Of a DNA stretch of 64,000 bases, positions 1 to 64,000 are shown piece by piece (position 1 is the stretch's first letter; each line of letters begins with the position of its first letter). Under the pieces are notes generated by a model that saw nothing but the letters and a program-made list of their open reading frames with translations, did not search any database and was not told the DNA's origin. Both the position numbers and the translations under genes were made by a program. Origin of the DNA: an uncultured Pelagibacteraceae bacterium (GTDB taxonomy: Bacteria > Pseudomonadota > Alphaproteobacteria > Pelagibacterales > Pelagibacteraceae); the NCBI GenBank assembly GCA_902618205.1, contig CACMZL010000003.1, positions 1 to 64,000 of the forward strand, in the 5' to 3' direction.

Positions 1-1
1 T

Positions 2-883
2 GATGATAATTCTCTTTTAAGTCTAAATAATTCTTTTTCTAATAAAATACATAATATTTTAGTTAAAAAAAATTATTCATTCAAAAAGCCTTTAATTATA
101 TATCAAATAACAAACGAGAAAGTGAGCAACACTAATATTAATTTTCAACTAAAGTTTGAGCTAGAAGAAAACAGCTCAATAAAAATTATTAATCTTTCTG
201 ACGATAATTCAGAAAAGAATTTCATTAACAATTTATTTAATTTTAATCTTGGTAAAAATGCAATTCTTAAGAATTATAAAATAGATAAAAAAAGTAATAC
301 AAATATTAAGTATGATTATTCTAGTATTACTCAAAAAGAAAACAGTATTTCTGAAACATTTATATTTTCATCTGGTTCAGATTATAAAAAAAATGAAGTC
401 AACTGTAATCTTGAAGGTCAATATTCGTCGGCATTTATTAATGGAATACACTTATTGTCTAAAAATAAACACCACGAAATAAGAACTAATACTAACCATT
501 TGTATGAAAACACGAAAAGTTATCAGTTAATAAAAAGTGTAATTGATGACAGTTCAAAGTCTGTTTACCAAGGAAAAATATACGTGGATTCTAAAGCTCA
601 AAAAACTGATGGTTATCAATTAAGTAAAGCGGTGCTTTTAAATGAACAAGCAGAATTTAATGCAAAGCCTGAACTAGAAATTTATGCTGATGACGTTAAA
701 TGTTCACATGGTTCTGCATCAGGTAGTTTAGATGAAGATTCTATTTTTTATTTAATGTCTAGAGGATTAGACAAAAAAACTGCAAAAGAATTATTGATTA
801 ACGGTTTTCTTTTAGATGTTGTTGAAAAAATTACAGATGAAGAAATTAGAAAATTATTAAAAAATATGATTGGATTAAATTAA
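2..883 (+). CDS. sufD: SufD, Fe-S cluster assembly scaffold subunit (5' truncated by window edge)
   Basis: This is the C-terminal part of SufD, a subunit of the cytosolic SufBC2D scaffold on which Fe-S clusters are built. The frame is open from base 2 with no stop, so the gene begins left of the window; a GTG at 122 is an internal Val codon, not the start. The visible 293 residues have the low-complexity beta-helix character of SufB/SufD. The C-terminal part contains the family-like segment DDVKCSHGSASGSLD followed by the helical region with MSRGLDKKTAKELL. The stop codon overlaps the sufS ATG by one base (TAATG), so the two are probably translationally coupled. The identity is also supported by sufS, sufU and an A-type carrier directly downstream. 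SufB is the paralogous alternative; the order before sufS favours SufD. Confidence 0.88.
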   Translation, partial: DDNSLLSLNNSFSNKIHNILVKKNYSFKKPLIIYQITNEKVSNTNINFQLKFELEENSSIKIINLSDDNSEKNFINNLFNFNLGKNAILKNYKIDKKSNTNIKYDYSSITQKENSISETFIFSSGSDYKKNEVNCNLEGQYSSAFINGIHLLSKNKHHEIRTNTNHLYENTKSYQLIKSVIDDSSKSVYQGKIYVDSKAQKTDGYQLSKAVLLNEQAEFNAKPELEIYADDVKCSHGSASGSLDEDSIFYLMSRGLDKKTAKELLINGFLLDVVEKITDEEIRKLLKNMIGLN

Positions 884-2100
884 TGAATATAGATGATATA
901 AAAAGAGAATTTCCAATTTTTGATGATAAAATTCAAAATAATGATCTAGTATATTTAGATAGTGCTAATTCATCTCAAAAACCAAGAGTTGTTGTAGATA
1001 GAATTTATGATTTTTATTCAAAAGAGTTTTCTAATGTAGGTAGAAGTGTTCATTATTTGGCGGTTGCTGCTACTAATTTATATGAACAAACAAGAGTTTC
1101 AGTTCAAAAATATATTAATGCTAAAGATAAAGATGAAATCGTATTTACTAAAGGTGCTACAGAAGCAATTAATTTAGTCGCGAATACTTTTGGTCAAAAG
1201 TATTTGTCTGAAGGTGATGAGGTATTATTAACCGAACTCGAACATCATTCAAATTATGTGCCTTGGCATTTTCTCAGAAAAGCAAAAAATATTAAAATAG
1301 AATTTGCTGAAATTAATGATGATGGTGAAGTAACATTAGAAGCTATAGAAAAAAAAATTACAAACAAAACAAAGATAATTAGCGTAAGTCATTTGTCAAA
1401 TGTAACAGGTGCAATATTACCAATCAAAGAAATTGTGAAATTAGCACATTCAAAAAATATACCTGTTCTAATTGATGGTTGCCAAGGAGCTCCACACTTA
1501 AAATTAGATATGCAGGACATTGATTGTGATTTCTATGCAATATCTGGACATAAAATGTACGGACCAACTGGAATTGGTGTTCTATATGCTAAAAAAAAAT
1601 GGCTTGAAGATTTACCTCCATATCAAGGTGGAGGAGGAATGATAAATGAGGTTAAAAAAGAAGGGATTACTTATGGAGAATTACCTAACAAATACGAGGC
1701 TGGTACAATGGCCACAGCTCAAGTTATAGCTTTTAATGAATCCATAAAATTTATGGAAAAAATTGGTATTCAAAATATCGAGAAACATGAAAAAGAACTA
1801 TTAGACTATGGATTAGAAAAGTTAAGAAAAAATAATTCAGTTAATATAATAGGAAATCCAAAAGAAAAGGGTGGAGTTATATCATTTACTATTGAAGGTG
1901 TTCATCCGCATGATATTGCAACAATTCTTGATGAAGACGGAGTAGCTATTAGAGCAGGGCATCACTGCTGTCAAATATTACATGATAAATTAAATTTGCC
2001 TGCAACTGCAAGAGCTTCATTTGGAGTTTATAATACGAAAGATGATATTGATAAGCTTGATGAAGCAATAAATAAATGTAAAAAAATTTTTAACTTATAA
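883..2100 (+). CDS. sufS: SufS-type group II cysteine desulfurase
   Basis: This PLP enzyme removes sulfur from L-cysteine as a protein-bound persulfide and leaves alanine, supplying sulfur for Fe-S clusters. It has 405 residues, the usual SufS length. The PLP lysine is in SGHKMYGPTG (about K224). The persulfide cysteine is in the RAGHHC motif near residue 362 and is followed by a second Cys. The N-terminal YLDSANSSQKP and the GATEAINLVA motif are typical of the class V aminotransferase fold. It overlaps sufD and sufU by one base each. The partner is probably the SufU-like protein encoded next, since no sufE is seen here. Confidence 0.96.
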   Translation: MNIDDIKREFPIFDDKIQNNDLVYLDSANSSQKPRVVVDRIYDFYSKEFSNVGRSVHYLAVAATNLYEQTRVSVQKYINAKDKDEIVFTKGATEAINLVANTFGQKYLSEGDEVLLTELEHHSNYVPWHFLRKAKNIKIEFAEINDDGEVTLEAIEKKITNKTKIISVSHLSNVTGAILPIKEIVKLAHSKNIPVLIDGCQGAPHLKLDMQDIDCDFYAISGHKMYGPTGIGVLYAKKKWLEDLPPYQGGGGMINEVKKEGITYGELPNKYEAGTMATAQVIAFNESIKFMEKIGIQNIEKHEKELLDYGLEKLRKNNSVNIIGNPKEKGGVISFTIEGVHPHDIATILDEDGVAIRAGHHCCQILHDKLNLPATARASFGVYNTKDDIDKLDEAINKCKKIFNL

Positions 2101-2564
2101 TGGACTTAAAAGATTTATATCAAGAAATAATATTAGACCATGGAAAAAATCCAAGGAATTTAGGAAAGTTTGATAATTATAATAAAGATGCAAAGGGAAA
2201 TAATCCTTTATGTGGTGATAATGTTCATGTTTATCTCAGATTAAATGAAAATAAAAAAGTTGAAGATATTGCATTTGAAGGGCATGGCTGTGCTATTTCA
2301 ATGGCATCAGCATCAATTATGACTGATATGGTTAGAGGTAAAGAAGAGAAAGAGGTAAAAGAAATTGTAAGTGATTTTTTAGGAATGATAAAAGAAAAAG
2401 ATTCTTTAGTAACTAATATTTTAAAAGATGACGAAAAAACTAAATTAATGAGCTTATCAGGTGTTAAACAATATCCTATGAGAGTAAAGTGCGCAACTTT
2501 ATCTTGGCATACTCTTACATCAGCATTAGATAATTCAGATCAAATCGTAAAAACAGAGGAATGA
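2100..2564 (+). CDS. sufU: SufU/IscU-like Fe-S scaffold or sulfur-acceptor protein
   Basis: This small cytosolic protein (154 residues) has the IscU/SufU fold and receives persulfide sulfur from SufS. The three conserved cysteines are visible: C38 in NPLCGD, C63 in GHGCAIS and C130 in RVKCATLSW, with the Asp after CG (D40). The insertion between the second and third Cys is longer than in IscU, as expected of the SufU branch, which coordinates zinc in characterised Bacillus proteins. It starts on the last base of the sufS stop (TAATG) and overlaps the next gene by four bases. A SufU rather than SufE partner for SufS is an inference from the operon content. Confidence 0.93.
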   Translation: MDLKDLYQEIILDHGKNPRNLGKFDNYNKDAKGNNPLCGDNVHVYLRLNENKKVEDIAFEGHGCAISMASASIMTDMVRGKEEKEVKEIVSDFLGMIKEKDSLVTNILKDDEKTKLMSLSGVKQYPMRVKCATLSWHTLTSALDNSDQIVKTEE

Positions 2565-2863
2565 AAATGGATCTTAAAGAAAAAGTAATTGCTGAAATAA
2601 AAAAAATTTATGATCCAGAGATACCTGTTAATATATATGAATTAGGATTGATATACGATATTATTGTTAATAATTCTGAAGTTAAGGTCAAAATGACTTT
2701 AACCACACCAAATTGTCCAGTAGCTGAAAGTTTGCCTAAAGAAGTTAAAGACAGTATATTAGAAATTAAAGAAGTTTCAAAAGTAGATCTTGATTTAGTA
2801 TGGGAGCCACCATGGGACAAATCAATGATGTCTGAAGCTGCAAAACTTGAACTAAATTTATGA
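2561..2863 (+). CDS. DUF59/MIP18-family Fe-S assembly protein (SufT-like)
   Basis: This 100-residue protein has a single DUF59 (MIP18/PaaD-like) domain. The family motifs are present: YDPEIPVNIYELGLIYDI near the N-terminus, and TTPNCPVAESLP with the conserved Cys in the middle. The C-terminal VWEPPWDKSMMSEAAKLEL is also characteristic. Members coded in SUF operons (SufT) assist Fe-S protein maturation, although their biochemistry is not fully settled. It overlaps both sufU (ATGA) and the A-type carrier gene. A second ATG two codons downstream (2567) could also be used. Confidence 0.9.
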   Translation: MKMDLKEKVIAEIKKIYDPEIPVNIYELGLIYDIIVNNSEVKVKMTLTTPNCPVAESLPKEVKDSILEIKEVSKVDLDLVWEPPWDKSMMSEAAKLELNL

Positions 2864-3195
2864 CAAAACAAATTATAACATTAAGCGATAACGCAGCTCA
2901 AAGAATAAAAGAAATTATGTCTAATGCTGAAAAAGACTCTTTAGGAGTTAGAGTTGGAGTTAAGTCAGGTGGGTGTGCAGGGATGTCTTATGTTATGGAG
3001 TATACAAAAGAGACAAATCCAAATGATGAAGTAATAGAAGATAAGGGTGTTAAAGTTTTCATAGACTCTGCAGCGGTAATGTATTTACTTGGAACAGAAA
3101 TGGATTTTAAAAAAGAGAAATTTTCTTCACAATTTGTATTTAATAACCCGAATGAAACAGAGAGATGTGGATGTGGGGAGTCCTTTAAAATATAG
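2860..3195 (+). CDS. sufA: A-type Fe-S carrier (IscA/SufA/ErpA family)
   Basis: This 111-residue HesB/IscA-fold protein binds and transfers Fe-S clusters. The three ligand cysteines are visible: C39 in SGGCAGMSY and C103/C105 in RCGCGESF. It is the last recognisable member of the SUF operon and overlaps the DUF59 gene by four bases (ATGA). Choosing among SufA, IscA and ErpA is not possible from sequence alone; the symbol rests on the operon context. Confidence 0.88.
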   Translation: MTKQIITLSDNAAQRIKEIMSNAEKDSLGVRVGVKSGGCAGMSYVMEYTKETNPNDEVIEDKGVKVFIDSAAVMYLLGTEMDFKKEKFSSQFVFNNPNETERCGCGESFKI

Positions 3196-3218
3196 TATTT
3201 AATATACGCATATCAGCA

Positions 3219-3247
3219 TTGCGTTAATTGCATATCTATGGTAGAAT
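3219..3247 (+). promoter_or_regulatory. Candidate sigma-70-type promoter for a leaderless gene
   Basis: TTGCGT at 3219-3224 and TAGAAT at 3242-3247 are separated by exactly 17 bases. The expected transcription start is at or just before the ATG at 3255, so the message would have almost no 5' leader. This is a pattern match in AT-rich DNA and is not proven. Confidence 0.5.
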
Positions 3248-3254
3248 CATTGAT

Positions 3255-3419
3255 ATGAATACTTTTGAGCATAAAAACCTAATTAACTCTGAAGTTAAAA
3301 CTCAAAAAAGAAAATCTTTATTCAGAAGTTTAATTAAACCAGTAGAAGCTGGCGCACATGGCACCCTCAACTACGTGGTTAAAAAAGGTTTAGGAAAAAA
3401 TAAAATAGCTAAAAAGTAA
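3255..3419 (+). CDS. Small basic protein of unknown function
   Basis: This is a 54-residue, lysine-rich protein that I do not recognise. It has no transmembrane segment or cysteine. The central part, RSLIKPVEAGAHGTLNYVVKK, looks like a conserved short motif, and the C-terminus is strongly basic. A longer version from the TTG at 3228 is possible, but it would overlap the candidate -10 box, so the ATG at 3255 is preferred. It sits between the SUF operon (+) and the convergent glutamine synthetase gene. A nucleic-acid or ribosome-associated role would fit the charge but is speculation. Confidence 0.6.
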   Translation: MNTFEHKNLINSEVKTQKRKSLFRSLIKPVEAGAHGTLNYVVKKGLGKNKIAKK

Positions 3420-3429
3420 AAAAATCTAT

Positions 3430-4836
3430 TTAACAACTATAGTACATATCAAACTCAATAGGATGAGGTGTATGTTCAAAGTTGTGTATCTCCTCAAATT
3501 TAAGAGCAATATAAGCATCTATTTGATCGTCAGTAAATACTCCACCCTGAGTTAAAAACTTTCTATCTTTATCTAAACTTTCCATTGCTTCTCTTAATGA
3601 TCCGCAAACAGTTGGAACTTTTTTAACTTCCTTCTCTGATAAAGCGTAAAGATCTTTATCAAAGGATTTGCCTGGATCAATTTTATTTTTGATACCATCA
3701 ATTCCTGCCATTAACATCGATGCAAATGTTAAATACGGATTACCAGATGCATCTGGGAATCTAATTTCACATCTTGCTCCTTTTTTGCTTAGAGTTATGG
3801 GAATCCTACAAGAAGCTGATCTGTTTCTTGCAGAATAAGCAAGCAATACTGGAGCTTCAAAACCTGGAATTAATCTTTTGTAACTATTTGTTGTGGCATT
3901 TGAAAACGCATTAATCGCCTTAGCATGTTTAAGTATTCCACCAATATAATAAAGCGCAGTTTGTGACAAACCTGAATATTTATTTCCAGAAAAAACTGGA
4001 GTTTTTCCTTTCCAAACTGATTGGTGAACGTGCATTCCTGATCCATTATCACCTTTTACAGGTTTAGGCATAAACGTAGCAGTTTTACCAAATGAATGTG
4101 AAACCATTTGAACTACATATTTGTATAATTGTACATTATCGGCTTGATCAACCAATGTACCAAAAAGCATTCCAAGTTCGTGCTGACTTGGAGCAACTTC
4201 ATGGTGATGTTTTTCAACTGTGATACCTACGTCTCTTAAACCTTTTAAGTATTCACCTCTTATATCCTGAGCACTATCTACTGGAGGGACTGGAAAATAT
4301 CCACCTTTAACTCCAGGTCTGTGACCCATATTTCCGTTTTCATAATTTTTTCCTGAATTATATGGACCTTCAGTACTATCTATTGAAAAACTTGTTTCGT
4401 TCATATCATTTTTAATTTTAACGTCATCAAAAACAAAAAATTCTGGTTCAGGACCAAAGTAAGCTTTATCACCTATACCAGTCTTCTTTAAATAAGCTTC
4501 AGCTTTCTTCGCTATTCCTCTTGGATCTCTTTCATAAGGATTTCTTTTAATTGCATCTAAAATATCGCAAAATAAAACAAGAGTATTATGAGATGTAAAT
4601 GGATCAACTATTTGTCTGTTTAAATCTGGTTTTAATATCATGTCAGACTCATTTATTGCCTTCCATCCAGCAATAGACGATCCATCAAAAAATACACCAT
4701 CTGTTAACATGTCCCCATCAACTACCGATGCATCCATAGTTAAGTGCTGTAATTTACCCCTTGGGTCTGTAAATCTTAAATCGACAAACTCAATTTGCTT
4801 GTCTTTCATCATTTTTAGAACTTTGCTTGCGCTCAT
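3430..4836 (-). CDS. glnA: Type I glutamine synthetase
   Basis: This enzyme makes glutamine from glutamate, ammonia and ATP and is the main route of ammonium assimilation. At 468 residues it matches the bacterial GSI-beta length. Signatures include FDGSSIAGW near the N-terminus, the ATP-binding stretch around KPVKGDNGSGMHVHQS, and NRSASCRIP. The adenylylation site DKDLYAL places Tyr at residue 397, the position used in enteric GS, so control by adenylylation is likely. An AGGAGA Shine-Dalgarno precedes the ATG. No glnB lies next to it here. It converges on the small basic protein gene with a 10-base gap. Confidence 0.97.
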   Translation of the reverse strand: MSASKVLKMMKDKQIEFVDLRFTDPRGKLQHLTMDASVVDGDMLTDGVFFDGSSIAGWKAINESDMILKPDLNRQIVDPFTSHNTLVLFCDILDAIKRNPYERDPRGIAKKAEAYLKKTGIGDKAYFGPEPEFFVFDDVKIKNDMNETSFSIDSTEGPYNSGKNYENGNMGHRPGVKGGYFPVPPVDSAQDIRGEYLKGLRDVGITVEKHHHEVAPSQHELGMLFGTLVDQADNVQLYKYVVQMVSHSFGKTATFMPKPVKGDNGSGMHVHQSVWKGKTPVFSGNKYSGLSQTALYYIGGILKHAKAINAFSNATTNSYKRLIPGFEAPVLLAYSARNRSASCRIPITLSKKGARCEIRFPDASGNPYLTFASMLMAGIDGIKNKIDPGKSFDKDLYALSEKEVKKVPTVCGSLREAMESLDKDRKFLTQGGVFTDDQIDAYIALKFEEIHNFEHTPHPIEFDMYYSC

Positions 4837-4894
4837 ATTATCTCCTGTAGAATTAAATATCTGGGTTAATTACCAATATTGTTATAATAAAGAA

Positions 4895-4923
4895 TACATA
4901 TAATGAGGATATCACCTATGCAA
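4895..4923 (-). promoter_or_regulatory. Candidate promoter for glnA
   Basis: On the minus strand TTGCAT (4918-4923) and TATGTA (4895-4900) are 17 bases apart. This would give a leader of about 50 bases before the glnA ATG at 4836. No sigma-54 GG-N10-GC element was seen here. Confidence is limited by the AT-rich background. Confidence 0.35.
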
Positions 4924-4974
4924 TTTAAACATATAATTTTGCTAATAATTTCAGTGCTTTTTAATCAATCATAA
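4903..4974 (+). CDS. Possible tiny hydrophobic peptide (23 aa)
   Basis: A short ATG-to-stop frame encodes a 23-residue peptide whose last two thirds (MQFKHIILLIISVLFNQS) look like a signal peptide or single membrane helix. It ends seven bases before the ATG of the YbaK-like gene. It could be a leader peptide, a small membrane protein, the remnant of a lost secreted protein or chance. It lies on top of the candidate glnA promoter on the other strand. Confidence 0.25.
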   Translation: MRISPMQFKHIILLIISVLFNQS

Positions 4975-4981
4975 GTTGAAT

Positions 4982-5461
4982 ATGACTTTATTAAATAAAG
5001 AACCAGTTAAAAGAGCTGAGAAGTGTCTTAAAGAGTTTGACGAAAATCTATCAGTTGTTGAATTACAAAACTCAGCAAAAACAGCATTGGATGCAGCAAA
5101 TTCATTAAATTGTGAAGTAGGAGCAATTGTTAAAAGTCTGCTTATTAAGATAGAAAATGATTTTCTACTTTGTTTAGTTTCTGGTGACAAAAGATGTTCG
5201 TTAAATAAATTAAAAAAAATTTCTGAAAAAAAGAATGTAAGAATGGCTTCTGCTGATGAGGTTAAGTCTCAAACAGGATATACAATTGGAGGTGTATCTC
5301 CTGTAGGTCATATAAATAATATTCCAATATTTGTAGATAACTCTTTGAGTAGGTTTAAAGATATTTTTGCTGCAGCTGGACATCCTAATGTAATTTTTAA
5401 AATCAATTATGAAAAATTAATTCATATTACAAAAGGTGTTGTGAAAGATATTACAGAATGA
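4982..5461 (+). CDS. YbaK/ProX-type aminoacyl-tRNA deacylase domain protein
   Basis: This 159-residue protein has the YbaK/aminoacyl-tRNA editing fold, a family that hydrolyses mischarged tRNAs such as Cys-tRNA(Pro) or Ala-tRNA(Pro). Characteristic segments are CEVGAIVKSLLIKI with the catalytic-type Lys, LVSGDKRCSLNKL, TGYTIGGVSPVGH and the C-terminal AAGHPNVIFKI. The ATG at 4982 is chosen over the TTG at 4976. The stop overlaps the start of the following EamA gene (ATGA). The substrate cannot be told from the sequence. Confidence 0.85.
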   Translation: MTLLNKEPVKRAEKCLKEFDENLSVVELQNSAKTALDAANSLNCEVGAIVKSLLIKIENDFLLCLVSGDKRCSLNKLKKISEKKNVRMASADEVKSQTGYTIGGVSPVGHINNIPIFVDNSLSRFKDIFAAAGHPNVIFKINYEKLIHITKGVVKDITE

Positions 5462-6345
5462 AGCAAGCTAATTTAACAGATTATATTTTATTAACATTAC
5501 TATCAATAATTTGGGCATCTGCTTTTTTTAATATAAAAATTGCAACAGAATCGTTCGGTCCAATGACAATTGCTTTTTTGAGAGTATTTTTTGGATCTAT
5601 ACCAGTATTAATTTTATGTTTTTATAAAAAAATTGTAATTGAAGCATTTTCAAAAGATTGGCATTGGTTCATGTTAATAGGACTAATCAATTTAGTTATA
5701 CCATTCTTTTTAATTGCTTACGGGGTAAAATCAGTGCAAAGTAATTTGGCAGCAATTTTGATGTCCACTACTCCTTTGAGCTCTACCATATTAGGTCACT
5801 TTTATACAAAAAATGAAAAATTTAATTTTGCCAAAACTATAGGAATATTAATAGGATTTGCAGGAATTGTTTATTTATTTTCTGATAATATTTTAATCGA
5901 TGAAAATAATTTTCTTTCAGCAATATTAATTTTAGTAGGATCAACATGTTATGTAATAGGTGGAGTTTTAACACTTAAAATTAGTAAGAAAAAAAATGAA
6001 AACGTTACTGGATCAATATTAATTTGGGCAACTCTGATTTTATTTCCTTTGATGTGTTTATTAGAAACTCCTTGGGAAAATACTCCATCATTAAATTCAA
6101 CTATGTCAGTAATTTATCTTGGTATAGTGCCAACAGGAGTTGCGTGGCTTTTAAGGTTTAAAATTTTGAAAAAGAATGGTTTAATTTTTCAATCTCAAGT
6201 CTCATACTTAATCCCAATCTTTGGAATTATTTTAGGCTATATATTTTTAAGTGAATTAATAACTTACAAGGTATTAATATCTTTATTAGCTGTAGTTGTA
6301 GGAATTTATTTTGTCAGAAAAGCTGATACAAAAATTATTATTTAA
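5458..6345 (+). CDS. EamA/DMT-family membrane transporter
   Basis: This 295-residue inner-membrane protein is almost entirely hydrophobic, with about ten helices in two repeated halves as in the drug/metabolite transporter superfamily. Its halves contain the usual motifs IWASAFFNIKIATESFGPMTIAFLR near the N-terminus and GIVPTGVAWLL in the second repeat. It overlaps the YbaK-like gene by four bases and overlaps the 3' end of the convergent methyltransferase gene by eight. The exported or imported metabolite is unknown; amino acids or drugs are typical of the family. Confidence 0.85.
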   Translation: MKQANLTDYILLTLLSIIWASAFFNIKIATESFGPMTIAFLRVFFGSIPVLILCFYKKIVIEAFSKDWHWFMLIGLINLVIPFFLIAYGVKSVQSNLAAILMSTTPLSSTILGHFYTKNEKFNFAKTIGILIGFAGIVYLFSDNILIDENNFLSAILILVGSTCYVIGGVLTLKISKKKNENVTGSILIWATLILFPLMCLLETPWENTPSLNSTMSVIYLGIVPTGVAWLLRFKILKKNGLIFQSQVSYLIPIFGIILGYIFLSELITYKVLISLLAVVVGIYFVRKADTKIII

Positions 6346-7255
6346 GTGAAGATATGGAGCTAATATGCTCTGGTTTTGTCTCACAACATCCACCTAAAAT
6401 TGTTGCCCCGCCTTCTATAAATTTTTTTGATAAATTATAAAATTCATTTGCATCAAAATTATCTCTTTTTCCTAAAGACTGATTAGGATTTACTCCAATT
6501 TCATTAGGTCTTGCTGTATTAAATGTCTGTATTGGGCCTGGTTCATCAACTCCCCACAAATTTATTTTAAATCCAAATGGAACTTTACAATTTAAAAATT
6601 TATCCAATACAGATAATGATATTTCTGGAGAAACACATGCACAAACTATACCAAGTGTATTTTCATCTTGAATAATTTCAATTAATTGTTCAATTTTTTC
6701 TTTCGAGGGTAGGTCACCATTTTTTTTTAAATGTATTCCAATTAAAACTTTTTTGTTTAATTTTTTAGATATATTAAGAGCGGCTTTAACTTCATTAGTG
6801 CTGCTAATAACATCTAAGTATAAAAAATCAGTAAATTCACTTAAAATATTAGCTTGTTCAAACATATCTTCCTCTATTAATTTGATATCGCGATCATCAG
6901 TTATATAAGTGTCTCTTTGGCTTGGAATTGATCCAGCTACCAATATATTTTTCTTTGATAAATCTTTAGCTTTTATTGCAAGTTTACATGCAATTTCATT
7001 TAATTTTTTGAATTCATCACCAACTTTATTTTCTATTAATCTAAATTTTCTACAACTAAAAGTGTTTGTAACTATAACATCTGAGCCTGCGTTGATATAT
7101 GATAGATGAGTATCAACTAACATTTGATGATATTTTTCATCCAATAAAGCGCTAGCAGACCATAAAGTCCCCATAGATACCATTCCTTTTTCAAGTAATA
7201 ATTGACCCATACCACCATCTAAAATTCTTATTTTTTTGAAAAAATTGTTATCCAT
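6338..7255 (-). CDS. Homocysteine S-methyltransferase family protein
   Basis: This 305-residue protein has a homocysteine-binding (Met synthase N-terminal type) barrel. The start, RILDGGMGQLLLEKG, is typical of the family. The zinc-binding cysteines are present: VCACVSPE in the second half and GGCCETKPEHI near the C-terminus. Family members transfer a methyl group from S-methylmethionine, betaine or a similar donor to homocysteine. Which donor is used cannot be told. It is the second gene of a minus-strand pair, overlapping the upstream EamA gene by eight bases. Confidence 0.85.
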   Translation of the reverse strand: MDNNFFKKIRILDGGMGQLLLEKGMVSMGTLWSASALLDEKYHQMLVDTHLSYINAGSDVIVTNTFSCRKFRLIENKVGDEFKKLNEIACKLAIKAKDLSKKNILVAGSIPSQRDTYITDDRDIKLIEEDMFEQANILSEFTDFLYLDVISSTNEVKAALNISKKLNKKVLIGIHLKKNGDLPSKEKIEQLIEIIQDENTLGIVCACVSPEISLSVLDKFLNCKVPFGFKINLWGVDEPGPIQTFNTARPNEIGVNPNQSLGKRDNFDANEFYNLSKKFIEGGATILGGCCETKPEHISSISSLK

Positions 7256-8108
7256 TTTTTTTATCCCTTGTAGCTATAAATACTCCAACGGTTGTTATTA
7301 AAAAACCAATTATGTCAGTAAATGTTAATTGTTCATTTAAAAATATCCATGCCATCACTGCTGAAGTAGGAGGTACTAAAAAAAATAAAGTAGTAGTTTT
7401 GCCCACAGTACCCCTTTTGATTAAAAACATAAGAATAGTAAAAGCTCCAAATGAAACTAATATAATTTGATGAGACATACCCAATATAAAACTAGTTGTA
7501 AAATTTATGTAAGCATTTTCAAATATAAACATTAATAATAGATTAAAAAGGCAACCACCAACTGCTTGATACGCATTATTAACTGACAAAGCTAAATTTC
7601 CACTCAATTTTTTTTGCCACAATGTTCCAGCTGTTATTGCAAATAAAGCTAAGACTGTCGCTAACAATCCTAAAGGAGGAATTTCTTTTCCAAAATCTAT
7701 ACCTAACACAGTGACAGAACCAATGAAACCTAAACTGATACCCACCCACTGTTTCCAAGATATTTTTTCTCCAAAAATTGGACCAGATAAAATATTTGTT
7801 AAAATTGGTTGAAGTGTAACTATTAAAGCTACAATTGCAGCTGGCATCCCAATTGAAAATGCATACCAACATCCACCTAAATAAATCCCATGAAATAAAA
7901 TACCTGTTGAAAGACTTTCAATAATATTTTTTAATTTTCCAAAAATTTTATCATTACTGAAATAAGCAAATACGAGAAAACCAATTGTTACAATCCCAAA
8001 TCTAAATGCTAAAGCTGCAAATGGAGAAGCATTTTGAACAATTTCTTTTCCAGATATGAATGCCGATGACCATAATAATATAAAGAGCAAAGGAAATGAT
8101 TTTGTCAT
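7248..8108 (-). CDS. EamA/DMT-family membrane transporter
   Basis: This 286-residue inner-membrane protein has two EamA repeats: SSAFISGKEIVQNASPFAALAFRF in repeat one and VPPTSAVMAWIFLNEQLTF in repeat two. It is translated just ahead of the homocysteine methyltransferase-like gene with an eight-base overlap, so it may move a methyl donor, methionine or a related amino acid. That link is inference from the pairing only. It lies 23 bases downstream of the sugar ABC ATPase gene and may be read through from that operon. Confidence 0.85.
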   Translation of the reverse strand: MTKSFPLLFILLWSSAFISGKEIVQNASPFAALAFRFGIVTIGFLVFAYFSNDKIFGKLKNIIESLSTGILFHGIYLGGCWYAFSIGMPAAIVALIVTLQPILTNILSGPIFGEKISWKQWVGISLGFIGSVTVLGIDFGKEIPPLGLLATVLALFAITAGTLWQKKLSGNLALSVNNAYQAVGGCLFNLLLMFIFENAYINFTTSFILGMSHQIILVSFGAFTILMFLIKRGTVGKTTTLFFLVPPTSAVMAWIFLNEQLTFTDIIGFLITTVGVFIATRDKKNG

Positions 8109-8131
8109 GGTAAAGATATATGGCGTAATAT

Positions 8132-8929
8132 CTAATTTTTGTTATGAATTCTATCCATTTCTTGAAGTTCGACTTCAAGTTTGTCTAATTCTTCACCACC
8201 AGCCATCATACTAAGAAGTTTTTCTCTAGAAATATCTTTTTTTTGGAATGTTCCCATGCTTTTTCCTCGGTTAAGTACAGTGAAACTATTACCAACAGGG
8301 TAAGCATGATGTACATTATGAGTAATTAAAATTACAGCCAATCCCTCAGACGCGGCCTTTACAATATATTTTAATACCATTGATGCTTGATGAACTCCTA
8401 AAGCAGAAGTTGGTTCATCTAAAACTAAAACTTTTGCTCCAAAATATATAGCTCGTGATATTGCTAGGCATTGTCTTTCACCACCGGACATAGTTCCAAC
8501 TGCCTGAGATGGGTCTCTAACATCGATTCCTATCTGTCCCATTCTATCTGCTGCTATCTTATTTGCTTTCTCCACATCAAAAGTTTTAAGGAAAGGAATA
8601 CCTTTTTGAGGCTCTCTTCCCATAAAAAAATTTCTAGTAACACTCATTAAAGGAACTAATGCTAGATCTTGATAAACTGTTCCTATACCAATATCTAAAG
8701 CATCTTTAGGTGAGTCAAAAACAATTTTATTATCTTCAAATATAATTTCTCCTTCATCAGGCTTATGAACACCTGCTAAAGTTTTAATTAAAGTCGACTT
8801 TCCTGCTCCATTATCTCCAAGCAAACACATGATCTCACCTTTTTTTAATCTCATAGTGACATCTTTGAGCGCTATTACCTTCCCAAAAAACTTACTAATA
8901 TTATTAAATTGAACGAGATAGTCAGACAT
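8132..8929 (-). CDS. CUT2 sugar ABC transporter, single-domain ATPase (FrcA-like)
   Basis: This 265-residue ATPase energises the first sugar/polyol importer. Walker A (GDNGAGKST), the Q-loop, the signature GTMSGGERQ, Walker B ([11 protein letters not shown]) and the switch His (LITHNVHHA) are all present. The family's better-known RbsA has two fused ATPase domains and about 500 residues; this is the half-size FrcA form that must dimerise. It is the third gene of binding protein-permease-ATPase, overlapping the permease by one base. The substrate is probably an inositol or related polyol, judging from adjacent iol genes. Confidence 0.92.
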
Positions 8930-10056
8930 TATTTACTCTCAGTCACTTTCTTTCTGATATAGTTATTAAACACTACAGCTATCAACATCATTGCTCCTAA
9001 GAAAACTTTAAACCAATCAGTGTCAACATCTGTATAAAATATTCCCATAGATACAGTCCCAAATATAATTGCACCAAAAGCTGCACCTATTGCAGATCCA
9101 TATCCACCTGTTAAGAGACAACCACCAACAACAGCAGCCGCAATAGCTTCTAGTTCTTTTAAAGTACCTCTCATAGTATCTGCTGAACCCGCATCTAATA
9201 CCTGAATACAAGCAAAAATAGTAGAAGCGACTGCCGTACCGATAAATAGACTTATTTTTACCCTTCCAACAGGCACACCCACATTTGTTGCTCCAACCTT
9301 ATCGCCTCCAGATGCAAAGATCCAATTACCGTATCTTGTTTTCATCAATATCCATGTTGCAAACAATGTTAATGCAATAAACCAAATAACTGATGGAGGT
9401 ATTCCAGTTGCAAGAGGAGTTCCATCAGTTCTTAGTTCAATCAATTTTAATGATCCCAACCAAGTAAAAAGCCATTTAAAAGTATCTGTAGCAAATAGCC
9501 ATGCTAATGGATCATCTTCAATTAACACTCTTAGTCCTGGAACTTGAGTTCTACCAGTAATCAATCTTGTTATTGCTAATGTCAAACCTCTTAAAATAAA
9601 AAGCATTGCAAGTGTTACAATAAAAGACGGCAAACCGGTTTTGACAACCATTATGCCATTAAAGTATCCAACCAATACTGCCATAGCGAAAGCAAAAACT
9701 ATACTCATCCATAATGGCCAACCCCAATAAATTGCAGGAATTGCTATACAAATTCCAGCAAAGCCAATCATTGATCCAATTGACAAATCAAATTCACCGC
9801 CAATCATTAACATTGCTGCTGCTATTGCTATAATTCCCAAATTAGCTGAAACATCGAGGAAATTAAGCATTCCATAGGCGCTAAACATGCCAGTATCGCC
9901 AGCTACAATTCCAAAAAATATAAATACAAGTATTGAGCCACCTAATGCACCCAGCTCAGGCCTATTCAATAAAACTCTTAGTGGTGATATTTTTTTTAGA
10001 CGTTCGTCTTCATTAAGATTACTTTTCGATGAAATACTTTTTGATTTTAATGACAT
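8929..10056 (-). CDS. CUT2 sugar ABC transporter permease
   Basis: This 375-residue inner-membrane permease belongs to the RbsC/FrcC family. It has a polar N-terminal extension of about 30 residues and then many hydrophobic helices. Family motifs include [34 protein letters not shown] and [19 protein letters not shown]. It follows the binding-protein gene after a 56-base gap that holds a terminator hairpin, so it is probably expressed at a lower level than the binding protein. It pairs with the ATPase encoded immediately downstream. Confidence 0.93.
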
Positions 10057-10064
10057 TTAAATTT

Positions 10065-10101
10065 TGAAAAAAGGCCTGACCAAAAAATTTAGTCAGGCCT
10101 T
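10065..10101 (-). terminator. Intrinsic (partial) terminator between binding-protein and permease genes
   Basis: On the minus strand a perfect 10-bp stem (10092-10101 with 10071-10080) encloses an 11-base loop. Six consecutive T residues follow, counting the last two of the stem. Its position after the binding-protein gene suggests that most transcripts end here and a minority continue into permease and ATPase. Confidence 0.88.
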
Positions 10102-10112
10102 AAATATAGATT

Positions 10113-11036
10113 TTATCTATAACCTTGAGCTGCCCATTTAATTACTTTAGCAGCATTATCAGGAGTAACAAATCCAGGTCCAGTCATAACTACACCTGCG
10201 GGCATTGTTCCCCATCTCATGTATTGAGCAAAAATAGCTATAGGCAAATAACCTTGTAGATATTGTTGTTGGTCTATTAAAAACTCTACTTTACCTGCAG
10301 CAGCAGCTTTCAACATATTAGGTGACATATCAAATGTTCCTAATTTAACATTTCCAACTTTACCAGCAGCTTCTAAAGCTTTTAGCGCTGCTTCACCAGA
10401 TAAACCAGCTCCTAAAGTTAGAATAGTGTCATATCCACCACCTAATTTTGCAGCAACAGCCTTTTGAATTTCAGTTGGGTCATTTGATGTTCCAAGAATA
10501 TCAACAGATCCACCAAAACCTTTTTTGAAACCTGCACATCTTCTATCAAGCGCTACGTTTCCAACTTCGTGGTTAACGCATAAAGCTTTTTTTCCTCCAG
10601 CAGCCTTCATTTTTTGTCCACCACCAACGCCAGCTTCAAATTCAGTTTGACCTACGTGTGCACTAATTCCTAATGATGCATAGTCATCCGAACCAGAGTT
10701 CATAGAGACCACTGGTATACCGGCAGCTATTGCTGCTTTAACAGATTTTCCTAATGCAGCTGCATCAGGTAAAGTAATTACAATACCTTTTGGTTTTTGT
10801 GATACAGCATTATCAATTAGTTTTGCCATTTCAACCATGTCAAAAGTTCCAGGCGCAGTGTATTTGCAAGATACTCCCATATCTTTACAAGCAGCATCAA
10901 CTCCATTTTTAGCTACCGACCAAAAAGGGTCATTAGCTTGTCCATGTGAAACAACAATTATATCAGTTGCTAATGCTGATACAGACATCATTGCCCATGC
11001 AGCAACAGCTAATATAAAGTTCTTTATTGTTTTCAT
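10113..11036 (-). CDS. Periplasmic sugar/inositol-binding protein of CUT2 ABC transporter
   Basis: This is a 307-residue type I periplasmic binding protein of the RbsB superfamily. It has a clear signal peptide ending AMMSVSALA before TDIIVVSHGQ. The mature part starts with the family pattern SHGQANDPFWSVAKNGVDAA and carries the central LPDAAALGKSVKAAIAAGIPVV. A GAGGAAA-type Shine-Dalgarno precedes the ATG. The gene follows two Gfo/Idh/MocA dehydrogenase genes, one iolG-like, so myo-inositol or a related cyclitol is the likely ligand. That assignment is inference. Confidence 0.92.
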   Translation of the reverse strand: MKTIKNFILAVAAWAMMSVSALATDIIVVSHGQANDPFWSVAKNGVDAACKDMGVSCKYTAPGTFDMVEMAKLIDNAVSQKPKGIVITLPDAAALGKSVKAAIAAGIPVVSMNSGSDDYASLGISAHVGQTEFEAGVGGGQKMKAAGGKKALCVNHEVGNVALDRRCAGFKKGFGGSVDILGTSNDPTEIQKAVAAKLGGGYDTILTLGAGLSGEAALKALEAAGKVGNVKLGTFDMSPNMLKAAAAGKVEFLIDQQQYLQGYLPIAIFAQYMRWGTMPAGVVMTGPGFVTPDNAAKVIKWAAQGYR

Positions 11037-11057
11037 TTTTAATTTCCTCTCTTAAAT

Positions 11058-11071
11058 AAAAGTTAACTTTT
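11058..11071. promoter_or_regulatory. 14-bp perfect palindrome upstream of sugar-binding protein gene
   Basis: AAAAGTTAACTTTT is a perfect palindrome starting 22 bases upstream of the binding-protein ATG. It may be an operator or a chance AT-rich palindrome. A related AAAAGTTAAA stretch occurs in the divergent ALDH/iolD spacer at about 17960-17970. Confidence 0.35.
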
Positions 11072-11114
11072 AAACATTAAAGCTAACATAAATTTATTTA
11101 GATTGTAAAGAAGC

Positions 11115-11130
11115 AGGTTGTATTCAACCT
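11115..11130. promoter_or_regulatory. Inverted repeat AGGTTG-N4-CAACCT
   Basis: Two perfect 6-base arms separated by TATT lie between the iolG-like stop and the binding-protein gene. No T-run follows on the minus strand, so it is more like an operator than a terminator. It is among the least AT-rich elements in the spacer. Confidence 0.4.
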
Positions 11131-11141
11131 AAAGTTGATTT

Positions 11142-12155
11142 TTAATATTTTATTTTTTCAAACTTTTTTGATTTTAATGACCGGATAGCACTCTCAGCAA
11201 TTTGTATTGAAATCTTTCCATCAATAAACCCACTTTTAGGTCTTAAATTTGATCTGAATAATTTAGCAAGATCATTTAACTGTTCTTTGTATGCCTGGTC
11301 GTATCTTTCTATAAAAAAATGTTTAAAGCTTGATCGTGCATTCGTACTTTTATTAGAATACAAACTAATCTCATTTTCTTTGATATTATCAGAAATAATC
11401 ATTCCTTTGCTTCCAAAAAGTTCTACTCTTTGATCGTATCCAAAACTACAATGTCTAGAATTACTAATAATACATTGAACACCATTTTTTGTTTTCAAAA
11501 TTGCCGTAGCAAGCTCGAAATCTTTAAGTTTATTGAAGTATTTATTAGAAATATTGCTCCCTGTAGCAAATATAGAAACAAATTCATCTTTACCCGCATA
11601 ATACCTTGCTAGATCGAAATCATGGATCATCATATCTTTAAAAATACCACCTGAGGCTTTTAAATATTTTATAGATGGAGCAGCCGGATCTCTGCTAGTA
11701 ATAATAATTTTCTCTAGCTTTCCTATCTTGCCTTTTATTAAATTATTTTTTAGAGAGCTATGACCTGGATCATATCTTCTGTTAAATCCAATTTGCATTT
11801 TATGATTAAATTTATTTATTTTTTTTTCGTAATTTTGAATTTTTTTTAAATTTAAATCTAAAGGTTTTTCACAAAATACTGTTTTATTACTTTTTATACT
11901 TTCATATATAAATTTAAGATGAGTTGATGTTGTGGAAGAGATAAAAATACAATCAATTTTTTTATCTTTATATGCTATTTGAGGACTTTCAATATTTTGA
12001 CAATTTAGATTTTTTGAAACTTTTTTTGCAAGTTTTCTATTAACATCGAAAATATATTTAAGATTAAAATTTTTATTATTTATTAAATTATCTGCATGCA
12101 TTAGTCCTATTCTTCCCAAACCGAATAATGCTACGTTAATTAAATTTTTACCCAT
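11142..12155 (-). CDS. iolG: Inositol 2-dehydrogenase-like oxidoreductase (Gfo/Idh/MocA)
   Basis: This 337-residue NAD(P)-dependent dehydrogenase probably oxidises myo-inositol to 2-keto-myo-inositol, the first step of inositol catabolism. The Rossmann motif GLGRIGLMHADN matches the GRIGxxHAxN pattern of IolG. EKPLDLNL, GFNRRYDPGH, TSRDPAAPS and GGIFKDMMIHDFDLARY follow and match IolG closely, including the catalytic Lys of EKP and the Asp/His of the last motif. It overlaps the upstream Gfo/Idh gene by 16 bases. Neighbouring iolE and iolD support the call. Another cyclitol substrate is possible. Confidence 0.82.
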   Translation of the reverse strand: MGKNLINVALFGLGRIGLMHADNLINNKNFNLKYIFDVNRKLAKKVSKNLNCQNIESPQIAYKDKKIDCIFISSTTSTHLKFIYESIKSNKTVFCEKPLDLNLKKIQNYEKKINKFNHKMQIGFNRRYDPGHSSLKNNLIKGKIGKLEKIIITSRDPAAPSIKYLKASGGIFKDMMIHDFDLARYYAGKDEFVSIFATGSNISNKYFNKLKDFELATAILKTKNGVQCIISNSRHCSFGYDQRVELFGSKGMIISDNIKENEISLYSNKSTNARSSFKHFFIERYDQAYKEQLNDLAKLFRSNLRPKSGFIDGKISIQIAESAIRSLKSKKFEKIKY

Positions 12156-13285
12156 TGTTTTTTTAATGATGATTTCTTACATGCATCAATGAATTTAGCA
12201 GTCTCCAAACCCTCTTCTTCGTTAGGAAAATAAAATCTTTTTTTTGTATTCGTTTTTAAATATTCAGCAAATTCCTTATATATATTTGCAAAAGCATCTA
12301 AATATCCTTCAGGGTGACCAAATTTTACTCTAGAAAATTTTTTTGAAAAATTTGCTTTTGTATATCCTCTTTCTAAAAACTTTACTGCTCCTTTGCTTGG
12401 ATTAAATTTTAAATAATTTGGATCATTTTGAACCCATTCTAAACTTCCTTTAGAACCATATACTCTAATTCTTAAACCATATACGCCTCCTTTAGCTGTT
12501 ACACATGTCCATACAATTCCTTTAGCACCATTGTTAAAATTAACAAAAACTTGTGCGTTATTATCCATTTTAACATCCTTCGAATATTTGCTTACATCAG
12601 CTATCAGTTTTTCTCCTTTAAGGCCTGTAATATAAATTGCTAGATGATATGCGTGTGATCCTATTTCATTGAGAACTGCTGATACACCAACAATTTTTTT
12701 ATCAACTTTCCATTTAAAAACCTTTTTTGAATTTGTTTTTGAAATTTTATTACCATCTGTCCAATCCTGAATATATTCAACGTTGATATATTCAACTTTT
12801 CCAATTTTTCCTTTTTCAACTAAATTTTTTGCTTCTCTAACCATTGGATAAGATGAATAGTTGTGAGTCAGTGCATATTTAATTTTTTTGTTATTTTTTA
12901 TCGCTTTATATAGTTTTTTTCCCTGCTCAAGATTTCCAGCAAATGGTTTGTCTGAAATTACATGTATGTTTTTTTTTATAAAATTCTCCGCAATAATTTG
13001 ATGACTTGATGGTGGAGTCATTATTGCTACAACATTAATACCATCTTTTCTTTTCGCTTCTTTTTCAGACATCTCCTTGTAATTTGAATAACATCTAGAT
13101 TTATCTAAACCTATACTTTGTCCAAATTTCCTAGATTTATCAACACTTCTAGAAAATACCCCTGCAACGATTTCATATTTGTCATCATATCTAGATGAAA
13201 TTCTATGAACATGCCCGATCCAAGATCCAGGTCCGCCTCCAACAATTCCAAGTTTAAATTTTTTAGGTTTAATTTTTTGAAGCAT
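12140..13285 (-). CDS. Gfo/Idh/MocA-family oxidoreductase
   Basis: This 381-residue NAD(P)-dependent dehydrogenase has the N-terminal motif GIVGGGPGSWIGHVHRIS. The catalytic-type lysine is in SDKPFAGNLEQ and a C-terminal GFO_IDH_MocA domain follows. It is the first gene of a probable operon running into iolG and the inositol-type ABC transporter. It lies only 26 bases from the divergent iolE start. It may act on a second inositol isomer (for example scyllo-inositol) or another polyol; the sequence does not settle this. Confidence 0.82.
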   Translation of the reverse strand: MLQKIKPKKFKLGIVGGGPGSWIGHVHRISSRYDDKYEIVAGVFSRSVDKSRKFGQSIGLDKSRCYSNYKEMSEKEAKRKDGINVVAIMTPPSSHQIIAENFIKKNIHVISDKPFAGNLEQGKKLYKAIKNNKKIKYALTHNYSSYPMVREAKNLVEKGKIGKVEYINVEYIQDWTDGNKISKTNSKKVFKWKVDKKIVGVSAVLNEIGSHAYHLAIYITGLKGEKLIADVSKYSKDVKMDNNAQVFVNFNNGAKGIVWTCVTAKGGVYGLRIRVYGSKGSLEWVQNDPNYLKFNPSKGAVKFLERGYTKANFSKKFSRVKFGHPEGYLDAFANIYKEFAEYLKTNTKKRFYFPNEEEGLETAKFIDACKKSSLKKQWVKI

Positions 13286-13311
13286 CTAATATCATAACAA
13301 AACTATTATTT

Positions 13312-14214
13312 ATGTCAGTAAAATTAGGTATAGCCCCAATAGCTTGGAGCAATGATGACATGCCTGAGCTTGGTGGTGATACTCCGCTTGAACAATGTCT
13401 TTCCGAAGCTAGTGAAGCAGGATTTAAAGGAATAGAGTCTGGTGGAAAATTTCCAAAAACATCAAAAGAATTAATTCCTATATTAAATAAATATAATTTA
13501 AAATTATGCTCAGGTTGGTATGGAGCAAATTTAAGAAAAAATACTTTTGAGGAGGAAAAATTAAAAATTCAAAACCAATTGAAACTATTTCAAGATTGTA
13601 AAGCACCCTGCATGGTTTTTGCCGAAGTTTATGGTTCTATTCAAGGTGATCCAAATATAAATTTGTCTAAAAGACCTAGAATGGATTTAGACGAGACTAA
13701 AAAATATTATAAAAAAATTTCAGAAATGGGAAAATATCTAGAGGATCAGGACATGCCTCTTGCTTACCATCATCATATGGGAACTTGCATTGAAAGTGAA
13801 GAAGATACAAGAAGATTATTAGAAAACACAGATGGTAGTGTCAAACTAACTTTAGATACTGGACACATGTTATTTGCAAAAGGAGATAGTTTGAAAATTT
13901 ATAAAGAATTTAAAGAAAGAATAATTCATATACATTGCAAAGATATGAGAAAAAATGTTTTAGATAATTCGTTAAATCACGATTATAGTTTCAGACAGGC
14001 TTTTTTGGAAGGAGCCTTCACTGTTCCAGGAGATGGTTGTATTGATTACAAGCCTTTTTTTGAATTGTTAAAAGAACAAAATTATTCTGGATGGTTAGTT
14101 GTAGAAGCGGAGCAAGATCCAGCAAAAGCAAATCCTTTTGAATATGCTAAAATTGGATACAAATATCTAATTGAAACTTTAAAAAGTGTAAATTTAGAAA
14201 TTGAAAATAATTAG
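13312..14214 (+). CDS. iolE: Myo-inosose-2 dehydratase
   Basis: IolE dehydrates 2-keto-myo-inositol to the trihydroxycyclohexane-dione that IolD hydrolyses. The protein has 300 residues, the usual length, with the xylose-isomerase-like TIM barrel. The N-terminus (GIAPIAWSNDDMPELGGDTP) and ESGGKFPK are closely typical of IolE. Metal-ligand motifs include YHHHMGTCIE, LTLDTGHML and HIHCKDMR, and VVEAEQDPA lies near the end. The gene stands alone on the plus strand. It is divergent from the dehydrogenase operon across 26 bases and ends exactly where the convergent pilin-like gene ends. Confidence 0.93.
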   Translation: MSVKLGIAPIAWSNDDMPELGGDTPLEQCLSEASEAGFKGIESGGKFPKTSKELIPILNKYNLKLCSGWYGANLRKNTFEEEKLKIQNQLKLFQDCKAPCMVFAEVYGSIQGDPNINLSKRPRMDLDETKKYYKKISEMGKYLEDQDMPLAYHHHMGTCIESEEDTRRLLENTDGSVKLTLDTGHMLFAKGDSLKIYKEFKERIIHIHCKDMRKNVLDNSLNHDYSFRQAFLEGAFTVPGDGCIDYKPFFELLKEQNYSGWLVVEAEQDPAKANPFEYAKIGYKYLIETLKSVNLEIENN

Positions 14215-14715
14215 CTATCTATATAAAGAAGTTAATTCATTATTACCAGCAGCCACACATGGAGATTTAAAACAAGTACCAACTATCCATTCCGATCCTG
14301 GTTCTGCTAAAAAATTTGATGACATTATAAAAATAACACCCATTTCTACTGACTGACCAGCTTTTCCCTCTGCTTTTATTCTCGGGTCAGGATCTGTTTT
14401 AACTTTATTGTCATCTGAAAATGGATTTTCAATCTTTAGATTATCATTTATATGATTAACAACCTTTTCAGCTATCCATTCAGCATTACATGGATCACCC
14501 CAAACAGTTATTTTCCCCTCATCATTATTTCCGCAATTATTAATTTCGCCATTAATAAAATCGACAACTTTTTTATGATTTTCTTTTACTAAATTTGCAC
14601 GAGCTTCAACTTCAGGTCTTGTACTCGCTGTCCATATCAACATTCCTACAACATAAACAGCCGATATAATGATAAGAAATTCTAATAATCCAAAATTTTT
14701 TAATTTTAAGCTCAT
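14215..14715 (-). CDS. Membrane-anchored protein with pilin-like N-terminus, function unknown
   Basis: I do not recognise this 166-residue protein. It has one N-terminal hydrophobic segment (residues 8-27, NFGLLEFLIIISAVYVVGML) after the short basic start MSLKLK, then a soluble domain with two CNN/CGNN-type Cys regions and an acidic linker. The FGLLE start resembles type IV pilins, where a Phe begins the mature helix and Glu is at position 5. However, the residue before Phe is Asn rather than the Gly needed by prepilin peptidase. It overlaps the upstream dehydrogenase gene by four bases and abuts iolE tail to tail with no spacer. Confidence 0.7.
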   Translation of the reverse strand: MSLKLKNFGLLEFLIIISAVYVVGMLIWTASTRPEVEARANLVKENHKKVVDFINGEINNCGNNDEGKITVWGDPCNAEWIAEKVVNHINDNLKIENPFSDDNKVKTDPDPRIKAEGKAGQSVEMGVIFIMSSNFLAEPGSEWIVGTCFKSPCVAAGNNELTSLYR

Positions 14716-15671
14716 GAGATTTTTACTATTTTTGACTTTTCCAATTTATTGTCAAAAAAATCAATAATATTTTGGACTGTTTCAATACCCATTCTAGACA
14801 AACATTCTTCAGTAAATACTGCTGAATGAGGGCTTAAAAATGCTTTTTCATTTTTTAGCAATGGATTATCTAAAGATGGAGGCTCCTTTTCAAAAACATC
14901 AAGCCCTGCACCAAAAATTAAATCTTCGTTTAATGCCTTATTAAGATCTTCCTCGTTAATAATACCACCTCTTGCAGCATTAATTAAAATACAATTTTTT
15001 TTCATTTTTTTTATCATTTCATAATTGATTAAATGTTTTGTGTTTTCGTTTAGAGGCATATGAATTGAAATTGCATCCATTTTATTTAAACTCTCATTTA
15101 AATCATTAATTTTAGTACCACCAACTTTTTTAATTTCCTCTTCGCTGACAAAAGGATCATAAACAAAAATGTTCATTTCTAAACCCTTACATTTTTTAAG
15201 TAAGCATTTTCCAATACGACCAAAACCTGCAATTAAGATGCTTTTATTCCATAACTCAATTGTTTTAGGAAGCTTAGTTCTATCACTGAACTTTCCAGTT
15301 TTTACAGTCTCGTTGTACATATTATTTCTTTTTGCAATGCTGAATAGCATGAATAAAACATGTTCTGCTACAGCTTGAGCATTCGCTGTAGCTGTTATTG
15401 CTAATGTGATATTGTTTTGCTTGGTTGCTTTAAGATCTATATTGTCATAGCCTACACCATGTCTAGATATCACTTTTAAATTCTTAGCTGAGTCTATAAT
15501 TTCTTTTGATAATTTAGATGTTCTAATACTTATTCCATCACAGTCTTTTATTTTATCTTTCAAAAATTCTGTATCTGTATTGTCTACAACTTGAAATTCA
15601 AAATTTTTATTTCCTTTTAGTAAATCAATACCATGATTATGTATTGATTCTATTATTAAGATTTTTTTCAT
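14712..15671 (-). CDS. D-2-hydroxyacid dehydrogenase (phosphoglycerate dehydrogenase family)
   Basis: This 319-residue NAD-dependent dehydrogenase has the SerA-like layout. It has a flavodoxin-like N-terminal domain, the Rossmann motif GFGRIGKCLLKKC, the catalytic Arg region AARGGIINEE and the catalytic His in SPHSAVF. It probably oxidises or reduces a 2-hydroxy acid produced in the surrounding sugar pathway. True phosphoglycerate dehydrogenase is less likely because it lies in a catabolic cluster with an HpaI aldolase and an aldehyde dehydrogenase. It is 24 bases downstream of the aldolase gene. Confidence 0.88.
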   Translation of the reverse strand: MKKILIIESIHNHGIDLLKGNKNFEFQVVDNTDTEFLKDKIKDCDGISIRTSKLSKEIIDSAKNLKVISRHGVGYDNIDLKATKQNNITLAITATANAQAVAEHVLFMLFSIAKRNNMYNETVKTGKFSDRTKLPKTIELWNKSILIAGFGRIGKCLLKKCKGLEMNIFVYDPFVSEEEIKKVGGTKINDLNESLNKMDAISIHMPLNENTKHLINYEMIKKMKKNCILINAARGGIINEEDLNKALNEDLIFGAGLDVFEKEPPSLDNPLLKNEKAFLSPHSAVFTEECLSRMGIETVQNIIDFFDNKLEKSKIVKIS

Positions 15672-15695
15672 ACGTAAAAGTATATACTTTATTTA

Positions 15696-16487
15696 TTAAT
15701 AGGCTTTAGATAATTCTGATTTCACTGTGCCTTTTAAATTTTCAACTGTATTTTTCGCACCTGCACTTATAAATCTGGAGTCTGCTCCAACTGTTACAAA
15801 TTGAAAACCTTTTTCAATCATTTTTTTTGCATAGTCAGTACTTCCGTTATGAATTCCAGCAAATATATTGTTTTTTTTTGCATGCTCTAATATTCTAAGT
15901 ATTTCTGAATAAGCTTTAGTATCCTCACCTTTGTCAAAACCAGGCTTTTCTCCTATAGCCAAACTTAAATCAGCAGGCCCTATGTAGATACCATCAAGGC
16001 CTGGGGTACTCATAATTTCATCAAGATTTTCTAAAGCTTCTTTAGTTTCAATCATAGCCATTTTTAATATTTCATCGTTTGCATGATCTCCATAATCGGG
16101 CCCTCCATATATTAACCCTCTCATTGGACCAAAACTTCTATATCCATGTGGTGGATATTTACATGCTTGAACAAATCTTTCTGCTTCTTTCCGATTACTA
16201 ACCATTGGGCAAATGATTCCATAACATCCAGCATCTAAAATTTTCATAATTTGACCAGGTTCATTCCAATTAACTCTTGCCAAAGGTACGACTTCTGTCG
16301 CTGAAATCACTTGCATCATTGGCATTGCATTTGTGTAATCAACGAGCCCGTGTTGCATATCAATTGTTAATGAGTCCCATCCTTGTTGAGCCATTGTTTC
16401 TGCTGAAACAGTACTTGGAATTTGTAACCAACCATTGATTACAGCTTTGCCATTTTTAATTATTTCTTTGGCTTTATTTTTTCTCAT
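15696..16487 (-). CDS. HpcH/HpaI-family aldolase (2-keto-3-deoxy acid aldolase type)
   Basis: This 263-residue class II pyruvate aldolase has a TIM barrel. Family motifs are SLTIDMQHGLVDY with the active-site His, LARVNWNEPGQIMKILDAG, and the metal-binding and Arg segments around MIETKEALENLDEI and GIYIGPADLSLAIG. Such enzymes cleave 2-keto-3-deoxy acids to pyruvate and an aldehyde. The aldehyde could be oxidised by the dehydrogenase encoded four bases upstream in the same operon. The exact substrate is not known. Confidence 0.9.
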   Translation of the reverse strand: MRKNKAKEIIKNGKAVINGWLQIPSTVSAETMAQQGWDSLTIDMQHGLVDYTNAMPMMQVISATEVVPLARVNWNEPGQIMKILDAGCYGIICPMVSNRKEAERFVQACKYPPHGYRSFGPMRGLIYGGPDYGDHANDEILKMAMIETKEALENLDEIMSTPGLDGIYIGPADLSLAIGEKPGFDKGEDTKAYSEILRILEHAKKNNIFAGIHNGSTDYAKKMIEKGFQFVTVGADSRFISAGAKNTVENLKGTVKSELSKAY

Positions 16488-16491
16488 TAAC

Positions 16492-17934
16492 TCAGGTTTT
16501 TAGACCCATATGGGTATACTTTATATTCAGGTAATCTTTTATAGCCATAGATCCACCTTCACGACCGTAACCGGTTTGTTTTATTCCACCGAATGGAGCT
16601 TCAGCAACTGCAACTGCAGCTGTATTTACTGCTACACAACCGGTTTCCATCATCTCTGATGCTCTATTAGCTTTGTCCATTGAGTTTGTATATAAATAGC
16701 TACAAAGTCCCAGGTCATTATTATTTGCTCTCTCTACTACTTCGTCAAAATCCTTGAAAGTTAAAACAGGCACTAAGGGACCAAAAGGTTCTTCTTTCAT
16801 AATTGTAAAATTGTCCTGCACTTCATCAAATACAGTTGGTTCAAAATAATAACCTTTATTAAATCCTGAAGGTCTACCCCCACCTAAAACAACTTTTGCG
16901 CCTTCACTCTTTGTCGTTTCAACTAATTTTTCAATCTCCTCCAAACGTTTTGCTGTTGTTAAAGGTCCTAAGTCAGTGCCTTCATCCATACCATTTCCAA
17001 TTTTTAATTTTTTTGCTCTATCTACGAAAGCGTTTATAAATTCTTCTTTTCTTGTTTCTTGAATGTAAAACCTATTTGGGGATATACAAACTTGACCATT
17101 GTTACGAAATTTTGCTGTTATTGCCATATCTGCAACTTTATTCATGTCAACATCGTCAAATACTATAAATGGAGAATGACCACTTAATTCCATTGTAACT
17201 CTTTGAACTTTATCTGCAGCTTTTTTAAGTATTAATTTTCCAACACGTGTTGAGCCAGTTATAGAAACTTTTTTTATTATATCTGATTCAAGTAATTCAT
17301 TTGATATTTCAGCTGGGTCTCCAGATAATAAATTGACTACTCCATCAGGAACTCCAGCATCTTTACAAATATTTACAAGTTCCATAACTGCTCCAGGCGT
17401 AATCACATCTGGTTTACAAATAACTGAACAACCAGCAGCCAGTGCAGTTGAAATTTTTCTAGATGCTAAAACTATAGGAAAATTCCATGGCACAAGTGCT
17501 GCTACAACACCTACTGGCTGATAGTAAACATGAACTCTTGTTTCTGGAAATCTACTTTGTAATGTTTCACCATAAATTCTTTTAGTTTCTTCTGCATTCC
17601 ATTCAAATATATCTGCTCCACCACCAACTTCTCCAATTGCTTCTTTAAGAGGTTTTCCAACTTCAAGTGTAAGCCATTTGGCCAATACATCTTTTCTTTC
17701 ACGCATCAAATCTGCAATTTTTCTTATTACATAAGACCTTTGCCATGGAGTAGTATTTTTCCAAGTTTCGAGTCCTTTCTCTGCTGATTTTAATGCTTTT
17801 TGAACGTCAACAGACGATGCTTTTGATGCTTCTCCTAAAACTTCTTCTGTTGCTGGATTGATAACTTTATAAGTTTCTTTTTTTTCTGCTTGTTGCCACT
17901 GACCATCAATGAATTGACCAAAATTGCTATACAT
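16492..17934 (-). CDS. NAD(P)-dependent aldehyde dehydrogenase (succinate-semialdehyde type)
   Basis: This 480-residue aldehyde dehydrogenase superfamily enzyme resembles GabD-like succinate-semialdehyde dehydrogenases. The substrate and cofactor motifs are visible: PWNFPIVLASRKI, the Rossmann GSTRVGK, the general base in TMELSGHSPF, and the catalytic Cys in NNGQVCISPNRF. The C-terminal EAPFGGIKQTGYGREGG is also typical. It is the first gene of a minus-strand operon with the aldolase, hydroxyacid dehydrogenase and pilin-like gene, divergent from iolD. It probably oxidises the aldehyde released by the aldolase. It lacks the distinctive features of methylmalonate-semialdehyde dehydrogenase (IolA). 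Confidence 0.9.
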   Translation of the reverse strand: MYSNFGQFIDGQWQQAEKKETYKVINPATEEVLGEASKASSVDVQKALKSAEKGLETWKNTTPWQRSYVIRKIADLMRERKDVLAKWLTLEVGKPLKEAIGEVGGGADIFEWNAEETKRIYGETLQSRFPETRVHVYYQPVGVVAALVPWNFPIVLASRKISTALAAGCSVICKPDVITPGAVMELVNICKDAGVPDGVVNLLSGDPAEISNELLESDIIKKVSITGSTRVGKLILKKAADKVQRVTMELSGHSPFIVFDDVDMNKVADMAITAKFRNNGQVCISPNRFYIQETRKEEFINAFVDRAKKLKIGNGMDEGTDLGPLTTAKRLEEIEKLVETTKSEGAKVVLGGGRPSGFNKGYYFEPTVFDEVQDNFTIMKEEPFGPLVPVLTFKDFDEVVERANNNDLGLCSYLYTNSMDKANRASEMMETGCVAVNTAAVAVAEAPFGGIKQTGYGREGGSMAIKDYLNIKYTHMGLKT

Positions 17935-17986
17935 ATTTTTTAAATTGTGTTTAATTGTTAAAAGTTAAAGATTTATATATAGAATA

Positions 17987-19831
17987 ATGAAAAAAATAAA
18001 GCTCACTTGTGCACATGCAATAATAAAACATCTTATTGCTCAAAAAATTTTAATAGATGGTAAAAAAGAGCAGTTATTTGCTGGAGCTTTTGGTATTTTT
18101 GGACATGGCAATGTTGCTTGTTTAGGACAAGCTCTACAAGAAAATCAAGATAAATTACCAACTTATAGAGGGCATCATGAGCAAAATATGGCTCTGACTG
18201 GAATAGCATATGCTAGAGCTAAAAGAAGAAAACAATTTTTTGTTGCAACTAGTTCAGTTGGACCAGGATCTACAAATATGGTTACAGCCTCGGCAGTTGC
18301 TATGAGCAATAGACTTCCAATTTTATTTTTACCTGGAGATACGTATGCAAACAGAATGCCTGACCCGGTTCTACAACAAGTAGAGCATTTTAATAATCCT
18401 GGCATTACTCAGAATGATGCATTCAAACCAGTAACAAAATATTTTGATAGAATTACAAGACCAGAACAAATCTTACAAACATTACCTCAAGCAATCCAAA
18501 CAATGTTAGATCCAGCAGATTGCGGACCAGCTTGCTTATCATTATCACAAGATGTCCAAGGTGAAACATATGAATATCCTGAGGAATTTTTTAAAGAGAG
18601 AGTTCATAATATTAGACGACCAAGACCTGATGATTTTCAAATAAAACAAGCAGCTGAGCAAATTAAAAAATCTAAAAATCCTTTATTGATTTCAGGTGGA
18701 GGGGTTTTCTACTCTGATGCAATGGAAGATCTAAGTAATTTTGCAATTAAACACAATATACCAGTTACGCAAACAGTTATGGGTTACTCTACTATGAAGA
18801 GAGATCACTCTCATTTTTTAGGTCCAATAGGTGGTCTTGGTGGCAAAGCAGCAAATAATTTAGCAAAACAAACTGACCTAGCTATTGCTGTTGGAACAAA
18901 GTTAGCTGATTTCACAACTGGTTCGTGGGCAAATTTTGAGAACCCAGACTTTTCACTTGTTAGTGTTAATGTCTCTAGATTTGATGCTAGCAAACATTTG
19001 GCGCAATCAGTAATAGGTGATGCAAAAGTAAGCTTACAAGAGCTATCAAATGCTTTGGGAGATTGGAAAGCACCTGATGAATGGCATAAAAAATCAAGAG
19101 ATGAATTAAAAAATTGGAATGATTATGTAGATAAAGAAAGCGGTCCAACTAATCAAGAACTACCTAGTTATGCACACGCTGTAGGAGCAATATATCGTAA
19201 TTCAGATCCAACAGACATTGCTGTTACTGCAGCAGGTGGATTGGTCGGAGAAGTTGTACAAATTTGGAGGCCAAAAGAATTAAATACACATGAAACCGAA
19301 TGGGGTTTTAGCTGTATGAGTTATGAAATTTCTGGTGCATTAGGAGTTAAAATGGCAAACCCAGATAAAGAAGTAATAGCTTTTGTAGGAGATGGATCTT
19401 ATTTACTTTTTAATTCAGATATTTATTCATCAGTTATAACAAATAATAAATTAATAATAGTTTTATGTGATAATGGAGGCCATGCTGTTATTAACAGGCT
19501 ACAATTATTTAAAGGTGGAAAAGAATTTAATTGTCTATTTAACAGTTCAAAAGCTCCAAATCTAGTCCCTGTTAATTTTGCTAAACATGCAGAGAGTATG
19601 GGGGCAAAATCAGAAGAAGTATCCTCTATTTCTGAGTTAGAGGAAGCATTTAAAAGAGCTAAAAAATCTGATGTAACTTACTTAATTTCAATAAAAACTC
19701 ATTCTTATGAGTGGCTAGAAGGTTCAGCTTACTGGGAAAGTCCTACTTTAGAAATGCCATCAACAAAAGAAAATGAAGAGGCATTAAAACTTCATAAAGA
19801 AGGAAAATCAAAGCAAAGACAAGGTGTCTAA
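17987..19831 (+). CDS. iolD: 3D-(3,5/4)-trihydroxycyclohexane-1,2-dione acylhydrolase
   Basis: IolD is a ThDP-dependent hydrolase that opens the ring of the product of IolE to give 5-deoxyglucuronate. The protein has 614 residues, the usual size. The N-terminal domain has GAFGIFGHGNVACLGQAL and TYRGHHEQNMALTGIAYARA with the catalytic Glu. The C-terminal ThDP motif is GDGSYLLFNSDIYS followed by DNGGHAVINR. Downstream iolB and iolC are not in the window, so the pathway must continue elsewhere or differ. It is followed five bases later by a Gfo/Idh gene. Confidence 0.95.
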   Translation: MKKIKLTCAHAIIKHLIAQKILIDGKKEQLFAGAFGIFGHGNVACLGQALQENQDKLPTYRGHHEQNMALTGIAYARAKRRKQFFVATSSVGPGSTNMVTASAVAMSNRLPILFLPGDTYANRMPDPVLQQVEHFNNPGITQNDAFKPVTKYFDRITRPEQILQTLPQAIQTMLDPADCGPACLSLSQDVQGETYEYPEEFFKERVHNIRRPRPDDFQIKQAAEQIKKSKNPLLISGGGVFYSDAMEDLSNFAIKHNIPVTQTVMGYSTMKRDHSHFLGPIGGLGGKAANNLAKQTDLAIAVGTKLADFTTGSWANFENPDFSLVSVNVSRFDASKHLAQSVIGDAKVSLQELSNALGDWKAPDEWHKKSRDELKNWNDYVDKESGPTNQELPSYAHAVGAIYRNSDPTDIAVTAAGGLVGEVVQIWRPKELNTHETEWGFSCMSYEISGALGVKMANPDKEVIAFVGDGSYLLFNSDIYSSVITNNKLIIVLCDNGGHAVINRLQLFKGGKEFNCLFNSSKAPNLVPVNFAKHAESMGAKSEEVSSISELEEAFKRAKKSDVTYLISIKTHSYEWLEGSAYWESPTLEMPSTKENEEALKLHKEGKSKQRQGV

Positions 19832-19836
19832 AATTC

Positions 19837-20991
19837 ATGAATAAAGTTTTTAAGGTTGGTCTCATAGGATGTGGCCATATCGCAGAAACATATTTTAGGG
19901 GACACCAATATTTTAATAATTTCAAAATCGTTGCTTGTGCGGATATTAATCAAAAAGCAGCTGAAAAATGTGCGAAATTATACAACATCAAATCAATGAC
20001 TGTTAATGAAATACTAAAAGATAAAGATATTGAGGTAATTTTAAATTTAACAATTCCTCAATCACATTATTCTGTATCAAAAAAAGTATTAAATGCAGGC
20101 AAGCATGTTTATTCAGAAAAACCATTAGCAACATACTTTCAAAAAGGAAAAGAGTTAGTGGCTTTGGCAAAACAAAAAAAATTATATATTGGTAACGCAC
20201 CGGATACCTTTCTTGGAGGAGGTGGACAAAAAGCAAAGGAATTAATTGACTCAGATTTGATTGGACAAATCAAACTTGGAAATGCAATCTTTGCATTTCC
20301 TGGAGTTGAAAACTTTCATCCAAAACCAGAGTCTTGGTATAAAAAAGAGGGAGGACCAGTAATAGATATGGGTCCTTATTTTTTTACAACGCTTGTTAAT
20401 CTTTTAGGGCCAGCTAAACAGGTGCAAGGTAGAACATTAACGGCGTTTAAAAGAAGAAATTATAGAGCGGGTCCGAATAAAGGAAAAACATTTAAGGTTG
20501 AAACACCAACTACTTATTTAGCAACAATTCAATTTCATAATGAAGCAATTATTCAAGTCACTCTATCCTTTGATGTTATTAATCATCAAAGAAATCATAT
20601 GGAACTCTATGGAACTAAAGGATCAATTATCGTTCCTGATCCGAATATGTTTGGTGGATCTGTTTATATTTCTGTTACAGAAGGCGGTCGCTGGGGTGAA
20701 CATAAAACTGATAAAATGCATTTAGGAAAAATAAATATTACATCTTCAAGTGGTAGATCTAATGAATCACCTACAAATGCAAACTATAGAAGTGTTGGAA
20801 TGTCTGAGATGTTATATGCAATCGAAAAAAAGAAAAAAAATCGATGTTCCGGAGAGCTATCTCTTCATGTTTTAGATATAATTGAGTCTACTATGAAAGC
20901 TGCAACAACTGGAGTACCTCAAAAAATAAAAACTAAGTGTGAAAAGCCAAAAAGATTTACAGAAGAAGAAGTAAAAAAAATTCTCTTATAG
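19837..20991 (+). CDS. Gfo/Idh/MocA-family oxidoreductase
   Basis: This 384-residue NAD(P)-dependent dehydrogenase has an N-terminal Rossmann motif VGLIGCGHIAETYFRGH, a Lys in SEKPLATYFQKG, and GGPVIDMGPYFFTTLVNLLGP in the catalytic domain. It is the third member of this superfamily in 9 kb but is clearly distinct from the two minus-strand copies. It lies between iolD and a hydroxyacid dehydrogenase in a plus-strand operon that continues into the second sugar ABC transporter. The substrate is probably a sugar or polyol, identity unknown. Confidence 0.85.
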   Translation: MNKVFKVGLIGCGHIAETYFRGHQYFNNFKIVACADINQKAAEKCAKLYNIKSMTVNEILKDKDIEVILNLTIPQSHYSVSKKVLNAGKHVYSEKPLATYFQKGKELVALAKQKKLYIGNAPDTFLGGGGQKAKELIDSDLIGQIKLGNAIFAFPGVENFHPKPESWYKKEGGPVIDMGPYFFTTLVNLLGPAKQVQGRTLTAFKRRNYRAGPNKGKTFKVETPTTYLATIQFHNEAIIQVTLSFDVINHQRNHMELYGTKGSIIVPDPNMFGGSVYISVTEGGRWGEHKTDKMHLGKINITSSSGRSNESPTNANYRSVGMSEMLYAIEKKKKNRCSGELSLHVLDIIESTMKAATTGVPQKIKTKCEKPKRFTEEEVKKILL

Positions 20992-20994
20992 ATC

Positions 20995-22014
20995 ATGAAA
21001 GATATTGCAATAGTTGATCCATATCCAAGAACTATGGAGCTTATTTTCTCAAAACCAAAATTAAATGAGTTAAAAAATAAATTTAAGCTTATTTTCGCAC
21101 CAAAAATAAATAAACAAAAATTTTATATTAATAATATTCATAAAGCGAAATTTATAATTGGACAGCCTGATCTTCCTAAATTTTTATTAATAAAAGCAAA
21201 AAAGTTGAAAGCAGTAATAAATGTCGAAAGCAACTTTTTAGATAATATGGATTATAATTACTGTTTTGATAAAGGTATTCACGTTATTGCAACTTCACCT
21301 GTTTTCTCAAAACCAGTCGCAGAAATTGCACTTGGATTTACACTCTCTCTTCTTAGAAATATTCATGGAGCAAATCAGGATTTCATTAATAAAAAGGAAA
21401 AGTATGGACTAGATGGAAATCTTAAGGCTTCATTGTTATCAGATAAAAAAATTGGATTATTGGGATATGGAGACCTAGGGAAAGCGTTGGTTCCATTATT
21501 GAGACCATTTTCGAGTAAAATAAATATCTATGATCCTTGGATACCAAACAAAAAAATTATTAATCAAGGATTTAGACCAATTGCTTTAAAAAAAATGTTT
21601 AAAGAATGTGAAGTTATTTATGTACTTGCTGCAATTACTACAAAAAACAAAGGACTGATTGATAAAAAATTACTCAATCTTATGAAATCAAACTCACTTT
21701 TTATACTAATGAGTAGAGCTGCAATAGTAAATTTTAAAGATTTAAAAAATAGACTTAAAAAAGGTGATATTTTTGCAGCGCTTGATGTTTTTCCGGAAGA
21801 ACCAGTTAAAAAAAATGACCCAATAAGAAAATTAAAAAATGTTTTATTTTCTGCACATAGAGCGGGTGCTTTAGACGAGGCATTCAAGGAAATGGGCAAC
21901 ATTGTTTTTGAAGATATGAAATTAATTTCAAAAAATCTTAATCCAAGATTTTGTAAAAAAGCTCTAAGAAAAACTGTTCATCTTTTAAGGTCAAAACCTG
22001 TTGCAATTAATTAA
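20995..22014 (+). CDS. D-2-hydroxyacid dehydrogenase family protein
   Basis: This 339-residue NAD-dependent dehydrogenase has a glycine motif LLGYGDLGKALVPLL, the Arg region MSRAAIVNFKDL and the catalytic His in FSAHRAGALDEA. It belongs to the same superfamily as the 14712-15671 protein but is only distantly similar. The lysine-rich composition is high even for this genome. Its operon position between a Gfo/Idh gene and an ABC ATPase gene implies use of a sugar-derived acid. Confidence 0.82.
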   Translation: MKDIAIVDPYPRTMELIFSKPKLNELKNKFKLIFAPKINKQKFYINNIHKAKFIIGQPDLPKFLLIKAKKLKAVINVESNFLDNMDYNYCFDKGIHVIATSPVFSKPVAEIALGFTLSLLRNIHGANQDFINKKEKYGLDGNLKASLLSDKKIGLLGYGDLGKALVPLLRPFSSKINIYDPWIPNKKIINQGFRPIALKKMFKECEVIYVLAAITTKNKGLIDKKLLNLMKSNSLFILMSRAAIVNFKDLKNRLKKGDIFAALDVFPEEPVKKNDPIRKLKNVLFSAHRAGALDEAFKEMGNIVFEDMKLISKNLNPRFCKKALRKTVHLLRSKPVAIN

Positions 22015-22036
22015 TTTTTTTTTTAATTTAAATTAA

Positions 22037-22786
22037 ATGACTTCAACAAATAAATTGCTCTTAGAGGCTAAAGGTATCACAAAGTATTTTGGAACAATAA
22101 CTGCTTTAGAAAATGTAAATTTAAAAGTGCACGAAGGTGAATGTTTAGGTGTAGTGGGAGATAATGGTGCAGGCAAATCTACTCTAATGAAAGTTTTATC
22201 TGGTTTGTACAAACCAAGTGCAGGTGCTTTATTTTTTGAGGGCAAAGAACATGTGTTAAATAGCCCAAAAGACTCTCAAAATTTAGGTTTAGAAATGGTT
22301 TATCAAGATCTTGCATTGGCAGGTAATTTACCCATTGGAGAAAATATATTCTTAGGAAGAGAGCCAACAAAAAATATTGGCTTCTTAAAATTTCTAGATT
22401 TTAAAAAAATTCAAGAAATGACAAGCGCACACTTAGAGAAACTAAAAATAAATGTTAAAAGTGCTGATCAGAAAGTAGAGGAATTATCTGGAGGACAAAG
22501 ACAAGCGGTTGCAATAGCTAGGTCAACAGCATTTAATGCCAAAGTTGTTATAATGGATGAACCAACTGCTGCTTTAGCAATAAAAGAAGTTGGAAAAGTA
22601 TTAGATTTAATTAATAAATTAAAAAGTACTGGTGTAGGTGTTATAGTAATAAGTCATAGAATGGATGATATTTTTACTGTTTGCGACAGAGTAATGGCAC
22701 TTTTTCAAGGAACAAACTTTGCAGAGTCTCAATTAGTTAAAACTTCAAGAGATGAAGTCATTGGTTGGATTATGGGAAAAAAATAA
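22037..22786 (+). CDS. CUT2 sugar ABC transporter, single-domain ATPase
   Basis: This 249-residue ATPase powers the second sugar importer. Walker A (GDNGAGKST), the signature EELSGGQRQ, Walker B (VVIMDEPTAAL) and the switch His (VIVISHRMDD) are present. Like the ATPase at 8132-8929 it is half the size of RbsA and should work as a homodimer. The order here is ATPase-permease-binding protein, the reverse of the first transporter. It is followed two bases later by the permease start. Confidence 0.92.
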   Translation: MTSTNKLLLEAKGITKYFGTITALENVNLKVHEGECLGVVGDNGAGKSTLMKVLSGLYKPSAGALFFEGKEHVLNSPKDSQNLGLEMVYQDLALAGNLPIGENIFLGREPTKNIGFLKFLDFKKIQEMTSAHLEKLKINVKSADQKVEELSGGQRQAVAIARSTAFNAKVVIMDEPTAALAIKEVGKVLDLINKLKSTGVGVIVISHRMDDIFTVCDRVMALFQGTNFAESQLVKTSRDEVIGWIMGKK

Positions 22787-22788
22787 AT

Positions 22789-23802
22789 ATGGAAGATAAA
22801 GAAAAAAAACAAGATAGCTTATACGTAAAACTTATTCCATATTTTGAAAAATATGGGATTTTACTATTATTAGTTATCATGATCTTGGTAATGCATATTT
22901 TACAACCAGATGTCTTCTTGTCTTGGAGAAATGTAACAAACGTATTTAAACAAATATCTTGGCAATCAATGTTAGCTTTAGGTGTTTTTATGGTTATTGT
23001 GACTGCGGGTATAGATCTATCAGTTGGCTCAATAATGATGCTTTCATTAATGATTTTAGCAATTGTAGCTAAAGCTGGAGCACCTTGGTTTATAGTTGTT
23101 CTAGTACCTTTATTTGCTGGATTTTTATGCGGGTTGATAAATGGTTTAGGGATAACACTTTTAAGAATGCCTCATCCTTTTATAATGACTTTAGGAACTC
23201 TTTATATTTTTAGAGGAACAGGAAACTTAATATCAGGCGGAACACCCATAAGTGGATTTACCGATGAAGTTAGGTACTTAGGTCATGGTAGAATAGATCT
23301 TACTTGGTTAGGATTAGAGAAATCTCAATATCTTCCCGTAAGCTTAGTTTTAATCGCTGTTGTATATTTTGTTTTTTGGGTTTTCTTGAATCATAGTCGA
23401 ACAGGAAAGTGGATTTATGCAATTGGAGGTAACCCAAGTGCAGCAAGAGCTTCAGGAATTAATGTTAATAAAATTTTAATAATTGTTTATTCACTTTGTG
23501 GATTTTTATCAGGTATTGGAGCATTAATTTTAGCAGGAAGAACAGACTCTGGTTATCCTAATGCAGGATTACAATCTGAATTGGATGCTATCGCGGCATG
23601 TATAATTGGTGGAGCTAGTTTCTTTGGTGGTAGAGGAACTGTTCTTGGAGTTTTCGCCGGAGTAATGATTATGGGAATTTTAAGAAATGGACTTAATTTG
23701 ATGGATGTAAGCTCTTTCTGGCAACAAGTATTGATTGGCTCGATCATTGTATTAGCAGTTTACGTAGATGTTTTAAGAAGAGATTTCGGTACGAGAAAAT
23801 AA
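22789..23802 (+). CDS. CUT2 sugar ABC transporter permease
   Basis: This 337-residue RbsC-family permease has many hydrophobic helices. Motifs include VTAGIDLSVGSIMMLS, TLGTLYIFRGTGNLI and GGASFFGGRGTVLGVFAG. I chose the ATG at 22789, two bases after the ATPase stop, over the TTG at 22765, which would add eight residues overlapping the ATPase gene. It partners with the ATPase upstream and the binding protein 107 bases downstream. Confidence 0.92.
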   Translation: MEDKEKKQDSLYVKLIPYFEKYGILLLLVIMILVMHILQPDVFLSWRNVTNVFKQISWQSMLALGVFMVIVTAGIDLSVGSIMMLSLMILAIVAKAGAPWFIVVLVPLFAGFLCGLINGLGITLLRMPHPFIMTLGTLYIFRGTGNLISGGTPISGFTDEVRYLGHGRIDLTWLGLEKSQYLPVSLVLIAVVYFVFWVFLNHSRTGKWIYAIGGNPSAARASGINVNKILIIVYSLCGFLSGIGALILAGRTDSGYPNAGLQSELDAIAACIIGGASFFGGRGTVLGVFAGVMIMGILRNGLNLMDVSSFWQQVLIGSIIVLAVYVDVLRRDFGTRK

Positions 23803-23830
23803 ACACGTCATAGTTGAATAGTTGCTCTCA

Positions 23831-23845
23831 TTAGAGACCCTCTAA
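23831..23845 (+). promoter_or_regulatory. Short inverted repeat in permease/binding-protein spacer
   Basis: TTAGAG-ACC-CTCTAA is a perfect 6-bp inverted repeat with a 3-base centre, flanked by two AGTTGAAT copies (about 23812 and 23849). There is no T-run right after it. It could be an operator, an RNA stem protecting the binding-protein message or a processing site. Confidence 0.35.
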
Positions 23846-23909
23846 ACAGTTGAATTTTTTTTAAAAATTTTATTAAATTAAGCTTTAATAATTATTAAAG
23901 GGGAAATTT

Positions 23910-24842
23910 ATGAAAGAACTATCAAGAAAAATTGTTGTTTTAGTATCCGCAATTTTTTTATCGATAAGCATGATTTCAGCTTCTTTTGCTGATGGTCATG
24001 GTAAAAAAATCTTGTTCAGTATTAAAGGTCCTGGGTCTGGAAATCCTTTCTGGGCTTCTGTTACAAAAGGTGCTGAAGAAGAAGCTAAAAAATTAGGTGT
24101 TAAGTTAATTTTGGTTGCACCACCTCAAGAAGGTGATGTTCAAGCTCAAATTAACCAAGTTGAAGACCAACTTGCTAAAGGTGTTGATGCCTTAGCTCTT
24201 GCACCAGGAGATCCAAATGCATTTGCTCCAATTGTAGATGACGCTATCAAAAGCGGTGTTCCAGTTGTATTCGTAGATACAAAAGGAATAAACGAAGGAG
24301 TTACTTTTATTGGTACTAACAACATGAATGGAGCAGAATTAGCTGCTAAATTCATTTGTGACAAAACTCCAAAAGGTTCAGATGTTGCTATTTTGACTGG
24401 AATAGAGTCTCAATCAACAGCTTTACTAAGAAGAGACGGTGCAATTAAAGGATTTAAAAATTGTGGTTTAAATATAGTTGCTACTCAAACAGCTGAGTGG
24501 GATACTGCAAAAGGTAGATCGGTCACTGAGTCTATTATTTTGAAAAATCCTAACATCAAAGCAATATTTGCTTCAAATGACAATATGGGCTTAGGTGCTA
24601 TGCAAGCTCTTAAAGATGCAGATATGAATGATGTGGTTGTTGTTGGTTTTGATGCAACTCCAGATGCTGCTACAAGTATCTTAAAAGGTGAAATGACTGC
24701 AACTATTGCTCAGTTCTCATATAACATGGGTGCTTACGGTGTTAAATATGCACTTGAGCTAGCTAATGGTGGAAGTATTGATCCAAACATTGATACTGGT
24801 ACACAACTAGTAACAAAAGAAAACGCTAACGATTTTAAATAA
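23910..24842 (+). CDS. Periplasmic sugar-binding protein of CUT2 ABC transporter (ribose type)
   Basis: This 310-residue RbsB-family binding protein has a signal peptide ending about SMISASFA before DGHGKK. The mature protein shows GPGSGNPFWASVTKGAEEEAK, LALAPGDPNAFAPIVDDAI and FASNDNMGLGAMQAL, typical of ribose/allose/fructose-type receptors. It has an AAGGGGAAA Shine-Dalgarno and a strong terminator behind it. FucU and ribokinase genes follow after the DsrE-like gene, so a pentose or 6-deoxyhexose ligand is plausible. The ligand cannot be fixed from sequence. Confidence 0.92.
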   Translation: MKELSRKIVVLVSAIFLSISMISASFADGHGKKILFSIKGPGSGNPFWASVTKGAEEEAKKLGVKLILVAPPQEGDVQAQINQVEDQLAKGVDALALAPGDPNAFAPIVDDAIKSGVPVVFVDTKGINEGVTFIGTNNMNGAELAAKFICDKTPKGSDVAILTGIESQSTALLRRDGAIKGFKNCGLNIVATQTAEWDTAKGRSVTESIILKNPNIKAIFASNDNMGLGAMQALKDADMNDVVVVGFDATPDAATSILKGEMTATIAQFSYNMGAYGVKYALELANGGSIDPNIDTGTQLVTKENANDFK

Positions 24843-24861
24843 TCATTAGAATATAACATTT

Positions 24862-24898
24862 AAAAAAGGGTGGAATTTTTATTCCACCCTTTTTTTTT
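24862..24898 (+). terminator. Strong bidirectional intrinsic terminator
   Basis: A 10-bp stem (24867-24876 with 24881-24890) with a TTTT loop is followed by T9 and preceded by A6. It can end the binding-protein transcript (+). On the other strand it can end the convergent DsrE-like transcript. Confidence 0.93.
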
Positions 24899-24905
24899 GC
24901 TTTTT

Positions 24906-25282
24906 TTAAAGAGTGATTACTTGATCAGGTGGATTTGATCCAAGTGCAGTATATAATTGTGGAAAGCATCCAGCTACTACACCATCAACCAAACCTTTTG
25001 CCTTAACGTCTCCACTTCCGCATTGTTCTAAAGTTCCATCAGCAAAACCTCGTCTAACAGCGCAGGCATCACATACCATCAACAGCATTTTTTTTTCATT
25101 AGCAATTTTCGCTAACCTTTCACCGATGGGATCTCCTTTTTTTAAACAAAAAAGGTTATCATCAAAAAAAAACATTCCAGCAACATCAACTACGTGTGAG
25201 TTTTTTCCAGTTGTGGCAATATCATCGTAGCAAGTTGGAAAGTACTAGCCATACTTGTTTTAAATACATAAGCAATTTTCAT
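24906..25282 (-). pseudogene. DsrE/DsrF-like small protein, interrupted by a -1 frameshift in an A6 run
   Basis: The real start is the ATG at 25282 with an AGGAGA Shine-Dalgarno. It reads MKIAYVFKTSMASTFQLA and so on for 30 residues, then meets a TAG at 25190-25192. The rest of the protein continues in the -1 frame (KNSHVVDVAGMFFFDD and onward) to 24906. The frames meet at GGAAAAAAC (A6; T6 at 25201-25206 on the plus strand). One extra A, or a ribosomal -1 slip, restores a single protein of about 125 residues. The family has a DsrE/TusD-like sulfur-carrier fold; CDACAVRRGF and GCFPQLY hold the cysteines. It could be a pseudogene, a sequencing or assembly error, or a gene using programmed slippage. 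Confidence 0.75.
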
Positions 25283-25308
25283 ATTTTCTCCTAATTTTAT
25301 ATTTATTT

Positions 25309-25323
25309 TGTTATATTATAACA
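25309..25323 (-). promoter_or_regulatory. 15-bp palindrome overlapping a TATAAT box upstream of the DsrE-like gene
   Basis: TGTTATATTATAACA is a perfect inverted repeat around one central T. On the minus strand it contains TATAAT (25315-25320), about 32 bases before the DsrE-like ATG. A repressor site covering the -10 box would fit, but AT-rich palindromes also arise by chance. A good -35 box is not seen. Confidence 0.35.
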
Positions 25324-25453
25324 TAACATTAAAATTCAATGTATAAATAATCAAAAGAAAATATTTTTTTAAAATTTTTGTTAAAATAGTTATGTAAATT
25401 AATAAATTCAAGTAATGTTAGAAATCTTAAAAAGAATATAATATAATTATAAA

Positions 25454-25915
25454 ATGTTAATAAATATTGACCCAGTTTTAAGTCCTGAATTACTTTTTAA
25501 TTTAAGATCCATGGGTCACGGTGAGAAAATTATACTTGCCGATGCTAATTTTCCTGCAAACTCAATGAACAAAAATGTAATTCGATTAGATGGTGTAGAC
25601 ATTAAAAGTGCAGCAAATGCAATTTTATCTGTCTTTCCATTAGATAGTTTTGTTATATCACAAGGTGGCTCTCCTGCACTTAGAATGGAAGTAGATGATA
25701 AACCAGAGGAACTAACTGAAACTCATAATGAGTTTATTGAAGCAGTAAAAAATAATTCTGGTCCCCAATGGAAAGTTGGATCAATTTCAAGACAAAATTT
25801 TTATGAAGAAGCAAAAAAAGCATATTGTATTGTAGCCACTACAGATGCTCGACCTTTTGGATGTTTTATTATTACTAAAGGAGTTATTCTTCCTGACGGT
25901 AAAGTCTGGTCTTAA
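25454..25915 (+). CDS. fucU: FucU/RbsD-family sugar mutarotase (FucU-like)
   Basis: This 153-residue RbsD/FucU-fold enzyme interconverts sugar anomers (L-fucose for FucU, ribose pyranose/furanose for RbsD). The N-terminal LSPELLFNLRSMGHGEKI with its catalytic His, ILADANFPANS and RLDGVDIKSA are closer to FucU than RbsD. The C-terminal FYEEAKKAYCIVATTDARPFG also fits FucU. It starts an operon with ribokinase four bases downstream. A deoxy-sugar role agrees with the diketo-hydrolase-type genes at 26.8-36.4 kb, but ribose remains possible because of the kinase. Confidence 0.88.
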   Translation: MLINIDPVLSPELLFNLRSMGHGEKIILADANFPANSMNKNVIRLDGVDIKSAANAILSVFPLDSFVISQGGSPALRMEVDDKPEELTETHNEFIEAVKNNSGPQWKVGSISRQNFYEEAKKAYCIVATTDARPFGCFIITKGVILPDGKVWS

Positions 25916-25919
25916 TTAA

Positions 25920-26834
25920 ATGAAATCTATATGTGTATTTGGAGTATTTGTTGCAGACTTATGTTTTATTGGTGAAAAAATTCCTGAAGTGGGGCAAACT
26001 ATTTTAGGAACAAAACACTTAATAGGACCTGGTGGAAAAGGATCTAACCAAGCCATTGCCGCAGCAAGACTTGGCGGAAAAATAAGTTTTATTACAAAAG
26101 TAGGTAATGATAATAATGCTGAAATGGCACTAAATTTATATAAATCCTCTGGAGTAAATACCGATTATATTATTAAAGACAAAAATCATTCAACTGGTGT
26201 TGCTGGTATCATGATTAATGCTAATACAGGTGATAATGCAATAAACATCATACCAGGCGCTGCCGGCACTTTAAATAGTTCTGATATAGATAATAATTTA
26301 AAAGCAATCGAGAAGTCAGATATATTCTTAACACAATTAGAAACACCATATGATGTTACTAGTTATGCTTTACAAAAAGCTAAAGATACTGGATCAATTA
26401 CTATTTTAAATCCAGCTCCGGCTTCAAAAATATCTGAGAATGACTTTAAAAACATAGACTATTTTACACCAAATGAAACTGAGGCTAGTTTTTATTTAGA
26501 AAAAAAAATAGAAACAAAATCTGAAATAGAGAATGCAGCTAAAGAATTTTTAAAAAAAGGAGTAAAAAATATTCTAATAACTCTAGGTTCTAAAGGAGTT
26601 TATTTTTCAAATGGAACCGATAGCTATTTTGTAGATGTTCATAAATTAAAAGACGATGTAAAAGATACTACTGGAGCAGGAGATGCATTTAATGGAGCTT
26701 TTAGTGTGGCATTAGCTAAATCGTTAAAAATTGTTGATGCATTAGAATTTTCTAACAAAGTTGCTGGCATTTCTACAACTAAAGAAGGGGCTGCAAATTC
26801 AATGCCAAGTATCAATGAAGTAGAAAATTATTAA
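25920..26834 (+). CDS. rbsK: Ribokinase-like PfkB-family sugar kinase
   Basis: This 304-residue PfkB kinase probably phosphorylates ribose or a related sugar. The N-terminal GPGGKGSNQAIAAARLGG and the C-terminal DTTGAGDAFNGAF with the catalytic Asp are the two PfkB signatures. NPAPAS in the middle is typical of ribokinase. It sits between fucU and the convergent dehydratase gene, which ends on the adjacent base. The only other kinase in this region is of the ROK family. Confidence 0.88.
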   Translation: MKSICVFGVFVADLCFIGEKIPEVGQTILGTKHLIGPGGKGSNQAIAAARLGGKISFITKVGNDNNAEMALNLYKSSGVNTDYIIKDKNHSTGVAGIMINANTGDNAINIIPGAAGTLNSSDIDNNLKAIEKSDIFLTQLETPYDVTSYALQKAKDTGSITILNPAPASKISENDFKNIDYFTPNETEASFYLEKKIETKSEIENAAKEFLKKGVKNILITLGSKGVYFSNGTDSYFVDVHKLKDDVKDTTGAGDAFNGAFSVALAKSLKIVDALEFSNKVAGISTTKEGAANSMPSINEVENY

Positions 26835-28010
26835 TTACTCAATAATTTTAAATTCTGATTTATATTTATCTGTAATCTTAAGCCCAAGACCTGGAACATT
26901 ATCATCTAGATCTATCATTCCATCTATTGGAGCAGGATCACCTTCAAAAATATAATAAAATAGTTCGTTACCAATTTCTACATCATGAACTGGAAAAAAC
27001 TCTGAGATAGGACAATTAAAATTCGACATTGTTAAATGATAGTTATGCATTTGACCTGCATGTGGAATTACTGGAACTTGATAAGCCTCTGCAAGAGCAT
27101 TTATTTTCTGAGCGATTGTAAATCCACCAACTCTATTATTATCATATTGAATGTAGCTAACTGCTTTGAGGTCTAACAATTGTTTAAAACCAAATAGATT
27201 AAATTCATGTTCTCCCCCAGAAATTGGTATAGCGTTCATATTGTTCAGTTCCGCATACCCATGAATATCATCAGCAATAACTGGTTCTTCTAACCATCTT
27301 GGATTAAATTTTACCAATTTAGGTATCATTCTTTTAGAATAATCTAGGTTCCAACCCATATAACATTCTAACATTAAGTCAGTATCATCCCCGATTACTT
27401 CTCTTACAGCTTCTACAAGTTCAATGTTTTTTCTCATACCTTCAGGACCATCTTTTGGCCCCCAACCAAATCTCATCTTAAACATTTTAAAACCTTGTTT
27501 TTTATATTTTTCAGCTTCATTTTGTAAATCTTTGATAGGTTGGCTATAAAGTTTTGATACATAAACAGGTATCTTTTCTTTTGTTCTACCCCCTAACAAT
27601 TTAAATACGGGTTTGTTAGTTAACTTTCCTAATATATCCCAAATAGCAATATCAATTGCAGATATTGCAACCATGCCCAAACCTCTTCTTCCCCATGCAT
27701 GAGTTCTTCTATACATTTTTTCCCAGATGTAAGCGTAATCAAAAGGATCTTCTCCTGTAACTAATGGTTTAAGATACTCATCAATAGTTTTTTTTACTAA
27801 CTGAGGTGCAAGAGCTGCATTACCGATTCCAATATGACCATCATCAGTTTCAATTTCACAAATTAACCATTCATGAAATCTGAAAGAGCCCATGGCATCT
27901 GATTTTTCATAAAGTAAATCTGATGCATTTGTGCAAAAATTATTTTGTGGAGGAACTGTTTTGCCATTCCATTGATATACTTTTGTTCTTATATCTTTAA
28001 TTTTAGACAT
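26835..28010 (-). CDS. Enolase-superfamily sugar-acid dehydratase (L-rhamnonate dehydratase-like)
   Basis: This 391-residue mandelate racemase/muconate-lactonizing family enzyme probably dehydrates an aldonic acid to a 2-keto-3-deoxy acid. The first catalytic basic motif lies in [18 protein letters not shown]. Metal ligands are expected at [16 protein letters not shown] and SGGEHEF, and the catalytic His is in [13 protein letters not shown]. These features and the length resemble L-rhamnonate dehydratase more than L-fuconate dehydratase. It forms a minus-strand pair with the PdxA-like gene, separated by no bases. With the SDR and FAH hydrolase nearby it suggests a diketo-hydrolase route. Confidence 0.82.
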
Positions 28011-29003
28011 TTAATTTAAATTTTGAGCCATTCTTAATGCAATTTTAAACGATTGCAATGTTGGCTCCAAATTTGCCTGATTTTTTCCAGCAATATCAAA
28101 CGCAGTTCCATGCGCAGGTGTTGTTATTGGAATTGGAAGACCACCTTGAACTGTTACCCCTCTATCAAATCCAAAAGCCTTTAGTCCAGATTGAAGAGCA
28201 TCATGATACATTCCAACAATACAATCATGATTTTTATTTTTAAATGCTGTAATGAAAGAAGTATCACATGGCAAAGGACCATCAGCATTAATACCAAGTT
28301 TTTTTGCTTCCTCTATTGCTGGTATTATCTCATCTTTTTCTTCATTACCAAACTCTGCATGAGGGTTAAGAGCTTGAACCGCAACTCTTGGATTTTCTAT
28401 ACCGTTTAATTTCATTGCTTCATTAATCAATTTTATTGGCTTCATTATTTTATCTTTCTTAATATGTTCTGGAACTTCTTTGATAGGTATATGAGATGTC
28501 ACTCGTGCAGTCCAAAAATTATCTACTACATTAAATTCACAAAAAAAACTTTTTACATTTAATTTATCAGCCATATGATGTAATTCGTCATCAAATTTAC
28601 ATCCACCTAGTTTTAAGCTTGTCTTATTAAAAGGACCGAAATTAATAGCATCAATTTTTTTTTCTTTCGCAAGTTCTAGTGCTAAATTTAATGCATTTAA
28701 AACTGTTTCCCCAGATTCTGCAGAGCACTCTGATAAATTATAATCTTTGTTTTTACCCTTAGAGATATCTAAAAAATACTTACTTTTTTTATCAAAATTT
28801 ATTTCATCAAAATCAGTAACAATTTCTAGGTCTGAATTATTTCCTGAAATTTTATCTCCAGCGTTTAAAATATTTTTTTCACCAATTATAGTAATGTTTG
28901 CATTCGATAGTTCGTTTTGGGTCAAAAGTTTTGATATAAGTTCTGGTCCAATACCTGATGGATCTCCTAGTAATAAAGCAATATTTTTTTTCTTATTTGT
29001 CAT
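28011..29003 (-). CDS. PdxA-family dehydrogenase (PdxA2-like)
   Basis: This 330-residue NAD-dependent PdxA-fold enzyme starts LLLGDPSGIGPEL. It carries the metal-binding His motifs ELHHMADK, HPHAEFG and GMYHDALQSGLKAF, and ends with a TPAHGTAFDIAGK active-site segment. True PdxA acts in vitamin B6 synthesis. PdxA2 proteins beside sugar-acid genes oxidise 4-phosphoerythronate or 4-phosphothreonate, which needs a DUF1537 kinase that is not seen in this window. The position between a sugar-acid dehydratase and a TTT transporter favours a catabolic role. Confidence 0.85.
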   Translation of the reverse strand: MTNKKKNIALLLGDPSGIGPELISKLLTQNELSNANITIIGEKNILNAGDKISGNNSDLEIVTDFDEINFDKKSKYFLDISKGKNKDYNLSECSAESGETVLNALNLALELAKEKKIDAINFGPFNKTSLKLGGCKFDDELHHMADKLNVKSFFCEFNVVDNFWTARVTSHIPIKEVPEHIKKDKIMKPIKLINEAMKLNGIENPRVAVQALNPHAEFGNEEKDEIIPAIEEAKKLGINADGPLPCDTSFITAFKNKNHDCIVGMYHDALQSGLKAFGFDRGVTVQGGLPIPITTPAHGTAFDIAGKNQANLEPTLQSFKIALRMAQNLN

Positions 29004-29072
29004 CTTTTTTCTTACTGTTTCTAACAGATTATGATTAAATATTTAAATATAAATTAACTTAAGAGGGAAATA

Positions 29073-30047
29073 ATGAAAAAAAGCTTTAAACTATTTTTAG
29101 CTGCTGCTTTTTTAGTAACTGAATTTTTCGTTGTAGCACTTCCACTTATGATTACATCTGCAAAAGCAGATGGTCATCCAATACAAGCAATTACTCACGC
29201 TGGTTTTGGTGGTGGAACAGATGTTACTACGAGAATGATGTTGTTAAGAGCAAGAAGAGTTTTAAAACAAGACATGCAATTAGTTAATAAAAAAGGTGGT
29301 GGTGGAGCTGCATCTATGGACTATATGATGACACTTCCTGCTGATGGTAATCATACTTTGACTTGGACTACTGGTCACGCTGTATCAATGGCTTTAGGTA
29401 AAACAAAAGTCAAAATAAGTGATATGCAACCGCTAGCTAGAGGAACTGATGATCCTCAACTATTTGTTGTTAACTGTAATAATGACATTAAAGATGCTAA
29501 GAAATTTATTAGCACGCAAAAATCAAAATCACTAAAATATGGAACAACACACACTGGTGGAATTGATGATGTTAGTGCAATTGCATTTACTAAAAAAGGT
29601 GGATTAAAAGATCCAACTATTGTTGCTTACAAAGGTGTTGCGCCAATTAAAACTAATCTAATCAAGGGAGATATTGATGTAGGAGTTTTAAATTTAGGTG
29701 AGGCCCTAACTGAAATTAATGAAGGCAAACTTTGTGTTTCAGTTGTATTAGCAAATAATAGAATGGCTAAAATAGGAGACTCTCCAACGGCAAAAGAATT
29801 AGGGATACCTGTTTCTTTATCTACTGTTAGAGGTTTCGTAACTAAAAAAGGTGCTCCAGCAGACAGAGTTAAACAACTAGAAGCTGGAATGATGAAAGCT
29901 ATGAGTCACAACTACTATAAAAATTTCCTAACAGAAATTGGTCTAGATGAGACTAGTGTTGTAGGTGCAGATGAATGGGGCAAGCAAATGGAAGAAATGC
30001 TTGCTGAAATGACAGCTCAACTCAAAGCATTGGGTTACATAAATTAA
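29073..30047 (+). CDS. tctC: TctC/Bug-family periplasmic binding protein of a tripartite tricarboxylate transporter
   Basis: This 324-residue periplasmic receptor has a long signal peptide ending near SAKA before DGHPIQAI. The mature part shows the Bug-fold pattern HAGFGGGTDVTTRMML and a glycine-rich KKGGGGAASMDYM ligand loop. It is divergent from the PdxA-like gene across 69 bases, with a GAGGGAAA Shine-Dalgarno. TctB and TctA follow. Family ligands are carboxylates; here an aldonic or other sugar acid is likely from context. Confidence 0.9.
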   Translation: MKKSFKLFLAAAFLVTEFFVVALPLMITSAKADGHPIQAITHAGFGGGTDVTTRMMLLRARRVLKQDMQLVNKKGGGGAASMDYMMTLPADGNHTLTWTTGHAVSMALGKTKVKISDMQPLARGTDDPQLFVVNCNNDIKDAKKFISTQKSKSLKYGTTHTGGIDDVSAIAFTKKGGLKDPTIVAYKGVAPIKTNLIKGDIDVGVLNLGEALTEINEGKLCVSVVLANNRMAKIGDSPTAKELGIPVSLSTVRGFVTKKGAPADRVKQLEAGMMKAMSHNYYKNFLTEIGLDETSVVGADEWGKQMEEMLAEMTAQLKALGYIN

Positions 30048-30065
30048 TAAATTTTGTACATTTAA

Positions 30066-30572
30066 ATGAATGATGTACATAACGAAAAAGGGACAAACAA
30101 AAGTTTGTCCCTTTTTTTTAAAAGTTCATTCATTGTTTCGGCTGTAATAATAGTTATTTCTTCAATTTTATTATACTTTACTTTTACATTTGACATAGTG
30201 CCTCCTATATTAAATAGAGGTATACAGCCAGCAACATTTCCAAAGGCTCTATTAATTTTAATTATTACCCTAACTTTATTAACTTATTTTATTTCTCTTA
30301 AAAAACCCTGGAAAAGTGAAAAAAAATTACCTAATTCATTTTATATTACTTTGCTTTCATTTGTTGTTTTTATAACTGTTTCAAAATTTTTAGATTTCTT
30401 TTTAGGCATAGCATTACTTTCAATTATAGTTTCTTACTTTTGGGGAGAAAGAAGAGTTACCTATTTAATAATGGTATCAATTATATTTCCTTTAATTGTT
30501 TTTGTATTTTTTGAAACAATTTTAGGATTACGATTTCCACCTGGAATTATTACAAATCTTTATTACGGATAA
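30066..30572 (+). CDS. tctB: TctB-like small membrane subunit of the TTT transporter (DUF1468)
   Basis: This 168-residue membrane protein with about four hydrophobic segments is the small subunit of the TTT permease. RGIQPATFPKALLILII after the first helix and FFETILGLRFPPG near the end are typical of TctB. The start at 30066 has no clear Shine-Dalgarno. The region coding residues 9-18 forms an intrinsic terminator, which makes this start unusual, and no other in-frame ATG lies nearby. It ends two bases before the tctA ATG. Confidence 0.88.
   Translation: MNDVHNEKGTNKSLSLFFKSSFIVSAVIIVISSILLYFTFTFDIVPPILNRGIQPATFPKALLILIITLTLLTYFISLKKPWKSEKKLPNSFYITLLSFVVFITVSKFLDFFLGIALLSIIVSYFWGERRVTYLIMVSIIFPLIVFVFFETILGLRFPPGIITNLYYG
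30085..30119 (+). terminator. Intrinsic terminator inside the 5' coding region of tctB
   Basis: GGGACAAAC (30090-30098) pairs perfectly with GTTTGTCCC (30103-30111) around an AAAA loop. The stem is extended by A:T pairs and followed by T8 (30112-30119). It lies 24 bases into tctB, so the binding-protein message would normally end here. Ribosomes starting on tctB could block the hairpin. Confidence 0.85.
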
Positions 30573-30573
30573 A

Positions 30574-32037
30574 ATGGAAAATTTAGGTTTAATCTTTGCT
30601 CCTTTATTTAGTTATAAATTATTAATTGTTTTATTTTTTGGAACAATTTTTGGATTAATTCTTGGAGTTCTTCCTGGACTAGGACCAACAACAGGTGGTG
30701 CTTTAATATTACCATTTACGATGACACTAGATCCACTCTCTGCAATTGTATTACTAACTGCAATTTATTGTGCAGGAACTTATGGAGGGGCGATTACCGC
30801 AATTTTAATAAATACCCCTGGAACCCCTGCAGCAGCAGCCACATGTTTAGATGGTTATCCTTTAGCACAAAAAGGAGAAGCTGGTAGAGCTTTAGGTATG
30901 GCAACTGTCTCAAGCGTAATTGGTGGAATTGCTAGTGTAATAGTTCTTATATTTTTTGCTCCTTTACTTGCAAATTTAGCTTACGAATTCGGTCAACCTG
31001 AATATTTTGCGCTAGCAATTTTTGGATTAACTATGCTTGCATCAATTGGTGAGGGCAGTCCTATTAAAAATTTAATTGCTGGTGCTTTTGGAATTCTAAT
31101 TTCAACTGTTGGTAAAGATTTTATGACATCTATAGATAGGTTTACATTTGGAATTAATGAATTGACTGAAGGTATTGGTTTTATTCCAGTAGTAGTAGGT
31201 TTATTTGCTATTAGTGAAATGTTAACTCAATCTACTCTAATAAATCAAATATTTAATAGAGTAGCTTTAAAGGCAGTTAAACTTCCATCAATCGATGATT
31301 ATAAAAAAACTTGGAAAACAATTATAAGATCTAGCGGGATAGGATCATTTATTGGTGTTTTGCCAGCAGAGGGAGGAACTGTTGCATCATTAATAGGATA
31401 TGCTGAAGCAAAAAGATGGTCAAAAAAACCTGAGGATTTTGGAAAAGGATCAATTGAAGGAATAGCTGGAGCTGAAGCAGCAAATAATGCTGCTACCGGA
31501 GGAGCTATGGTTCCAACACTAGCTTTAGGCATTCCAGGTAGTGCGACTACAGCGGTTATACTTACAGGATTAATTATACATGGTGTAAGACCGGGTCCAG
31601 ATTTATTTAGAGAGCAACCTGAGTTTCTTTATGGAATATTTGGATCGATGCTAATTGCAAATATTTTATTCTTTGTATTAGGATTTTTTGGAGCTAAAAT
31701 ATTTGCAAGAATCACTCTAGTTCCGAATAAATTATTATGGCCGATGATTTTTGCAGTTTCTGTTTGTGGAACATATTCTTTAAATCAGTCAATTATTGAT
31801 GTTTGGTTGATGCTATTATTTGGAGTTATTGGTTTCTTTATGAGAAGATATGGATTTTCAGTTGTGCCTGTAATTATAGGTTTAATTTTGGGTGAATTGG
31901 TAGAGGGAACTTTAAGACAATCGCTTGTTATTTTCGATGGAAACTGGTTAATGTTTCTTCAAAGACCTATTGCATTAACATTTTTTGTTTTATCTTTAAT
32001 TGCTTTAAGTTTTCCATTAATAAAGAGAAAGAAATAA
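30574..32037 (+). CDS. tctA: TctA-like large membrane subunit of the TTT transporter
   Basis: This 487-residue polytopic membrane protein is the main permease subunit. The family signatures are clear: GLILGVLPGLGPTTGGALILPFT in the first repeat, and YGGAITAILINTPGTPAAAATCLDGYP with its conserved Gly/Pro. The second repeat contains GVLPAEGGTVASLIGYAEAKR. It follows tctB by two bases and precedes an SDR gene by two, so transport and catabolism are co-transcribed. Confidence 0.95.
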   Translation: MENLGLIFAPLFSYKLLIVLFFGTIFGLILGVLPGLGPTTGGALILPFTMTLDPLSAIVLLTAIYCAGTYGGAITAILINTPGTPAAAATCLDGYPLAQKGEAGRALGMATVSSVIGGIASVIVLIFFAPLLANLAYEFGQPEYFALAIFGLTMLASIGEGSPIKNLIAGAFGILISTVGKDFMTSIDRFTFGINELTEGIGFIPVVVGLFAISEMLTQSTLINQIFNRVALKAVKLPSIDDYKKTWKTIIRSSGIGSFIGVLPAEGGTVASLIGYAEAKRWSKKPEDFGKGSIEGIAGAEAANNAATGGAMVPTLALGIPGSATTAVILTGLIIHGVRPGPDLFREQPEFLYGIFGSMLIANILFFVLGFFGAKIFARITLVPNKLLWPMIFAVSVCGTYSLNQSIIDVWLMLLFGVIGFFMRRYGFSVVPVIIGLILGELVEGTLRQSLVIFDGNWLMFLQRPIALTFFVLSLIALSFPLIKRKK

Positions 32038-32038
32038 A

Positions 32039-32788
32039 ATGATAAAGTTTGATCTAAGTAATAGAGTTGCAGTTATAACAGGTGGTGCTCAAGGTTTTGG
32101 ATTTGCAATAGCAGAAAGATTCATTCAATCAGGTGCAAAAGTTATTATATGGGATATTGATGAACAAGAAGCAAAGAAAGCCGTTGAAAAAATAAATTCA
32201 GAAAACATAAGTTATAAAATTGTAAATGTATGTAACTTTGAAGAGATTTCTAAAAGCTTAAAAGATATTGAGACTGAACATAATAAAATAGATATCTTTG
32301 TAAATAATGCTGGGATAACTGGTATGAACAAAACAGTTGCAGAATATCCTATAGAGGAATGGGAAAAAGTAATTCAATTAAATTTAAATGCAGTATTTTA
32401 CTGTTGCAAAGCAGTTGTCCCTTATTTGGAAAAAAATAATTATGGAAGAATAGTTAATATTGCATCAATTGCTGGAAAAGAAGGCAATCCTAATGCTGGA
32501 GCTTATAGTACATCAAAAGCTGGAGTTATTGGTTTAACAAAATCTCTAGGAAAAGAATTGGCATTAAAAAATATAGCAGTAAATTGCGTAACACCGGCGG
32601 CTGCAAAAACAAGAATATTTGATCAAATGACAGAAGAACATATAAATTACATGCTTTCAAAGATACCAAGAAATAAGTTTGCAAAAGTTAATGAATTGGC
32701 TTCTTTAGTAACTTATTTAGCTAGTGAAGAAAACTCTTTTGCGACTGCAGCAGTGTTTGATCTAAGCGGGGGAAGAGCTACTTATTAA
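32039..32788 (+). CDS. Short-chain dehydrogenase/reductase (SDR)
   Basis: This 249-residue classical SDR uses NAD(P). The cofactor motif TGGAQGFGFAIAERF, the NNAG motif, the catalytic Ser in VNIASIAGKEGNPNAG and YSTSKAGVIGLTK (YxxxK) are all present. In this context it may oxidise a 2-keto-3-deoxy sugar acid to the 2,4-diketo acid, the step before the FAH-type hydrolase. That is inference; SDR substrate range is broad. Confidence 0.92.
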   Translation: MIKFDLSNRVAVITGGAQGFGFAIAERFIQSGAKVIIWDIDEQEAKKAVEKINSENISYKIVNVCNFEEISKSLKDIETEHNKIDIFVNNAGITGMNKTVAEYPIEEWEKVIQLNLNAVFYCCKAVVPYLEKNNYGRIVNIASIAGKEGNPNAGAYSTSKAGVIGLTKSLGKELALKNIAVNCVTPAAAKTRIFDQMTEEHINYMLSKIPRNKFAKVNELASLVTYLASEENSFATAAVFDLSGGRATY

Positions 32789-32812
32789 TGTATTTAATTT
32801 AATATTTTTCAT

Positions 32813-33841
32813 ATGAAATACTCTGCATCTAAAAATAGATACTCAAATATGTTATATAGGACATGCGGTGACAGCGGTGTGAAATTACCTTTAATCAGCT
32901 TGGGTCTTTGGCATAATTTTGGAGCCAAAACCCCACTTTCAAATATAAAAAAAATCTTATTTTACGCTTTTGATAGAGGTATTACTCATTTTGATTTGGC
33001 AAATAATTATGGCCCACCATATGGAAGTACTGAAATTAATTTTGGAAAAATAATAAGTAAAGACTTAAAAAAATATAGAGACGAACTCATTATATCATCT
33101 AAAGCTGGTTATGATATGTGGGAAGGACCTTATGGAGAATGGGGATCAAAAAAACATATTATTGCAAGTTGTGATCAAAGTTTAAAAAGAATGAAAGTTG
33201 ATTATTTTGACATATTTTATTCACATAGATTTGACCCAAATACACCTTTAGAAGAGACAGCAGATGCTTTAGAAACTATTTATAAATCTGGAAAAGCTTT
33301 ATATATTGGCATTTCATCTTATTCCTCCAAAAAAACAAATCAAATCTACAAAATTTTAAAATCAAGAAATATTAAATTGTTTATTCATCAACCATCATAT
33401 TCGTTAATAAATAGATGGATTGAAAAAGATTTGACTAAGACAATAAGAAAACTAAAAATTGGATGTATTGCTTTTTCTCCACTAGCTCAAGGAATGCTAT
33501 CAGATAAATATTTAAAAAAGATACCTAAAGTTTCAAGAGCAAGCGATACAACATCATACCTAGATAAATCTTTGATAACAAAAAAAAATCTAAAGATTGT
33601 TTCGGATTTAAATAAGATTGCAATTAAAAGAGGGCAATCTTTATCTCAAATGGCAATCTCTTGGGTTCTATCAAATAATTATGTAACATCCGCTTTAATA
33701 GGAGTTAGAAATATTAATCAATTAAAAGAAAATTTAGAAAGTCTAAACAAACTTAGTTTTTCAGCTTCTGAAATGAAAATAATTAATAAAACTGCAAAAG
33801 ATGGTAATATTAACATCTGGAAGCAATCAAGTTCTTATTAA
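32813..33841 (+). CDS. Aldo/keto reductase (YghZ-like)
   Basis: This 342-residue (beta/alpha)8 barrel reductase has the catalytic Asp/Tyr in FDLANNYGPPYGSTE, the Lys in IISSKAGYDMWEG and the His in DIFYSHRFDPNTP. The early YGPPYGSTE motif and the length are typical of the L-glyceraldehyde-3-phosphate reductase (YghZ)/potassium-channel-beta group. It lies 24 bases after the SDR gene and one base before the ROK gene. The natural substrate here is probably a sugar-derived aldehyde such as lactaldehyde, which is unproven. Confidence 0.88.
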   Translation: MKYSASKNRYSNMLYRTCGDSGVKLPLISLGLWHNFGAKTPLSNIKKILFYAFDRGITHFDLANNYGPPYGSTEINFGKIISKDLKKYRDELIISSKAGYDMWEGPYGEWGSKKHIIASCDQSLKRMKVDYFDIFYSHRFDPNTPLEETADALETIYKSGKALYIGISSYSSKKTNQIYKILKSRNIKLFIHQPSYSLINRWIEKDLTKTIRKLKIGCIAFSPLAQGMLSDKYLKKIPKVSRASDTTSYLDKSLITKKNLKIVSDLNKIAIKRGQSLSQMAISWVLSNNYVTSALIGVRNINQLKENLESLNKLSFSASEMKIINKTAKDGNINIWKQSSSY

Positions 33842-33842
33842 A

Positions 33843-34718
33843 ATGAAAATTGGAATAGATATTGGGGCAACAAAAATTGAAAGCGTCATTTTAAAAAAAA
33901 ACGGAGATGAAATTGAAAGATCAAGAGTTCCTTGTCCTAAAAGCTACAAAAAAATAATAAAAGATGTAACAAAAATAGTTTTTACATTAGATAAGAAATA
34001 TAAAAAAAAATTTCAAGTAGGTGTATGTCATCCTGGATCTATAGACTATAAAACTGGACTACTTAAAAATTCAGTAAATGCCAAACAATTAAATAATAAA
34101 AAATTAAATATAGATTTATCAAAAGCTTTGAAAAGAAATATAAAATGTGAAAATGATGCAAATTGTTTTGCATTGTCTGAAGCAATAGATGGAGCTGCAA
34201 AAAATTATAATGTTGTATTCGGCATAATTATTGGATCAGGCACTGGAGGTGGAATTGTAATTAATAATAAAATCTTAAAAGGTGCAAATTATATTTCTGG
34301 AGAGTGGGGACATCTTCCTCTACCAATTTTTGGTAATCTAAACGATAAAAAGTATATTAAAAAAAAGATATCACTTATGCAAATTCAAAAATTTACCTCA
34401 GGAAAGGGTTTGGAAAAACTTTATCATAAAAAAATTACTGCGAGAGAAATATTTAATAAATCTGATAAGTTTACAAAATCAATTTTTATTAAACATTTTA
34501 AAATTCGGTTGGCTAGAGCACTTGTTAACTTAATTTATACAATTGATCCCGATGTATTTGTATTTGGAGGTGGATTATCTAATGAAATCTCATCATTAAA
34601 TGAATTAAAGAAAATGGTAACTAAAAATATGGAAATTAAACACATAAATACGAAATTTTTAAAAGCTAAGTATGGAGATGCAAGTGGAGTAAGAGGGGCG
34701 GCACGGTTGAATTATTAA
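33843..34718 (+). CDS. ROK-family sugar kinase-like protein lacking the zinc-finger cysteines
   Basis: This 291-residue ROK-fold protein starts MKIGIDIGATKIESVIL, has the catalytic Asp in CENDANCFALSEA, and the phosphate-loop IIGSGTGGGIVIN. The SGEWGHLPL segment, where sugar-kinase members carry the conserved Glu and His, is present. The CxCGxxGCxE zinc motif that normally follows is absent: the stretch to SGKGLEKLY has no cysteine. I chose the ATG at 33843, one base after the aldo/keto reductase stop, over an ATG at 33801 inside that gene. It may be an active kinase with altered structure or a non-kinase ROK relative. Confidence 0.85.
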   Translation: MKIGIDIGATKIESVILKKNGDEIERSRVPCPKSYKKIIKDVTKIVFTLDKKYKKKFQVGVCHPGSIDYKTGLLKNSVNAKQLNNKKLNIDLSKALKRNIKCENDANCFALSEAIDGAAKNYNVVFGIIIGSGTGGGIVINNKILKGANYISGEWGHLPLPIFGNLNDKKYIKKKISLMQIQKFTSGKGLEKLYHKKITAREIFNKSDKFTKSIFIKHFKIRLARALVNLIYTIDPDVFVFGGGLSNEISSLNELKKMVTKNMEIKHINTKFLKAKYGDASGVRGAARLNY

Positions 34719-34719
34719 T

Positions 34720-35574
34720 ATGACAAAAATAGGTTTTATAGGAATTGGATTAATGGGCGCTCCTATGGCAAAAAATCTACTGAAATCAAAATATCAAGTT
34801 AAAGTTTTTAATAGAACTAAAAATAAAGCCCTTAAATTAAAAAAATTTGGCGCAGAAGTATGTAATTCTTTAAAGGAAGTTGTTTCAGACCGAGATCTAA
34901 TAATTACAATGTTATCCGATGATAAGGCTATAAAAAAAATATATTTTAATTCAGAATTTTTAAAAAATTTAAAAAAAGGATCTACAGTCATTGATATGAG
35001 TTCTGCAAACCCTAGAACAGCAATTAATTTATCAAAATTATTAAAAAAATATAAAATTAATTTTTTAGACGCACCAGTTTCCGGAGGCACCAATGGCGCA
35101 GAGAATGCAGAGCTCGCCATAATGGTTGGTGGAGATAAGAAAGTTTTTTCTAAAAATTTAAATGTACTTAAGAAATTAGGCAATCCTGTTTTAGTTGGAA
35201 AAAATTCCGCAGGTCAAATAGCAAAATTAGCTAATCAAATAATAGTTGGAATTACAATAGGATCTGTTTCAGAAGCAATTAAACTATCACAAAAAAATAA
35301 CGTAAATCCAATTAATATTCTCAAAGCATTGAAAGGAGGATGGGCTGACAGTAAAGTATTACAAACTCACGGACTAAGAATGATTAAAAATGATTTTAAA
35401 CCAAGAGGAAAAAATTTTTCGCAATTAAAAGACATGAATAACATCCTTGATTGTGCAAAAAATAAAAAGTTAGAATTACCTTTATCTAAAATAGTAAAAA
35501 AAATGTATAATAAACTTGTTAAAAAGGGTTTAGGTAATTATGATCATAGTTCGTTATACAAAAGCTATAAATAA
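34720..35574 (+). CDS. Beta-hydroxyacid dehydrogenase (3-hydroxyisobutyrate/tartronate-semialdehyde reductase family)
   Basis: This 284-residue NAD(P)-dependent dehydrogenase has the N-terminal GFIGIGLMGAPMAKNLL Rossmann motif. The substrate motif DAPVSGGTNGAENAELAIMVGG and the catalytic Lys region GQIAKLANQIIVG follow. It follows the ROK gene after one base. Family members act on 3-hydroxyisobutyrate, tartronate semialdehyde, sulfolactaldehyde and similar C3-C4 acids. The sugar-acid setting suggests a short semialdehyde or hydroxyacid. Confidence 0.9.
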   Translation: MTKIGFIGIGLMGAPMAKNLLKSKYQVKVFNRTKNKALKLKKFGAEVCNSLKEVVSDRDLIITMLSDDKAIKKIYFNSEFLKNLKKGSTVIDMSSANPRTAINLSKLLKKYKINFLDAPVSGGTNGAENAELAIMVGGDKKVFSKNLNVLKKLGNPVLVGKNSAGQIAKLANQIIVGITIGSVSEAIKLSQKNNVNPINILKALKGGWADSKVLQTHGLRMIKNDFKPRGKNFSQLKDMNNILDCAKNKKLELPLSKIVKKMYNKLVKKGLGNYDHSSLYKSYK

Positions 35575-35588
35575 TTATTGGAGATGAA

Positions 35589-36431
35589 ATGAAATTACTA
35601 AGAGTAGGAGAAAAAAATAAAGAAAAGCCAGCTATATTAGATAAAGATGGAAAGTTGAGAGATATATCCAAACATATAATTGATTTAGATCCAACTCATT
35701 TAAATTTTGAAACATTTGAAAAAATTAAACAAATTGATTTATCATCACAGCCCGAGATTTCAAATAATACAAGAATTGGTTCATGCATAACTAAACCAGG
35801 AAAATTTATTGCAATTGGATTAAATTTTTCTGACCATGCAGCGGAAACTGGAGCAAAACCACCAACAGAACCAATTGTATTTATGAAAGCCACTAGTTCA
35901 ATCAATGGACCAAATGATGATATTGAAATTACAAGCTATTCAAACAAACTAGATTGGGAAGTTGAGCTAGGTTTAGTTATTGGAAAAAATGCTAAAAATA
36001 TTCCAGAGAAAAATTCACAAGATTATATCTTAGGCTATTGTTTAGTGAATGATGTAAGTGAGAGGGAGTGGCAAATAGAAAAAATGGGACAGTGGGTAAA
36101 AGGAAAGTCGCACGATACATTTGGTCCTGTTGGTCCATATCTTGTGACCAAAGATGAGATTAATGATGTAAACAACCTAAATATGGAATTAGATTTAAAT
36201 GGTGAACGAATGCAAACGGGTAATACAAAAACAATGATTTTTAATGTAGATCATATTGTTTCATATGTTAGCAGATATATGTCTCTTCAACCTGGAGATA
36301 TCATTACCACAGGAACACCCCCAGGAGTTGGAATGGGAATGAAGCCACAAAAATTTTTAAAAGCAGGTGATGAAATGAGGCTTTCAATTGAACTTCTTGG
36401 TGAACAAAAATCAAAAGTAGTAGCAATTTAA
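35589..36431 (+). CDS. Fumarylacetoacetate hydrolase-family enzyme (2,4-diketo-3-deoxy sugar-acid hydrolase-like)
   Basis: This 280-residue FAH-fold hydrolase has an N-terminal capping region and the catalytic domain. Motifs include KFIAIGLNFSDHAAETG, PIVFMKATSSINGPND, LDWEVELGLVIGKNA with the metal-binding Glu residues, and DVSEREWQ. TTGTPPGVGMGMKP lies near the end. The sequence and length match the group often labelled ureidoglycolate lyase, whose tested members hydrolyse 2,4-diketo-3-deoxy-L-fuconate or -rhamnonate to pyruvate and lactate. That agrees with the dehydratase and SDR in this cluster. Confidence 0.87.
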   Translation: MKLLRVGEKNKEKPAILDKDGKLRDISKHIIDLDPTHLNFETFEKIKQIDLSSQPEISNNTRIGSCITKPGKFIAIGLNFSDHAAETGAKPPTEPIVFMKATSSINGPNDDIEITSYSNKLDWEVELGLVIGKNAKNIPEKNSQDYILGYCLVNDVSEREWQIEKMGQWVKGKSHDTFGPVGPYLVTKDEINDVNNLNMELDLNGERMQTGNTKTMIFNVDHIVSYVSRYMSLQPGDIITTGTPPGVGMGMKPQKFLKAGDEMRLSIELLGEQKSKVVAI

Positions 36432-36454
36432 TCCAAATATAATCTCTTTTTTGA

Positions 36455-36460
36455 TATAAT
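36455..36460 (+). promoter_or_regulatory. Candidate -10 box for ppc
   Basis: A perfect TATAAT ends five bases before the GTG start of ppc in the 34-base spacer after the FAH gene. No convincing -35 box is seen at 16-18 bases upstream. If used, it would give a leaderless or nearly leaderless message. Confidence 0.35.
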
Positions 36461-36465
36461 AAATT

Positions 36466-39147
36466 GTGATCAAAAGAGACCTATACTACGAAAGAATTCC
36501 TACAAAATCATTAAGAGAGGATGTTAGGTTTTTAGGAAATTCATTAGGAAATGTAATTAAAGAACAAGAAGGTAAAAGCTTTTATAATCTTGTTGAGAAA
36601 ATTAGAAAGTTATCAAAAGCAAATAAAATCCAAAAAAAATCATATAAAAAAATTTCTAGTGAAATAAAAAGTATTAATCCTAAAAATACTTACAAGCTTG
36701 CAAGAGCATTTAATCATTTTATGAATTTTATAAATCTAGCTGAGTCTATTGATGCATCTAGACAACTAAACCAATATGAAAATAAAAGAGACGGCAAAAA
36801 TCAAAAAAATATTTTTATAGAAGAAATTTTTGAGAAATTATTTAAAAATAAAAAAATTAATAATAATAAAATATATAGTTTCGCAAAAAATTTAAATATT
36901 GGAATAGTTTTGACAGCCCATCCAACAGAGGTCAAAAGAAGAACTTTAATTCAAAAATACCATAAAATTACAGAAATACTTGAGGATAGAGAGTTATTTA
37001 AAGATCACTCTTCAAAAATAAAATCTTTAAATAAAAAAATTCATGATGAATTTACCATTATCTGGAATACAGATGACTTAAAAAGATCAAAACCGTCTCC
37101 ACCCGATGAAGCGCGATGGGGTCTTGCAATAATAGAGGATAGTCTTTGGGAAACTATTCCAAAAGTCTACAGAAGACTCAATGATATATTTTTGAAAAAT
37201 ATGGGTAAAGGTTTGCCAAAAAATTTTAATCCTATTGAGTTTGGATCATGGATGGGTGGTGATAGAGATGGAAATCCAAATGTAACTTCAAAAGTAACTA
37301 AAAAAGTTTTGTTATTATCAAGATGGGAAGCAGCAAAATTGTATGAAAAAGAACTCACTAAATTAATTAGATCGTATTCAATGAGAAAATGTTCAAAAAA
37401 AATTCAAAAACTTACAGGAAAATCATTTGAGCCTTACAGAGTTTTCTTAAGACCTCTAAGGGATAAAATGCGATTTACTCACCGAGCAATTGAACAGTTC
37501 ATAGTGAATAAAAAACCTTTGGACTACAAAAAATTGCTAAGCTCAAAAGAGGAAATTTTAAAACCTCTTAGAATTGTCCGTGAGTCCTTAGAAGAAAATC
37601 AAAGTGAAAATATAGCAAGTGGTGAATTATTAGATTTAATGAGAAGAGCAAAATGTTTTGGAATTAATCTGGCAAAACTAGATATTAGACAAGAGTCATC
37701 TAGACACTCACAGTTAATTAATGAACTAATTAAGAAAAAAAATAAACTTAATTATTTAAAATGGAGTGAGGAGGAAAAAATTAAATTTTTATCATCTAAG
37801 ATGAAAAAAAAATCAAATTTCATAAAAAATTTTAATTTTAAAAATAAAGAAAATAAAGAAGTTTGGTCAACATTTAAAATTTTATCTGAAGAGCCGACTG
37901 AATGTTTAGGGGCTTATGTTATTTCAATGACATCATCTGCATCTGACATTCTCTCCGTTTTATATTTGCAAAAAGAAGCAAATATTAAGAATAGATTAAG
38001 AGTTGTCCCATTATTTGAAACATTAGATGACTTAATTAATGCAAAATCAATAATGGCCAGTTTGTTTTCATTAAAGTGGTACAGAGATTTAATAAAAAAT
38101 AAACAAGAAGTCATGATTGGATATTCAGACTCAAGCAAAGATGCTGGAAAAATTTGTGCAAGTTGGCATCAATATAAGGCTCAAGAAGAAATTATTAAAA
38201 TTGCTAAAAAATATAAAATAGATGTTACCTTCTTTCATGGAAGAGGTGGTTCAGCAGGTAGAGGTGGAGGCCCAATTCAAGCTACTTTAAAATCTCAGCC
38301 GCCAAATACAGTTAATGGAAAAATTAGAATAACCGATCAGGGAGAAGTAATTCAACAGAAATATGGATATCAACCTTTAGCAATTTACAATTTATGTAGC
38401 TATATAGGAGCGGTAATGGAGGCAACATTAACCCCACCGCCAGTCCCTAAAAAAGATTGGAGAAATCTAATTGAAAAAATGTCTGATATTTCAAAAAGTT
38501 CATATAGAAAAAATATTAATCAAAGTTCGGATTTTATTAAATATTTCAAAACCGTTACGCCACATGTGTCTTTAGGAAAACTTTCAATTGGATCAAGACC
38601 GTCTAAAAGAAAGAATATTGATAATATCAAAGGTTTAAGAGCAATACCCTGGGTATTTGCATGGACACAAATAAGACTAATGCTCCCAGCATGGCTTGGA
38701 AGTGCAGAAGCTTTAAGATATTCATCGATAGAAAAATTTGAGAAAACACTAATAGATATGGAAAAAAATTGGCCTTTCTTCAATTCAATGATGGATATTT
38801 TGGATATGGTAATTTCAAAAGTGGACCCAGATATTTCAAAAATATATGAGGAGTATTTAGCAGACAAAGATTTAAAAAGAGTTGGAAAAAAACTTAGGTT
38901 CCAATTCGAAGTTATTAAGAAATTAAATAAAAAGATTACGCCAAAAGAAATTATAAATGAAAGAAAAAAATTTAGATCAGGAATTATTGTAAGAAATATT
39001 TACACAGAGGTTTTAAATATAATTCAAGCAGTAGTTATGAATAAAATTAAAAACAAAAAATTAAATTCAGATAAAAAAAATGATCTTAATGATGCATTAT
39101 TAACATCTATTGCAGGTATTTCAGCTGCAATGAAAAATACTGGTTAA
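36466..39147 (+). CDS. ppc: Phosphoenolpyruvate carboxylase
   Basis: PEP carboxylase makes oxaloacetate from PEP and bicarbonate and refills the TCA cycle. It has 893 residues, close to the usual bacterial length. The catalytic His is in LTAHPTEVKRR, followed by SWMGGDRDGNPNVT. The flexible loop is in FHGRGGSAGRGGGP, and the C-terminus ends in MKNTG as expected for the conserved NTG terminus. The start is GTG at 36466. It is followed without spacing by the CcdA-like gene. Confidence 0.96.
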   Translation: MIKRDLYYERIPTKSLREDVRFLGNSLGNVIKEQEGKSFYNLVEKIRKLSKANKIQKKSYKKISSEIKSINPKNTYKLARAFNHFMNFINLAESIDASRQLNQYENKRDGKNQKNIFIEEIFEKLFKNKKINNNKIYSFAKNLNIGIVLTAHPTEVKRRTLIQKYHKITEILEDRELFKDHSSKIKSLNKKIHDEFTIIWNTDDLKRSKPSPPDEARWGLAIIEDSLWETIPKVYRRLNDIFLKNMGKGLPKNFNPIEFGSWMGGDRDGNPNVTSKVTKKVLLLSRWEAAKLYEKELTKLIRSYSMRKCSKKIQKLTGKSFEPYRVFLRPLRDKMRFTHRAIEQFIVNKKPLDYKKLLSSKEEILKPLRIVRESLEENQSENIASGELLDLMRRAKCFGINLAKLDIRQESSRHSQLINELIKKKNKLNYLKWSEEEKIKFLSSKMKKKSNFIKNFNFKNKENKEVWSTFKILSEEPTECLGAYVISMTSSASDILSVLYLQKEANIKNRLRVVPLFETLDDLINAKSIMASLFSLKWYRDLIKNKQEVMIGYSDSSKDAGKICASWHQYKAQEEIIKIAKKYKIDVTFFHGRGGSAGRGGGPIQATLKSQPPNTVNGKIRITDQGEVIQQKYGYQPLAIYNLCSYIGAVMEATLTPPPVPKKDWRNLIEKMSDISKSSYRKNINQSSDFIKYFKTVTPHVSLGKLSIGSRPSKRKNIDNIKGLRAIPWVFAWTQIRLMLPAWLGSAEALRYSSIEKFEKTLIDMEKNWPFFNSMMDILDMVISKVDPDISKIYEEYLADKDLKRVGKKLRFQFEVIKKLNKKITPKEIINERKKFRSGIIVRNIYTEVLNIIQAVVMNKIKNKKLNSDKKNDLNDALLTSIAGISAAMKNTG

Positions 39148-39855
39148 ATGATAGAATTATTTGTTGCATTTGGAGCTGGATTGATAAGCTTTTTGTCTCC
39201 ATGTGTACTTCCATTAATACCTGGATATATATCTTATATTTCTGGAAGCTCTTTAAATGAATTATTAGAAAAAAAAACGATTAATATATTCCCTATAGTT
39301 TTATTTACTTTTGGTTTTTCAATTGTTTTTATAAGCTTCGGAGCTACCGCAACTTTTTTAGGTTCTTTAATTTTAAGTAACTCTTTTGAACTAAGAATTA
39401 TTGCAGGAAGTATTATAATTATTTTCTCCCTTCATATTATGGGATTAATTAATATTAAGTTTTTAAATTATGAAAAAAGAATTAATACTGAGATTAAATC
39501 AGGAAATTTTAGCTCAATATTAGTTGGTATGGCATTTGGATTTGGATGGACTCCATGTATTGGACCTATTTTAGGATCAATATTAGCTCTAGCTTCAATT
39601 GAGCAAAGTTTGAACCGAGGTATATTGTTACTTGTGTTCTATTCACTTGGTTTAGCACTGCCTTTTATTGCATCAGGTTATTTGATTCAACGTTTTATGG
39701 TTGTAACAAAAAATCTAAAATCAAAAATGATAACTATTTCAAGAGTTGGTGGAGGATTATTATTGATAACAGGAATATTAATGATTACAAACCAGTTGCA
39801 AGCTTTAGGATTTTACATATTAAAGTATTTTCCTATACTTCAAAAACTTGGATAA
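39148..39855 (+). CDS. ccdA: CcdA/DsbD-type membrane thiol-redox transporter
   Basis: This 235-residue inner-membrane protein with about six helices has the cytochrome c biogenesis (CcdA) domain. The paired cysteines are visible: SFLSPCVLPLIPGYISYISG in helix one and FGFGWTPCIGPILGSILALAS in helix four. Such proteins pass reducing equivalents from cytoplasmic thioredoxin to periplasmic thiol proteins, for example for cytochrome c maturation. Its ATG directly follows the ppc stop, so the two are co-transcribed, without an obvious functional link. Confidence 0.92.
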   Translation: MIELFVAFGAGLISFLSPCVLPLIPGYISYISGSSLNELLEKKTINIFPIVLFTFGFSIVFISFGATATFLGSLILSNSFELRIIAGSIIIIFSLHIMGLINIKFLNYEKRINTEIKSGNFSSILVGMAFGFGWTPCIGPILGSILALASIEQSLNRGILLLVFYSLGLALPFIASGYLIQRFMVVTKNLKSKMITISRVGGGLLLITGILMITNQLQALGFYILKYFPILQKLG

Positions 39856-39857
39856 AA

Positions 39858-40445
39858 ATGAAAATATATCAAATTGATTGCAGTGCTAGAAAAGAAGGTT
39901 CTACCTCAAGGATGCTTGCAAAAAAAATACTTGATAAAGTTAAAAAAGATGATGATGAAGTCATTTATAGAGATCTAGATGACGAAATGCTTTTTATATC
40001 TGGTTTAACTGAGTCTGGAATGAAAATTCCAGAAAATGAGCAAACAGATGAACATAAAAAAATGTTTGAATTGTCTGATAAGTTAGTATCAGAGTTAAAA
40101 GAAAGTGATGTAATTATTATATCAGTGCCAATTTATAATTTTGGCCCACCAGCAACACTTAAAGCTTGGGCTGATCTTGCAGCCAGAGTAAAGTTGACAT
40201 TTAAATATGGGGATGACGGAAGAAGAAAAGGTTTATTAGAAGATAAGCAGGTCTATTTAGTAATTACTTCTGGCGGAACAAAAATACAAGGTGAAGAAGA
40301 CTTTTTAACTCCGTGGTTGATACATATGTTAAATTTTTTTGGTATTAAAAAAATCGATATAGTTGCAGCAGATCAAATGGCTTTAGATTATGAAAAGTCG
40401 ATAAAAAACGCTGAAGAAAAAATAAAAGAATTATTCAAAGATTAA
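39858..40445 (+). CDS. Flavodoxin-fold NAD(P)H:FMN/quinone oxidoreductase
   Basis: This 195-residue protein has the flavodoxin-like fold of the AzoR/NQO group. The N-terminal FMN phosphate-binding segment is QIDCSARKEGSTSRMLAKKIL. VPIYNFGPPATLKAWADLAARV with the flavin-binding loop follows, then VITSGGTKIQGEEDFLTPWL. It probably reduces quinones or azo-type compounds with NAD(P)H. It starts two bases after the CcdA-like gene and its last 11 bases overlap the convergent dioxygenase gene. Confidence 0.85.
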   Translation: MKIYQIDCSARKEGSTSRMLAKKILDKVKKDDDEVIYRDLDDEMLFISGLTESGMKIPENEQTDEHKKMFELSDKLVSELKESDVIIISVPIYNFGPPATLKAWADLAARVKLTFKYGDDGRRKGLLEDKQVYLVITSGGTKIQGEEDFLTPWLIHMLNFFGIKKIDIVAADQMALDYEKSIKNAEEKIKELFKD

Positions 40446-41538
40446 ATTTTCTTTTTAAATGTCTAAGTTTACCTTCTGTACTGTCGAAATCAATGTAGCA
40501 TCCTTGTAAATATCTATCACCTTCGTTAACATCATACTTTGTTCTTCCGTGAAGCAATCTATGATTGTCCATCATTAATAAATCTCCGGTTTCTAATTTA
40601 AATTCAACTTTATATTTATCAGAGTTGTATAATTCAGAAATTTTATTTCTAGCTTTATAGAATAAATCCAATTTTGATTTTTCTAATATCGGAGCATAAT
40701 CTAATCTTGGACTAAATCTAACTTGTTTAAAATTATTTTTTTCATCCAATTTAATTAACTCAGACATATCTTCTAAAACAACTGTATTGTCTATAAATTT
40801 AAATTTTACTTTAACTGAAGATAAAATTTCATAATATTCTGGATAATCCTCTTTGATTTTTTCACTTACAGTGTAGCCATCAACCAAGGTAGAATTTCCT
40901 CCACTCACATTATTAGTAATACAATGCAATAATTGAACACAAGGAACTGGTTTTCTATACGGATTATCTGTATGTGGAGATAATGCTAATGATGTATAAG
41001 CTAAATCATTTGGATTAGGCACAGATCTTACATTAAAAAATTCCCCAAAATTAGTTCTTCTTACACTGCCAATTGAATTTGCAAATTTAATAATAAAATT
41101 ATCTTCAGTTGGTACATTAGTTAAAACTACAAAACCATATTTATAGAATGATACTAATAAATCATACATGATTTTTTTTTCAAAAATATCATTTTCAAAT
41201 TTAAATTTTTGAAAATTATTAAAATTTGAATCCCATTTAATTTTATCAATTGAAATAGGATCAAGATTTTGCAATTTATACTCATTTAATATTTGATCTT
41301 CTTTTATTTTATAATTGGTTCCATCATTGAAAAATAAATTTAGTAATCCATCTTCATTCTCAATTTTTTCTATATCAATGTTAGTATTTATAGAATTTGG
41401 ATCAAATAATCTTTGTTGATTTCCTTTATCCAGAGCATCTTCGTTATTTATTCTTTCTCTAAGCCAAAATGGATGTATTTCTTCTTTATTATTTCCACTA
41501 TTTATAAATACTTTTTTAGAATCGATTTCTATTTTCAT
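40435..41538 (-). CDS. Gamma-butyrobetaine dioxygenase-like Fe(II)/2-oxoglutarate oxygenase
   Basis: This 367-residue protein has the two-part layout of gamma-butyrobetaine hydroxylase. It has an N-terminal DUF971-like domain (IHPFWLRERINNEDALD) and a TauD/TfdA catalytic domain. The iron ligands are SPHTDNPYR (HxD) and MDNHRLLHGRT (distal His), and the Arg for 2-oxoglutarate is in the C-terminal part. It would hydroxylate gamma-butyrobetaine to carnitine or a related trimethylammonium compound. No carnitine-specific transporter gene is next to it. It is a single-gene minus-strand unit. Confidence 0.88.
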   Translation of the reverse strand: MKIEIDSKKVFINSGNNKEEIHPFWLRERINNEDALDKGNQQRLFDPNSINTNIDIEKIENEDGLLNLFFNDGTNYKIKEDQILNEYKLQNLDPISIDKIKWDSNFNNFQKFKFENDIFEKKIMYDLLVSFYKYGFVVLTNVPTEDNFIIKFANSIGSVRRTNFGEFFNVRSVPNPNDLAYTSLALSPHTDNPYRKPVPCVQLLHCITNNVSGGNSTLVDGYTVSEKIKEDYPEYYEILSSVKVKFKFIDNTVVLEDMSELIKLDEKNNFKQVRFSPRLDYAPILEKSKLDLFYKARNKISELYNSDKYKVEFKLETGDLLMMDNHRLLHGRTKYDVNEGDRYLQGCYIDFDSTEGKLRHLKRKFNL

Positions 41539-41625
41539 CTATCTGGATTCTTCTATCAAATTCTAAAATTTTCAAGATATTTTATTTGAACTAGTTGTAT
41601 ATTTTAACTATTACTCATCAGATAA

Positions 41626-42429
41626 ATGACCTTCAAAAAAACAAAAGATTTCAAGATTTATTACACTTTTTTGAATAAGCTTGCTAAGGATTTAACTAAT
41701 TTTTATTACACTAAACTTAACAAAAATTTTACAATTAATAACAAGTTAAAAGGTAAAGGTTATGATCCTGTTACCAGTGCTGATAAAGCTTTTGAAAAAT
41801 TTATAAGAAAAAAGATTAATGATAAGTTCCCAGATCATCAAATTATCGGTGAAGAGTTTGGAGCAAAAAAGACAAAAAGTCTATTTTCATGGATAATTGA
41901 CCCAATTGATGGGACAAGATCATTTGTCGCTGGAAATCCTACATGGAGCAATTTAATTTCTCTAAATTATAACGACGCCCCTATAGTTGGTTTAGCAAAT
42001 TTTCCAAGAATGAAAAGATACTATTTAAATCAAGATGATAAATCTGCTTTTGTGTTTGAAAATGGAAAAAAAAGAAAATTAAAAGTTAACAAAAAAATAA
42101 AATTTAATTATTTGAAAGTAGCTGCTGCTTTTCACGGAACTTTGTCTTTTCAAAAACAAAAAAAAATAATGAAATTTATTAAGAGAATGCAGTTTCCATG
42201 TTTCGATGCACTAACATATTGCCAATTAGCAGAGGGAAGACTAGATATTGTAGCTCAATGTGCAAACAAAATTTGGGATATACATCCGATAATACCAATT
42301 ATTAAAGCATCAGGTGGAATAATTACTACATGGGATAATAAAGATGCTTCATTAGGTGGAAACATAATTGTTTCAAATAATATATCAAATCATAAAAAAA
42401 TTTTAAAATTACTCAAGCCAGCTACATGA
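41626..42429 (+). CDS. Inositol monophosphatase-family phosphatase (histidinol-phosphatase-like)
   Basis: This 267-residue Mg-dependent phosphatase has motifs DPVTSADKAFEKFIR, IIGEEFGAKKT, WIIDPIDGTRSFVAG and IWDIHPIIPIIKASGG, the full IMPase metal-binding set. The GxTRSF form of the third motif is common in HisN-type histidinol phosphatases, so histidine synthesis is a strong alternative to inositol-1-phosphatase. It overlaps the amidotransferase gene by four bases (ATGA). Confidence 0.87.
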   Translation: MTFKKTKDFKIYYTFLNKLAKDLTNFYYTKLNKNFTINNKLKGKGYDPVTSADKAFEKFIRKKINDKFPDHQIIGEEFGAKKTKSLFSWIIDPIDGTRSFVAGNPTWSNLISLNYNDAPIVGLANFPRMKRYYLNQDDKSAFVFENGKKRKLKVNKKIKFNYLKVAAAFHGTLSFQKQKKIMKFIKRMQFPCFDALTYCQLAEGRLDIVAQCANKIWDIHPIIPIIKASGGIITTWDNKDASLGGNIIVSNNISNHKKILKLLKPAT

Positions 42430-43151
42430 AAAATATAATTGTTCTTCAACACATTAAAATTGAGGATCCTGGTTATATTAAAGATTTAATGTTAAAGGAT
42501 AAAGTTCATATTAAAACTGTAGAACTTGACGAAGGAGAAAAAATACCTGATGATTTAACTGGATTTGATGCAATGTTTTGTATGGGCGGACCAATGGATA
42601 CTTGGATGGAAAAAGATTACCCTTGGTTAATAGAAGAGAAAAAAAAAATCAAAGAATTTGTAGTAGACTTAAATAAACCATATTTAGGTTTTTGTTTAGG
42701 TTGTCAATTATTAGGAGAGGTAGTTGGAGGTAAAGTAGTTAAATCAAAAAATCCAGAGATAGGTATTTTAGACATTAATTTTTTAAACAGTAAAAAGGAC
42801 GATTTATTATTTAAAGAATATCCTGATATTATTAAATCACTCCAATGGCATTCATATGAAGTTCAAAATCTTGAAAATAATAATGATATAACTCTTTTAG
42901 CATCATCTCCTGAAACGAAATACCAAATTTTTAAATACAAAAAACATGCTTACGGTATTCAATTTCATATAGAGATAAAAGATACTACTGTAGGAGAATG
43001 GGGATGTGTGCCAGAATATAAGTCTGCTTTAGAGAGTCAGTTAGGACAAGGAGCTCTTGATAAATTTGATAGTGATGCGAAAGACAACATTCAATCTATG
43101 AACAAATATTCTAAAATTCTTTACGAAAACTTCAAAAAAATAGTCAATTAA
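42426..43151 (+). CDS. Class I glutamine amidotransferase-like protein
   Basis: This 241-residue protein has a triad glutamine amidotransferase fold. The nucleophile Cys lies in YLGFCLGCQLLGEVVGG, the His in YGIQFHIEIKD and an acidic residue follows it. It is a stand-alone domain like those annotated as GMP synthase-like, with no synthetase domain. Members may transfer or hydrolyse amides or gamma-glutamyl groups. It overlaps the phosphatase gene by four bases and precedes a peptide-type ABC operon by 61 bases. Confidence 0.88.
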   Translation: MKNIIVLQHIKIEDPGYIKDLMLKDKVHIKTVELDEGEKIPDDLTGFDAMFCMGGPMDTWMEKDYPWLIEEKKKIKEFVVDLNKPYLGFCLGCQLLGEVVGGKVVKSKNPEIGILDINFLNSKKDDLLFKEYPDIIKSLQWHSYEVQNLENNNDITLLASSPETKYQIFKYKKHAYGIQFHIEIKDTTVGEWGCVPEYKSALESQLGQGALDKFDSDAKDNIQSMNKYSKILYENFKKIVN

Positions 43152-43212
43152 ATCACTTTAGTTTACATAATTAATAAGTTAGATTTTTATTTTAATAATA
43201 TAGGAGAGAGAA

Positions 43213-44775
43213 ATGAAGTATGGGTATTTTATAAAAATTTTATTGGCTTTTTTTCTAGCTTTTGCTCCATCACAAGCATTTGCAAAAACTATTAAATGGT
43301 CAATGCAGGGTGATAGTTTAACACTTGATCCTCATGCTCAAAACGAAGGTCCTACCACTCAAGTGTCTAGACAAGTATACGAAGCTCTAGTTACCAGAGG
43401 ATTAGATATGAAAATTGGACCTCAACTAGCAACAGAGTGGAGAACTCAAGGTCCTAATACTTGGATCTTTAAATTAAGAGAAGATGTTAAATTTTCTGAT
43501 GGAACTCCATTTACATCTGAAGACGTTGTATTTAGTATTTTAAGAGCAAAACAAAGAACATCTGATTTTAAAGAATATATTAGTACAGTATCAGGTGTAA
43601 AAGCAGTTAATGACTACACGGTAGAAATTACAACAAGTAAACCAAATCCAATTCTTTTAAACCAACTTTCAAACATTTTTATAATGTCAAAAAAATGGAG
43701 TGAAAAGAATTTTGCAGTCATGGCGCAGAACTGGGATGCTGGACAAGAAACATTTTCAGCTACGAATGCTATGGGAACTGGACCATTTAAAATTACATTA
43801 AGAGAACCAAATACTAAAACAGTTTTCAAACGTAATAAAAAATGGTGGGGTACTATGAAGGATGACAAAGTAACAGAAATTCATCTACTACCTATAAAAA
43901 ATGCAGCTACTAGAGTTGCAGCTCTTTTATCTGGTGAAATTGATGTTGTTACTGATGCACCTGTGCAAGATTTAGCTAGAATTAAAAATTCACCTGCTCA
44001 CAAAGTTGAAAGCACTGCTCAAATGAGAACTATATTCCTTGGTATGGATCAGGGAGCAGATAAACTTAGAACAGGTAATACAGGTGATAATCCATTCAAA
44101 AAGAAAGCAGTTAGACAAGCTCTTTATCAAGCAATAGATATTGAGGCTATTAAGAAAAAAGTAATGAGAGGTTTAAGTGAACCTGCAGGAATAATTACTT
44201 TTCCAGGTGTTAACGGATACACAGAAGAACTTGATAAAAGACTTCCTTATGATGTAGCTGCTGCAAAAAAACTTCTAGCTGATGCTGGATATCCGAATGG
44301 ATTTGAAGTTGAGCTTAGATGTCCAAATGACAGATATGTAAATGATGAAGCTATATGCACAGCTGTTGTTGGTATGTTAGGTAAAATCGGTGTTAAAGTA
44401 AATTTATTTGCCCAAACAAAAAGTAAGCACTTTAAAGAACTAAAAGATAATCAAGGTGACTTTTATATGTTAGGTTGGGGAGTTCCAACTTTAGATAGTC
44501 ATTATGTTTTCCATTACTTATATGAAAGTGGAGCAAGCTGGAACAGAGTTAACTTTAGTAACTCTGATGTAGATGCTGCGATAAGAGTTATGGAAGGTGA
44601 AGTTAACCTAGATAAGAGAAATGCTGCGATAGCTAAAGCTTGGAAAATAGTAAAAGATGATATTTCTTATCTTCCTTTACATCATCAAGTTATATCTTGG
44701 GCTGCAAAAAAAGATGTTAATGTTCCGATAAGACCGAATAACGAACCGTTATTCCGTTTTGCGAGCTTTGACTAA
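43213..44775 (+). CDS. Peptide/opine-type ABC transporter periplasmic binding protein (family 5)
   Basis: This 520-residue SBP family 5 receptor has a signal peptide ending about APSQAFA before KTIKWSMQGD. Family features are SLTLDPHAQNEGPTTQVSRQVYE, FKLREDVKFSDGTPFTSEDVVFS and KLLADAGYPNGFEVEL. It opens a five-component transporter operon (SBP, two permeases, fused ATPase) and has a GGAGAGAG Shine-Dalgarno. The ligand may be di/oligopeptides, opines or glutathione-like compounds. A stable hairpin follows the stop codon. Confidence 0.93.
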   Translation: MKYGYFIKILLAFFLAFAPSQAFAKTIKWSMQGDSLTLDPHAQNEGPTTQVSRQVYEALVTRGLDMKIGPQLATEWRTQGPNTWIFKLREDVKFSDGTPFTSEDVVFSILRAKQRTSDFKEYISTVSGVKAVNDYTVEITTSKPNPILLNQLSNIFIMSKKWSEKNFAVMAQNWDAGQETFSATNAMGTGPFKITLREPNTKTVFKRNKKWWGTMKDDKVTEIHLLPIKNAATRVAALLSGEIDVVTDAPVQDLARIKNSPAHKVESTAQMRTIFLGMDQGADKLRTGNTGDNPFKKKAVRQALYQAIDIEAIKKKVMRGLSEPAGIITFPGVNGYTEELDKRLPYDVAAAKKLLADAGYPNGFEVELRCPNDRYVNDEAICTAVVGMLGKIGVKVNLFAQTKSKHFKELKDNQGDFYMLGWGVPTLDSHYVFHYLYESGASWNRVNFSNSDVDAAIRVMEGEVNLDKRNAAIAKAWKIVKDDISYLPLHHQVISWAAKKDVNVPIRPNNEPLFRFASFD

Positions 44776-44784
44776 ATAATTTAT

Positions 44785-44814
44785 TACAAGCCCTTTTTAA
44801 TTAAAGGGCTTGTA
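44785..44814 (+). promoter_or_regulatory. Stable hairpin between binding-protein and permease genes
   Basis: A perfect 12-bp stem (44785-44796 with 44803-44814) has a six-base loop. It is followed by ATAAAAATAAAA rather than a T-run, so it is more likely an mRNA-stabilising or processing stem than a full terminator. It lies 10 bases after the binding-protein stop. Confidence 0.8.
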
Positions 44815-44834
44815 TAAAAATAAAATTTCATAAA

Positions 44835-45818
44835 TTGATAAAGTATTTTTTTAAACGATTGTTTCAATCTGCAATGGTTATGCTTGTTGTAGCTTTTGTA
44901 TCTTTCTCTCTTTTTAATTTTGTAGGAGACCCAATAAATAACATGGTAGGTGAGGAAACATCAGATGAAGAAAGAGCTGAGTTAAGAGAAACCTTGGGTT
45001 TAATGGACCCAATTCATGTACAATTTACTAGGTTTATAATCAATGCTTCAAAAGGAGAATTTGGAATATCTTATCAATTAAGAAGACCTGTATCAGAATT
45101 AATCATTGAAAGATTGCCGGCAACAATTGAATTAGTTTTAATATCTGCTCTAATTGCATTGGTTTCAGGTACTTTATTGGGAGTGTATACAGGCATAAAA
45201 AGAAAAGGTTTTTTGAGTGATTTTATCTTAGCAGTTTCTTTATTAGGTGTTTCTCTTCCAACTTTCGTAATTGGTATTTTATTTATTTATCTTTTTGCAG
45301 TTATATTGGGCGTTCTACCATCGTTTGGAAGAGGCGAGGTGGTAGACCTTGGGTTTTGGTCGACAGGCTTTTTAACCATGTCAGGTTTAAAAGCAATTAT
45401 ATTACCATCAGTTACTTTAAGCCTTTTTCAAATGACTTATATAATCAGACTCGTTAGAGCTGAAATGATGGAAATACTTCAGACTGACTATATAAAGTTC
45501 GCAAGAGCTAGAGGTATTAATGAAAAAAGCATTAATTACAAGCACGCACTTAAAAATGGACTAATTCCAGTAATAACTATTGCTGGTATAAATATTGGAA
45601 CATTAATTGCATTTTCAATAATTACGGAAACAGTATTTCAATGGCCAGGTATGGGATTTCTTTTTATTCAAGCTGTCCAGTTTGTAGATATTCCAATCAT
45701 GTCAGCGTATTTAGTTTTTATAGCATTCGTTTTTGTAATGATAAATTTTATAGTTGATATCTTGTATTACTTTATAGATCCAAGGATTAGAGTTAAAGGA
45801 GATTCAGCTAGTGGATAA
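44835..45818 (+). CDS. dppB: Peptide-type ABC transporter permease (DppB-like)
   Basis: This 327-residue inner-membrane permease has an N-terminal helix (FFKRLFQSAMVMLVVAFVSF), the GLMDPIHVQFTRFI periplasmic start, and the EAA-type loop around YIKFARARGINEKSINYKHALKNGLIP. The start is a TTG at 44835 without a strong ribosome site; no ATG is placed as well. It overlaps the DppC gene by eight bases. Confidence 0.92.
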   Translation: MIKYFFKRLFQSAMVMLVVAFVSFSLFNFVGDPINNMVGEETSDEERAELRETLGLMDPIHVQFTRFIINASKGEFGISYQLRRPVSELIIERLPATIELVLISALIALVSGTLLGVYTGIKRKGFLSDFILAVSLLGVSLPTFVIGILFIYLFAVILGVLPSFGRGEVVDLGFWSTGFLTMSGLKAIILPSVTLSLFQMTYIIRLVRAEMMEILQTDYIKFARARGINEKSINYKHALKNGLIPVITIAGINIGTLIAFSIITETVFQWPGMGFLFIQAVQFVDIPIMSAYLVFIAFVFVMINFIVDILYYFIDPRIRVKGDSASG

Positions 45819-46740
45819 TAAAGATTTAACAACTTGGGATAAAATAAAAGATAGTGAAATTTATTTTAGTTTTATAAAATCTCCTACAGCAATAGTTTCA
45901 TCGATTTTATTAGCAATAATATTTTTCTGTTCATTTTTTGTAGAATTTATCACACCTTATAATCCATTCGATCCATCTTCTTTATCTTTAATGGATGCAT
46001 TCACTCCACCATCTTGGACTAGTGAAGGAAAAGTAGAATTTTTACTTGGTACTGATGGACAAGGAAGAGATATGTTATCGACTATTCTTTATGGATCTAG
46101 AATATCTTTAATAGTTGGTTTCTCAGCAATTTTATTTAGTTTAATTTTAGGAGTTGGATTAGGTCTTACGGCTGGTTTTTTTGGTGGCAAGTATGAAATG
46201 ATTGTTATGAGATTAACTGATGTTCAGTTAACAGTTCCAAGTATTTTGATGGCTCTTCTTGTTGATGGTATTGCGAGAGGTATAATTTCACGAGAACTTC
46301 ATGACGAGATGGCAATATATGTTTTAATTTTTGCAATTGGTATTTCAGAATGGCCACAGTTTGCAAGAGTATCAAGAGCAGCAACTTTAGTTGAAAAAAA
46401 TAAAGATTATGTTTCAGCTTCAACAATCATTGGAGTTTCTAATTTTATAGTAATGTTTAAGCATATTCTTCCAAATATAATGAGACCTGTGCTTGTTATT
46501 GGAACTATAGGTCTTGCATTAGCAATCATTGCTGAAGCTACACTGAGTTTCTTGGGTGTTGGCGTTCCTCCAACTACTCCTTCTTTAGGAACTTTAATTA
46601 GACTTGGAAATGACTTTTTATTTTCTGGTGAATGGTGGATTACCTTTTTCCCAGCAATATTCTTGGTTGTTTTAGCTTTTTCCATTAATCTATTAGGAGA
46701 CTGGATGAGAGATACACTTAATCCTAAATTGAAAAAATGA
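45811..46740 (+). CDS. dppC: Peptide-type ABC transporter permease (DppC-like)
   Basis: This 309-residue permease pairs with DppB. It has a polar N-terminus, then LLGTDGQGRDMLSTILYGSRISLIVG, which is characteristic of DppC/OppC. The EAA loop is YVSASTIIGVSNFIVMFKHILPN, and the C-terminus ends NLLGDWMRDTLNPKL. The start codon is GTG inside the end of dppB. It overlaps the ATPase gene by four bases. Confidence 0.93.
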   Translation: MDNKDLTTWDKIKDSEIYFSFIKSPTAIVSSILLAIIFFCSFFVEFITPYNPFDPSSLSLMDAFTPPSWTSEGKVEFLLGTDGQGRDMLSTILYGSRISLIVGFSAILFSLILGVGLGLTAGFFGGKYEMIVMRLTDVQLTVPSILMALLVDGIARGIISRELHDEMAIYVLIFAIGISEWPQFARVSRAATLVEKNKDYVSASTIIGVSNFIVMFKHILPNIMRPVLVIGTIGLALAIIAEATLSFLGVGVPPTTPSLGTLIRLGNDFLFSGEWWITFFPAIFLVVLAFSINLLGDWMRDTLNPKLKK

Positions 46741-48419
46741 ATTTTTTAAAAATACAAAATTTAAGCGTGGATTATAAATTGAGAAAAGAGACGGTTCATG
46801 CTGCAAAAGATATTAATATTGAGATAAAAAGAGGAGAAATTGTAGGATTAGTTGGGGAATCTGGGTCTGGAAAAAGCACTGTAGCAAATGCAATAATTGA
46901 TTTAATTGACGAACCAGGGAAAGTATCTAAAGGATCAATTTATTTAAGTGACATAAATATTCATGAAAATAAAAAAAATATTCTAAGTTTACGAGGAAAA
47001 AAAATTGGATTTATTTTTCAAGATCCCCAGACGTCTTTAAATCCTATATTAACAATTGGACAACAACTTATTGAAACAATCCAAACTCATCTAAACCTCA
47101 GTAACTCAGAAGCAAAAGAAAAATCAATAAATCTTTTAAAAGAAGTAGGTATAAAAGATGCTGAAAAAAGATTTAATGATTATCCTCATCAATTTTCAGG
47201 AGGCATGAGACAAAGAGTTGTTATATCGCTTTCTCTGTGTTGTGAACCAGAGTTGTTAATTGCAGACGAGCCCACAACTGCACTTGATGTATCAATACAA
47301 TCACAAATATTAGAACTTATCAAAAAGCTGACTAAAGAAAGAAATTTAGCAGTTATATTAATTACACATGATATGGGAGTTATAGCAGAGACTACCAATA
47401 GAGTTGCTGTAATGAAAAATGGTAATTTGGTAGAATTGGGAACAACAAAGCAAATATTAACAGAACCAAAAGAAACTTATACAAAAAGTTTAGTTAGTTC
47501 TGTTCCTCCCACAAATAAAAAGATATCCAGATTTAAAATTATAGAGAAAGAAAATAATAACCAGGAAAATATTAATTTAAAAATTTTAAACAGATGGAAT
47601 AAAAGAGAAATTTTAAAAAAAAATTTAGTTCAAATAAAAAATCTTTCTAAAACTTTTAATGAAGGTTTTTTTACAGAAAAATCTCAAAATAATGTATTAG
47701 CAGTTGATACTGTTTCTTTTAATATACAAGAAGGAAAATCTTTTGGACTTGTTGGTGAAAGTGGCAGTGGAAAGACCACAATTGCAAAAATGATTGTTAA
47801 TTTATTTAAACCCACTTCAGGTGAAATTTATTTTGATGATGTATGTATTAATAATATAAAAAGTAACAAAAAATTACTTAAATTCAGAAAACAAATTCAA
47901 ATGATATTTCAAGATCCATACTCTTCGTTGAATGGTAGGCTTAAAGTTAAAGATATCATTGCTGAACCTATAAAGTTACATGATGCAAATATTAGCTCTA
48001 ATGAATTAAATGAATATATAAATGATCTCTTAGACTCGGTAGAGTTATCTAAGTCTTCAGCTGAAAGATATCCGCATGAGTTTTCGGGAGGGCAAAGACA
48101 AAGAATTTCTATTGCAAGAGCGTTAGCAACAAAACCAAGACTGTTAGTTTGTGATGAACCAACATCTGCTTTGGATGTGAGTATCCAGGCTCAAATACTA
48201 AATTTACTTAAAGATTTACAAGAACAACTTAATTTAACTATACTTTTTATAAGTCATGATCTACCAGTTGTAAGACAAATGTGTGATGACATTGGAGTTT
48301 TAAGGAATGGAAAACTATGTGAGGTTTCTGAGACAGAAGAGTTGTTTAAAAATCCAAATCATGAATATACTAAGGAATTATTAAGATTAATGCCTAAAAT
48401 AGAAACAATTTACAATTAA
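46737..48419 (+). CDS. Fused dual-domain ATPase of peptide-type ABC transporter (DppD-DppF)
   Basis: This 560-residue protein joins two ABC ATPase domains. Domain one has GESGSGKST, QFSGGMRQRV and LLIADEPTTALD. Domain two, from about residue 300, has GESGSGKTT, EFSGGQRQRI and LLVCDEPTSALD. Each has a switch His (LITHDMG and FISHDLP). The fusion replaces separate DppD and DppF and is common in the alphaproteobacterial glutathione/opine-type systems. A GGAGG-like sequence after its stop serves the next gene. Confidence 0.95.
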   Translation: MNFLKIQNLSVDYKLRKETVHAAKDINIEIKRGEIVGLVGESGSGKSTVANAIIDLIDEPGKVSKGSIYLSDINIHENKKNILSLRGKKIGFIFQDPQTSLNPILTIGQQLIETIQTHLNLSNSEAKEKSINLLKEVGIKDAEKRFNDYPHQFSGGMRQRVVISLSLCCEPELLIADEPTTALDVSIQSQILELIKKLTKERNLAVILITHDMGVIAETTNRVAVMKNGNLVELGTTKQILTEPKETYTKSLVSSVPPTNKKISRFKIIEKENNNQENINLKILNRWNKREILKKNLVQIKNLSKTFNEGFFTEKSQNNVLAVDTVSFNIQEGKSFGLVGESGSGKTTIAKMIVNLFKPTSGEIYFDDVCINNIKSNKKLLKFRKQIQMIFQDPYSSLNGRLKVKDIIAEPIKLHDANISSNELNEYINDLLDSVELSKSSAERYPHEFSGGQRQRISIARALATKPRLLVCDEPTSALDVSIQAQILNLLKDLQEQLNLTILFISHDLPVVRQMCDDIGVLRNGKLCEVSETEELFKNPNHEYTKELLRLMPKIETIYN

Positions 48420-48428
48420 GGAGGTGAA

Positions 48429-48821
48429 ATGGCAGTTTTTAATATGATTGAAGAAGCTGATGCTACAGGAAAGGTAAAAGAGGTATTTGAAGATATTAAA
48501 AAGAAGAGAAATACAGACTACATAAACAATTTTTGGAAAATGTTAGCCAACAATCCAGAAACTTTAGAGAGAACTTGGACTTCTATACAGCAAGTGATGA
48601 AAAAAGGTGCTTTGGATGAAATGACAAAAGAGCTTATTTATGTAGCAGTTTCAATGACAAATAGTTGTGAGTATTGTATTAAATCTCACAGTATCGCTGC
48701 TAAATCTAAAGGTGCTACTACAGAGATGTTAAGCGAACTTATTGCAGTTGTTGCAATGGCAAATGAAACTAACAGACTTGTTGAATCATATCAGGTAAAA
48801 GTTGACAAAGTTTATGAATGA
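48429..48821 (+). CDS. AhpD/carboxymuconolactone decarboxylase-family protein
   Basis: This 130-residue all-helical protein has the CMD domain with a redox-type CxxC in MTNSCEYCIKSHSIAAKSKG followed by the His used by AhpD proteins. It probably has thiol peroxidase-linked or disulfide-exchange activity. An AAGGAGG Shine-Dalgarno directly follows the transporter ATPase stop. It overlaps the DUF924 gene. Confidence 0.88.
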   Translation: MAVFNMIEEADATGKVKEVFEDIKKKRNTDYINNFWKMLANNPETLERTWTSIQQVMKKGALDEMTKELIYVAVSMTNSCEYCIKSHSIAAKSKGATTEMLSELIAVVAMANETNRLVESYQVKVDKVYE

Positions 48822-49374
48822 TAGAGCCAAAGCAATATTAGATTTTTGGTTTGATGATATGGTCGTTGAAAAGCGATTTAAAAGAGATGATAATTTTGAT
48901 CAATTGATTAGAGACAAATTCAAAGATGATCATGAAAAAGCTACTTTAAATGAATATGATGATTGGCAAGATGAACCATTAAGCACTCTAGCTTTAGTTA
49001 TTTTATTGGATCAATTTTCAAGAAATTTATATAGAGATGATAAAAAAGCTTTTGAGTTTGATCATAAAGCAAGACTGATTGTAAATGATGCAGTCTATAA
49101 CGGGTATCTTGATCAAATGGATGAATATCAACGTTTTTTCATGCTATTGCCATACATTCACAGTGAAGAAGTTATAGATCATGATAGAGCATATAAATTG
49201 TTGGATAACTATTTATCTAATCATCCAAACTATAATGAGATAAAAAAATTTTGGAAAGATCATACCGCTGCAATTAAACGATTTCATAGATATCCTCATC
49301 GAAATAAAGTTATGGGGAGAAAATCTACAACAGATGAGTTAAAATTTTTGGAGAGTCCAAATTCTTCTTGGTAA
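48814..49374 (+). CDS. DUF924-family protein
   Basis: This 186-residue cytosolic protein matches DUF924. The family start AKAILDFWFDD, the central LALVILLDQFSRNLYRDDKKAFEFD and MLLPYIHSEE are clear, and FHRYPHRNKVMGRKSTTDE closes it. The fold is helical and TPR-like; the function is unknown. I take the ATG at 48814, which overlaps the AhpD-like stop by eight bases, rather than the TTG at 48802. It ends exactly next to the convergent dehydrogenase gene. Confidence 0.9.
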   Translation: MNDRAKAILDFWFDDMVVEKRFKRDDNFDQLIRDKFKDDHEKATLNEYDDWQDEPLSTLALVILLDQFSRNLYRDDKKAFEFDHKARLIVNDAVYNGYLDQMDEYQRFFMLLPYIHSEEVIDHDRAYKLLDNYLSNHPNYNEIKKFWKDHTAAIKRFHRYPHRNKVMGRKSTTDELKFLESPNSSW

Positions 49375-50289
49375 TTATTCTATTGGATAATCCCAAGCAT
49401 CTCCACCAATAACTTTTGATATAGCGGAAAAATCTTTCGAACCATTTCCATCTTCACAAAACTTTGAATATATTTCTAATGCCATCTCTCCTAATGGAGT
49501 AGATGCATTTGCATTTTTAGCACATTCATTTGCAAGTTTTAAATCTTTGTTCATCATACCTGCAGAAAAGCCAGGCTTATATTTGTTGTTAGATGGAGTT
49601 CCTTCAATTAATCCAGGTAAGGGTGGATAAACTGAAATAGGCCAGCTATTTCCAGAGGCATTTTTCATAATTTCATGAACTTTCTTTAAATCTATATTCA
49701 ATCTTCTTGCTAACATTAATGACTCTGAAGCAGCAATCATTGTTATTCCAAGAGACATGTTGTTACAAATTTTTGCGCCGTTTCCGCTTCCTATTTCTCC
49801 AGCATGGTATATGTTTTTACCCATTAATTTTAAAATAGGTAAAGCTTGATTAAATGCATCATTTGATCCACCGACCATAATATTTAAAGTTGCTTTTTGT
49901 GCACCCATCACCCCACCGCTTACTGGTGCATCAATCATCTTAATACCTTTTTCATTTGCTTTTTTTCCTATTTCTTTAGAAGTATCTATATCGATTGTTG
50001 AACAATCTATTAGTAGACAATTTTTAGAAACTTTATCTAGAACACCATTTTCTTTTAAATAAACTTCTTTCGAATGTTTACCCTCAGGCAGCATAGTGAT
50101 TACAACAGACGTTTCACTATTGATTAGCTTTCCAAAATCCTTCTCAACATCAAGATTATTTTCAATGGCTTTATCAATCATCTCTTTAGAAACATCAAAA
50201 ACCTTAACTTTTTTCCCAGCATTTTTTAAATTACAGGCCATTGGGTTTCCCATATTACCAACTCCTATAAAAGCTATATTTTCACTCAT
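49375..50289 (-). CDS. 3-hydroxyisobutyrate dehydrogenase-like enzyme
   Basis: This 304-residue beta-hydroxyacid dehydrogenase has IAFIGVGNMGNPMACNLK at the N-terminus. The substrate motif DAPVSGGVMGAQKATLNIMVGG and the catalytic Lys in GNGAKICNNMSLGI follow. These and the length match MmsB more closely than the 34720-35574 paralogue does. It is the last gene of the TRAP/lyase operon, so it may process the semialdehyde or hydroxyacid produced there. Valine breakdown is the classic role of MmsB. Confidence 0.9.
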   Translation of the reverse strand: MSENIAFIGVGNMGNPMACNLKNAGKKVKVFDVSKEMIDKAIENNLDVEKDFGKLINSETSVVITMLPEGKHSKEVYLKENGVLDKVSKNCLLIDCSTIDIDTSKEIGKKANEKGIKMIDAPVSGGVMGAQKATLNIMVGGSNDAFNQALPILKLMGKNIYHAGEIGSGNGAKICNNMSLGITMIAASESLMLARRLNIDLKKVHEIMKNASGNSWPISVYPPLPGLIEGTPSNNKYKPGFSAGMMNKDLKLANECAKNANASTPLGEMALEIYSKFCEDGNGSKDFSAISKVIGGDAWDYPIE

Positions 50290-50301
50290 ATGACATCCTC
50301 T

Positions 50302-50523
50302 CTATTTAGTAATTTTTTCAACTAATTTATTAACCAATGGTGCAACAAAAGTCGTTGCAACTAATGCAACTGGCAAACTAATAGACCAAGCTTTGAAAAA
50401 TCTTTTATAATAAAATTCATCATAACCTGTATTTATAAATGTAATAATTAGGGTCATTAACAAACTCATTCCTAAACCCATAAAAAAAACGAAAAGAATT
50501 TTAGAAAATTTTTTTGGAAACAT
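50302..50523 (-). CDS. DUF2798 small membrane protein
   Basis: This 73-residue protein has two transmembrane segments: FVFFMGLGMSLLMTLIITFIN and SISLPVALVATTFVAPLVNKL. The intervening WSISLPVALVATTFVAPLV pattern matches DUF2798, whose function is unknown. It overlaps the lyase gene by one base and precedes the dehydrogenase gene by 12 bases. Confidence 0.8.
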   Translation of the reverse strand: MFPKKFSKILFVFFMGLGMSLLMTLIITFINTGYDEFYYKRFFKAWSISLPVALVATTFVAPLVNKLVEKITK

Positions 50524-51398
50524 TATTTATATTTGTCTTCAATATCGTAATATTCGTTGAAGCCAACTATATCTCTTAAGTCTGAAAATTTAGAAACATT
50601 TTTATTATAAACTTTATTTTTCATATTATTCAAACATTCTTGCATCGTTTTTACTGATGCACTCATTAGGGTTAGAGGCATTACAGCAATTTTATAACCA
50701 ATTTCCTCTATTTCATTAATTTCTAATAATGGGGTTTCACCATCTTCGATCAAATTTAACATATGATGACCTGGAACTTCTTTGATAATTCTTTTCATAT
50801 CTTCTTTATTTTTAACAGCTTCAATAAATAAAATATCAACACCAAGTTTTGAAAATGATTGCATTCTTTTAATTGCATCATCTAATCCTCTAGTTGCTAT
50901 GGCATCAGTTCTTGCCATTATTAAGATATCTTTATTTCCATATTCTCTTGCATCCACCGCAGCTTTAATTCTTGAGTTTGCCTCATCAAGATCGACAACA
51001 TCTTTGCCCTTTGTGTGACCACATTTTTTTGGCCACTTTTGGTCTTCAATCATCACACCAGCTGCTCCTGCATCCGCATATCCTCTTACAGTTCTAAATA
51101 CGTTCACTGAATTTCCATATCCAGTATCCCCATCAAATATTATTGGAATTGATGTAGCATTACATATATTTCTTACCTGTTCAGCCATTTCAGAAAAAGA
51201 AATTAAACCTGTGTCTGGCATACCAAGTTTTGTTGAAGAAACACTGAAGCCAGACATAAAACCAACTTTCAAACCTTCTCTTTCAATTAATTTTGCTGAT
51301 AATGCATCAAAGCATCCGGGCATTACAATTATTTCTGGTCCATTTAATAATTGTCTTAATTGTTCTGCTTTATCTTTTGATTTTATTTTTGAAAACAT
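50523..51398 (-). CDS. Isocitrate lyase/PEP mutase-family lyase
   Basis: This 291-residue TIM-barrel enzyme has the family motifs PGCFDALSAKLIEREG, IPIIFDGDTGYGNSVNV with Mg-binding Asp, EDQKWPKKCGHTKGKDVV with the catalytic Cys loop, and ARTDAIATRGLDDAI. The KKCGH motif indicates a C-C lyase such as methylisocitrate or dimethylmalate lyase rather than PEP mutase. The adjacent TRAP transporter suggests that a branched or hydroxylated dicarboxylate is taken up and cleaved. Confidence 0.9.
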   Translation of the reverse strand: MFSKIKSKDKAEQLRQLLNGPEIIVMPGCFDALSAKLIEREGLKVGFMSGFSVSSTKLGMPDTGLISFSEMAEQVRNICNATSIPIIFDGDTGYGNSVNVFRTVRGYADAGAAGVMIEDQKWPKKCGHTKGKDVVDLDEANSRIKAAVDAREYGNKDILIMARTDAIATRGLDDAIKRMQSFSKLGVDILFIEAVKNKEDMKRIIKEVPGHHMLNLIEDGETPLLEINEIEEIGYKIAVMPLTLMSASVKTMQECLNNMKNKVYNKNVSKFSDLRDIVGFNEYYDIEDKYK

Positions 51399-51400
51399 AT

Positions 51401-52672
51401 TTATAATTTAAAAGGTATATATAATGCTAGGTCAGGGAATAAGTAAATAACAAATACTGTAAATAACATTATAATGACAAAAGGTATCACACCTTTAGCT
51501 ATTTCTGACATTTTTGCTTTACCAATTGCTTGGAGAACATAAATATTTAGTCCAACAGGTGGTGTAATTAATGCACACTCAATCATTAGTGTAAAAATTA
51601 TTCCAAACCAAATTAAATCAATATTCATTGCAGCGATTGAAATCGAAAATATAGGCATCATGATTAAAATTAATGAAAGAGTTTCCATTATAAATCCTAA
51701 GATTAACAAAGTAATACAAACAACTAGTATAAATAAACCAGTCTCATTAATATTAGTAACTATGAAAGATGATAAATCTTGAGGAATTCTATAAAGAGAA
51801 ATTGCTTTACCAAAAACTTTTGCTCCTGCAATAATTATAAATATTGTAACTGTAGTTTTCATTGTTTCCAAACCAGCTTCGATAAAACCTTTAAAATCTA
51901 ATCTTTTTTTAGCCACAACGTAGATAAATGATATTAAAAAACCAATTCCACCTGCTTCTGTTGGTGTATAAATTCCAGCATATATTCCACCCAGCATGAT
52001 GAAGGCCATTAATAATATTGGTAAACCTCTTTTTGTGTATTTAATTTTTTCTTCTAAAGTACTGGATACATTTTGAACTTCTTTATTAAAAAATTTTACG
52101 TAAAAAACTGAAAAGATAATAAAAAATAATGCTAAAACTATTCCTGGCCCAATTCCAGCAAGAAACATACTTAGTACAGACTCTTCAACAACAAATGCAT
52201 ATACAATCATTGGAATTGATGGAGGAATTAAAATCCCTAAAGTTCCACCCGCTGCTAAAATACCTAAAGTAAAGTTTCTGTGATAACCTCTATTGATCAT
52301 TGCAGGAAATGCTACAGTTGAGATTGTTGCTGCAGTAGCCACTGATGATCCAGATATAGCAGCGAAAATACTGCAAGAAACTATAGTCGCTATTGCTAAA
52401 CCGCCTGGAAAATTTCCAACCCAGCTTTGAGCAAAATTAAAAAGATCTTCTCCAACACCTGCTTTTAACAATATATTAGACATCATCAAAAACATCGGAA
52501 CAGCTAATAAAATAAAGTTATCTGCCACACTGTAAAAAGTTTGTGGGATCATTAAAGGAGAAATATCTCCAAATAACATTAAACCCAGTCCTATAGAACC
52601 TAAACCAAATGCTATTGGCACTCCTAAAAAAAGTACAAAAAATAACAAAAATAAGATTATTGCTACTGTCAT
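51401..52672 (-). CDS. dctM: TRAP transporter large membrane subunit (DctM)
   Basis: This 423-residue polytopic protein is the main TRAP permease. It has FLGVPIAFGLGSIGLGL at the start, GGLAIATIVSCSIFAAISGSS, then LAAGGTLGILIPPSIPMIVYAF, all typical of DctM. LITPPVGLNIYVLQAIGK lies near the end. It overlaps dctQ by four bases and precedes the lyase gene by two. Confidence 0.95.
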   Translation of the reverse strand: MTVAIILFLLFFVLFLGVPIAFGLGSIGLGLMLFGDISPLMIPQTFYSVADNFILLAVPMFLMMSNILLKAGVGEDLFNFAQSWVGNFPGGLAIATIVSCSIFAAISGSSVATAATISTVAFPAMINRGYHRNFTLGILAAGGTLGILIPPSIPMIVYAFVVEESVLSMFLAGIGPGIVLALFFIIFSVFYVKFFNKEVQNVSSTLEEKIKYTKRGLPILLMAFIMLGGIYAGIYTPTEAGGIGFLISFIYVVAKKRLDFKGFIEAGLETMKTTVTIFIIIAGAKVFGKAISLYRIPQDLSSFIVTNINETGLFILVVCITLLILGFIMETLSLILIMMPIFSISIAAMNIDLIWFGIIFTLMIECALITPPVGLNIYVLQAIGKAKMSEIAKGVIPFVIIMLFTVFVIYLFPDLALYIPFKL

Positions 52673-53145
52673 TTAATTATATCTTTGATGTATTTAGGTA
52701 CTTCGAAAATCACTCTTAATACCAAAAATGCAAAACATAATGGTATTGCAAATTCTGTAAGAAAGGATGGAACATCTAAAATTGTAGAGCTTGTTCTCCC
52801 AACTTTAAGAGAGTCGTAAGCAATTAACCATCCATAATAAAGTACAAATCCACTAAAAATTAAAATGAATATTGCACTTATTAAATCTAATATCTTTTTC
52901 CCTTTATCTCCTACTTTGTCGTATATAACTGTTATTCTGATAAAATCATTTTTATGAAAAGTATAAGTTAAAGCTAAATAAGTGGCCCAAATTTGTAAAA
53001 ATCTAGAAATTTCATTTACCCAAATAGTAGGTGAATTAAATATGTATCTCATGATAACTTCATAAGAAACTATAAAGCCTATCATAATAAATAACGCTGA
53101 AGCTAAATAGCCAGAATATTTTACAATTTTGTCGTAGGTATTCAT
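52669..53145 (-). CDS. dctQ: TRAP transporter small membrane subunit (DctQ)
   Basis: This 158-residue protein with four hydrophobic segments contains NEISRFLQIWATYLALTYTFHKNDFIRI, the DctQ signature. The start is the ATG at 53145. An in-frame GTG at 53160 lies inside the terminator palindrome and is rejected. The Shine-Dalgarno region (GCGGGG) is in the 3' arm of that hairpin, six bases from the ATG. The hairpin could therefore also limit translation. Confidence 0.9.
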   Translation of the reverse strand: MNTYDKIVKYSGYLASALFIMIGFIVSYEVIMRYIFNSPTIWVNEISRFLQIWATYLALTYTFHKNDFIRITVIYDKVGDKGKKILDLISAIFILIFSGFVLYYGWLIAYDSLKVGRTSSTILDVPSFLTEFAIPLCFAFLVLRVIFEVPKYIKDIIK

Positions 53146-53146
53146 T

Positions 53147-53173
53147 TGAAAACCCCGCACTTAAGTGCGGGGT
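53147..53173 (-). terminator. Perfect palindrome/terminator between dctP and dctQ
   Basis: ACCCCGCACTTAAGTGCGGGGT (53152-53173) is a 22-base perfect palindrome. It is very GC-rich for this DNA and is followed on the minus strand by TTTT. It should act as a strong, possibly leaky terminator after the binding-protein gene and may mask the dctQ ribosome site. Confidence 0.88.
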
Positions 53174-53184
53174 ATTTATATGAT

Positions 53185-54174
53185 TTAAAGTTTGTTAGCA
53201 GCTTTTACAAGTTGATCGCCAACTCCACCAGCTCCACCTGTTCTTGAAATGTAATCATCAATAACAGATGATGAAGCTTTTTTAAGAGCAGAAACTTCTG
53301 AACTACTTAGGTTTACAATGTTCATTCCATTTGCTTTTGCTTCTTTGTAAGCGCCAGCCTCGATGTTAGCCATGTCATCTCTAACAGCTTTTTCAGCTAC
53401 TTTTGATGCTTCAGCTATAGCGTCTCTTTGTTTTTGAGTTAATGAGCTTAGCCATTTATCATTAGCAACAACAACGAATTCGATATCGCCATGATTTGTA
53501 ACTGTTAAAGTATCCATTACTTGATATAATTTTCTAGATTTTACACCAGATACACCAGTCATACCTGCATCAACTGTATTTCTTTGGTAAGCTAAATATT
53601 GCTCAGATCCAGATATTAATGCTGGTTTACCACCTAAAGAACTCACAAAAGCTCCAAGTGTTTTTCCAAATACTCTAATTTTTTTATCTTTAAAGTCAGC
53701 CGGAGTTTTCATCGGACCACCATTAGATAACATTATTGCTGATCCATAAGCTTGATAATAAAGTGGAACTGCTCCAGTCTTTGCTATTGCAGGATCAAGG
53801 ATAGCTCTTATCTCAGATCCAGCTTGAGTTGCTTTTCTTACTTTTTGTTCTGAGTCAAATAAGAATGGAAGATAGAAAACATCAACTTCAGGATTAGTTC
53901 CTGCAAATCTTGTTATAGATGCAACACCAGCTTCGATCGCTCCTGAACCTACTGCTTGCGGAACCTCTTTATCTTTGTAAAGTTGTGCAGAGTCGTAAAT
54001 CTCTACTTTAATATCTGATCTTGATTCTAATTCTTTTTTAAATACCAAAAGGTTCTGACCTAAGTGAGCCTTTAATGGTAATTGAAGTGTAATTCTCATT
54101 TTTGTTTCTGCCAAACTTGCACTAGCAAAAGAAACGAAAATTAGAGAAAATATTATTCTTTTAAAGATTTTCAT
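53185..54174 (-). CDS. dctP: TRAP transporter periplasmic binding protein (DctP)
   Basis: This 329-residue receptor has a signal peptide ending FVSFASASLA before ETKMRITLQL. DctP features are KAHLGQNLLVFKKELESRSDIKVEIYDSAQLY and FKDKKIRVFGKTLGAFVSSLGGKP with the ligand-binding Arg. It has a GAGGGAAA Shine-Dalgarno and opens the operon dctP-dctQ-dctM-lyase-DUF2798-dehydrogenase. The ligand is probably a C4-C6 carboxylate or hydroxyacid. Confidence 0.93.
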   Translation of the reverse strand: MKIFKRIIFSLIFVSFASASLAETKMRITLQLPLKAHLGQNLLVFKKELESRSDIKVEIYDSAQLYKDKEVPQAVGSGAIEAGVASITRFAGTNPEVDVFYLPFLFDSEQKVRKATQAGSEIRAILDPAIAKTGAVPLYYQAYGSAIMLSNGGPMKTPADFKDKKIRVFGKTLGAFVSSLGGKPALISGSEQYLAYQRNTVDAGMTGVSGVKSRKLYQVMDTLTVTNHGDIEFVVVANDKWLSSLTQKQRDAIAEASKVAEKAVRDDMANIEAGAYKEAKANGMNIVNLSSSEVSALKKASSSVIDDYISRTGGAGGVGDQLVKAANKL

Positions 54175-54209
54175 GTTATTTCCCTCTTTTTTGTTAAATG
54201 AGACTATTT

Positions 54210-54219
54210 AAGTCGACTT
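54210..54219. promoter_or_regulatory. Short palindrome upstream of dctP
   Basis: AAGTCGACTT is a perfect 10-base palindrome, extended imperfectly to TTTAA and TTAAA on each side, 36 bases upstream of the dctP ATG in the divergent spacer. It is a candidate operator. It could also be chance. Confidence 0.25.
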
Positions 54220-54249
54220 TAAAATTAAATACAATATTAATAATCATCA

Positions 54250-55149
54250 ATGAATTGGATAATTGTAGCTATTTCTGGGGCTTTTTTTCAAAATCTTAGA
54301 TCAACTTTACAGAAAAAACTTAATCAAAAAGTATCTACTATTGCATCAACTTATGTAAGATTTGCTTTTGCGTTACCATTTGGGACAATTTTATTTTTTT
54401 TGTATTTCCAAGATTTAAATGTAATTCCTCAAATCCTAAGTCAAAAAAAATTTATATTTAACGTATTATTAGGTTCAATTTTCCAAATAATTTTTACATT
54501 TGTTTTACTCTATTTATTTAGATTTGCTAATTTTGTAGTTGGAACTTCATTAAGTAAGACTGAAGTTATTCAAGTTGCAATTTTTGAATATTTAATAATA
54601 GGGGATAAATTAAATAAATTTGGAATAACAGGAATTATTGTATCTACAATTGGAGTAATTATATTATCGATTAAAGATTTAAGTTTATTTCTAAAAAACT
54701 TATTTTCAAAAACAACTTTAATTGGTTTATCCGCAGGACTATTCTTAGGTTTAAGTGTTGTATATTTTAGAGCAGCAGCATTAACATTGGAAAATTTTAG
54801 TAATAACTTTGAAAAAGCTATAGCAACACTATTTTTTGGTCTAGTTATACAAACAACATTAGTTACTATTTATTTAATTATATTTGAAAAGTCGCAGTTT
54901 AAAAAATTATATGAAAACAAGTATGAATGTTTGACAGCAGGGTTAGCTGGATTTCTCGCAACATTATCTTGGTTTTATGCTTTTACATTAATACAATCTT
55001 CATTTGTTAGAGCTATCGGCCAAATAGAATTATTATTTAGCTATGTGTCTTCAAAGTATATGTTTAAAGAAAAAGTTAAAATTACAGAAATTTTAGGGAT
55101 AATTATATTTGTAGTAGGAGTACTAATTTTATTATTAAATAAGAGCTAA
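54250..55149 (+). CDS. EamA/DMT-family membrane transporter
   Basis: This 299-residue inner-membrane protein has about ten hydrophobic helices. The N-terminus contains SGAFFQNLRSTLQKKLNQKVS, a form seen in a less-studied DMT subgroup. The second half has ATLSWFYAFTLIQSSFVRAIGQIELLFS. It stands alone on the plus strand, divergent from dctP, and its stop overlaps the end of the SMR operon by four bases. The substrate is unknown. Confidence 0.85.
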   Translation: MNWIIVAISGAFFQNLRSTLQKKLNQKVSTIASTYVRFAFALPFGTILFFLYFQDLNVIPQILSQKKFIFNVLLGSIFQIIFTFVLLYLFRFANFVVGTSLSKTEVIQVAIFEYLIIGDKLNKFGITGIIVSTIGVIILSIKDLSLFLKNLFSKTTLIGLSAGLFLGLSVVYFRAAALTLENFSNNFEKAIATLFFGLVIQTTLVTIYLIIFEKSQFKKLYENKYECLTAGLAGFLATLSWFYAFTLIQSSFVRAIGQIELLFSYVSSKYMFKEKVKITEILGIIIFVVGVLILLLNKS

Positions 55150-55481
55150 TTAATTCTTCCAAGATAATTAACCATTACAACACCAATAATAATTAAAAAA
55201 ATCCCAATTAACCCATACATATTTGGTATCTGGTTATATTTAATCATACCGAAGACTAAAATAGCAGCCACTGTTATCCCACTATAAGTGGCATAAGTAA
55301 AACCTACTGGTATCATAGACATAGCTTTTGCAAGTCCATACATAGTTATACACATAAAAGCTATTGATAATATCGTTGGAGTTAATTTTGAAAATCCATC
55401 TGAAATTTTAGCAAAACTATTTGCAGCTATCCCTGTTGATATAGCTAATACTAAATAAATGTAACCAGATAACGGTTTCAC
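55146..55481 (-). CDS. SMR-family small membrane transporter subunit lacking the conserved Glu
   Basis: This 111-residue protein with four helices aligns with EmrE: YIYLVLAISTGIAANSFAK at the start, PVGFTYATYSGITV in helix three and GVVMVNYLGRIN at the end. The residue corresponding to EmrE Glu14, needed for proton and substrate binding, is Gly. Its upstream neighbour is a second SMR protein with the same change, so they probably form a heterodimer. The two overlap by four bases. Function may differ from drug/proton antiport. Confidence 0.85.
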   Translation of the reverse strand: MKPLSGYIYLVLAISTGIAANSFAKISDGFSKLTPTILSIAFMCITMYGLAKAMSMIPVGFTYATYSGITVAAILVFGMIKYNQIPNMYGLIGIFLIIIGVVMVNYLGRIN

Positions 55482-55813
55482 TTATTTGTTCCTAATAAGT
55501 TAACTATTAAGACACCCGAGATAATTAAAATCAATCCAATTATTGTATAAAAATTTGGCACTTGATTAAATTTTATAACACCAACGGCAGCTGTTGCAAT
55601 TATACATAAGCCTGCAAAAGAGGCATATGTTATTCCAACTGGTATACTTTTCATAACTAAAGACAAAGTATACATGCATCCAACAATTGTTACTGCTGTG
55701 ATTATGCTAGGTATTAATAATGTAAAACCTTGAGCACTTTTAGCAAAACTATTTGAAGCTGTTCCAAGAATTACTGCGATTAATAAAATTATATAAGCAG
55801 TTATATTATTCAT
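55478..55813 (-). CDS. SMR-family small membrane transporter subunit lacking the conserved Glu (paired partner)
   Basis: This 111-residue, four-helix SMR protein starts MNNITAYIILLIAVILGTAS. It has IPVGITYASFAGLC in helix three and SGVLIVNLLGTNK at the end. As in its partner, the EmrE Glu14 position is Gly. The ATG at 55813 is used, since a longer frame would run into the upstream isomerase gene, which it already overlaps by eight bases. The pair is probably an obligate two-gene SMR of unknown substrate. Confidence 0.85.
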   Translation of the reverse strand: MNNITAYIILLIAVILGTASNSFAKSAQGFTLLIPSIITAVTIVGCMYTLSLVMKSIPVGITYASFAGLCIIATAAVGVIKFNQVPNFYTIIGLILIISGVLIVNLLGTNK

Positions 55814-56402
55814 TTGCCTTCGACCATTTGATTGCATCTTCCATTCTATCATCTCCCCAGAATATTTCATTTTTTACAACAAATGACGGACTTCCAAATA
55901 TTTTATTTTTTCTAGCTTTTTCTGTATTTGATAAATAAATATTATTTATTTCCTCAGAGCTTGCCTCTGAAACAATCTTTTCTTTATCTAAGCTTAGTTT
56001 TCTACAGATTTCACTCAAGTTGGGTTCAACAGCAGGCTCTTTTCCTTCTTGAAACCATCGTTTATATGTAAGTTGAACGTAATCTACACCCCAGTTATTT
56101 TTTAAACCTAATATTGCAATTTTATTAGCTAAATCAAATTCTGTTAAAGGGTAAGGAACTGGTGTTTTGGCAAAAAATCCATAATTTTTTGCTCGTCTTT
56201 CTATGTCCCTCCACATGTAATCTACTTTATTTTTTTTTTCTTTAGGAAAGGGAACATTGTTCATTTCTTTCATTATTGCTCTCACACTAAAAGGAGTCCA
56301 GTTAAACTTAATTTGATGTTGTTTTTCTGCTTCTAGTGCTCGAGTAACCGAAAGATAAGTATAAGTACTTCCAATAGAAAAATAAAAATCTATATTGTTC
56401 AC
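55806..56402 (-). CDS. DsbA-fold 2-hydroxychromene-2-carboxylate isomerase/kappa-GST-like protein
   Basis: This 198-residue protein starts NNIDFYFSIGSTYTYLSVTRA, the pattern of HCCA isomerase/kappa-class GST. It has a thioredoxin-like core with a helical insertion and FGSPSFVVKNEIFWGDDRMED at the end. The Ser of FSIGST takes the place of the redox Cys. Such proteins use glutathione with aromatic or hydrophobic substrates. The start is a GTG directly after the stop of the NTF2-like gene, so it belongs to the tiny-protein operon. Confidence 0.85.
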   Translation of the reverse strand: MNNIDFYFSIGSTYTYLSVTRALEAEKQHQIKFNWTPFSVRAIMKEMNNVPFPKEKKNKVDYMWRDIERRAKNYGFFAKTPVPYPLTEFDLANKIAILGLKNNWGVDYVQLTYKRWFQEGKEPAVEPNLSEICRKLSLDKEKIVSEASSEEINNIYLSNTEKARKNKIFGSPSFVVKNEIFWGDDRMEDAIKWSKANE

Positions 56403-56723
56403 TTATTTTGGCATTGGCGTTGCGCCAGTTTCTAAACTAATCATTTTGCCATCTTTGTATTTGTAGACTGCCATAACTGCTTCTACATTACCATCATCAA
56501 ATGTTACAAACGCATGGTGAACACCAACTTCATCATTTTCATAAACAATTCTAGTTTTATCTTGCTTAATATCACCACTCATTGCCCATTTGATAACATC
56601 ACTTTTAGTTAAAACACTCCCTGATTTATGCATTGTGAATTTAAAATCATCATGCAAAAGTTCATTCATTGCTGCTTCATCTTTATTTTTAATTGCAGCA
56701 CTATATTTTTCTAATATTGACAT
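56403..56723 (-). CDS. NTF2/SnoaL-like small protein (paralogue of 59032-59361)
   Basis: This 106-residue protein has an NTF2-like cone fold suggested by the N-terminal helix MSILEKYSAAIKNKDEA, ELLHDDFKFTMH and the strands around AFVTFDDGNVEAVMAVYKY. It shares MSILEK, YENDEVG, H..VT..DGN.EA and the ending KDGK.I..ETGAT..PK with the gene at 59032-59361, so the two are duplicates. An AAAGGAGA Shine-Dalgarno precedes it. No catalytic role is assigned; members bind or modify small molecules. Confidence 0.78.
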   Translation of the reverse strand: MSILEKYSAAIKNKDEAAMNELLHDDFKFTMHKSGSVLTKSDVIKWAMSGDIKQDKTRIVYENDEVGVHHAFVTFDDGNVEAVMAVYKYKDGKMISLETGATPMPK

Positions 56724-56734
56724 TTTTTTCTCCT

Positions 56735-57025
56735 TTATGCTCCTTTAATTATTAATGTATTTGATACAGTATTATCTAATCTAATCTGTCTGATAGGTTT
56801 ATATATTTCGGAATTGTACCACTCAAAAACTTTTTCATAAGATGGGAATTTAATTACAACAGTTCTTGGATATTTCCACTCACCTTCAATAACTTCATTT
56901 TCGCCACCTCTTATAATGTATTCGCCACCAAACATTTGAGCAGTTGGAGGAGCTTTTTCCAAATACTCTTTGTAATTTTCAGGATTTAACACATTAATAT
57001 TTAATATGATATATCCTGAAGGCAT
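56735..57025 (-). CDS. DUF1330-family small protein
   Basis: This 96-residue protein of the dimeric alpha/beta-barrel type starts with SGYIILNINVLNPENYKEYLEKA. It continues FGGEYIIRGGENEVIEGEW and VVIKFPSYEKVFEWYNSEIYKPIRQIR, a close match to DUF1330. The function is unknown; the fold is shared with heme- or quinone-binding monooxygenase-like proteins. It lies between an NTF2-like and an ABM-like gene in the same operon. Confidence 0.88.
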   Translation of the reverse strand: MPSGYIILNINVLNPENYKEYLEKAPPTAQMFGGEYIIRGGENEVIEGEWKYPRTVVIKFPSYEKVFEWYNSEIYKPIRQIRLDNTVSNTLIIKGA

Positions 57026-57048
57026 TACAAACCTTATTACAAAAATTA

Positions 57049-57339
57049 TTACATATCTACTTTATTTAATTCGTAGACACTGTAACTTTCCATAACTTCT
57101 TTCATAACTGGAGCTGATACTGGATTGCTTCCATCTATAAAAGCTTTAAGGGCAGCTTTATCGGTCACAAAAATTTTAAACATTACTGTTTTTTTGTCAG
57201 GTGCAACTGTTCCAATTGTTTTTGATACATTTGCAACTTTCGATCTTTCTGCCATACCAGCATCTGATTGCATAAAGCCCATAAATTTTTCTAACATACC
57301 TTCTTTTAAATGAGCTACTACTAGTGTTTCTGTTTCCAT
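57049..57339 (-). CDS. Small dimeric alpha/beta-barrel-like protein (ABM-like)
   Basis: This 96-residue protein has the beta-alpha-beta pattern of a ferredoxin-like dimeric barrel. A strand METETLVVAHLKEG and a helix KFMGFMQSDAG are followed by a strand pair ending KKTVMFKIFVTDKAALKAF. It is probably a relative of antibiotic-biosynthesis monooxygenase-like proteins, without recognisable catalytic residues. It has an AAAGGATA Shine-Dalgarno. Confidence 0.7.
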   Translation of the reverse strand: METETLVVAHLKEGMLEKFMGFMQSDAGMAERSKVANVSKTIGTVAPDKKTVMFKIFVTDKAALKAFIDGSNPVSAPVMKEVMESYSVYELNKVDM

Positions 57340-57366
57340 ATTTTATCCTTTCTTTATATTGATTGT

Positions 57367-57657
57367 TTATCCACTAAAATTTTCCATAAAATCTTCATGC
57401 ATCGGTGTAACCTTTGCTGAATCTAAATCCACGCCTGCTTCAGCTCTTGCTGCATGAAGTTCTTTGTCATTTTTAAATGCTTCAAAACCTTCCATGGTTG
57501 CATACTTAACGATTACAGTAAATTTTGTAGGGTCTTCTTTTGATACACCTGCAAAAATAATCGTAGCACCAAATCCTTTAATTTTTTCAGCATTCGCTTT
57601 TACCATATTCATCCATGATGAAAGTGATTTTATATTTTCTTCTATTTTAATTATCAT
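57367..57657 (-). CDS. Small dimeric alpha/beta-barrel-like protein
   Basis: This 96-residue protein has IIKIEENIKSLSSWMNMVKANAE and GATIIFAGVSKEDPTKFTVIVKY, then a helix SMxEGFEAF-like (TMEGFEAFKNDKELH). This is the layout of ABM-like or DUF3764-type barrels. The function is unknown. Its own Shine-Dalgarno (AGAGAGGAAA) suggests independent, high translation. It is similar in size and layout to its two neighbours. Confidence 0.68.
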   Translation of the reverse strand: MIIKIEENIKSLSSWMNMVKANAEKIKGFGATIIFAGVSKEDPTKFTVIVKYATMEGFEAFKNDKELHAARAEAGVDLDSAKVTPMHEDFMENFSG

Positions 57658-57670
57658 TTCTGTTTCCTCT

Positions 57671-58069
57671 CTATTTAACTGGATTTACAATCTTCTGACC
57701 TTCAACACCGATTGCAACCACTATTGCTTTAGCAGGCACATTTCCTATATTTCGAGATTCATGAGCAATACCGACATCTTCAACAAATGCATCACCAGCC
57801 TTATAAACTTTGGTTTTACCATCCATCGTAAGCTCAATTTCACCTTGTTGGATCATTATTAATACTGGAAAGGAATGTGTGTGAGGTTTTACTGGAGCTC
57901 CTACAGGGACAGTAAATTCAAAAGCTGTTATTTTTGCTTTACCCGATGGATAAACAATTTCATTTCCCATACCAGTTTCACTTGTTGATAATATTCTCTT
58001 TACATGACCATCTGCAAAGCAATTTGAAGTAAAGATACTTAAGAATAATACGACTATAATTTTTTTCAT
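57671..58069 (-). CDS. Secreted cupin-domain protein
   Basis: This 132-residue protein has a signal peptide (MKKIIVVLFLSIFTSNCFA) cut before DGHVKRI. The single cupin shows PVGAPVKPHTHSFPVLIMIQQGEIEL and AGDAFVEDVGIAHESRNIG. These give a His-rich motif 1 (HTH) and a motif 2 His (AHE), so metal binding in the periplasm is likely. The ligand or substrate is not known. Confidence 0.85.
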   Translation of the reverse strand: MKKIIVVLFLSIFTSNCFADGHVKRILSTSETGMGNEIVYPSGKAKITAFEFTVPVGAPVKPHTHSFPVLIMIQQGEIELTMDGKTKVYKAGDAFVEDVGIAHESRNIGNVPAKAIVVAIGVEGQKIVNPVK

Positions 58070-58086
58070 AAATTTTCCTATATTGT

Positions 58087-58374
58087 TTAACTATTAAAAT
58101 TGAATACTTCCTCTTTTACCTCTGTAAATTGATGTGGTTCAAAAAAATCATTCATAGCAGAAAGTTGCTCATTAATAGCATCGGTGCTTTCAGCCATCCA
58201 ATGACAGAACATAGTCATTGTCTCATCAGGAGTGTAGTATGTCATTTGACATTTGGCCTTATCACTTGTTGATGATTCAATTATTTGTTCTCTAGTCATT
58301 CCGCCTAAAGTTTCATTAAATTTTTTTTTCATTTCTTTGGATTTAAACGTGTGAGTTACCATATAGTATTTCAT
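58087..58374 (-). CDS. Small dimeric alpha/beta-barrel-like protein, unknown function
   Basis: I do not recognise this 95-residue protein. It starts with a strand KYYMVTHTFKSKEMKKKF, has a helix with GGMTREQIIESSTS and MTMFCHWMAESTDAINEQL, and ends in a helix near FEPHQFTEVKEE. The layout fits the ferredoxin-like barrel family of its neighbours. The CHW segment may be a metal or ligand site, which is speculative. Confidence 0.65.
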   Translation of the reverse strand: MKYYMVTHTFKSKEMKKKFNETLGGMTREQIIESSTSDKAKCQMTYYTPDETMTMFCHWMAESTDAINEQLSAMNDFFEPHQFTEVKEEVFNFNS

Positions 58375-58392
58375 ATTACCTTTCAGTTTGTT

Positions 58393-58662
58393 TTAATCTG
58401 AGCAAACGCTCATCATTGTTGTTTCTTGTTTGTGTCCAGATTCTTCGATTACTTTAGCATTATCTGGGTCTTGCATAAATTTTTGCATTGTATCTGCTGC
58501 GGGAGTCTCCATGACTATATGAACTTTATTTGGATTATCTATTTCATTTCCAACATAAACTGTTTTTATACCAGCAGCTTCCCTAGGTTCTTTATGGGCA
58601 TCAAAAGATTTTTTCCATTGATCCCAATCTTTCACTTCAAAACTACCTACCATCTTCACCAT
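58393..58662 (-). CDS. Small dimeric alpha/beta-barrel-like protein, unknown function
   Basis: This 89-residue protein begins MVKMVGSFEVKDWDQWKKSF. It continues GIKTVYVGNEIDNPNKVHIVMETP and a helix DTMQKFMQDPDNAKVIEESG, a pattern shared with cyclase-like and ABM-like barrels. The ATG at 58662 overlaps the cupin gene stop (TAATG). A GTG at 58674 would add four residues but is less likely. Confidence 0.7.
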   Translation of the reverse strand: MVKMVGSFEVKDWDQWKKSFDAHKEPREAAGIKTVYVGNEIDNPNKVHIVMETPAADTMQKFMQDPDNAKVIEESGHKQETTMMSVCSD

Positions 58663-59018
58663 TATTCGCCCCACACTCCACCAAACTCGTATGCAATAAC
58701 TGGCTCATCACCAACTACCCATGCATCATGACCTGGTTTAACTGAGTAAGCGCTACCGGCGGTATAAGTAATTTCTGTTCCATCGTCATGTTTTGCACAC
58801 ACAGTTCCTTTTACAATAACCCCAATATGATTTGCCTGACAACTTGCAGAATCAGAGTCTATTTTTGGTTTAACATCTTTTGACCATTTCCAACCTGGTT
58901 GAAGTTTAATTTGTACTAACCTCTGTCCACCAACATTCACATGGTACATGTCTGCATTGTCAAATTGTTTAAATTCCTGATCTGGTTTATCAAAACTTTT
59001 TGTTTCTGCGCCACTCAT
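58662..59018 (-). CDS. Cytoplasmic cupin-domain protein
   Basis: This 118-residue protein without a signal peptide has one cupin. QIKLQPGWKWSKDVKP leads into CQANHIGVIVKGTVCAKHDDG, and AGSAYSVKPGHDAWVVGDEPV is the second motif. It has several Cys/His residues (CQANH, CAKH, PGHD) suitable for metal binding. A TAAGGAGGA Shine-Dalgarno is among the strongest in the window. The function is unknown; similar cupins occur beside NTF2-like proteins in marine genomes, as far as I can judge. Confidence 0.82.
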   Translation of the reverse strand: MSGAETKSFDKPDQEFKQFDNADMYHVNVGGQRLVQIKLQPGWKWSKDVKPKIDSDSASCQANHIGVIVKGTVCAKHDDGTEITYTAGSAYSVKPGHDAWVVGDEPVIAYEFGGVWGE

Positions 59019-59031
59019 AATCCTCCTTAAT

Positions 59032-59361
59032 TTATTCTTTTGGTAATTTTGTTGCGCCTGTTTCTACTTCGATGATTTTTCCATCTTTGAACTTCCAACA
59101 ACACATTAACGCCTCTGTGTTTCCATCTTGATAGGTCACATAAGAATGATCAAAACCTATCTCATCATTTTCAAAAAGAATTCTATGTTTAACAGGACTC
59201 ATCATTCCTTTACTTACAGCCTCTATCATACCTTCTTTACCCATATGCACATATTCGCCTTTAAGATGAGAAAACATCTTATATTCTTCATGCACTAACT
59301 CTCCAGCTGCAGCCCCATCCTTTTCCAAAATTGCTTTATTAAGTTTTTCTAAAATTGACAT
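59032..59361 (-). CDS. NTF2/SnoaL-like small protein (paralogue of 56403-56723)
   Basis: This 109-residue NTF2-like protein starts MSILEKLNKAILEKDGAAAGELVHEEYK. It has LFENDEIGFDHSYVTYQDGNTEALM in the core and ends KDGKIIEVETGATKLPK. The close match to 56403-56723 in start, core and tail shows a recent or conserved duplication inside the operon. A CTAAGGAGA Shine-Dalgarno is present. Confidence 0.8.
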   Translation of the reverse strand: MSILEKLNKAILEKDGAAAGELVHEEYKMFSHLKGEYVHMGKEGMIEAVSKGMMSPVKHRILFENDEIGFDHSYVTYQDGNTEALMCCWKFKDGKIIEVETGATKLPKE

Positions 59362-59369
59362 ATTTCTCC

Positions 59370-59837
59370 TTAGTTTAAATTATAATTTCCTGTAATTTCA
59401 TTGTAAGAATGAACTATCCCTTCTTGTGCAGAATTCATACCTTTTATAGTCGCAGTTCCACCACCTGATATATTTTCATACTTTCCAGTTCCACTTACAT
59501 ATTTCCATCTCAACATTTTTCCAAAAACACCTTTATATTGCGAAGTTGCTGTTCCACCATCTTCAAATTTATTTACGCAAGTACCACTTTCATATCCTTT
59601 TCCTGCAAAAACAACTATTGAACCTACGCATCTCATTGAAGATTTATCTCCAAAAGTCGTTCCATCTAATGCTTTTAAACCCAACATACCATCATAGATA
59701 ATTGTAAAATTACCTTTATCGTCACCTAAAACCTTTGATGTACCTGCAAAAAAACCGTTTTGTTTAATTTGTCCTTGTTCAGCAAAAGCTGTGCTCGACA
59801 TAAATATGATAATTAAAAAAAAATATAATTTTTTCAT
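59370..59837 (-). CDS. Secreted small beta-rich protein, unknown function
   Basis: This 155-residue protein has a signal peptide (MKKLYFFLIIIFMSSTAFA) cut before EQGQIKQ. The mature part is rich in Gly, Thr and Ser with many short strands (NFTIIYDGMLGLKAL, GGTATSQYKGVFG, GGGTATIKGMN). This suggests a beta-barrel like an allene-oxide-cyclase or dirigent type. Two cysteines, in SMRCVGS and SGTCVNK, may form a disulfide. I do not recognise the family. It is one of two exported proteins in the operon. Confidence 0.7.
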   Translation of the reverse strand: MKKLYFFLIIIFMSSTAFAEQGQIKQNGFFAGTSKVLGDDKGNFTIIYDGMLGLKALDGTTFGDKSSMRCVGSIVVFAGKGYESGTCVNKFEDGGTATSQYKGVFGKMLRWKYVSGTGKYENISGGGTATIKGMNSAQEGIVHSYNEITGNYNLN

Positions 59838-59843
59838 AAACTC

Positions 59844-60218
59844 TTACTTTTTCATTGCATTGAACATGCTCAATGTGTCGTCAAACGCAATAAACAATGT
59901 CAGTTTACCATCATCGCTTACTTCAAAATAATGACCAAAAATAGTATCCATGCCATCTGCCTTAGCAATTGCTTTAACAAACACTTTATTCCCCTCACTT
60001 ATCATCATATCAGGGGTTACTGAAAAATTACTCCATAGATCTGGAACTCGCATCATGGTTTTCATATATGCTTCTTTGCCTTTATGAGTTCCTGACATTG
60101 GATGCTTATCTCCAGGATAAATCCAAGTGATATCATCATGTACCATTTCCATAAATCCCTTCATATCTCCTTTGCCAAAAAGTTCATATCCTTTTTTTAC
60201 TACTTCTTTTGCGTTCAT
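59844..60218 (-). CDS. NTF2/SnoaL-like protein
   Basis: This 124-residue protein starts NAKEVVKKGYELFGKGDMKGFMEMVHDDITWIYPGDKHPMSG, the N-terminal pattern of SnoaL-like polyketide-cyclase/NTF2 proteins. FVKAIAKADGMDTIFGHYFEV and LTLFIAFDDTLSM follow. It is a different branch from the two paralogous NTF2 genes in the same operon. It is the first gene of the run after an 82-base spacer, with a TAAAGGAA Shine-Dalgarno. Confidence 0.8.
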   Translation of the reverse strand: MNAKEVVKKGYELFGKGDMKGFMEMVHDDITWIYPGDKHPMSGTHKGKEAYMKTMMRVPDLWSNFSVTPDMMISEGNKVFVKAIAKADGMDTIFGHYFEVSDDGKLTLFIAFDDTLSMFNAMKK

Positions 60219-60267
60219 AAAATTCCTTTAATTATTATATAATTATTATTTATTCTAAATTAAAAAT

Positions 60268-60283
60268 GTAATGGTTTTATTAC
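60268..60283. promoter_or_regulatory. Inverted repeat upstream of the tiny-protein operon
   Basis: GTAAT-N6-ATTAC lies in the 82-base spacer between cysK and the first NTF2-like gene. It could be an operator or a weak stem. Promoter boxes in this spacer are too AT-rich to choose. Confidence 0.25.
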
Positions 60284-60300
60284 AGTGCTGGTATGCGTGA

Positions 60301-61302
60301 TTATATCCAGTCGGGATAAGGCAAACCTTTTTCAATTAAAAAAGGTTTATTAAACATCTTTGAGTTGTATCTGTCTGATTTGTCGCAAAGAATAGTGACA
60401 ATAGTTTTACCTGGTCCTAATTTTTTCCCTAATCTAATTGCACCTGCAATATTTACTCCACAACTTGTTCCAAGACTTAAACCTTCATTTTTGATTAAAT
60501 CATATAGTATTGGCAAAGATTCTTTATCTTCAATTGAAAAAGCTCCATCTATTTTTGCTTCTGCAAAATTAGCAGTTACTCTGCTGGATCCAATGCCCTC
60601 AGTTATTGATCCACCTTCAGCTTTTAGCTCTCCGTTTTCAATATGATTGTAAAGAGATGATCCTTTTGGATCTGATAGATAAATTTTTATATCTTTATTT
60701 TTTTCTTTTAAAAAACTACTTACTCCACCAATAGTTCCACCAGTTCCAGAAGAACATACAAATCCATCAACTTTTCCCTCCGTTTGCTCCCATATCTCAG
60801 GACCTGTTGTATGGTAGTGACCTTTAGAGTTTGAGGTATTATCAAATTGATTTGCCCAAACTACTCCGTGATTATTTGAACTTTTTAGCTCTTCAGCCAT
60901 TCTAGCGGCAACTTTAACAAAATTATTTTCGTCTTTATAGGGTTTTGGTGGAACCAATTTTAAATCTGCACCAATATTTCTTAATGTATCTTTTTTTTCT
61001 TGAGTTTGATTATCGTTCATCACAATAATTGTCTTGTAACCTAGTGAATTTCCAATAAGGCATAAACCAATACCAGTGTTTCCTGCAGTTCCTTCTACAA
61101 TTATTCCACCTTTAGATATTAATTTTTTTTGTTCAGCATCTCTTATTAAAGCAAGTGCTGCTCTGTCTTTTACAGATCCTCCTGGATTTAAATATTCGGC
61201 TTTACCATAAATATTACAGCCAGTTATTTCAGATGCAGCTTTTAGTTTTATTAAAGGAGTATTTCCAATTGATTGGATAAAATCATCCTTGTAATTTTTC
61301 AT
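60301..61302 (-). CDS. cysK: Cysteine synthase (O-acetylserine sulfhydrylase)
   Basis: This 333-residue PLP enzyme makes cysteine from O-acetylserine and sulfide. It has SIGNTPLIKL, the PLP lysine in YLNPGGSVKDRAAL, the substrate loop VEGTAGNTGIGL and the phosphate-binding SSGTGGTIGG. It is somewhat longer than CysK proteins of about 310 residues and resembles the alphaproteobacterial CysK variant. It overlaps cysE by one base, so the last two steps of cysteine synthesis are coupled. Confidence 0.93.
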   Translation of the reverse strand: MKNYKDDFIQSIGNTPLIKLKAASEITGCNIYGKAEYLNPGGSVKDRAALALIRDAEQKKLISKGGIIVEGTAGNTGIGLCLIGNSLGYKTIIVMNDNQTQEKKDTLRNIGADLKLVPPKPYKDENNFVKVAARMAEELKSSNNHGVVWANQFDNTSNSKGHYHTTGPEIWEQTEGKVDGFVCSSGTGGTIGGVSSFLKEKNKDIKIYLSDPKGSSLYNHIENGELKAEGGSITEGIGSSRVTANFAEAKIDGAFSIEDKESLPILYDLIKNEGLSLGTSCGVNIAGAIRLGKKLGPGKTIVTILCDKSDRYNSKMFNKPFLIEKGLPYPDWI

Positions 61303-61877
61303 TATTCTTTTTCCTCATTACCATTTGTAACAGCATAAGGTTTAAATTCTTCAGTTGCTGTTCCAACATTCTTAGCAGGTATTCCTACCATAACAGCATT
61401 TTCAGGAACATTTTTTGTTACAACTGCATTAGCTCCAATTCTTGCATTTTTCCCTACAACAACAGGCCCCAAAATCTGCGCTCCTGAACCAACAACAACA
61501 TTATCATGAAGAGTAGGGTGTCTTTTAATTTCTCTTTGATCATTGGAATTTATGCTTGGAGATATTCCACCTAAAGTAACCATATGATAAATTGTTACGT
61601 TATCTGCAATGTCAGATGTTTCACCTATAACGACGCCCATACCGTGATCAATAAATAAATTTTTACCTATCTTAGCTCTTGGATGAATTTCAATACCAGT
61701 TAAAAATCTTGAAAATTGAGAAATTATTCTTGCGATAAGATCGAATTTTGCAGTAGCAAAAAAATTTGCAATTCTGTGAAAAAATACAGCCTTAACGCCA
61801 GGGTACGTTAATATTACACTTAACTTAGATCTTGCCGCTGGATCCCTATCAATAATTGATTGCAAATAGTCATTCAT
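61302..61877 (-). CDS. cysE: Serine O-acetyltransferase
   Basis: CysE acetylates L-serine with acetyl-CoA to feed CysK. It has 191 residues, the short form of the family. The catalytic left-handed beta-helix has [26 protein letters not shown] and IYHMVTLGG, followed by [24 protein letters not shown]. The helix repeats end at [15 protein letters not shown]. It starts the cysE-cysK unit, 37 bases from the ETHE1-like gene on the same strand. Confidence 0.95.
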
Positions 61878-61914
61878 AGACTGCCTATATAGTTATTAAT
61901 GTTGGAATTTAAAG

Positions 61915-62610
61915 TTAATTAATATTGTCTAAAGTAAGCCCTTTTACATTAGCAGGCACTGCGACATCCATCATTTTTGGATTTGCAAGATTTAGATTAT
62001 TCATTATGTCCGCGTATTCTTCTTTAGAACTTACTTGTAATCTTGGATTATTATTTTTTTCATTTTCAATAGTGGAAAATTTCTTGCCATTATAATCATG
62101 AGCTGGAAATACGAGAGTTTTTTCGGGTAATTTTAATAATTTATTAAATATAGAATCATAAGCATCGTAAGCATTACCATTTTGAAAATCTGTTCTACCA
62201 CTTCCATTTATTAAAAGTGTATCTCCAGTAAAAACTCTATCATTCATCAAAAAACTATATGAACAATCAGTATGACCAGGTGTATAAATCGCTTGAAGTT
62301 CAACTTCTTCAACTTTAATTTTTTCACCATCTTTAATTCTTAGATCTATCACTTGTGATTTAGATTTTTCTCCCATAACCCTTATACAGTTTGTTCTTTT
62401 ATTTAGTTCATTTAACGCTGAGATGTGATCAGCATGAATGTGAGTATCAATTACTTTTACAAGTTTAAGATCTAAATTATTTAAAATAGTTGAATACTCA
62501 TCAGAATGTTCAATGACTGGATCAATTATTAGTGCTTCTCTACCTTCACCACTTGCAATTATATAAGTGTATGTAGAAGATTTTTGATCGAAAAGTTGTT
62601 CAAATATCAT
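61915..62610 (-). CDS. ETHE1-like persulfide dioxygenase/metallo-beta-lactamase-fold hydrolase
   Basis: This 231-residue MBL-fold protein has the iron-ligand motif VIDTHIHADHIS (H57, H59, D61, H62), then the GHTDCSYSFLM His and FTGDTLLINGSGRTDF. The FPAHDYNG His closes the site. GRTDFQ-x-GN and HDYNG are specific to the ETHE1 group, which oxidises glutathione persulfide to sulfite. The adjacent cysEK genes fit a sulfide-handling role. Confidence 0.9.
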   Translation of the reverse strand: MIFEQLFDQKSSTYTYIIASGEGREALIIDPVIEHSDEYSTILNNLDLKLVKVIDTHIHADHISALNELNKRTNCIRVMGEKSKSQVIDLRIKDGEKIKVEEVELQAIYTPGHTDCSYSFLMNDRVFTGDTLLINGSGRTDFQNGNAYDAYDSIFNKLLKLPEKTLVFPAHDYNGKKFSTIENEKNNNPRLQVSSKEEYADIMNNLNLANPKMMDVAVPANVKGLTLDNIN

Positions 62611-62632
62611 AAATACCTAACTTTATAAAAGT

Positions 62633-62661
62633 TTGCTTAGTAAAACAATCTTTCATATAAT
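62633..62661 (+). promoter_or_regulatory. Promoter for the peroxiredoxin gene
   Basis: TTGCTT (62633-62638) and a perfect TATAAT (62656-62661) are exactly 17 bases apart. A strong AAGGAGGAG ribosome site follows just before the ATG at 62685. This is the best promoter-like match noticed in the window. Confidence 0.7.
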
Positions 62662-62684
62662 ATTTTTTTTATAAGGAGGAGACA

Positions 62685-63344
62685 ATGTTAAAAATAAATA
62701 GTATGTGTCCTGATTTTCAAGCTAAAACAACTGAAGGAGATATTTCTTTTCACGAATGGTTAGGTGATAGTTGGGGAGTTATTTTTTCACACCCTAAAGA
62801 TTTTACACCAGTTTGTACTACAGAACTTGGTGCTTTAGGTTTAATGAAAGATGAATTCGATAAAAGAAATGTTAAAGTGATTGGTTTAAGTGTTGATGGA
62901 GTAGAGGATCATAAAAAATGGTTAGATGATATTAAAGATGTATCTGGCACAAAACCAAATTATCCAATTATTGCTGATGAAGATTTAAAAGTAGCAAAAT
63001 TGTTTAATATGTTGGAAGCAGATGCTGGAACAACTTCAATGGGTAGAACTGCAGTTGATAATGAAACTGTAAGAACTATTTTTGTAATCAGACCTGATAA
63101 GAGAATTGGATTATATCTTACATATCCTATGGCAACTGGAAGAAACTTTTTAGAGATTTTGCGTGCAATAGACTCTATGCAGCTAACAGCTAAACATAAA
63201 GTAGCTACTCCCGCTAATTGGAAAAAGGGAGAGGATGTTGTTATTTTGCCAGCGATTAAAGATGACGAAGCTAAAAAAATATATCCAGATGGATGGGAAA
63301 CTGTAAAACCTTATCTAAGAAAGGTTCCAGACCCTTCTAAGTAA
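62685..63344 (+). CDS. 1-Cys peroxiredoxin (Prx6 type)
   Basis: This 219-residue thiol peroxidase reduces hydrogen peroxide and organic peroxides. The peroxidatic Cys44 is in HPKDFTPVCTTELGALG. The longer C-terminal domain with IRPDKRIGLYLTYPMATGRNF and a WKKGEDVVILPAIKDDEA segment is typical of Prx6-like 1-Cys enzymes. It has the clearest promoter and Shine-Dalgarno in the window, consistent with high expression. Confidence 0.95.
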   Translation: MLKINSMCPDFQAKTTEGDISFHEWLGDSWGVIFSHPKDFTPVCTTELGALGLMKDEFDKRNVKVIGLSVDGVEDHKKWLDDIKDVSGTKPNYPIIADEDLKVAKLFNMLEADAGTTSMGRTAVDNETVRTIFVIRPDKRIGLYLTYPMATGRNFLEILRAIDSMQLTAKHKVATPANWKKGEDVVILPAIKDDEAKKIYPDGWETVKPYLRKVPDPSK

Positions 63345-63345
63345 A

Positions 63346-64000
63346 TTGGATAAAAATATTTTAAACCGACAATCTCAGCATTGGGAAACTAATTTCTCAA
63401 ATAAGCCTGAGATGTTTGGTTTAGAACCAAGTATATCTGCAAAAAAAGCTTTAAATATTTTCAAAGAAAACAATTATTCTAAAATTGTTGAGCTAGGAGC
63501 GGGTCTAGGAAGAGATAGCATTTACTTTGGAAAAAATTCGATAAATGTTACCGCATTAGACTATAGTGAAAATGGAATTAAAGTTATCAATGAAAAAATA
63601 AAAAAAGAAAATCTAACATCTTCAATTTCTACATTAAAATTTGATATAAGAGAGGACTTGCCATTTGAGAGTAATTCAGTTGATGCTTGTTATTCACATA
63701 TGCTTTATTGCATGGCTTTAACTCAGAAAGATTTGGACAAACTTAATAGCGAGATTCATAGAATTTTAAAACCAGGAGGAATAAATATTTACACAGTCAG
63801 AAATACTGATGATGGGGACTATAAAAAAGGAATTCATAGAGGAGAAGATTTATATGAGATAGATGGTTTTATAATTCATTTTTTTTCAAAAAAGACAATT
63901 CAAAATTTAATAAATGGATATGAAAATTTGTCTATTGATTATTTCGAAGAGGGTACTTTTCCAAGAAAATTATTTTTTGTTTGTAATAAAAAAAAAAATT
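63346..64000 (+). CDS. SAM-dependent methyltransferase (3' truncated by window edge)
   Basis: An open frame begins with a TTG two bases after the peroxiredoxin stop and runs without a stop to the window end (218 codons visible). The class I methyltransferase motifs are present: IVELGAGLGRDSIYFGKN (motif I), VTALDYSENGI, DLPFESNSVDACYSHMLYCM and LKPGGINIYTVR. The TTG start is inferred because no ATG is better placed; the ATG in KPEMFGL would cut the N-terminus. The gene is probably co-transcribed with the peroxiredoxin gene. The substrate is unknown; small-molecule or thiol methylation is typical. Confidence 0.85.
   Translation, partial: MDKNILNRQSQHWETNFSNKPEMFGLEPSISAKKALNIFKENNYSKIVELGAGLGRDSIYFGKNSINVTALDYSENGIKVINEKIKKENLTSSISTLKFDIREDLPFESNSVDACYSHMLYCMALTQKDLDKLNSEIHRILKPGGINIYTVRNTDDGDYKKGIHRGEDLYEIDGFIIHFFSKKTIQNLINGYENLSIDYFEEGTFPRKLFFVCNKKKN

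Follow-up and report, generated by a model that had tools for sequence, protein, structure and literature searches.

The window analysed here is a stretch of 64,000 nucleotides from an uncultured Pelagibacteraceae bacterium, and the locus under study lies on its minus strand. A cysE-like hexapeptide acyltransferase gene (61302–61877; Pfam Hexapep), syntenic with cysK in relatives, and cysK itself (60301–61302; NCBIfam PRK10717 cysteine synthase A, 513.8 bits against a cut-off of 387) mark the upstream side; cysK is the usual upstream anchor of the array. The fourteen genes that a first-pass annotation had listed from 60218 to 55146 are all present, behind a leader (60219–60300) that separates cysK from the first of them, holds an element conserved across loci and includes the palindrome TGTAAT-N6-ATTACA (60267–60284), located by a pattern scan of the window's genome. 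They are N1 (59844–60218; SnoaL_2/NTF2-like, Pfam SnoaL_2 44.6 bits), S2 (59370–59837; an allene oxide cyclase (AOC)/dirigent-type β-barrel in the structure model, predicted to be secreted, no Pfam match), N3 (59032–59361; NTF2-like/DUF4440, below the Pfam cut-off, 48% identical to N11), C4 (58662–59018; cupin below the cut-off, with conserved C60, H64 and H97), A5 (58393–58662; DUF3764 barrel, 47 bits), A6 (58087–58374; weakly SCO4226-like barrel, below the cut-off), C7 (57671–58069; cupin_2, predicted to be secreted, 53 bits, with conserved H63, H65, H103 and N107), A8 (57367–57657; DUF3764/ABM-like, DUF3764 23.8 bits against a cut-off of 24), A9 (57049–57339; ABM/NIPSNAP-like barrel in the structure model, no Pfam match), D10 (56735–57025; DUF1330, 101 bits), N11 (56403–56723; NTF2-like/DUF4440, Pfam DUF4440 31.9 bits, above the cut-off), I12 (55806–56402; 198 amino acids, similar to DsbA-fold 2-hydroxychromene-2-carboxylate isomerases, Pfam DSBA-type 93 bits), and the 111-residue SMR subunits R13 (55478–55813) and R14 (55146–55481), which both match Pfam Multi_Drug_Res and lack the membrane glutamate. 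R14 is the downstream anchor, and the true start of R13 was read as the ATG at 55813.

The first eleven products measure 124, 155, 109, 118, 89, 95, 132, 96, 96, 96 and 106 amino acids, in keeping with the annotated range of 89–155. The gaps from N1 to I12 are 6, 8, 13, −1, 18, 17, 13, 27, 23, 11 and 0 bp, so that the annotated short spacing holds (at most 27 bp within the operon); the two SMR genes overlap their neighbours. Nearly every small gene has its own Shine-Dalgarno sequence, as had been proposed: a match of at least 4 nt precedes 10 of the 11, the exception being S2 at 59837, compared with 10 of 53 other window reading frames of at least 150 amino acids, a contrast that is real but rough in size since the starts of the comparison frames were picked mechanically. 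For the two signal peptides that had been reported, a regular-expression test found signal-peptide-like starts on the genes at 59837 and 58069. The fold assignments also stood, with three NTF2-like proteins (60218 and 56723 above the Pfam cut-off, 59361 below it), two cupins (58069 above, 59018 below) and one DUF1330 protein (57025), and with them the description of one co-directional, operon-like set of small-molecule-type folds with a linked isomerase and SMR pair.

Structure prediction had been advised for all eleven small proteins; S2 and A9, the two lacking a Pfam match, were modelled, and both could be given folds. The S2 model (pLDDT 85.7) matches an AOC-type barrel in Foldseek (E 4e-6), and VIA returned Z scores of 15.7 to 2q03, 14.5 to PloI4, 13.1 to pyocyanin demethylase and 13.0 to AtDIR6. 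The model strongly supports the assignment of S2 as a predicted eight-stranded barrel of the allene oxide cyclase type. It shares this fold with AOC, dirigent, PyrI4/PloI4 and PodA proteins (Z 10–16), but at only 7–19% sequence identity, and S2 is predicted to be exported. The A9 model (pLDDT 93.8) matches ABM and NIPSNAP chains with a VIA Z of up to 9.2, little above the 7–8 of unrelated ferredoxin-like chains for this monomer model, which moderately supports a predicted ABM/NIPSNAP-like barrel. In sequence searches of solved structures, S2 had no useful match and A9 none, A6, A8 and C4 had none below E 0.1, and N11 had one weak match.

The closest solved relative of I12 is a 2-hydroxychromene-2-carboxylate (HCCA) isomerase (E 6e-13, residues 4–187 aligned). 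Ser11 of NahD is the catalytic residue, and I12 combines the DsbA fold with a serine at this position. It thereby resembles HCCA isomerases and kappa-class glutathione transferases (GST), although no aromatic-degradation genes were seen in its array. R13 and R14 score 57 and 68 bits for Multi_Drug_Res (cut-off 23.7). Their annotation as glutamate-less subunits was borne out: the column that we take, from the EmrE sequence, to be that of E14 holds glycine in 113 of 113 distinct sequences and glutamate in none, and the equivalent helix carries no acidic residue in 15 aligned SMR rows. The folds of the set are common to very many proteins of unrelated roles, and a shared fold does not show function.

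To compare the locus across SAR11 we collected 141 loci, one genome per species, by matches to C4, N3 and N11; they are therefore not a random sample. Removal of 26 loci without cysK on the contig and of 2 duplicates left 113 distinct cysK-containing loci, and of a further 3 without an SMR match, 110 for counts of arrangement. In the family clustering N3 and N11 fall into one family, as do R13 and R14, and the scripted gene calls missed a few genes (such as N11 in locus L100) and called I12 short. Between cysE-cysK and the glutamate-less SMR pair, these 110 loci contain 63 gene arrangements drawn from about two dozen families. A recount with family profiles over all forward frames again gave 63 arrangements (62 without I12, and 61 gene sets when order is ignored), which excludes gene calling as the source of the variety. 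Family pairs occur in both orders in 38 of 223 co-occurring pairs with the scripted frames and in 45 of 212 in the recount. We set aside a Chao1 estimate of 289 arrangements because the sampling is biased. The N3/N11 family is found in all 110 loci, which were mostly chosen by that family. N11 is the most constant small gene, and in locus L105 it forms a minimal array alone.

The 32 loci nearest to the window match it throughout both flanks (homology 1.00), but inside the array the match drops to as little as 0.34. Close relatives differ by gains or losses of single genes or blocks, and on a quickly built tree of 33 downstream flanks we count at least 6 changes of the C4 block, 6 of S2 and 5 of N1. 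More than one array occurs on every one of the 15 sorted plates with at least two loci, each plate presumably being one sample; their 43 cells carry 39 arrays. Unit size is uniform, with 764 of 770 array genes encoding at most 165 amino acids when I12, the SMR genes and five genes of more than 200 amino acids are left out. Some arrays carry larger enzymes (enolase-superfamily, FMN dehydrogenase and 3-hydroxyisobutyrate-dehydrogenase-like), others DsrE and VOC units, and five families (f6, f25, f30, f24 and f8) are membrane, TPR or helical secreted proteins outside the pocket-enzyme type. For genomes without N11 we tried 14 with a cysK query and retrieved ten loci: in one the contig ends after N1, six contain one or more genes of the array families (in G254 only f6 and a reverse f25), that of G026 is empty, with one 69-residue reading frame before the SMR pair, and the two outer-genus loci have no array. 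Since the units recur in 113 distinct loci with low dN/dS, chance or annotation artefact is excluded; an assembly artefact is unlikely, as arrays are found in many single-cell assemblies and in the one-contig genomes G035, G043 and G063.

The switches between arrays fall at gene ends. Homology past a switch ends at a median of 3 bp after the stop codon (53 distinct cases among 421 pair comparisons) or 5 bp ahead of the start codon (62 among 933), compared with a median of 400 bp, the measuring maximum, at 3518 control positions. In locus L101 the C7 gene bears the ribosome site and the first ∼27 nt of S2. Because compact genomes leave few places besides gene ends where a joint breaks no gene, selection alone could give such sharp edges. 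The median dN/dS is below 1 in 20 of 20 families tested and lies at 0.02–0.36 in the small soluble families other than S2; the higher apparent values of S2, the SMR genes and f6 (0.44–0.56) perhaps reflect saturation and merged paralogues. The recurrent families scanned, several of them without a Pfam match, contain no integrase or transposase domain, and neither do 4 further proteins, of which 3 are inserts of more than 200 amino acids. The window contains no repeated recombination site between units; its one long direct repeat, of 88 nt, is the N3/N11 paralogue pair, and other repeats are scattered and at most 32 nt long.

The conserved leader element (CATA-N-C-N-G ... TGTAAY-N6-RTTACA) is kept whichever gene family stands first. 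The exact TGTAAY-N6-RTTACA pattern occurs once in the window's genome, as does a control pattern, and a weight matrix matches 63 of the 110 loci, a partly circular count in that the matrix was built on 12 distinct sites from the same loci. In genome G017 (locus L107) array and leader have moved and sit behind a cysK remnant, and the intact cysE-cysK pair lies ∼320 kb away and is followed by 1.5 kb free of array genes. The leader is missing from the empty locus L216 and from the outgroups L218 and L219. The leader may form an RNA hairpin or act as a weak terminator of cysK: folding z scores are −0.27 for the window, −2.64 for L106 and 0.80 for one leader of a second type, and the hairpin arm pairs are broken in L109, L103 and L141. 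No Rfam family matched the window at the gathering threshold, or the region at E 1.

Homologues scattered singly, without a conserved neighbourhood, would have spoken against the annotated operon; instead the families recur together at one locus of the genus, and in another family of the same class they form mini-arrays at unrelated sites (A9-C4-f20-N11 in L229, A9-C4-N11 in L230, A8-N11 in L231). Two DUF3764 matches outside SAR11 (L232, L233) stand alone, without other array genes. S2 has matches in 4 of 385 genomes of the class, DUF3764 in 5 of 289 and A9 in 3 of 289, each count including the window's own genome and the other S2 matches being weak, and the N11 profile finds only the window's genome among 249 in the phylum. 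Because wide relatives of these genes are so few, the set belongs largely to SAR11. Viral contigs hold no relatives of A9, C4 or N11, the three units searched, which argues against phage carriage. We found no description of such an array in the literature.

With a probability of roughly one half, we interpret the segment as one allele of a recombination-shuffled mosaic array that would provide a repertoire of pocket proteins for reactive small molecules. The array opens with a fixed leader, which in most cases lies behind cysE-cysK. Interchangeable single-gene units of ∼270–470 bp come next, almost every one with a ribosome site of its own and hardly any spacer, and a less variable tail of N11, often I12 and the SMR pair closes the array. 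Units come, go and change order; the route would be recombination, probably of the homologous type between the conserved flanks, with extra joints in short similarities at gene ends such as the start of signal-peptide genes. Most units are predicted one-domain pocket proteins (ABM, NTF2/SnoaL, cupin, AOC/dirigent barrel, VOC, GYD, DUF1330), with folds that in other proteins cyclise, oxygenate, isomerise or sequester reactive small molecules without a cofactor, and they may act in both cytoplasm and periplasm. Most probably they would form a changeable kit that defends against, or processes, the reactive and hydrophobic metabolites of seawater; thiol chemistry could come from I12 together with the neighbouring cysteine genes, the SMR pair could move product or substrate, and variety itself may be under selection. 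It is possible, and we suggest it tentatively, that the system amounts to an integrase-free, integron-like repertoire, in which one leader drives an array of mini-enzymes swapped between coexisting cells and the population holds a large combinatorial set of chemistries for reactive metabolites, more than any one streamlined genome could carry.

It is rather unlikely that the locus is an ordinary flexible genomic island, in which a recombination hot spot behind cysK would gather small genes of unrelated function without a theme. Fixed flanks with differing content in close relatives are what we observe, islands of this kind have been described from SAR11 and from other bacteria of the sea (PMC2217521, PMC4033161), and the membrane, TPR and larger-enzyme units would suit one. 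However, unit size is strikingly uniform, the same families stand together again at unrelated sites and the leader travels with the array. The families scanned include no integrase- or transposase-flanked units of the additive type; replacement islands, as far as those accounts describe them, exchange surface structures, whereas here single genes or blocks change and the Pfam results contain no surface-structure genes.

A module for signalling or sulfur/redox homeostasis, in which LsrG-like, GYD and DsrE units process a thiol- or aldehyde-type signal, seems to us improbable. CysE-cysK often adjoins the array, joined in the window's relatives by genes for a peroxiredoxin (prx) and a β-lactamase-fold hydrolase (MBL); A9 resembles LsrG, and DsrE and VOC units occur in some arrays. 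These neighbours could be a mere safe landing site, though: prx/MBL are replaced in many loci, and the arrays of L107 and L229 lie away from intact cysK. We likewise doubt a pathway that makes or breaks down one compound with aromatic-polyketide-type tailoring enzymes. SnoaL, ABM, cupin and AOC-barrel folds are typical of such enzymes, and near folds of S2 and A9 include PloI4, PyrI4, SnoaB and FasU, but the Pfam results reveal no ketosynthase or other scaffold-building gene in the array, and members drop out singly or in blocks, down to N11 alone, which a linear pathway would not survive. The first-pass annotation had suggested a detoxification, signalling or biosynthesis pathway for small molecules; a role of this kind may hold, but the arrays differ so widely in their genes and gene order that one fixed pathway is unlikely, and a repertoire of exchangeable members is the better fit. 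We find it hardly credible that an arms race diversified the locus for phage defence or against competitors: such loci do tend to vary strongly among close relatives at a fixed site, but 0 of 10 proteins match a known PADLOC defence family, Pfam finds no nuclease or protease domain in the array families, and A9, C4 and N11 have no relatives on viral contigs.

SAR11 are among the commonest cells in the sea, and their genomes are models of streamlining, yet at this locus tiny genes are reshuffled nearly one by one while dN/dS stays low. The locus offers a natural system for single-gene shuffling by recombination without an evident integrase, and it allows the function of orphan families such as DUF1330 and DUF3764 to be tested in context. 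If the units are enzymes or binders, the locus would map the small-molecule pressures on SAR11 and be a source of compact cofactor-free biocatalysts.

Like the flexible islands of SAR11 (HVR1-4), the array has fixed flanks, variable content, no mobile-element genes seen and a likely origin in homologous recombination. HVR1-4 are described as holding cell-surface, transport or sulfur-response genes (PMC2217521; PMC5069961), whereas the array's units are single one-direction genes of ∼300 bp for tiny pocket proteins behind a constant leader. With aromatic polyketide tailoring (SnoaL, SnoaB/ABM, AOC-barrel Diels-Alderases) it shares the same small cofactor-free folds side by side, but it carries no scaffold-building enzymes and its membership differs between close relatives. 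In integron cassette arrays, too, a constant leader precedes one-gene units that are interchangeable and all point the same way; here, however, we see no integrase, the window has no repeated site between units, and each unit carries only a few base pairs beyond its reading frame.

The array, a minus-strand, operon-like set at 60218-55146 directly behind cysE-cysK, comprises fourteen genes with internal gaps of at most 27 bp, eleven of which encode proteins of only 89-155 residues. In sequence, these small genes are N1 (NTF2-like), S2 (a secreted protein, 59370-59837), N3 (NTF2-like), C4 (a cupin), A5 (DUF3764), A6 (weakly SCO4226-like), C7 (a secreted cupin), A8 (DUF3764-like), A9 (no Pfam match), D10 (DUF1330), and N11 (NTF2-like and 48% identical to N3). 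They are followed on the same strand by I12, which resembles 2-hydroxychromene-2-carboxylate isomerase, and by the SMR pair R13/R14. A Shine-Dalgarno match of at least 4 nt precedes 10 of the 11 small genes, compared with 10 of the 53 other window ORFs under the same crude scoring. The SMR proton-coupling position is occupied by glutamate in none of 113 sequences. A C4-type cupin, 60-62% identical to that of the window, also occurs at another conserved locus without an array in eight genomes (L032-L038 and L040).

We compared 141 loci, namely the window, 60 stretches located through C4, N3, or N11 matches, and, from named genomes, the best 80 of 410 relatives of N11. After removal of 26 loci without cysK on the contig and 2 duplicates, 113 remained, and arrangements were counted from cysK to the first SMR gene in the 110 loci having one. 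ORF calls yielded 63 distinct arrangements, as did a recount by family profiles (62 when I12 is ignored); the genome collections hold one genome per species, and the variation seen is between species. Arrays contain 1-12 genes (median 7), the smallest being reduced to N11 alone (L105). By ORF calls, 764 of the 770 array genes that remain once I12, SMR genes, and genes above 200 aa are set aside encode at most 165 aa, and array genes fall into 24 named families or are single. By the recount, the merged N3/N11 family is present in 110/110 loci, most of which were selected through this family, followed by A9 (95), D10 (78), I12 (74), S2 (58), N1 (56), and the further array family f8 (46). Other such families include GYD (f17), cupredoxin-like (f19), VOC (f32), DsrE (f49), TPR (f24), and DUF2798 (f6) proteins, as well as some that match nothing. 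Co-occurring family pairs are found in both orders in 38 of 223 cases by ORF calls and in 45 of 212 by the recount. A few arrays (L094, L100, L173, and L174) carry one large enzyme gene amid the tiny ones, from the FMN-dependent dehydrogenases, 3-hydroxyisobutyrate-dehydrogenase-like proteins, or the enolase superfamily.

In 32 loci close to the window, the flanks are 0.92-0.985 identical to it. Homology to the window covers all positions (1.00) in each 500-bp bin across 50001-57000 and 60501-64000, but only 0.34-0.44 of positions at 58001-59500. At 63501-64000, identity to close relatives falls to 0.92, below the rest of the flanks, and this is perhaps another variable spot. A quick tree built for 33 loci from their downstream flank, in which some forks are open, puts the minimum number of presence changes at 6 for C4, 6 for S2, 5 for N1, 3 for A8, and 1 for C7. 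Loci L128 and L129 share 99.05% over the 4.3 kb that begin immediately ahead of A9, and at the same position carry C7 in one and N1-S2-C7-A8 in the other. More than one array was found on all 15 sorted plates with two or more sampled loci (39 arrays in 43 cells, cells of different lineages occurring on one plate; 7 arrays in 8 cells on plate AG-447), each plate being taken by us to represent one seawater sample. In none of the 20 families tested does the median dN/dS reach 1. It amounts to 0.02-0.36 in the small soluble families apart from S2, which stands at 0.56, and to 0.44 in the SMR genes and f6; these higher values may reflect saturation and merged paralogues.

Where a shared unit is followed by differing genes, homology extends beyond the stop codon by a median of 3 bp (53 distinct cases in 421 comparisons); where the preceding genes differ, it reaches a median of 5 bp upstream of the start codon (62 distinct cases in 933 comparisons). 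In 3518 control comparisons in which the next gene is the same, the median equals the 400-bp measuring cap. One N1-C7 joint (L101) lies inside the signal-peptide start, such that C7 opens with the S2 ribosome site and ∼27 nt. No repeated site was found between the units of the window array, and a domain scan of the recurrent families and four further array proteins returned no integrase or transposase domain. Selection for intact genes alone could, in arrays this compact, place the joints at gene ends.

The complete genome G017 carries its array and leader behind a ∼50-residue 3' remnant of cysK (L107:6577-6723, at ∼662 kb of C1). An intact cysE-cysK lies ∼320 kb away (L237), with no array gene within 1.5 kb behind it. 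These gene positions therefore indicate that the array was moved or copied as a block together with its leader and a cysK tail.

The sequence just behind cysK (60219-60300 in the window) is kept whether the first family is N1, A9, C7, S2, or f8. This leader contains CATA-N-C-N-G and the palindrome TGTAAY-N6-RTTACA (60267-60284), with 16 invariant columns across 11 aligned leaders. TGT-N12-AnA occurs within the first 75 nt after cysK in 60 of 113 loci, compared with 8% of random window slices. In 63 of 110 loci, the region ahead of the first array gene scores above the 99% background level with a leader weight matrix, a result that is partly circular because the matrix was built from these very sites. 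The window genome has a single exact copy of the palindrome, and likewise one of a control pattern. Many remaining loci have a second leader type, likewise common to loci with different first genes (judged on 22 of 33 distinct upstream sequences, with L092 and L162 as exceptions). It sits behind an inserted stretch after cysK (for example, in L026 and L193), which in labelled loci bears a reverse-strand, membrane-protein-like gene resembling f25. The leader is absent at the empty locus of G026 and at two outer-genus loci. Promoter, operator, and weak terminator are candidate functions for it.

The A9 model (pLDDT 93.8) is a ferredoxin-like barrel whose best structural matches are ABM, NIPSNAP, and LsrG chains. 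We consider this assignment moderately supported, since Z reaches 9.2 compared with 7-8 for unrelated ferredoxin-like chains. The S2 model (pLDDT 85.7) is an all-beta barrel, and the structural matches strongly suggest an allene-oxide-cyclase type fold: Z is 15.7 for 2q03, an uncharacterised Shewanella protein, 14.5 for the cyclase PloI4, 13.1 for pyocyanin demethylase, 13.0 for the dirigent protein AtDIR6, 12.7 for the Diels-Alderase AbyU, and 11.8 for allene oxide cyclase, and Foldseek matches a dirigent protein with E 4e-6. Identity to these structures is only 7-19%, and the match therefore speaks for fold, not function. S2 alleles in the corresponding slot of related arrays are as little as 34% identical. 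L146 combines a near-unchanged mature S2 with a different signal peptide, which suggests that signal peptides are shuffled.

An N3/N11 relative is present in 162 of 297 genomes of the order, and array-gene relatives are rare outside SAR11. Including the window's own genome, A9 relatives occur in 3 of 289 genomes, DUF3764 in 5 of 289, and S2 relatives in 4 of 385; among 249 genomes of the phylum, N11 is found in the window's own only. Two 1.4-Mb genomes from another family of the class carry mini-arrays at a different chromosomal site, A9-C4-f20-N11 in G426 (L229:8189-9526) and A9-C4-N11 in G653 (L230), as would follow from inter-lineage transfer or from great age of the unit. A third family has an A8-N11-like pair. 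The DUF3764 matches in L232 and L233 are solitary, and the stretch L234 contains no array gene.

Most array folds serve elsewhere in organic-cofactor-free reactions on reactive, hydrophobic, or aromatic molecules. Given these folds, I12, the upstream cysteine biosynthesis genes, and the SMR pair lacking the glutamate, our best guess is that the array provides an exchangeable toolkit for dealing with reactive metabolites in seawater. One single pathway is unlikely, as units are lost singly or in blocks, down to the lone N11 of L105.

We found no published description of the locus or its families in SAR11, and an unnamed entry in full HVR tables or supplements could overlap with it. DUF3764 is merely named in a passage of PMC10434023, and the islands described in the relevant parts of PMC7318151, PMC7542561, and PMC12421898 are other than this locus. 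SAR11 hypervariable regions, as portrayed in sections of PMC2217521 and PMC5069961, hold surface, transport, or (HVR3) sulfur-response genes, and a section of PMC4033161 describes island exchange of whole surface clusters via homologous recombination.
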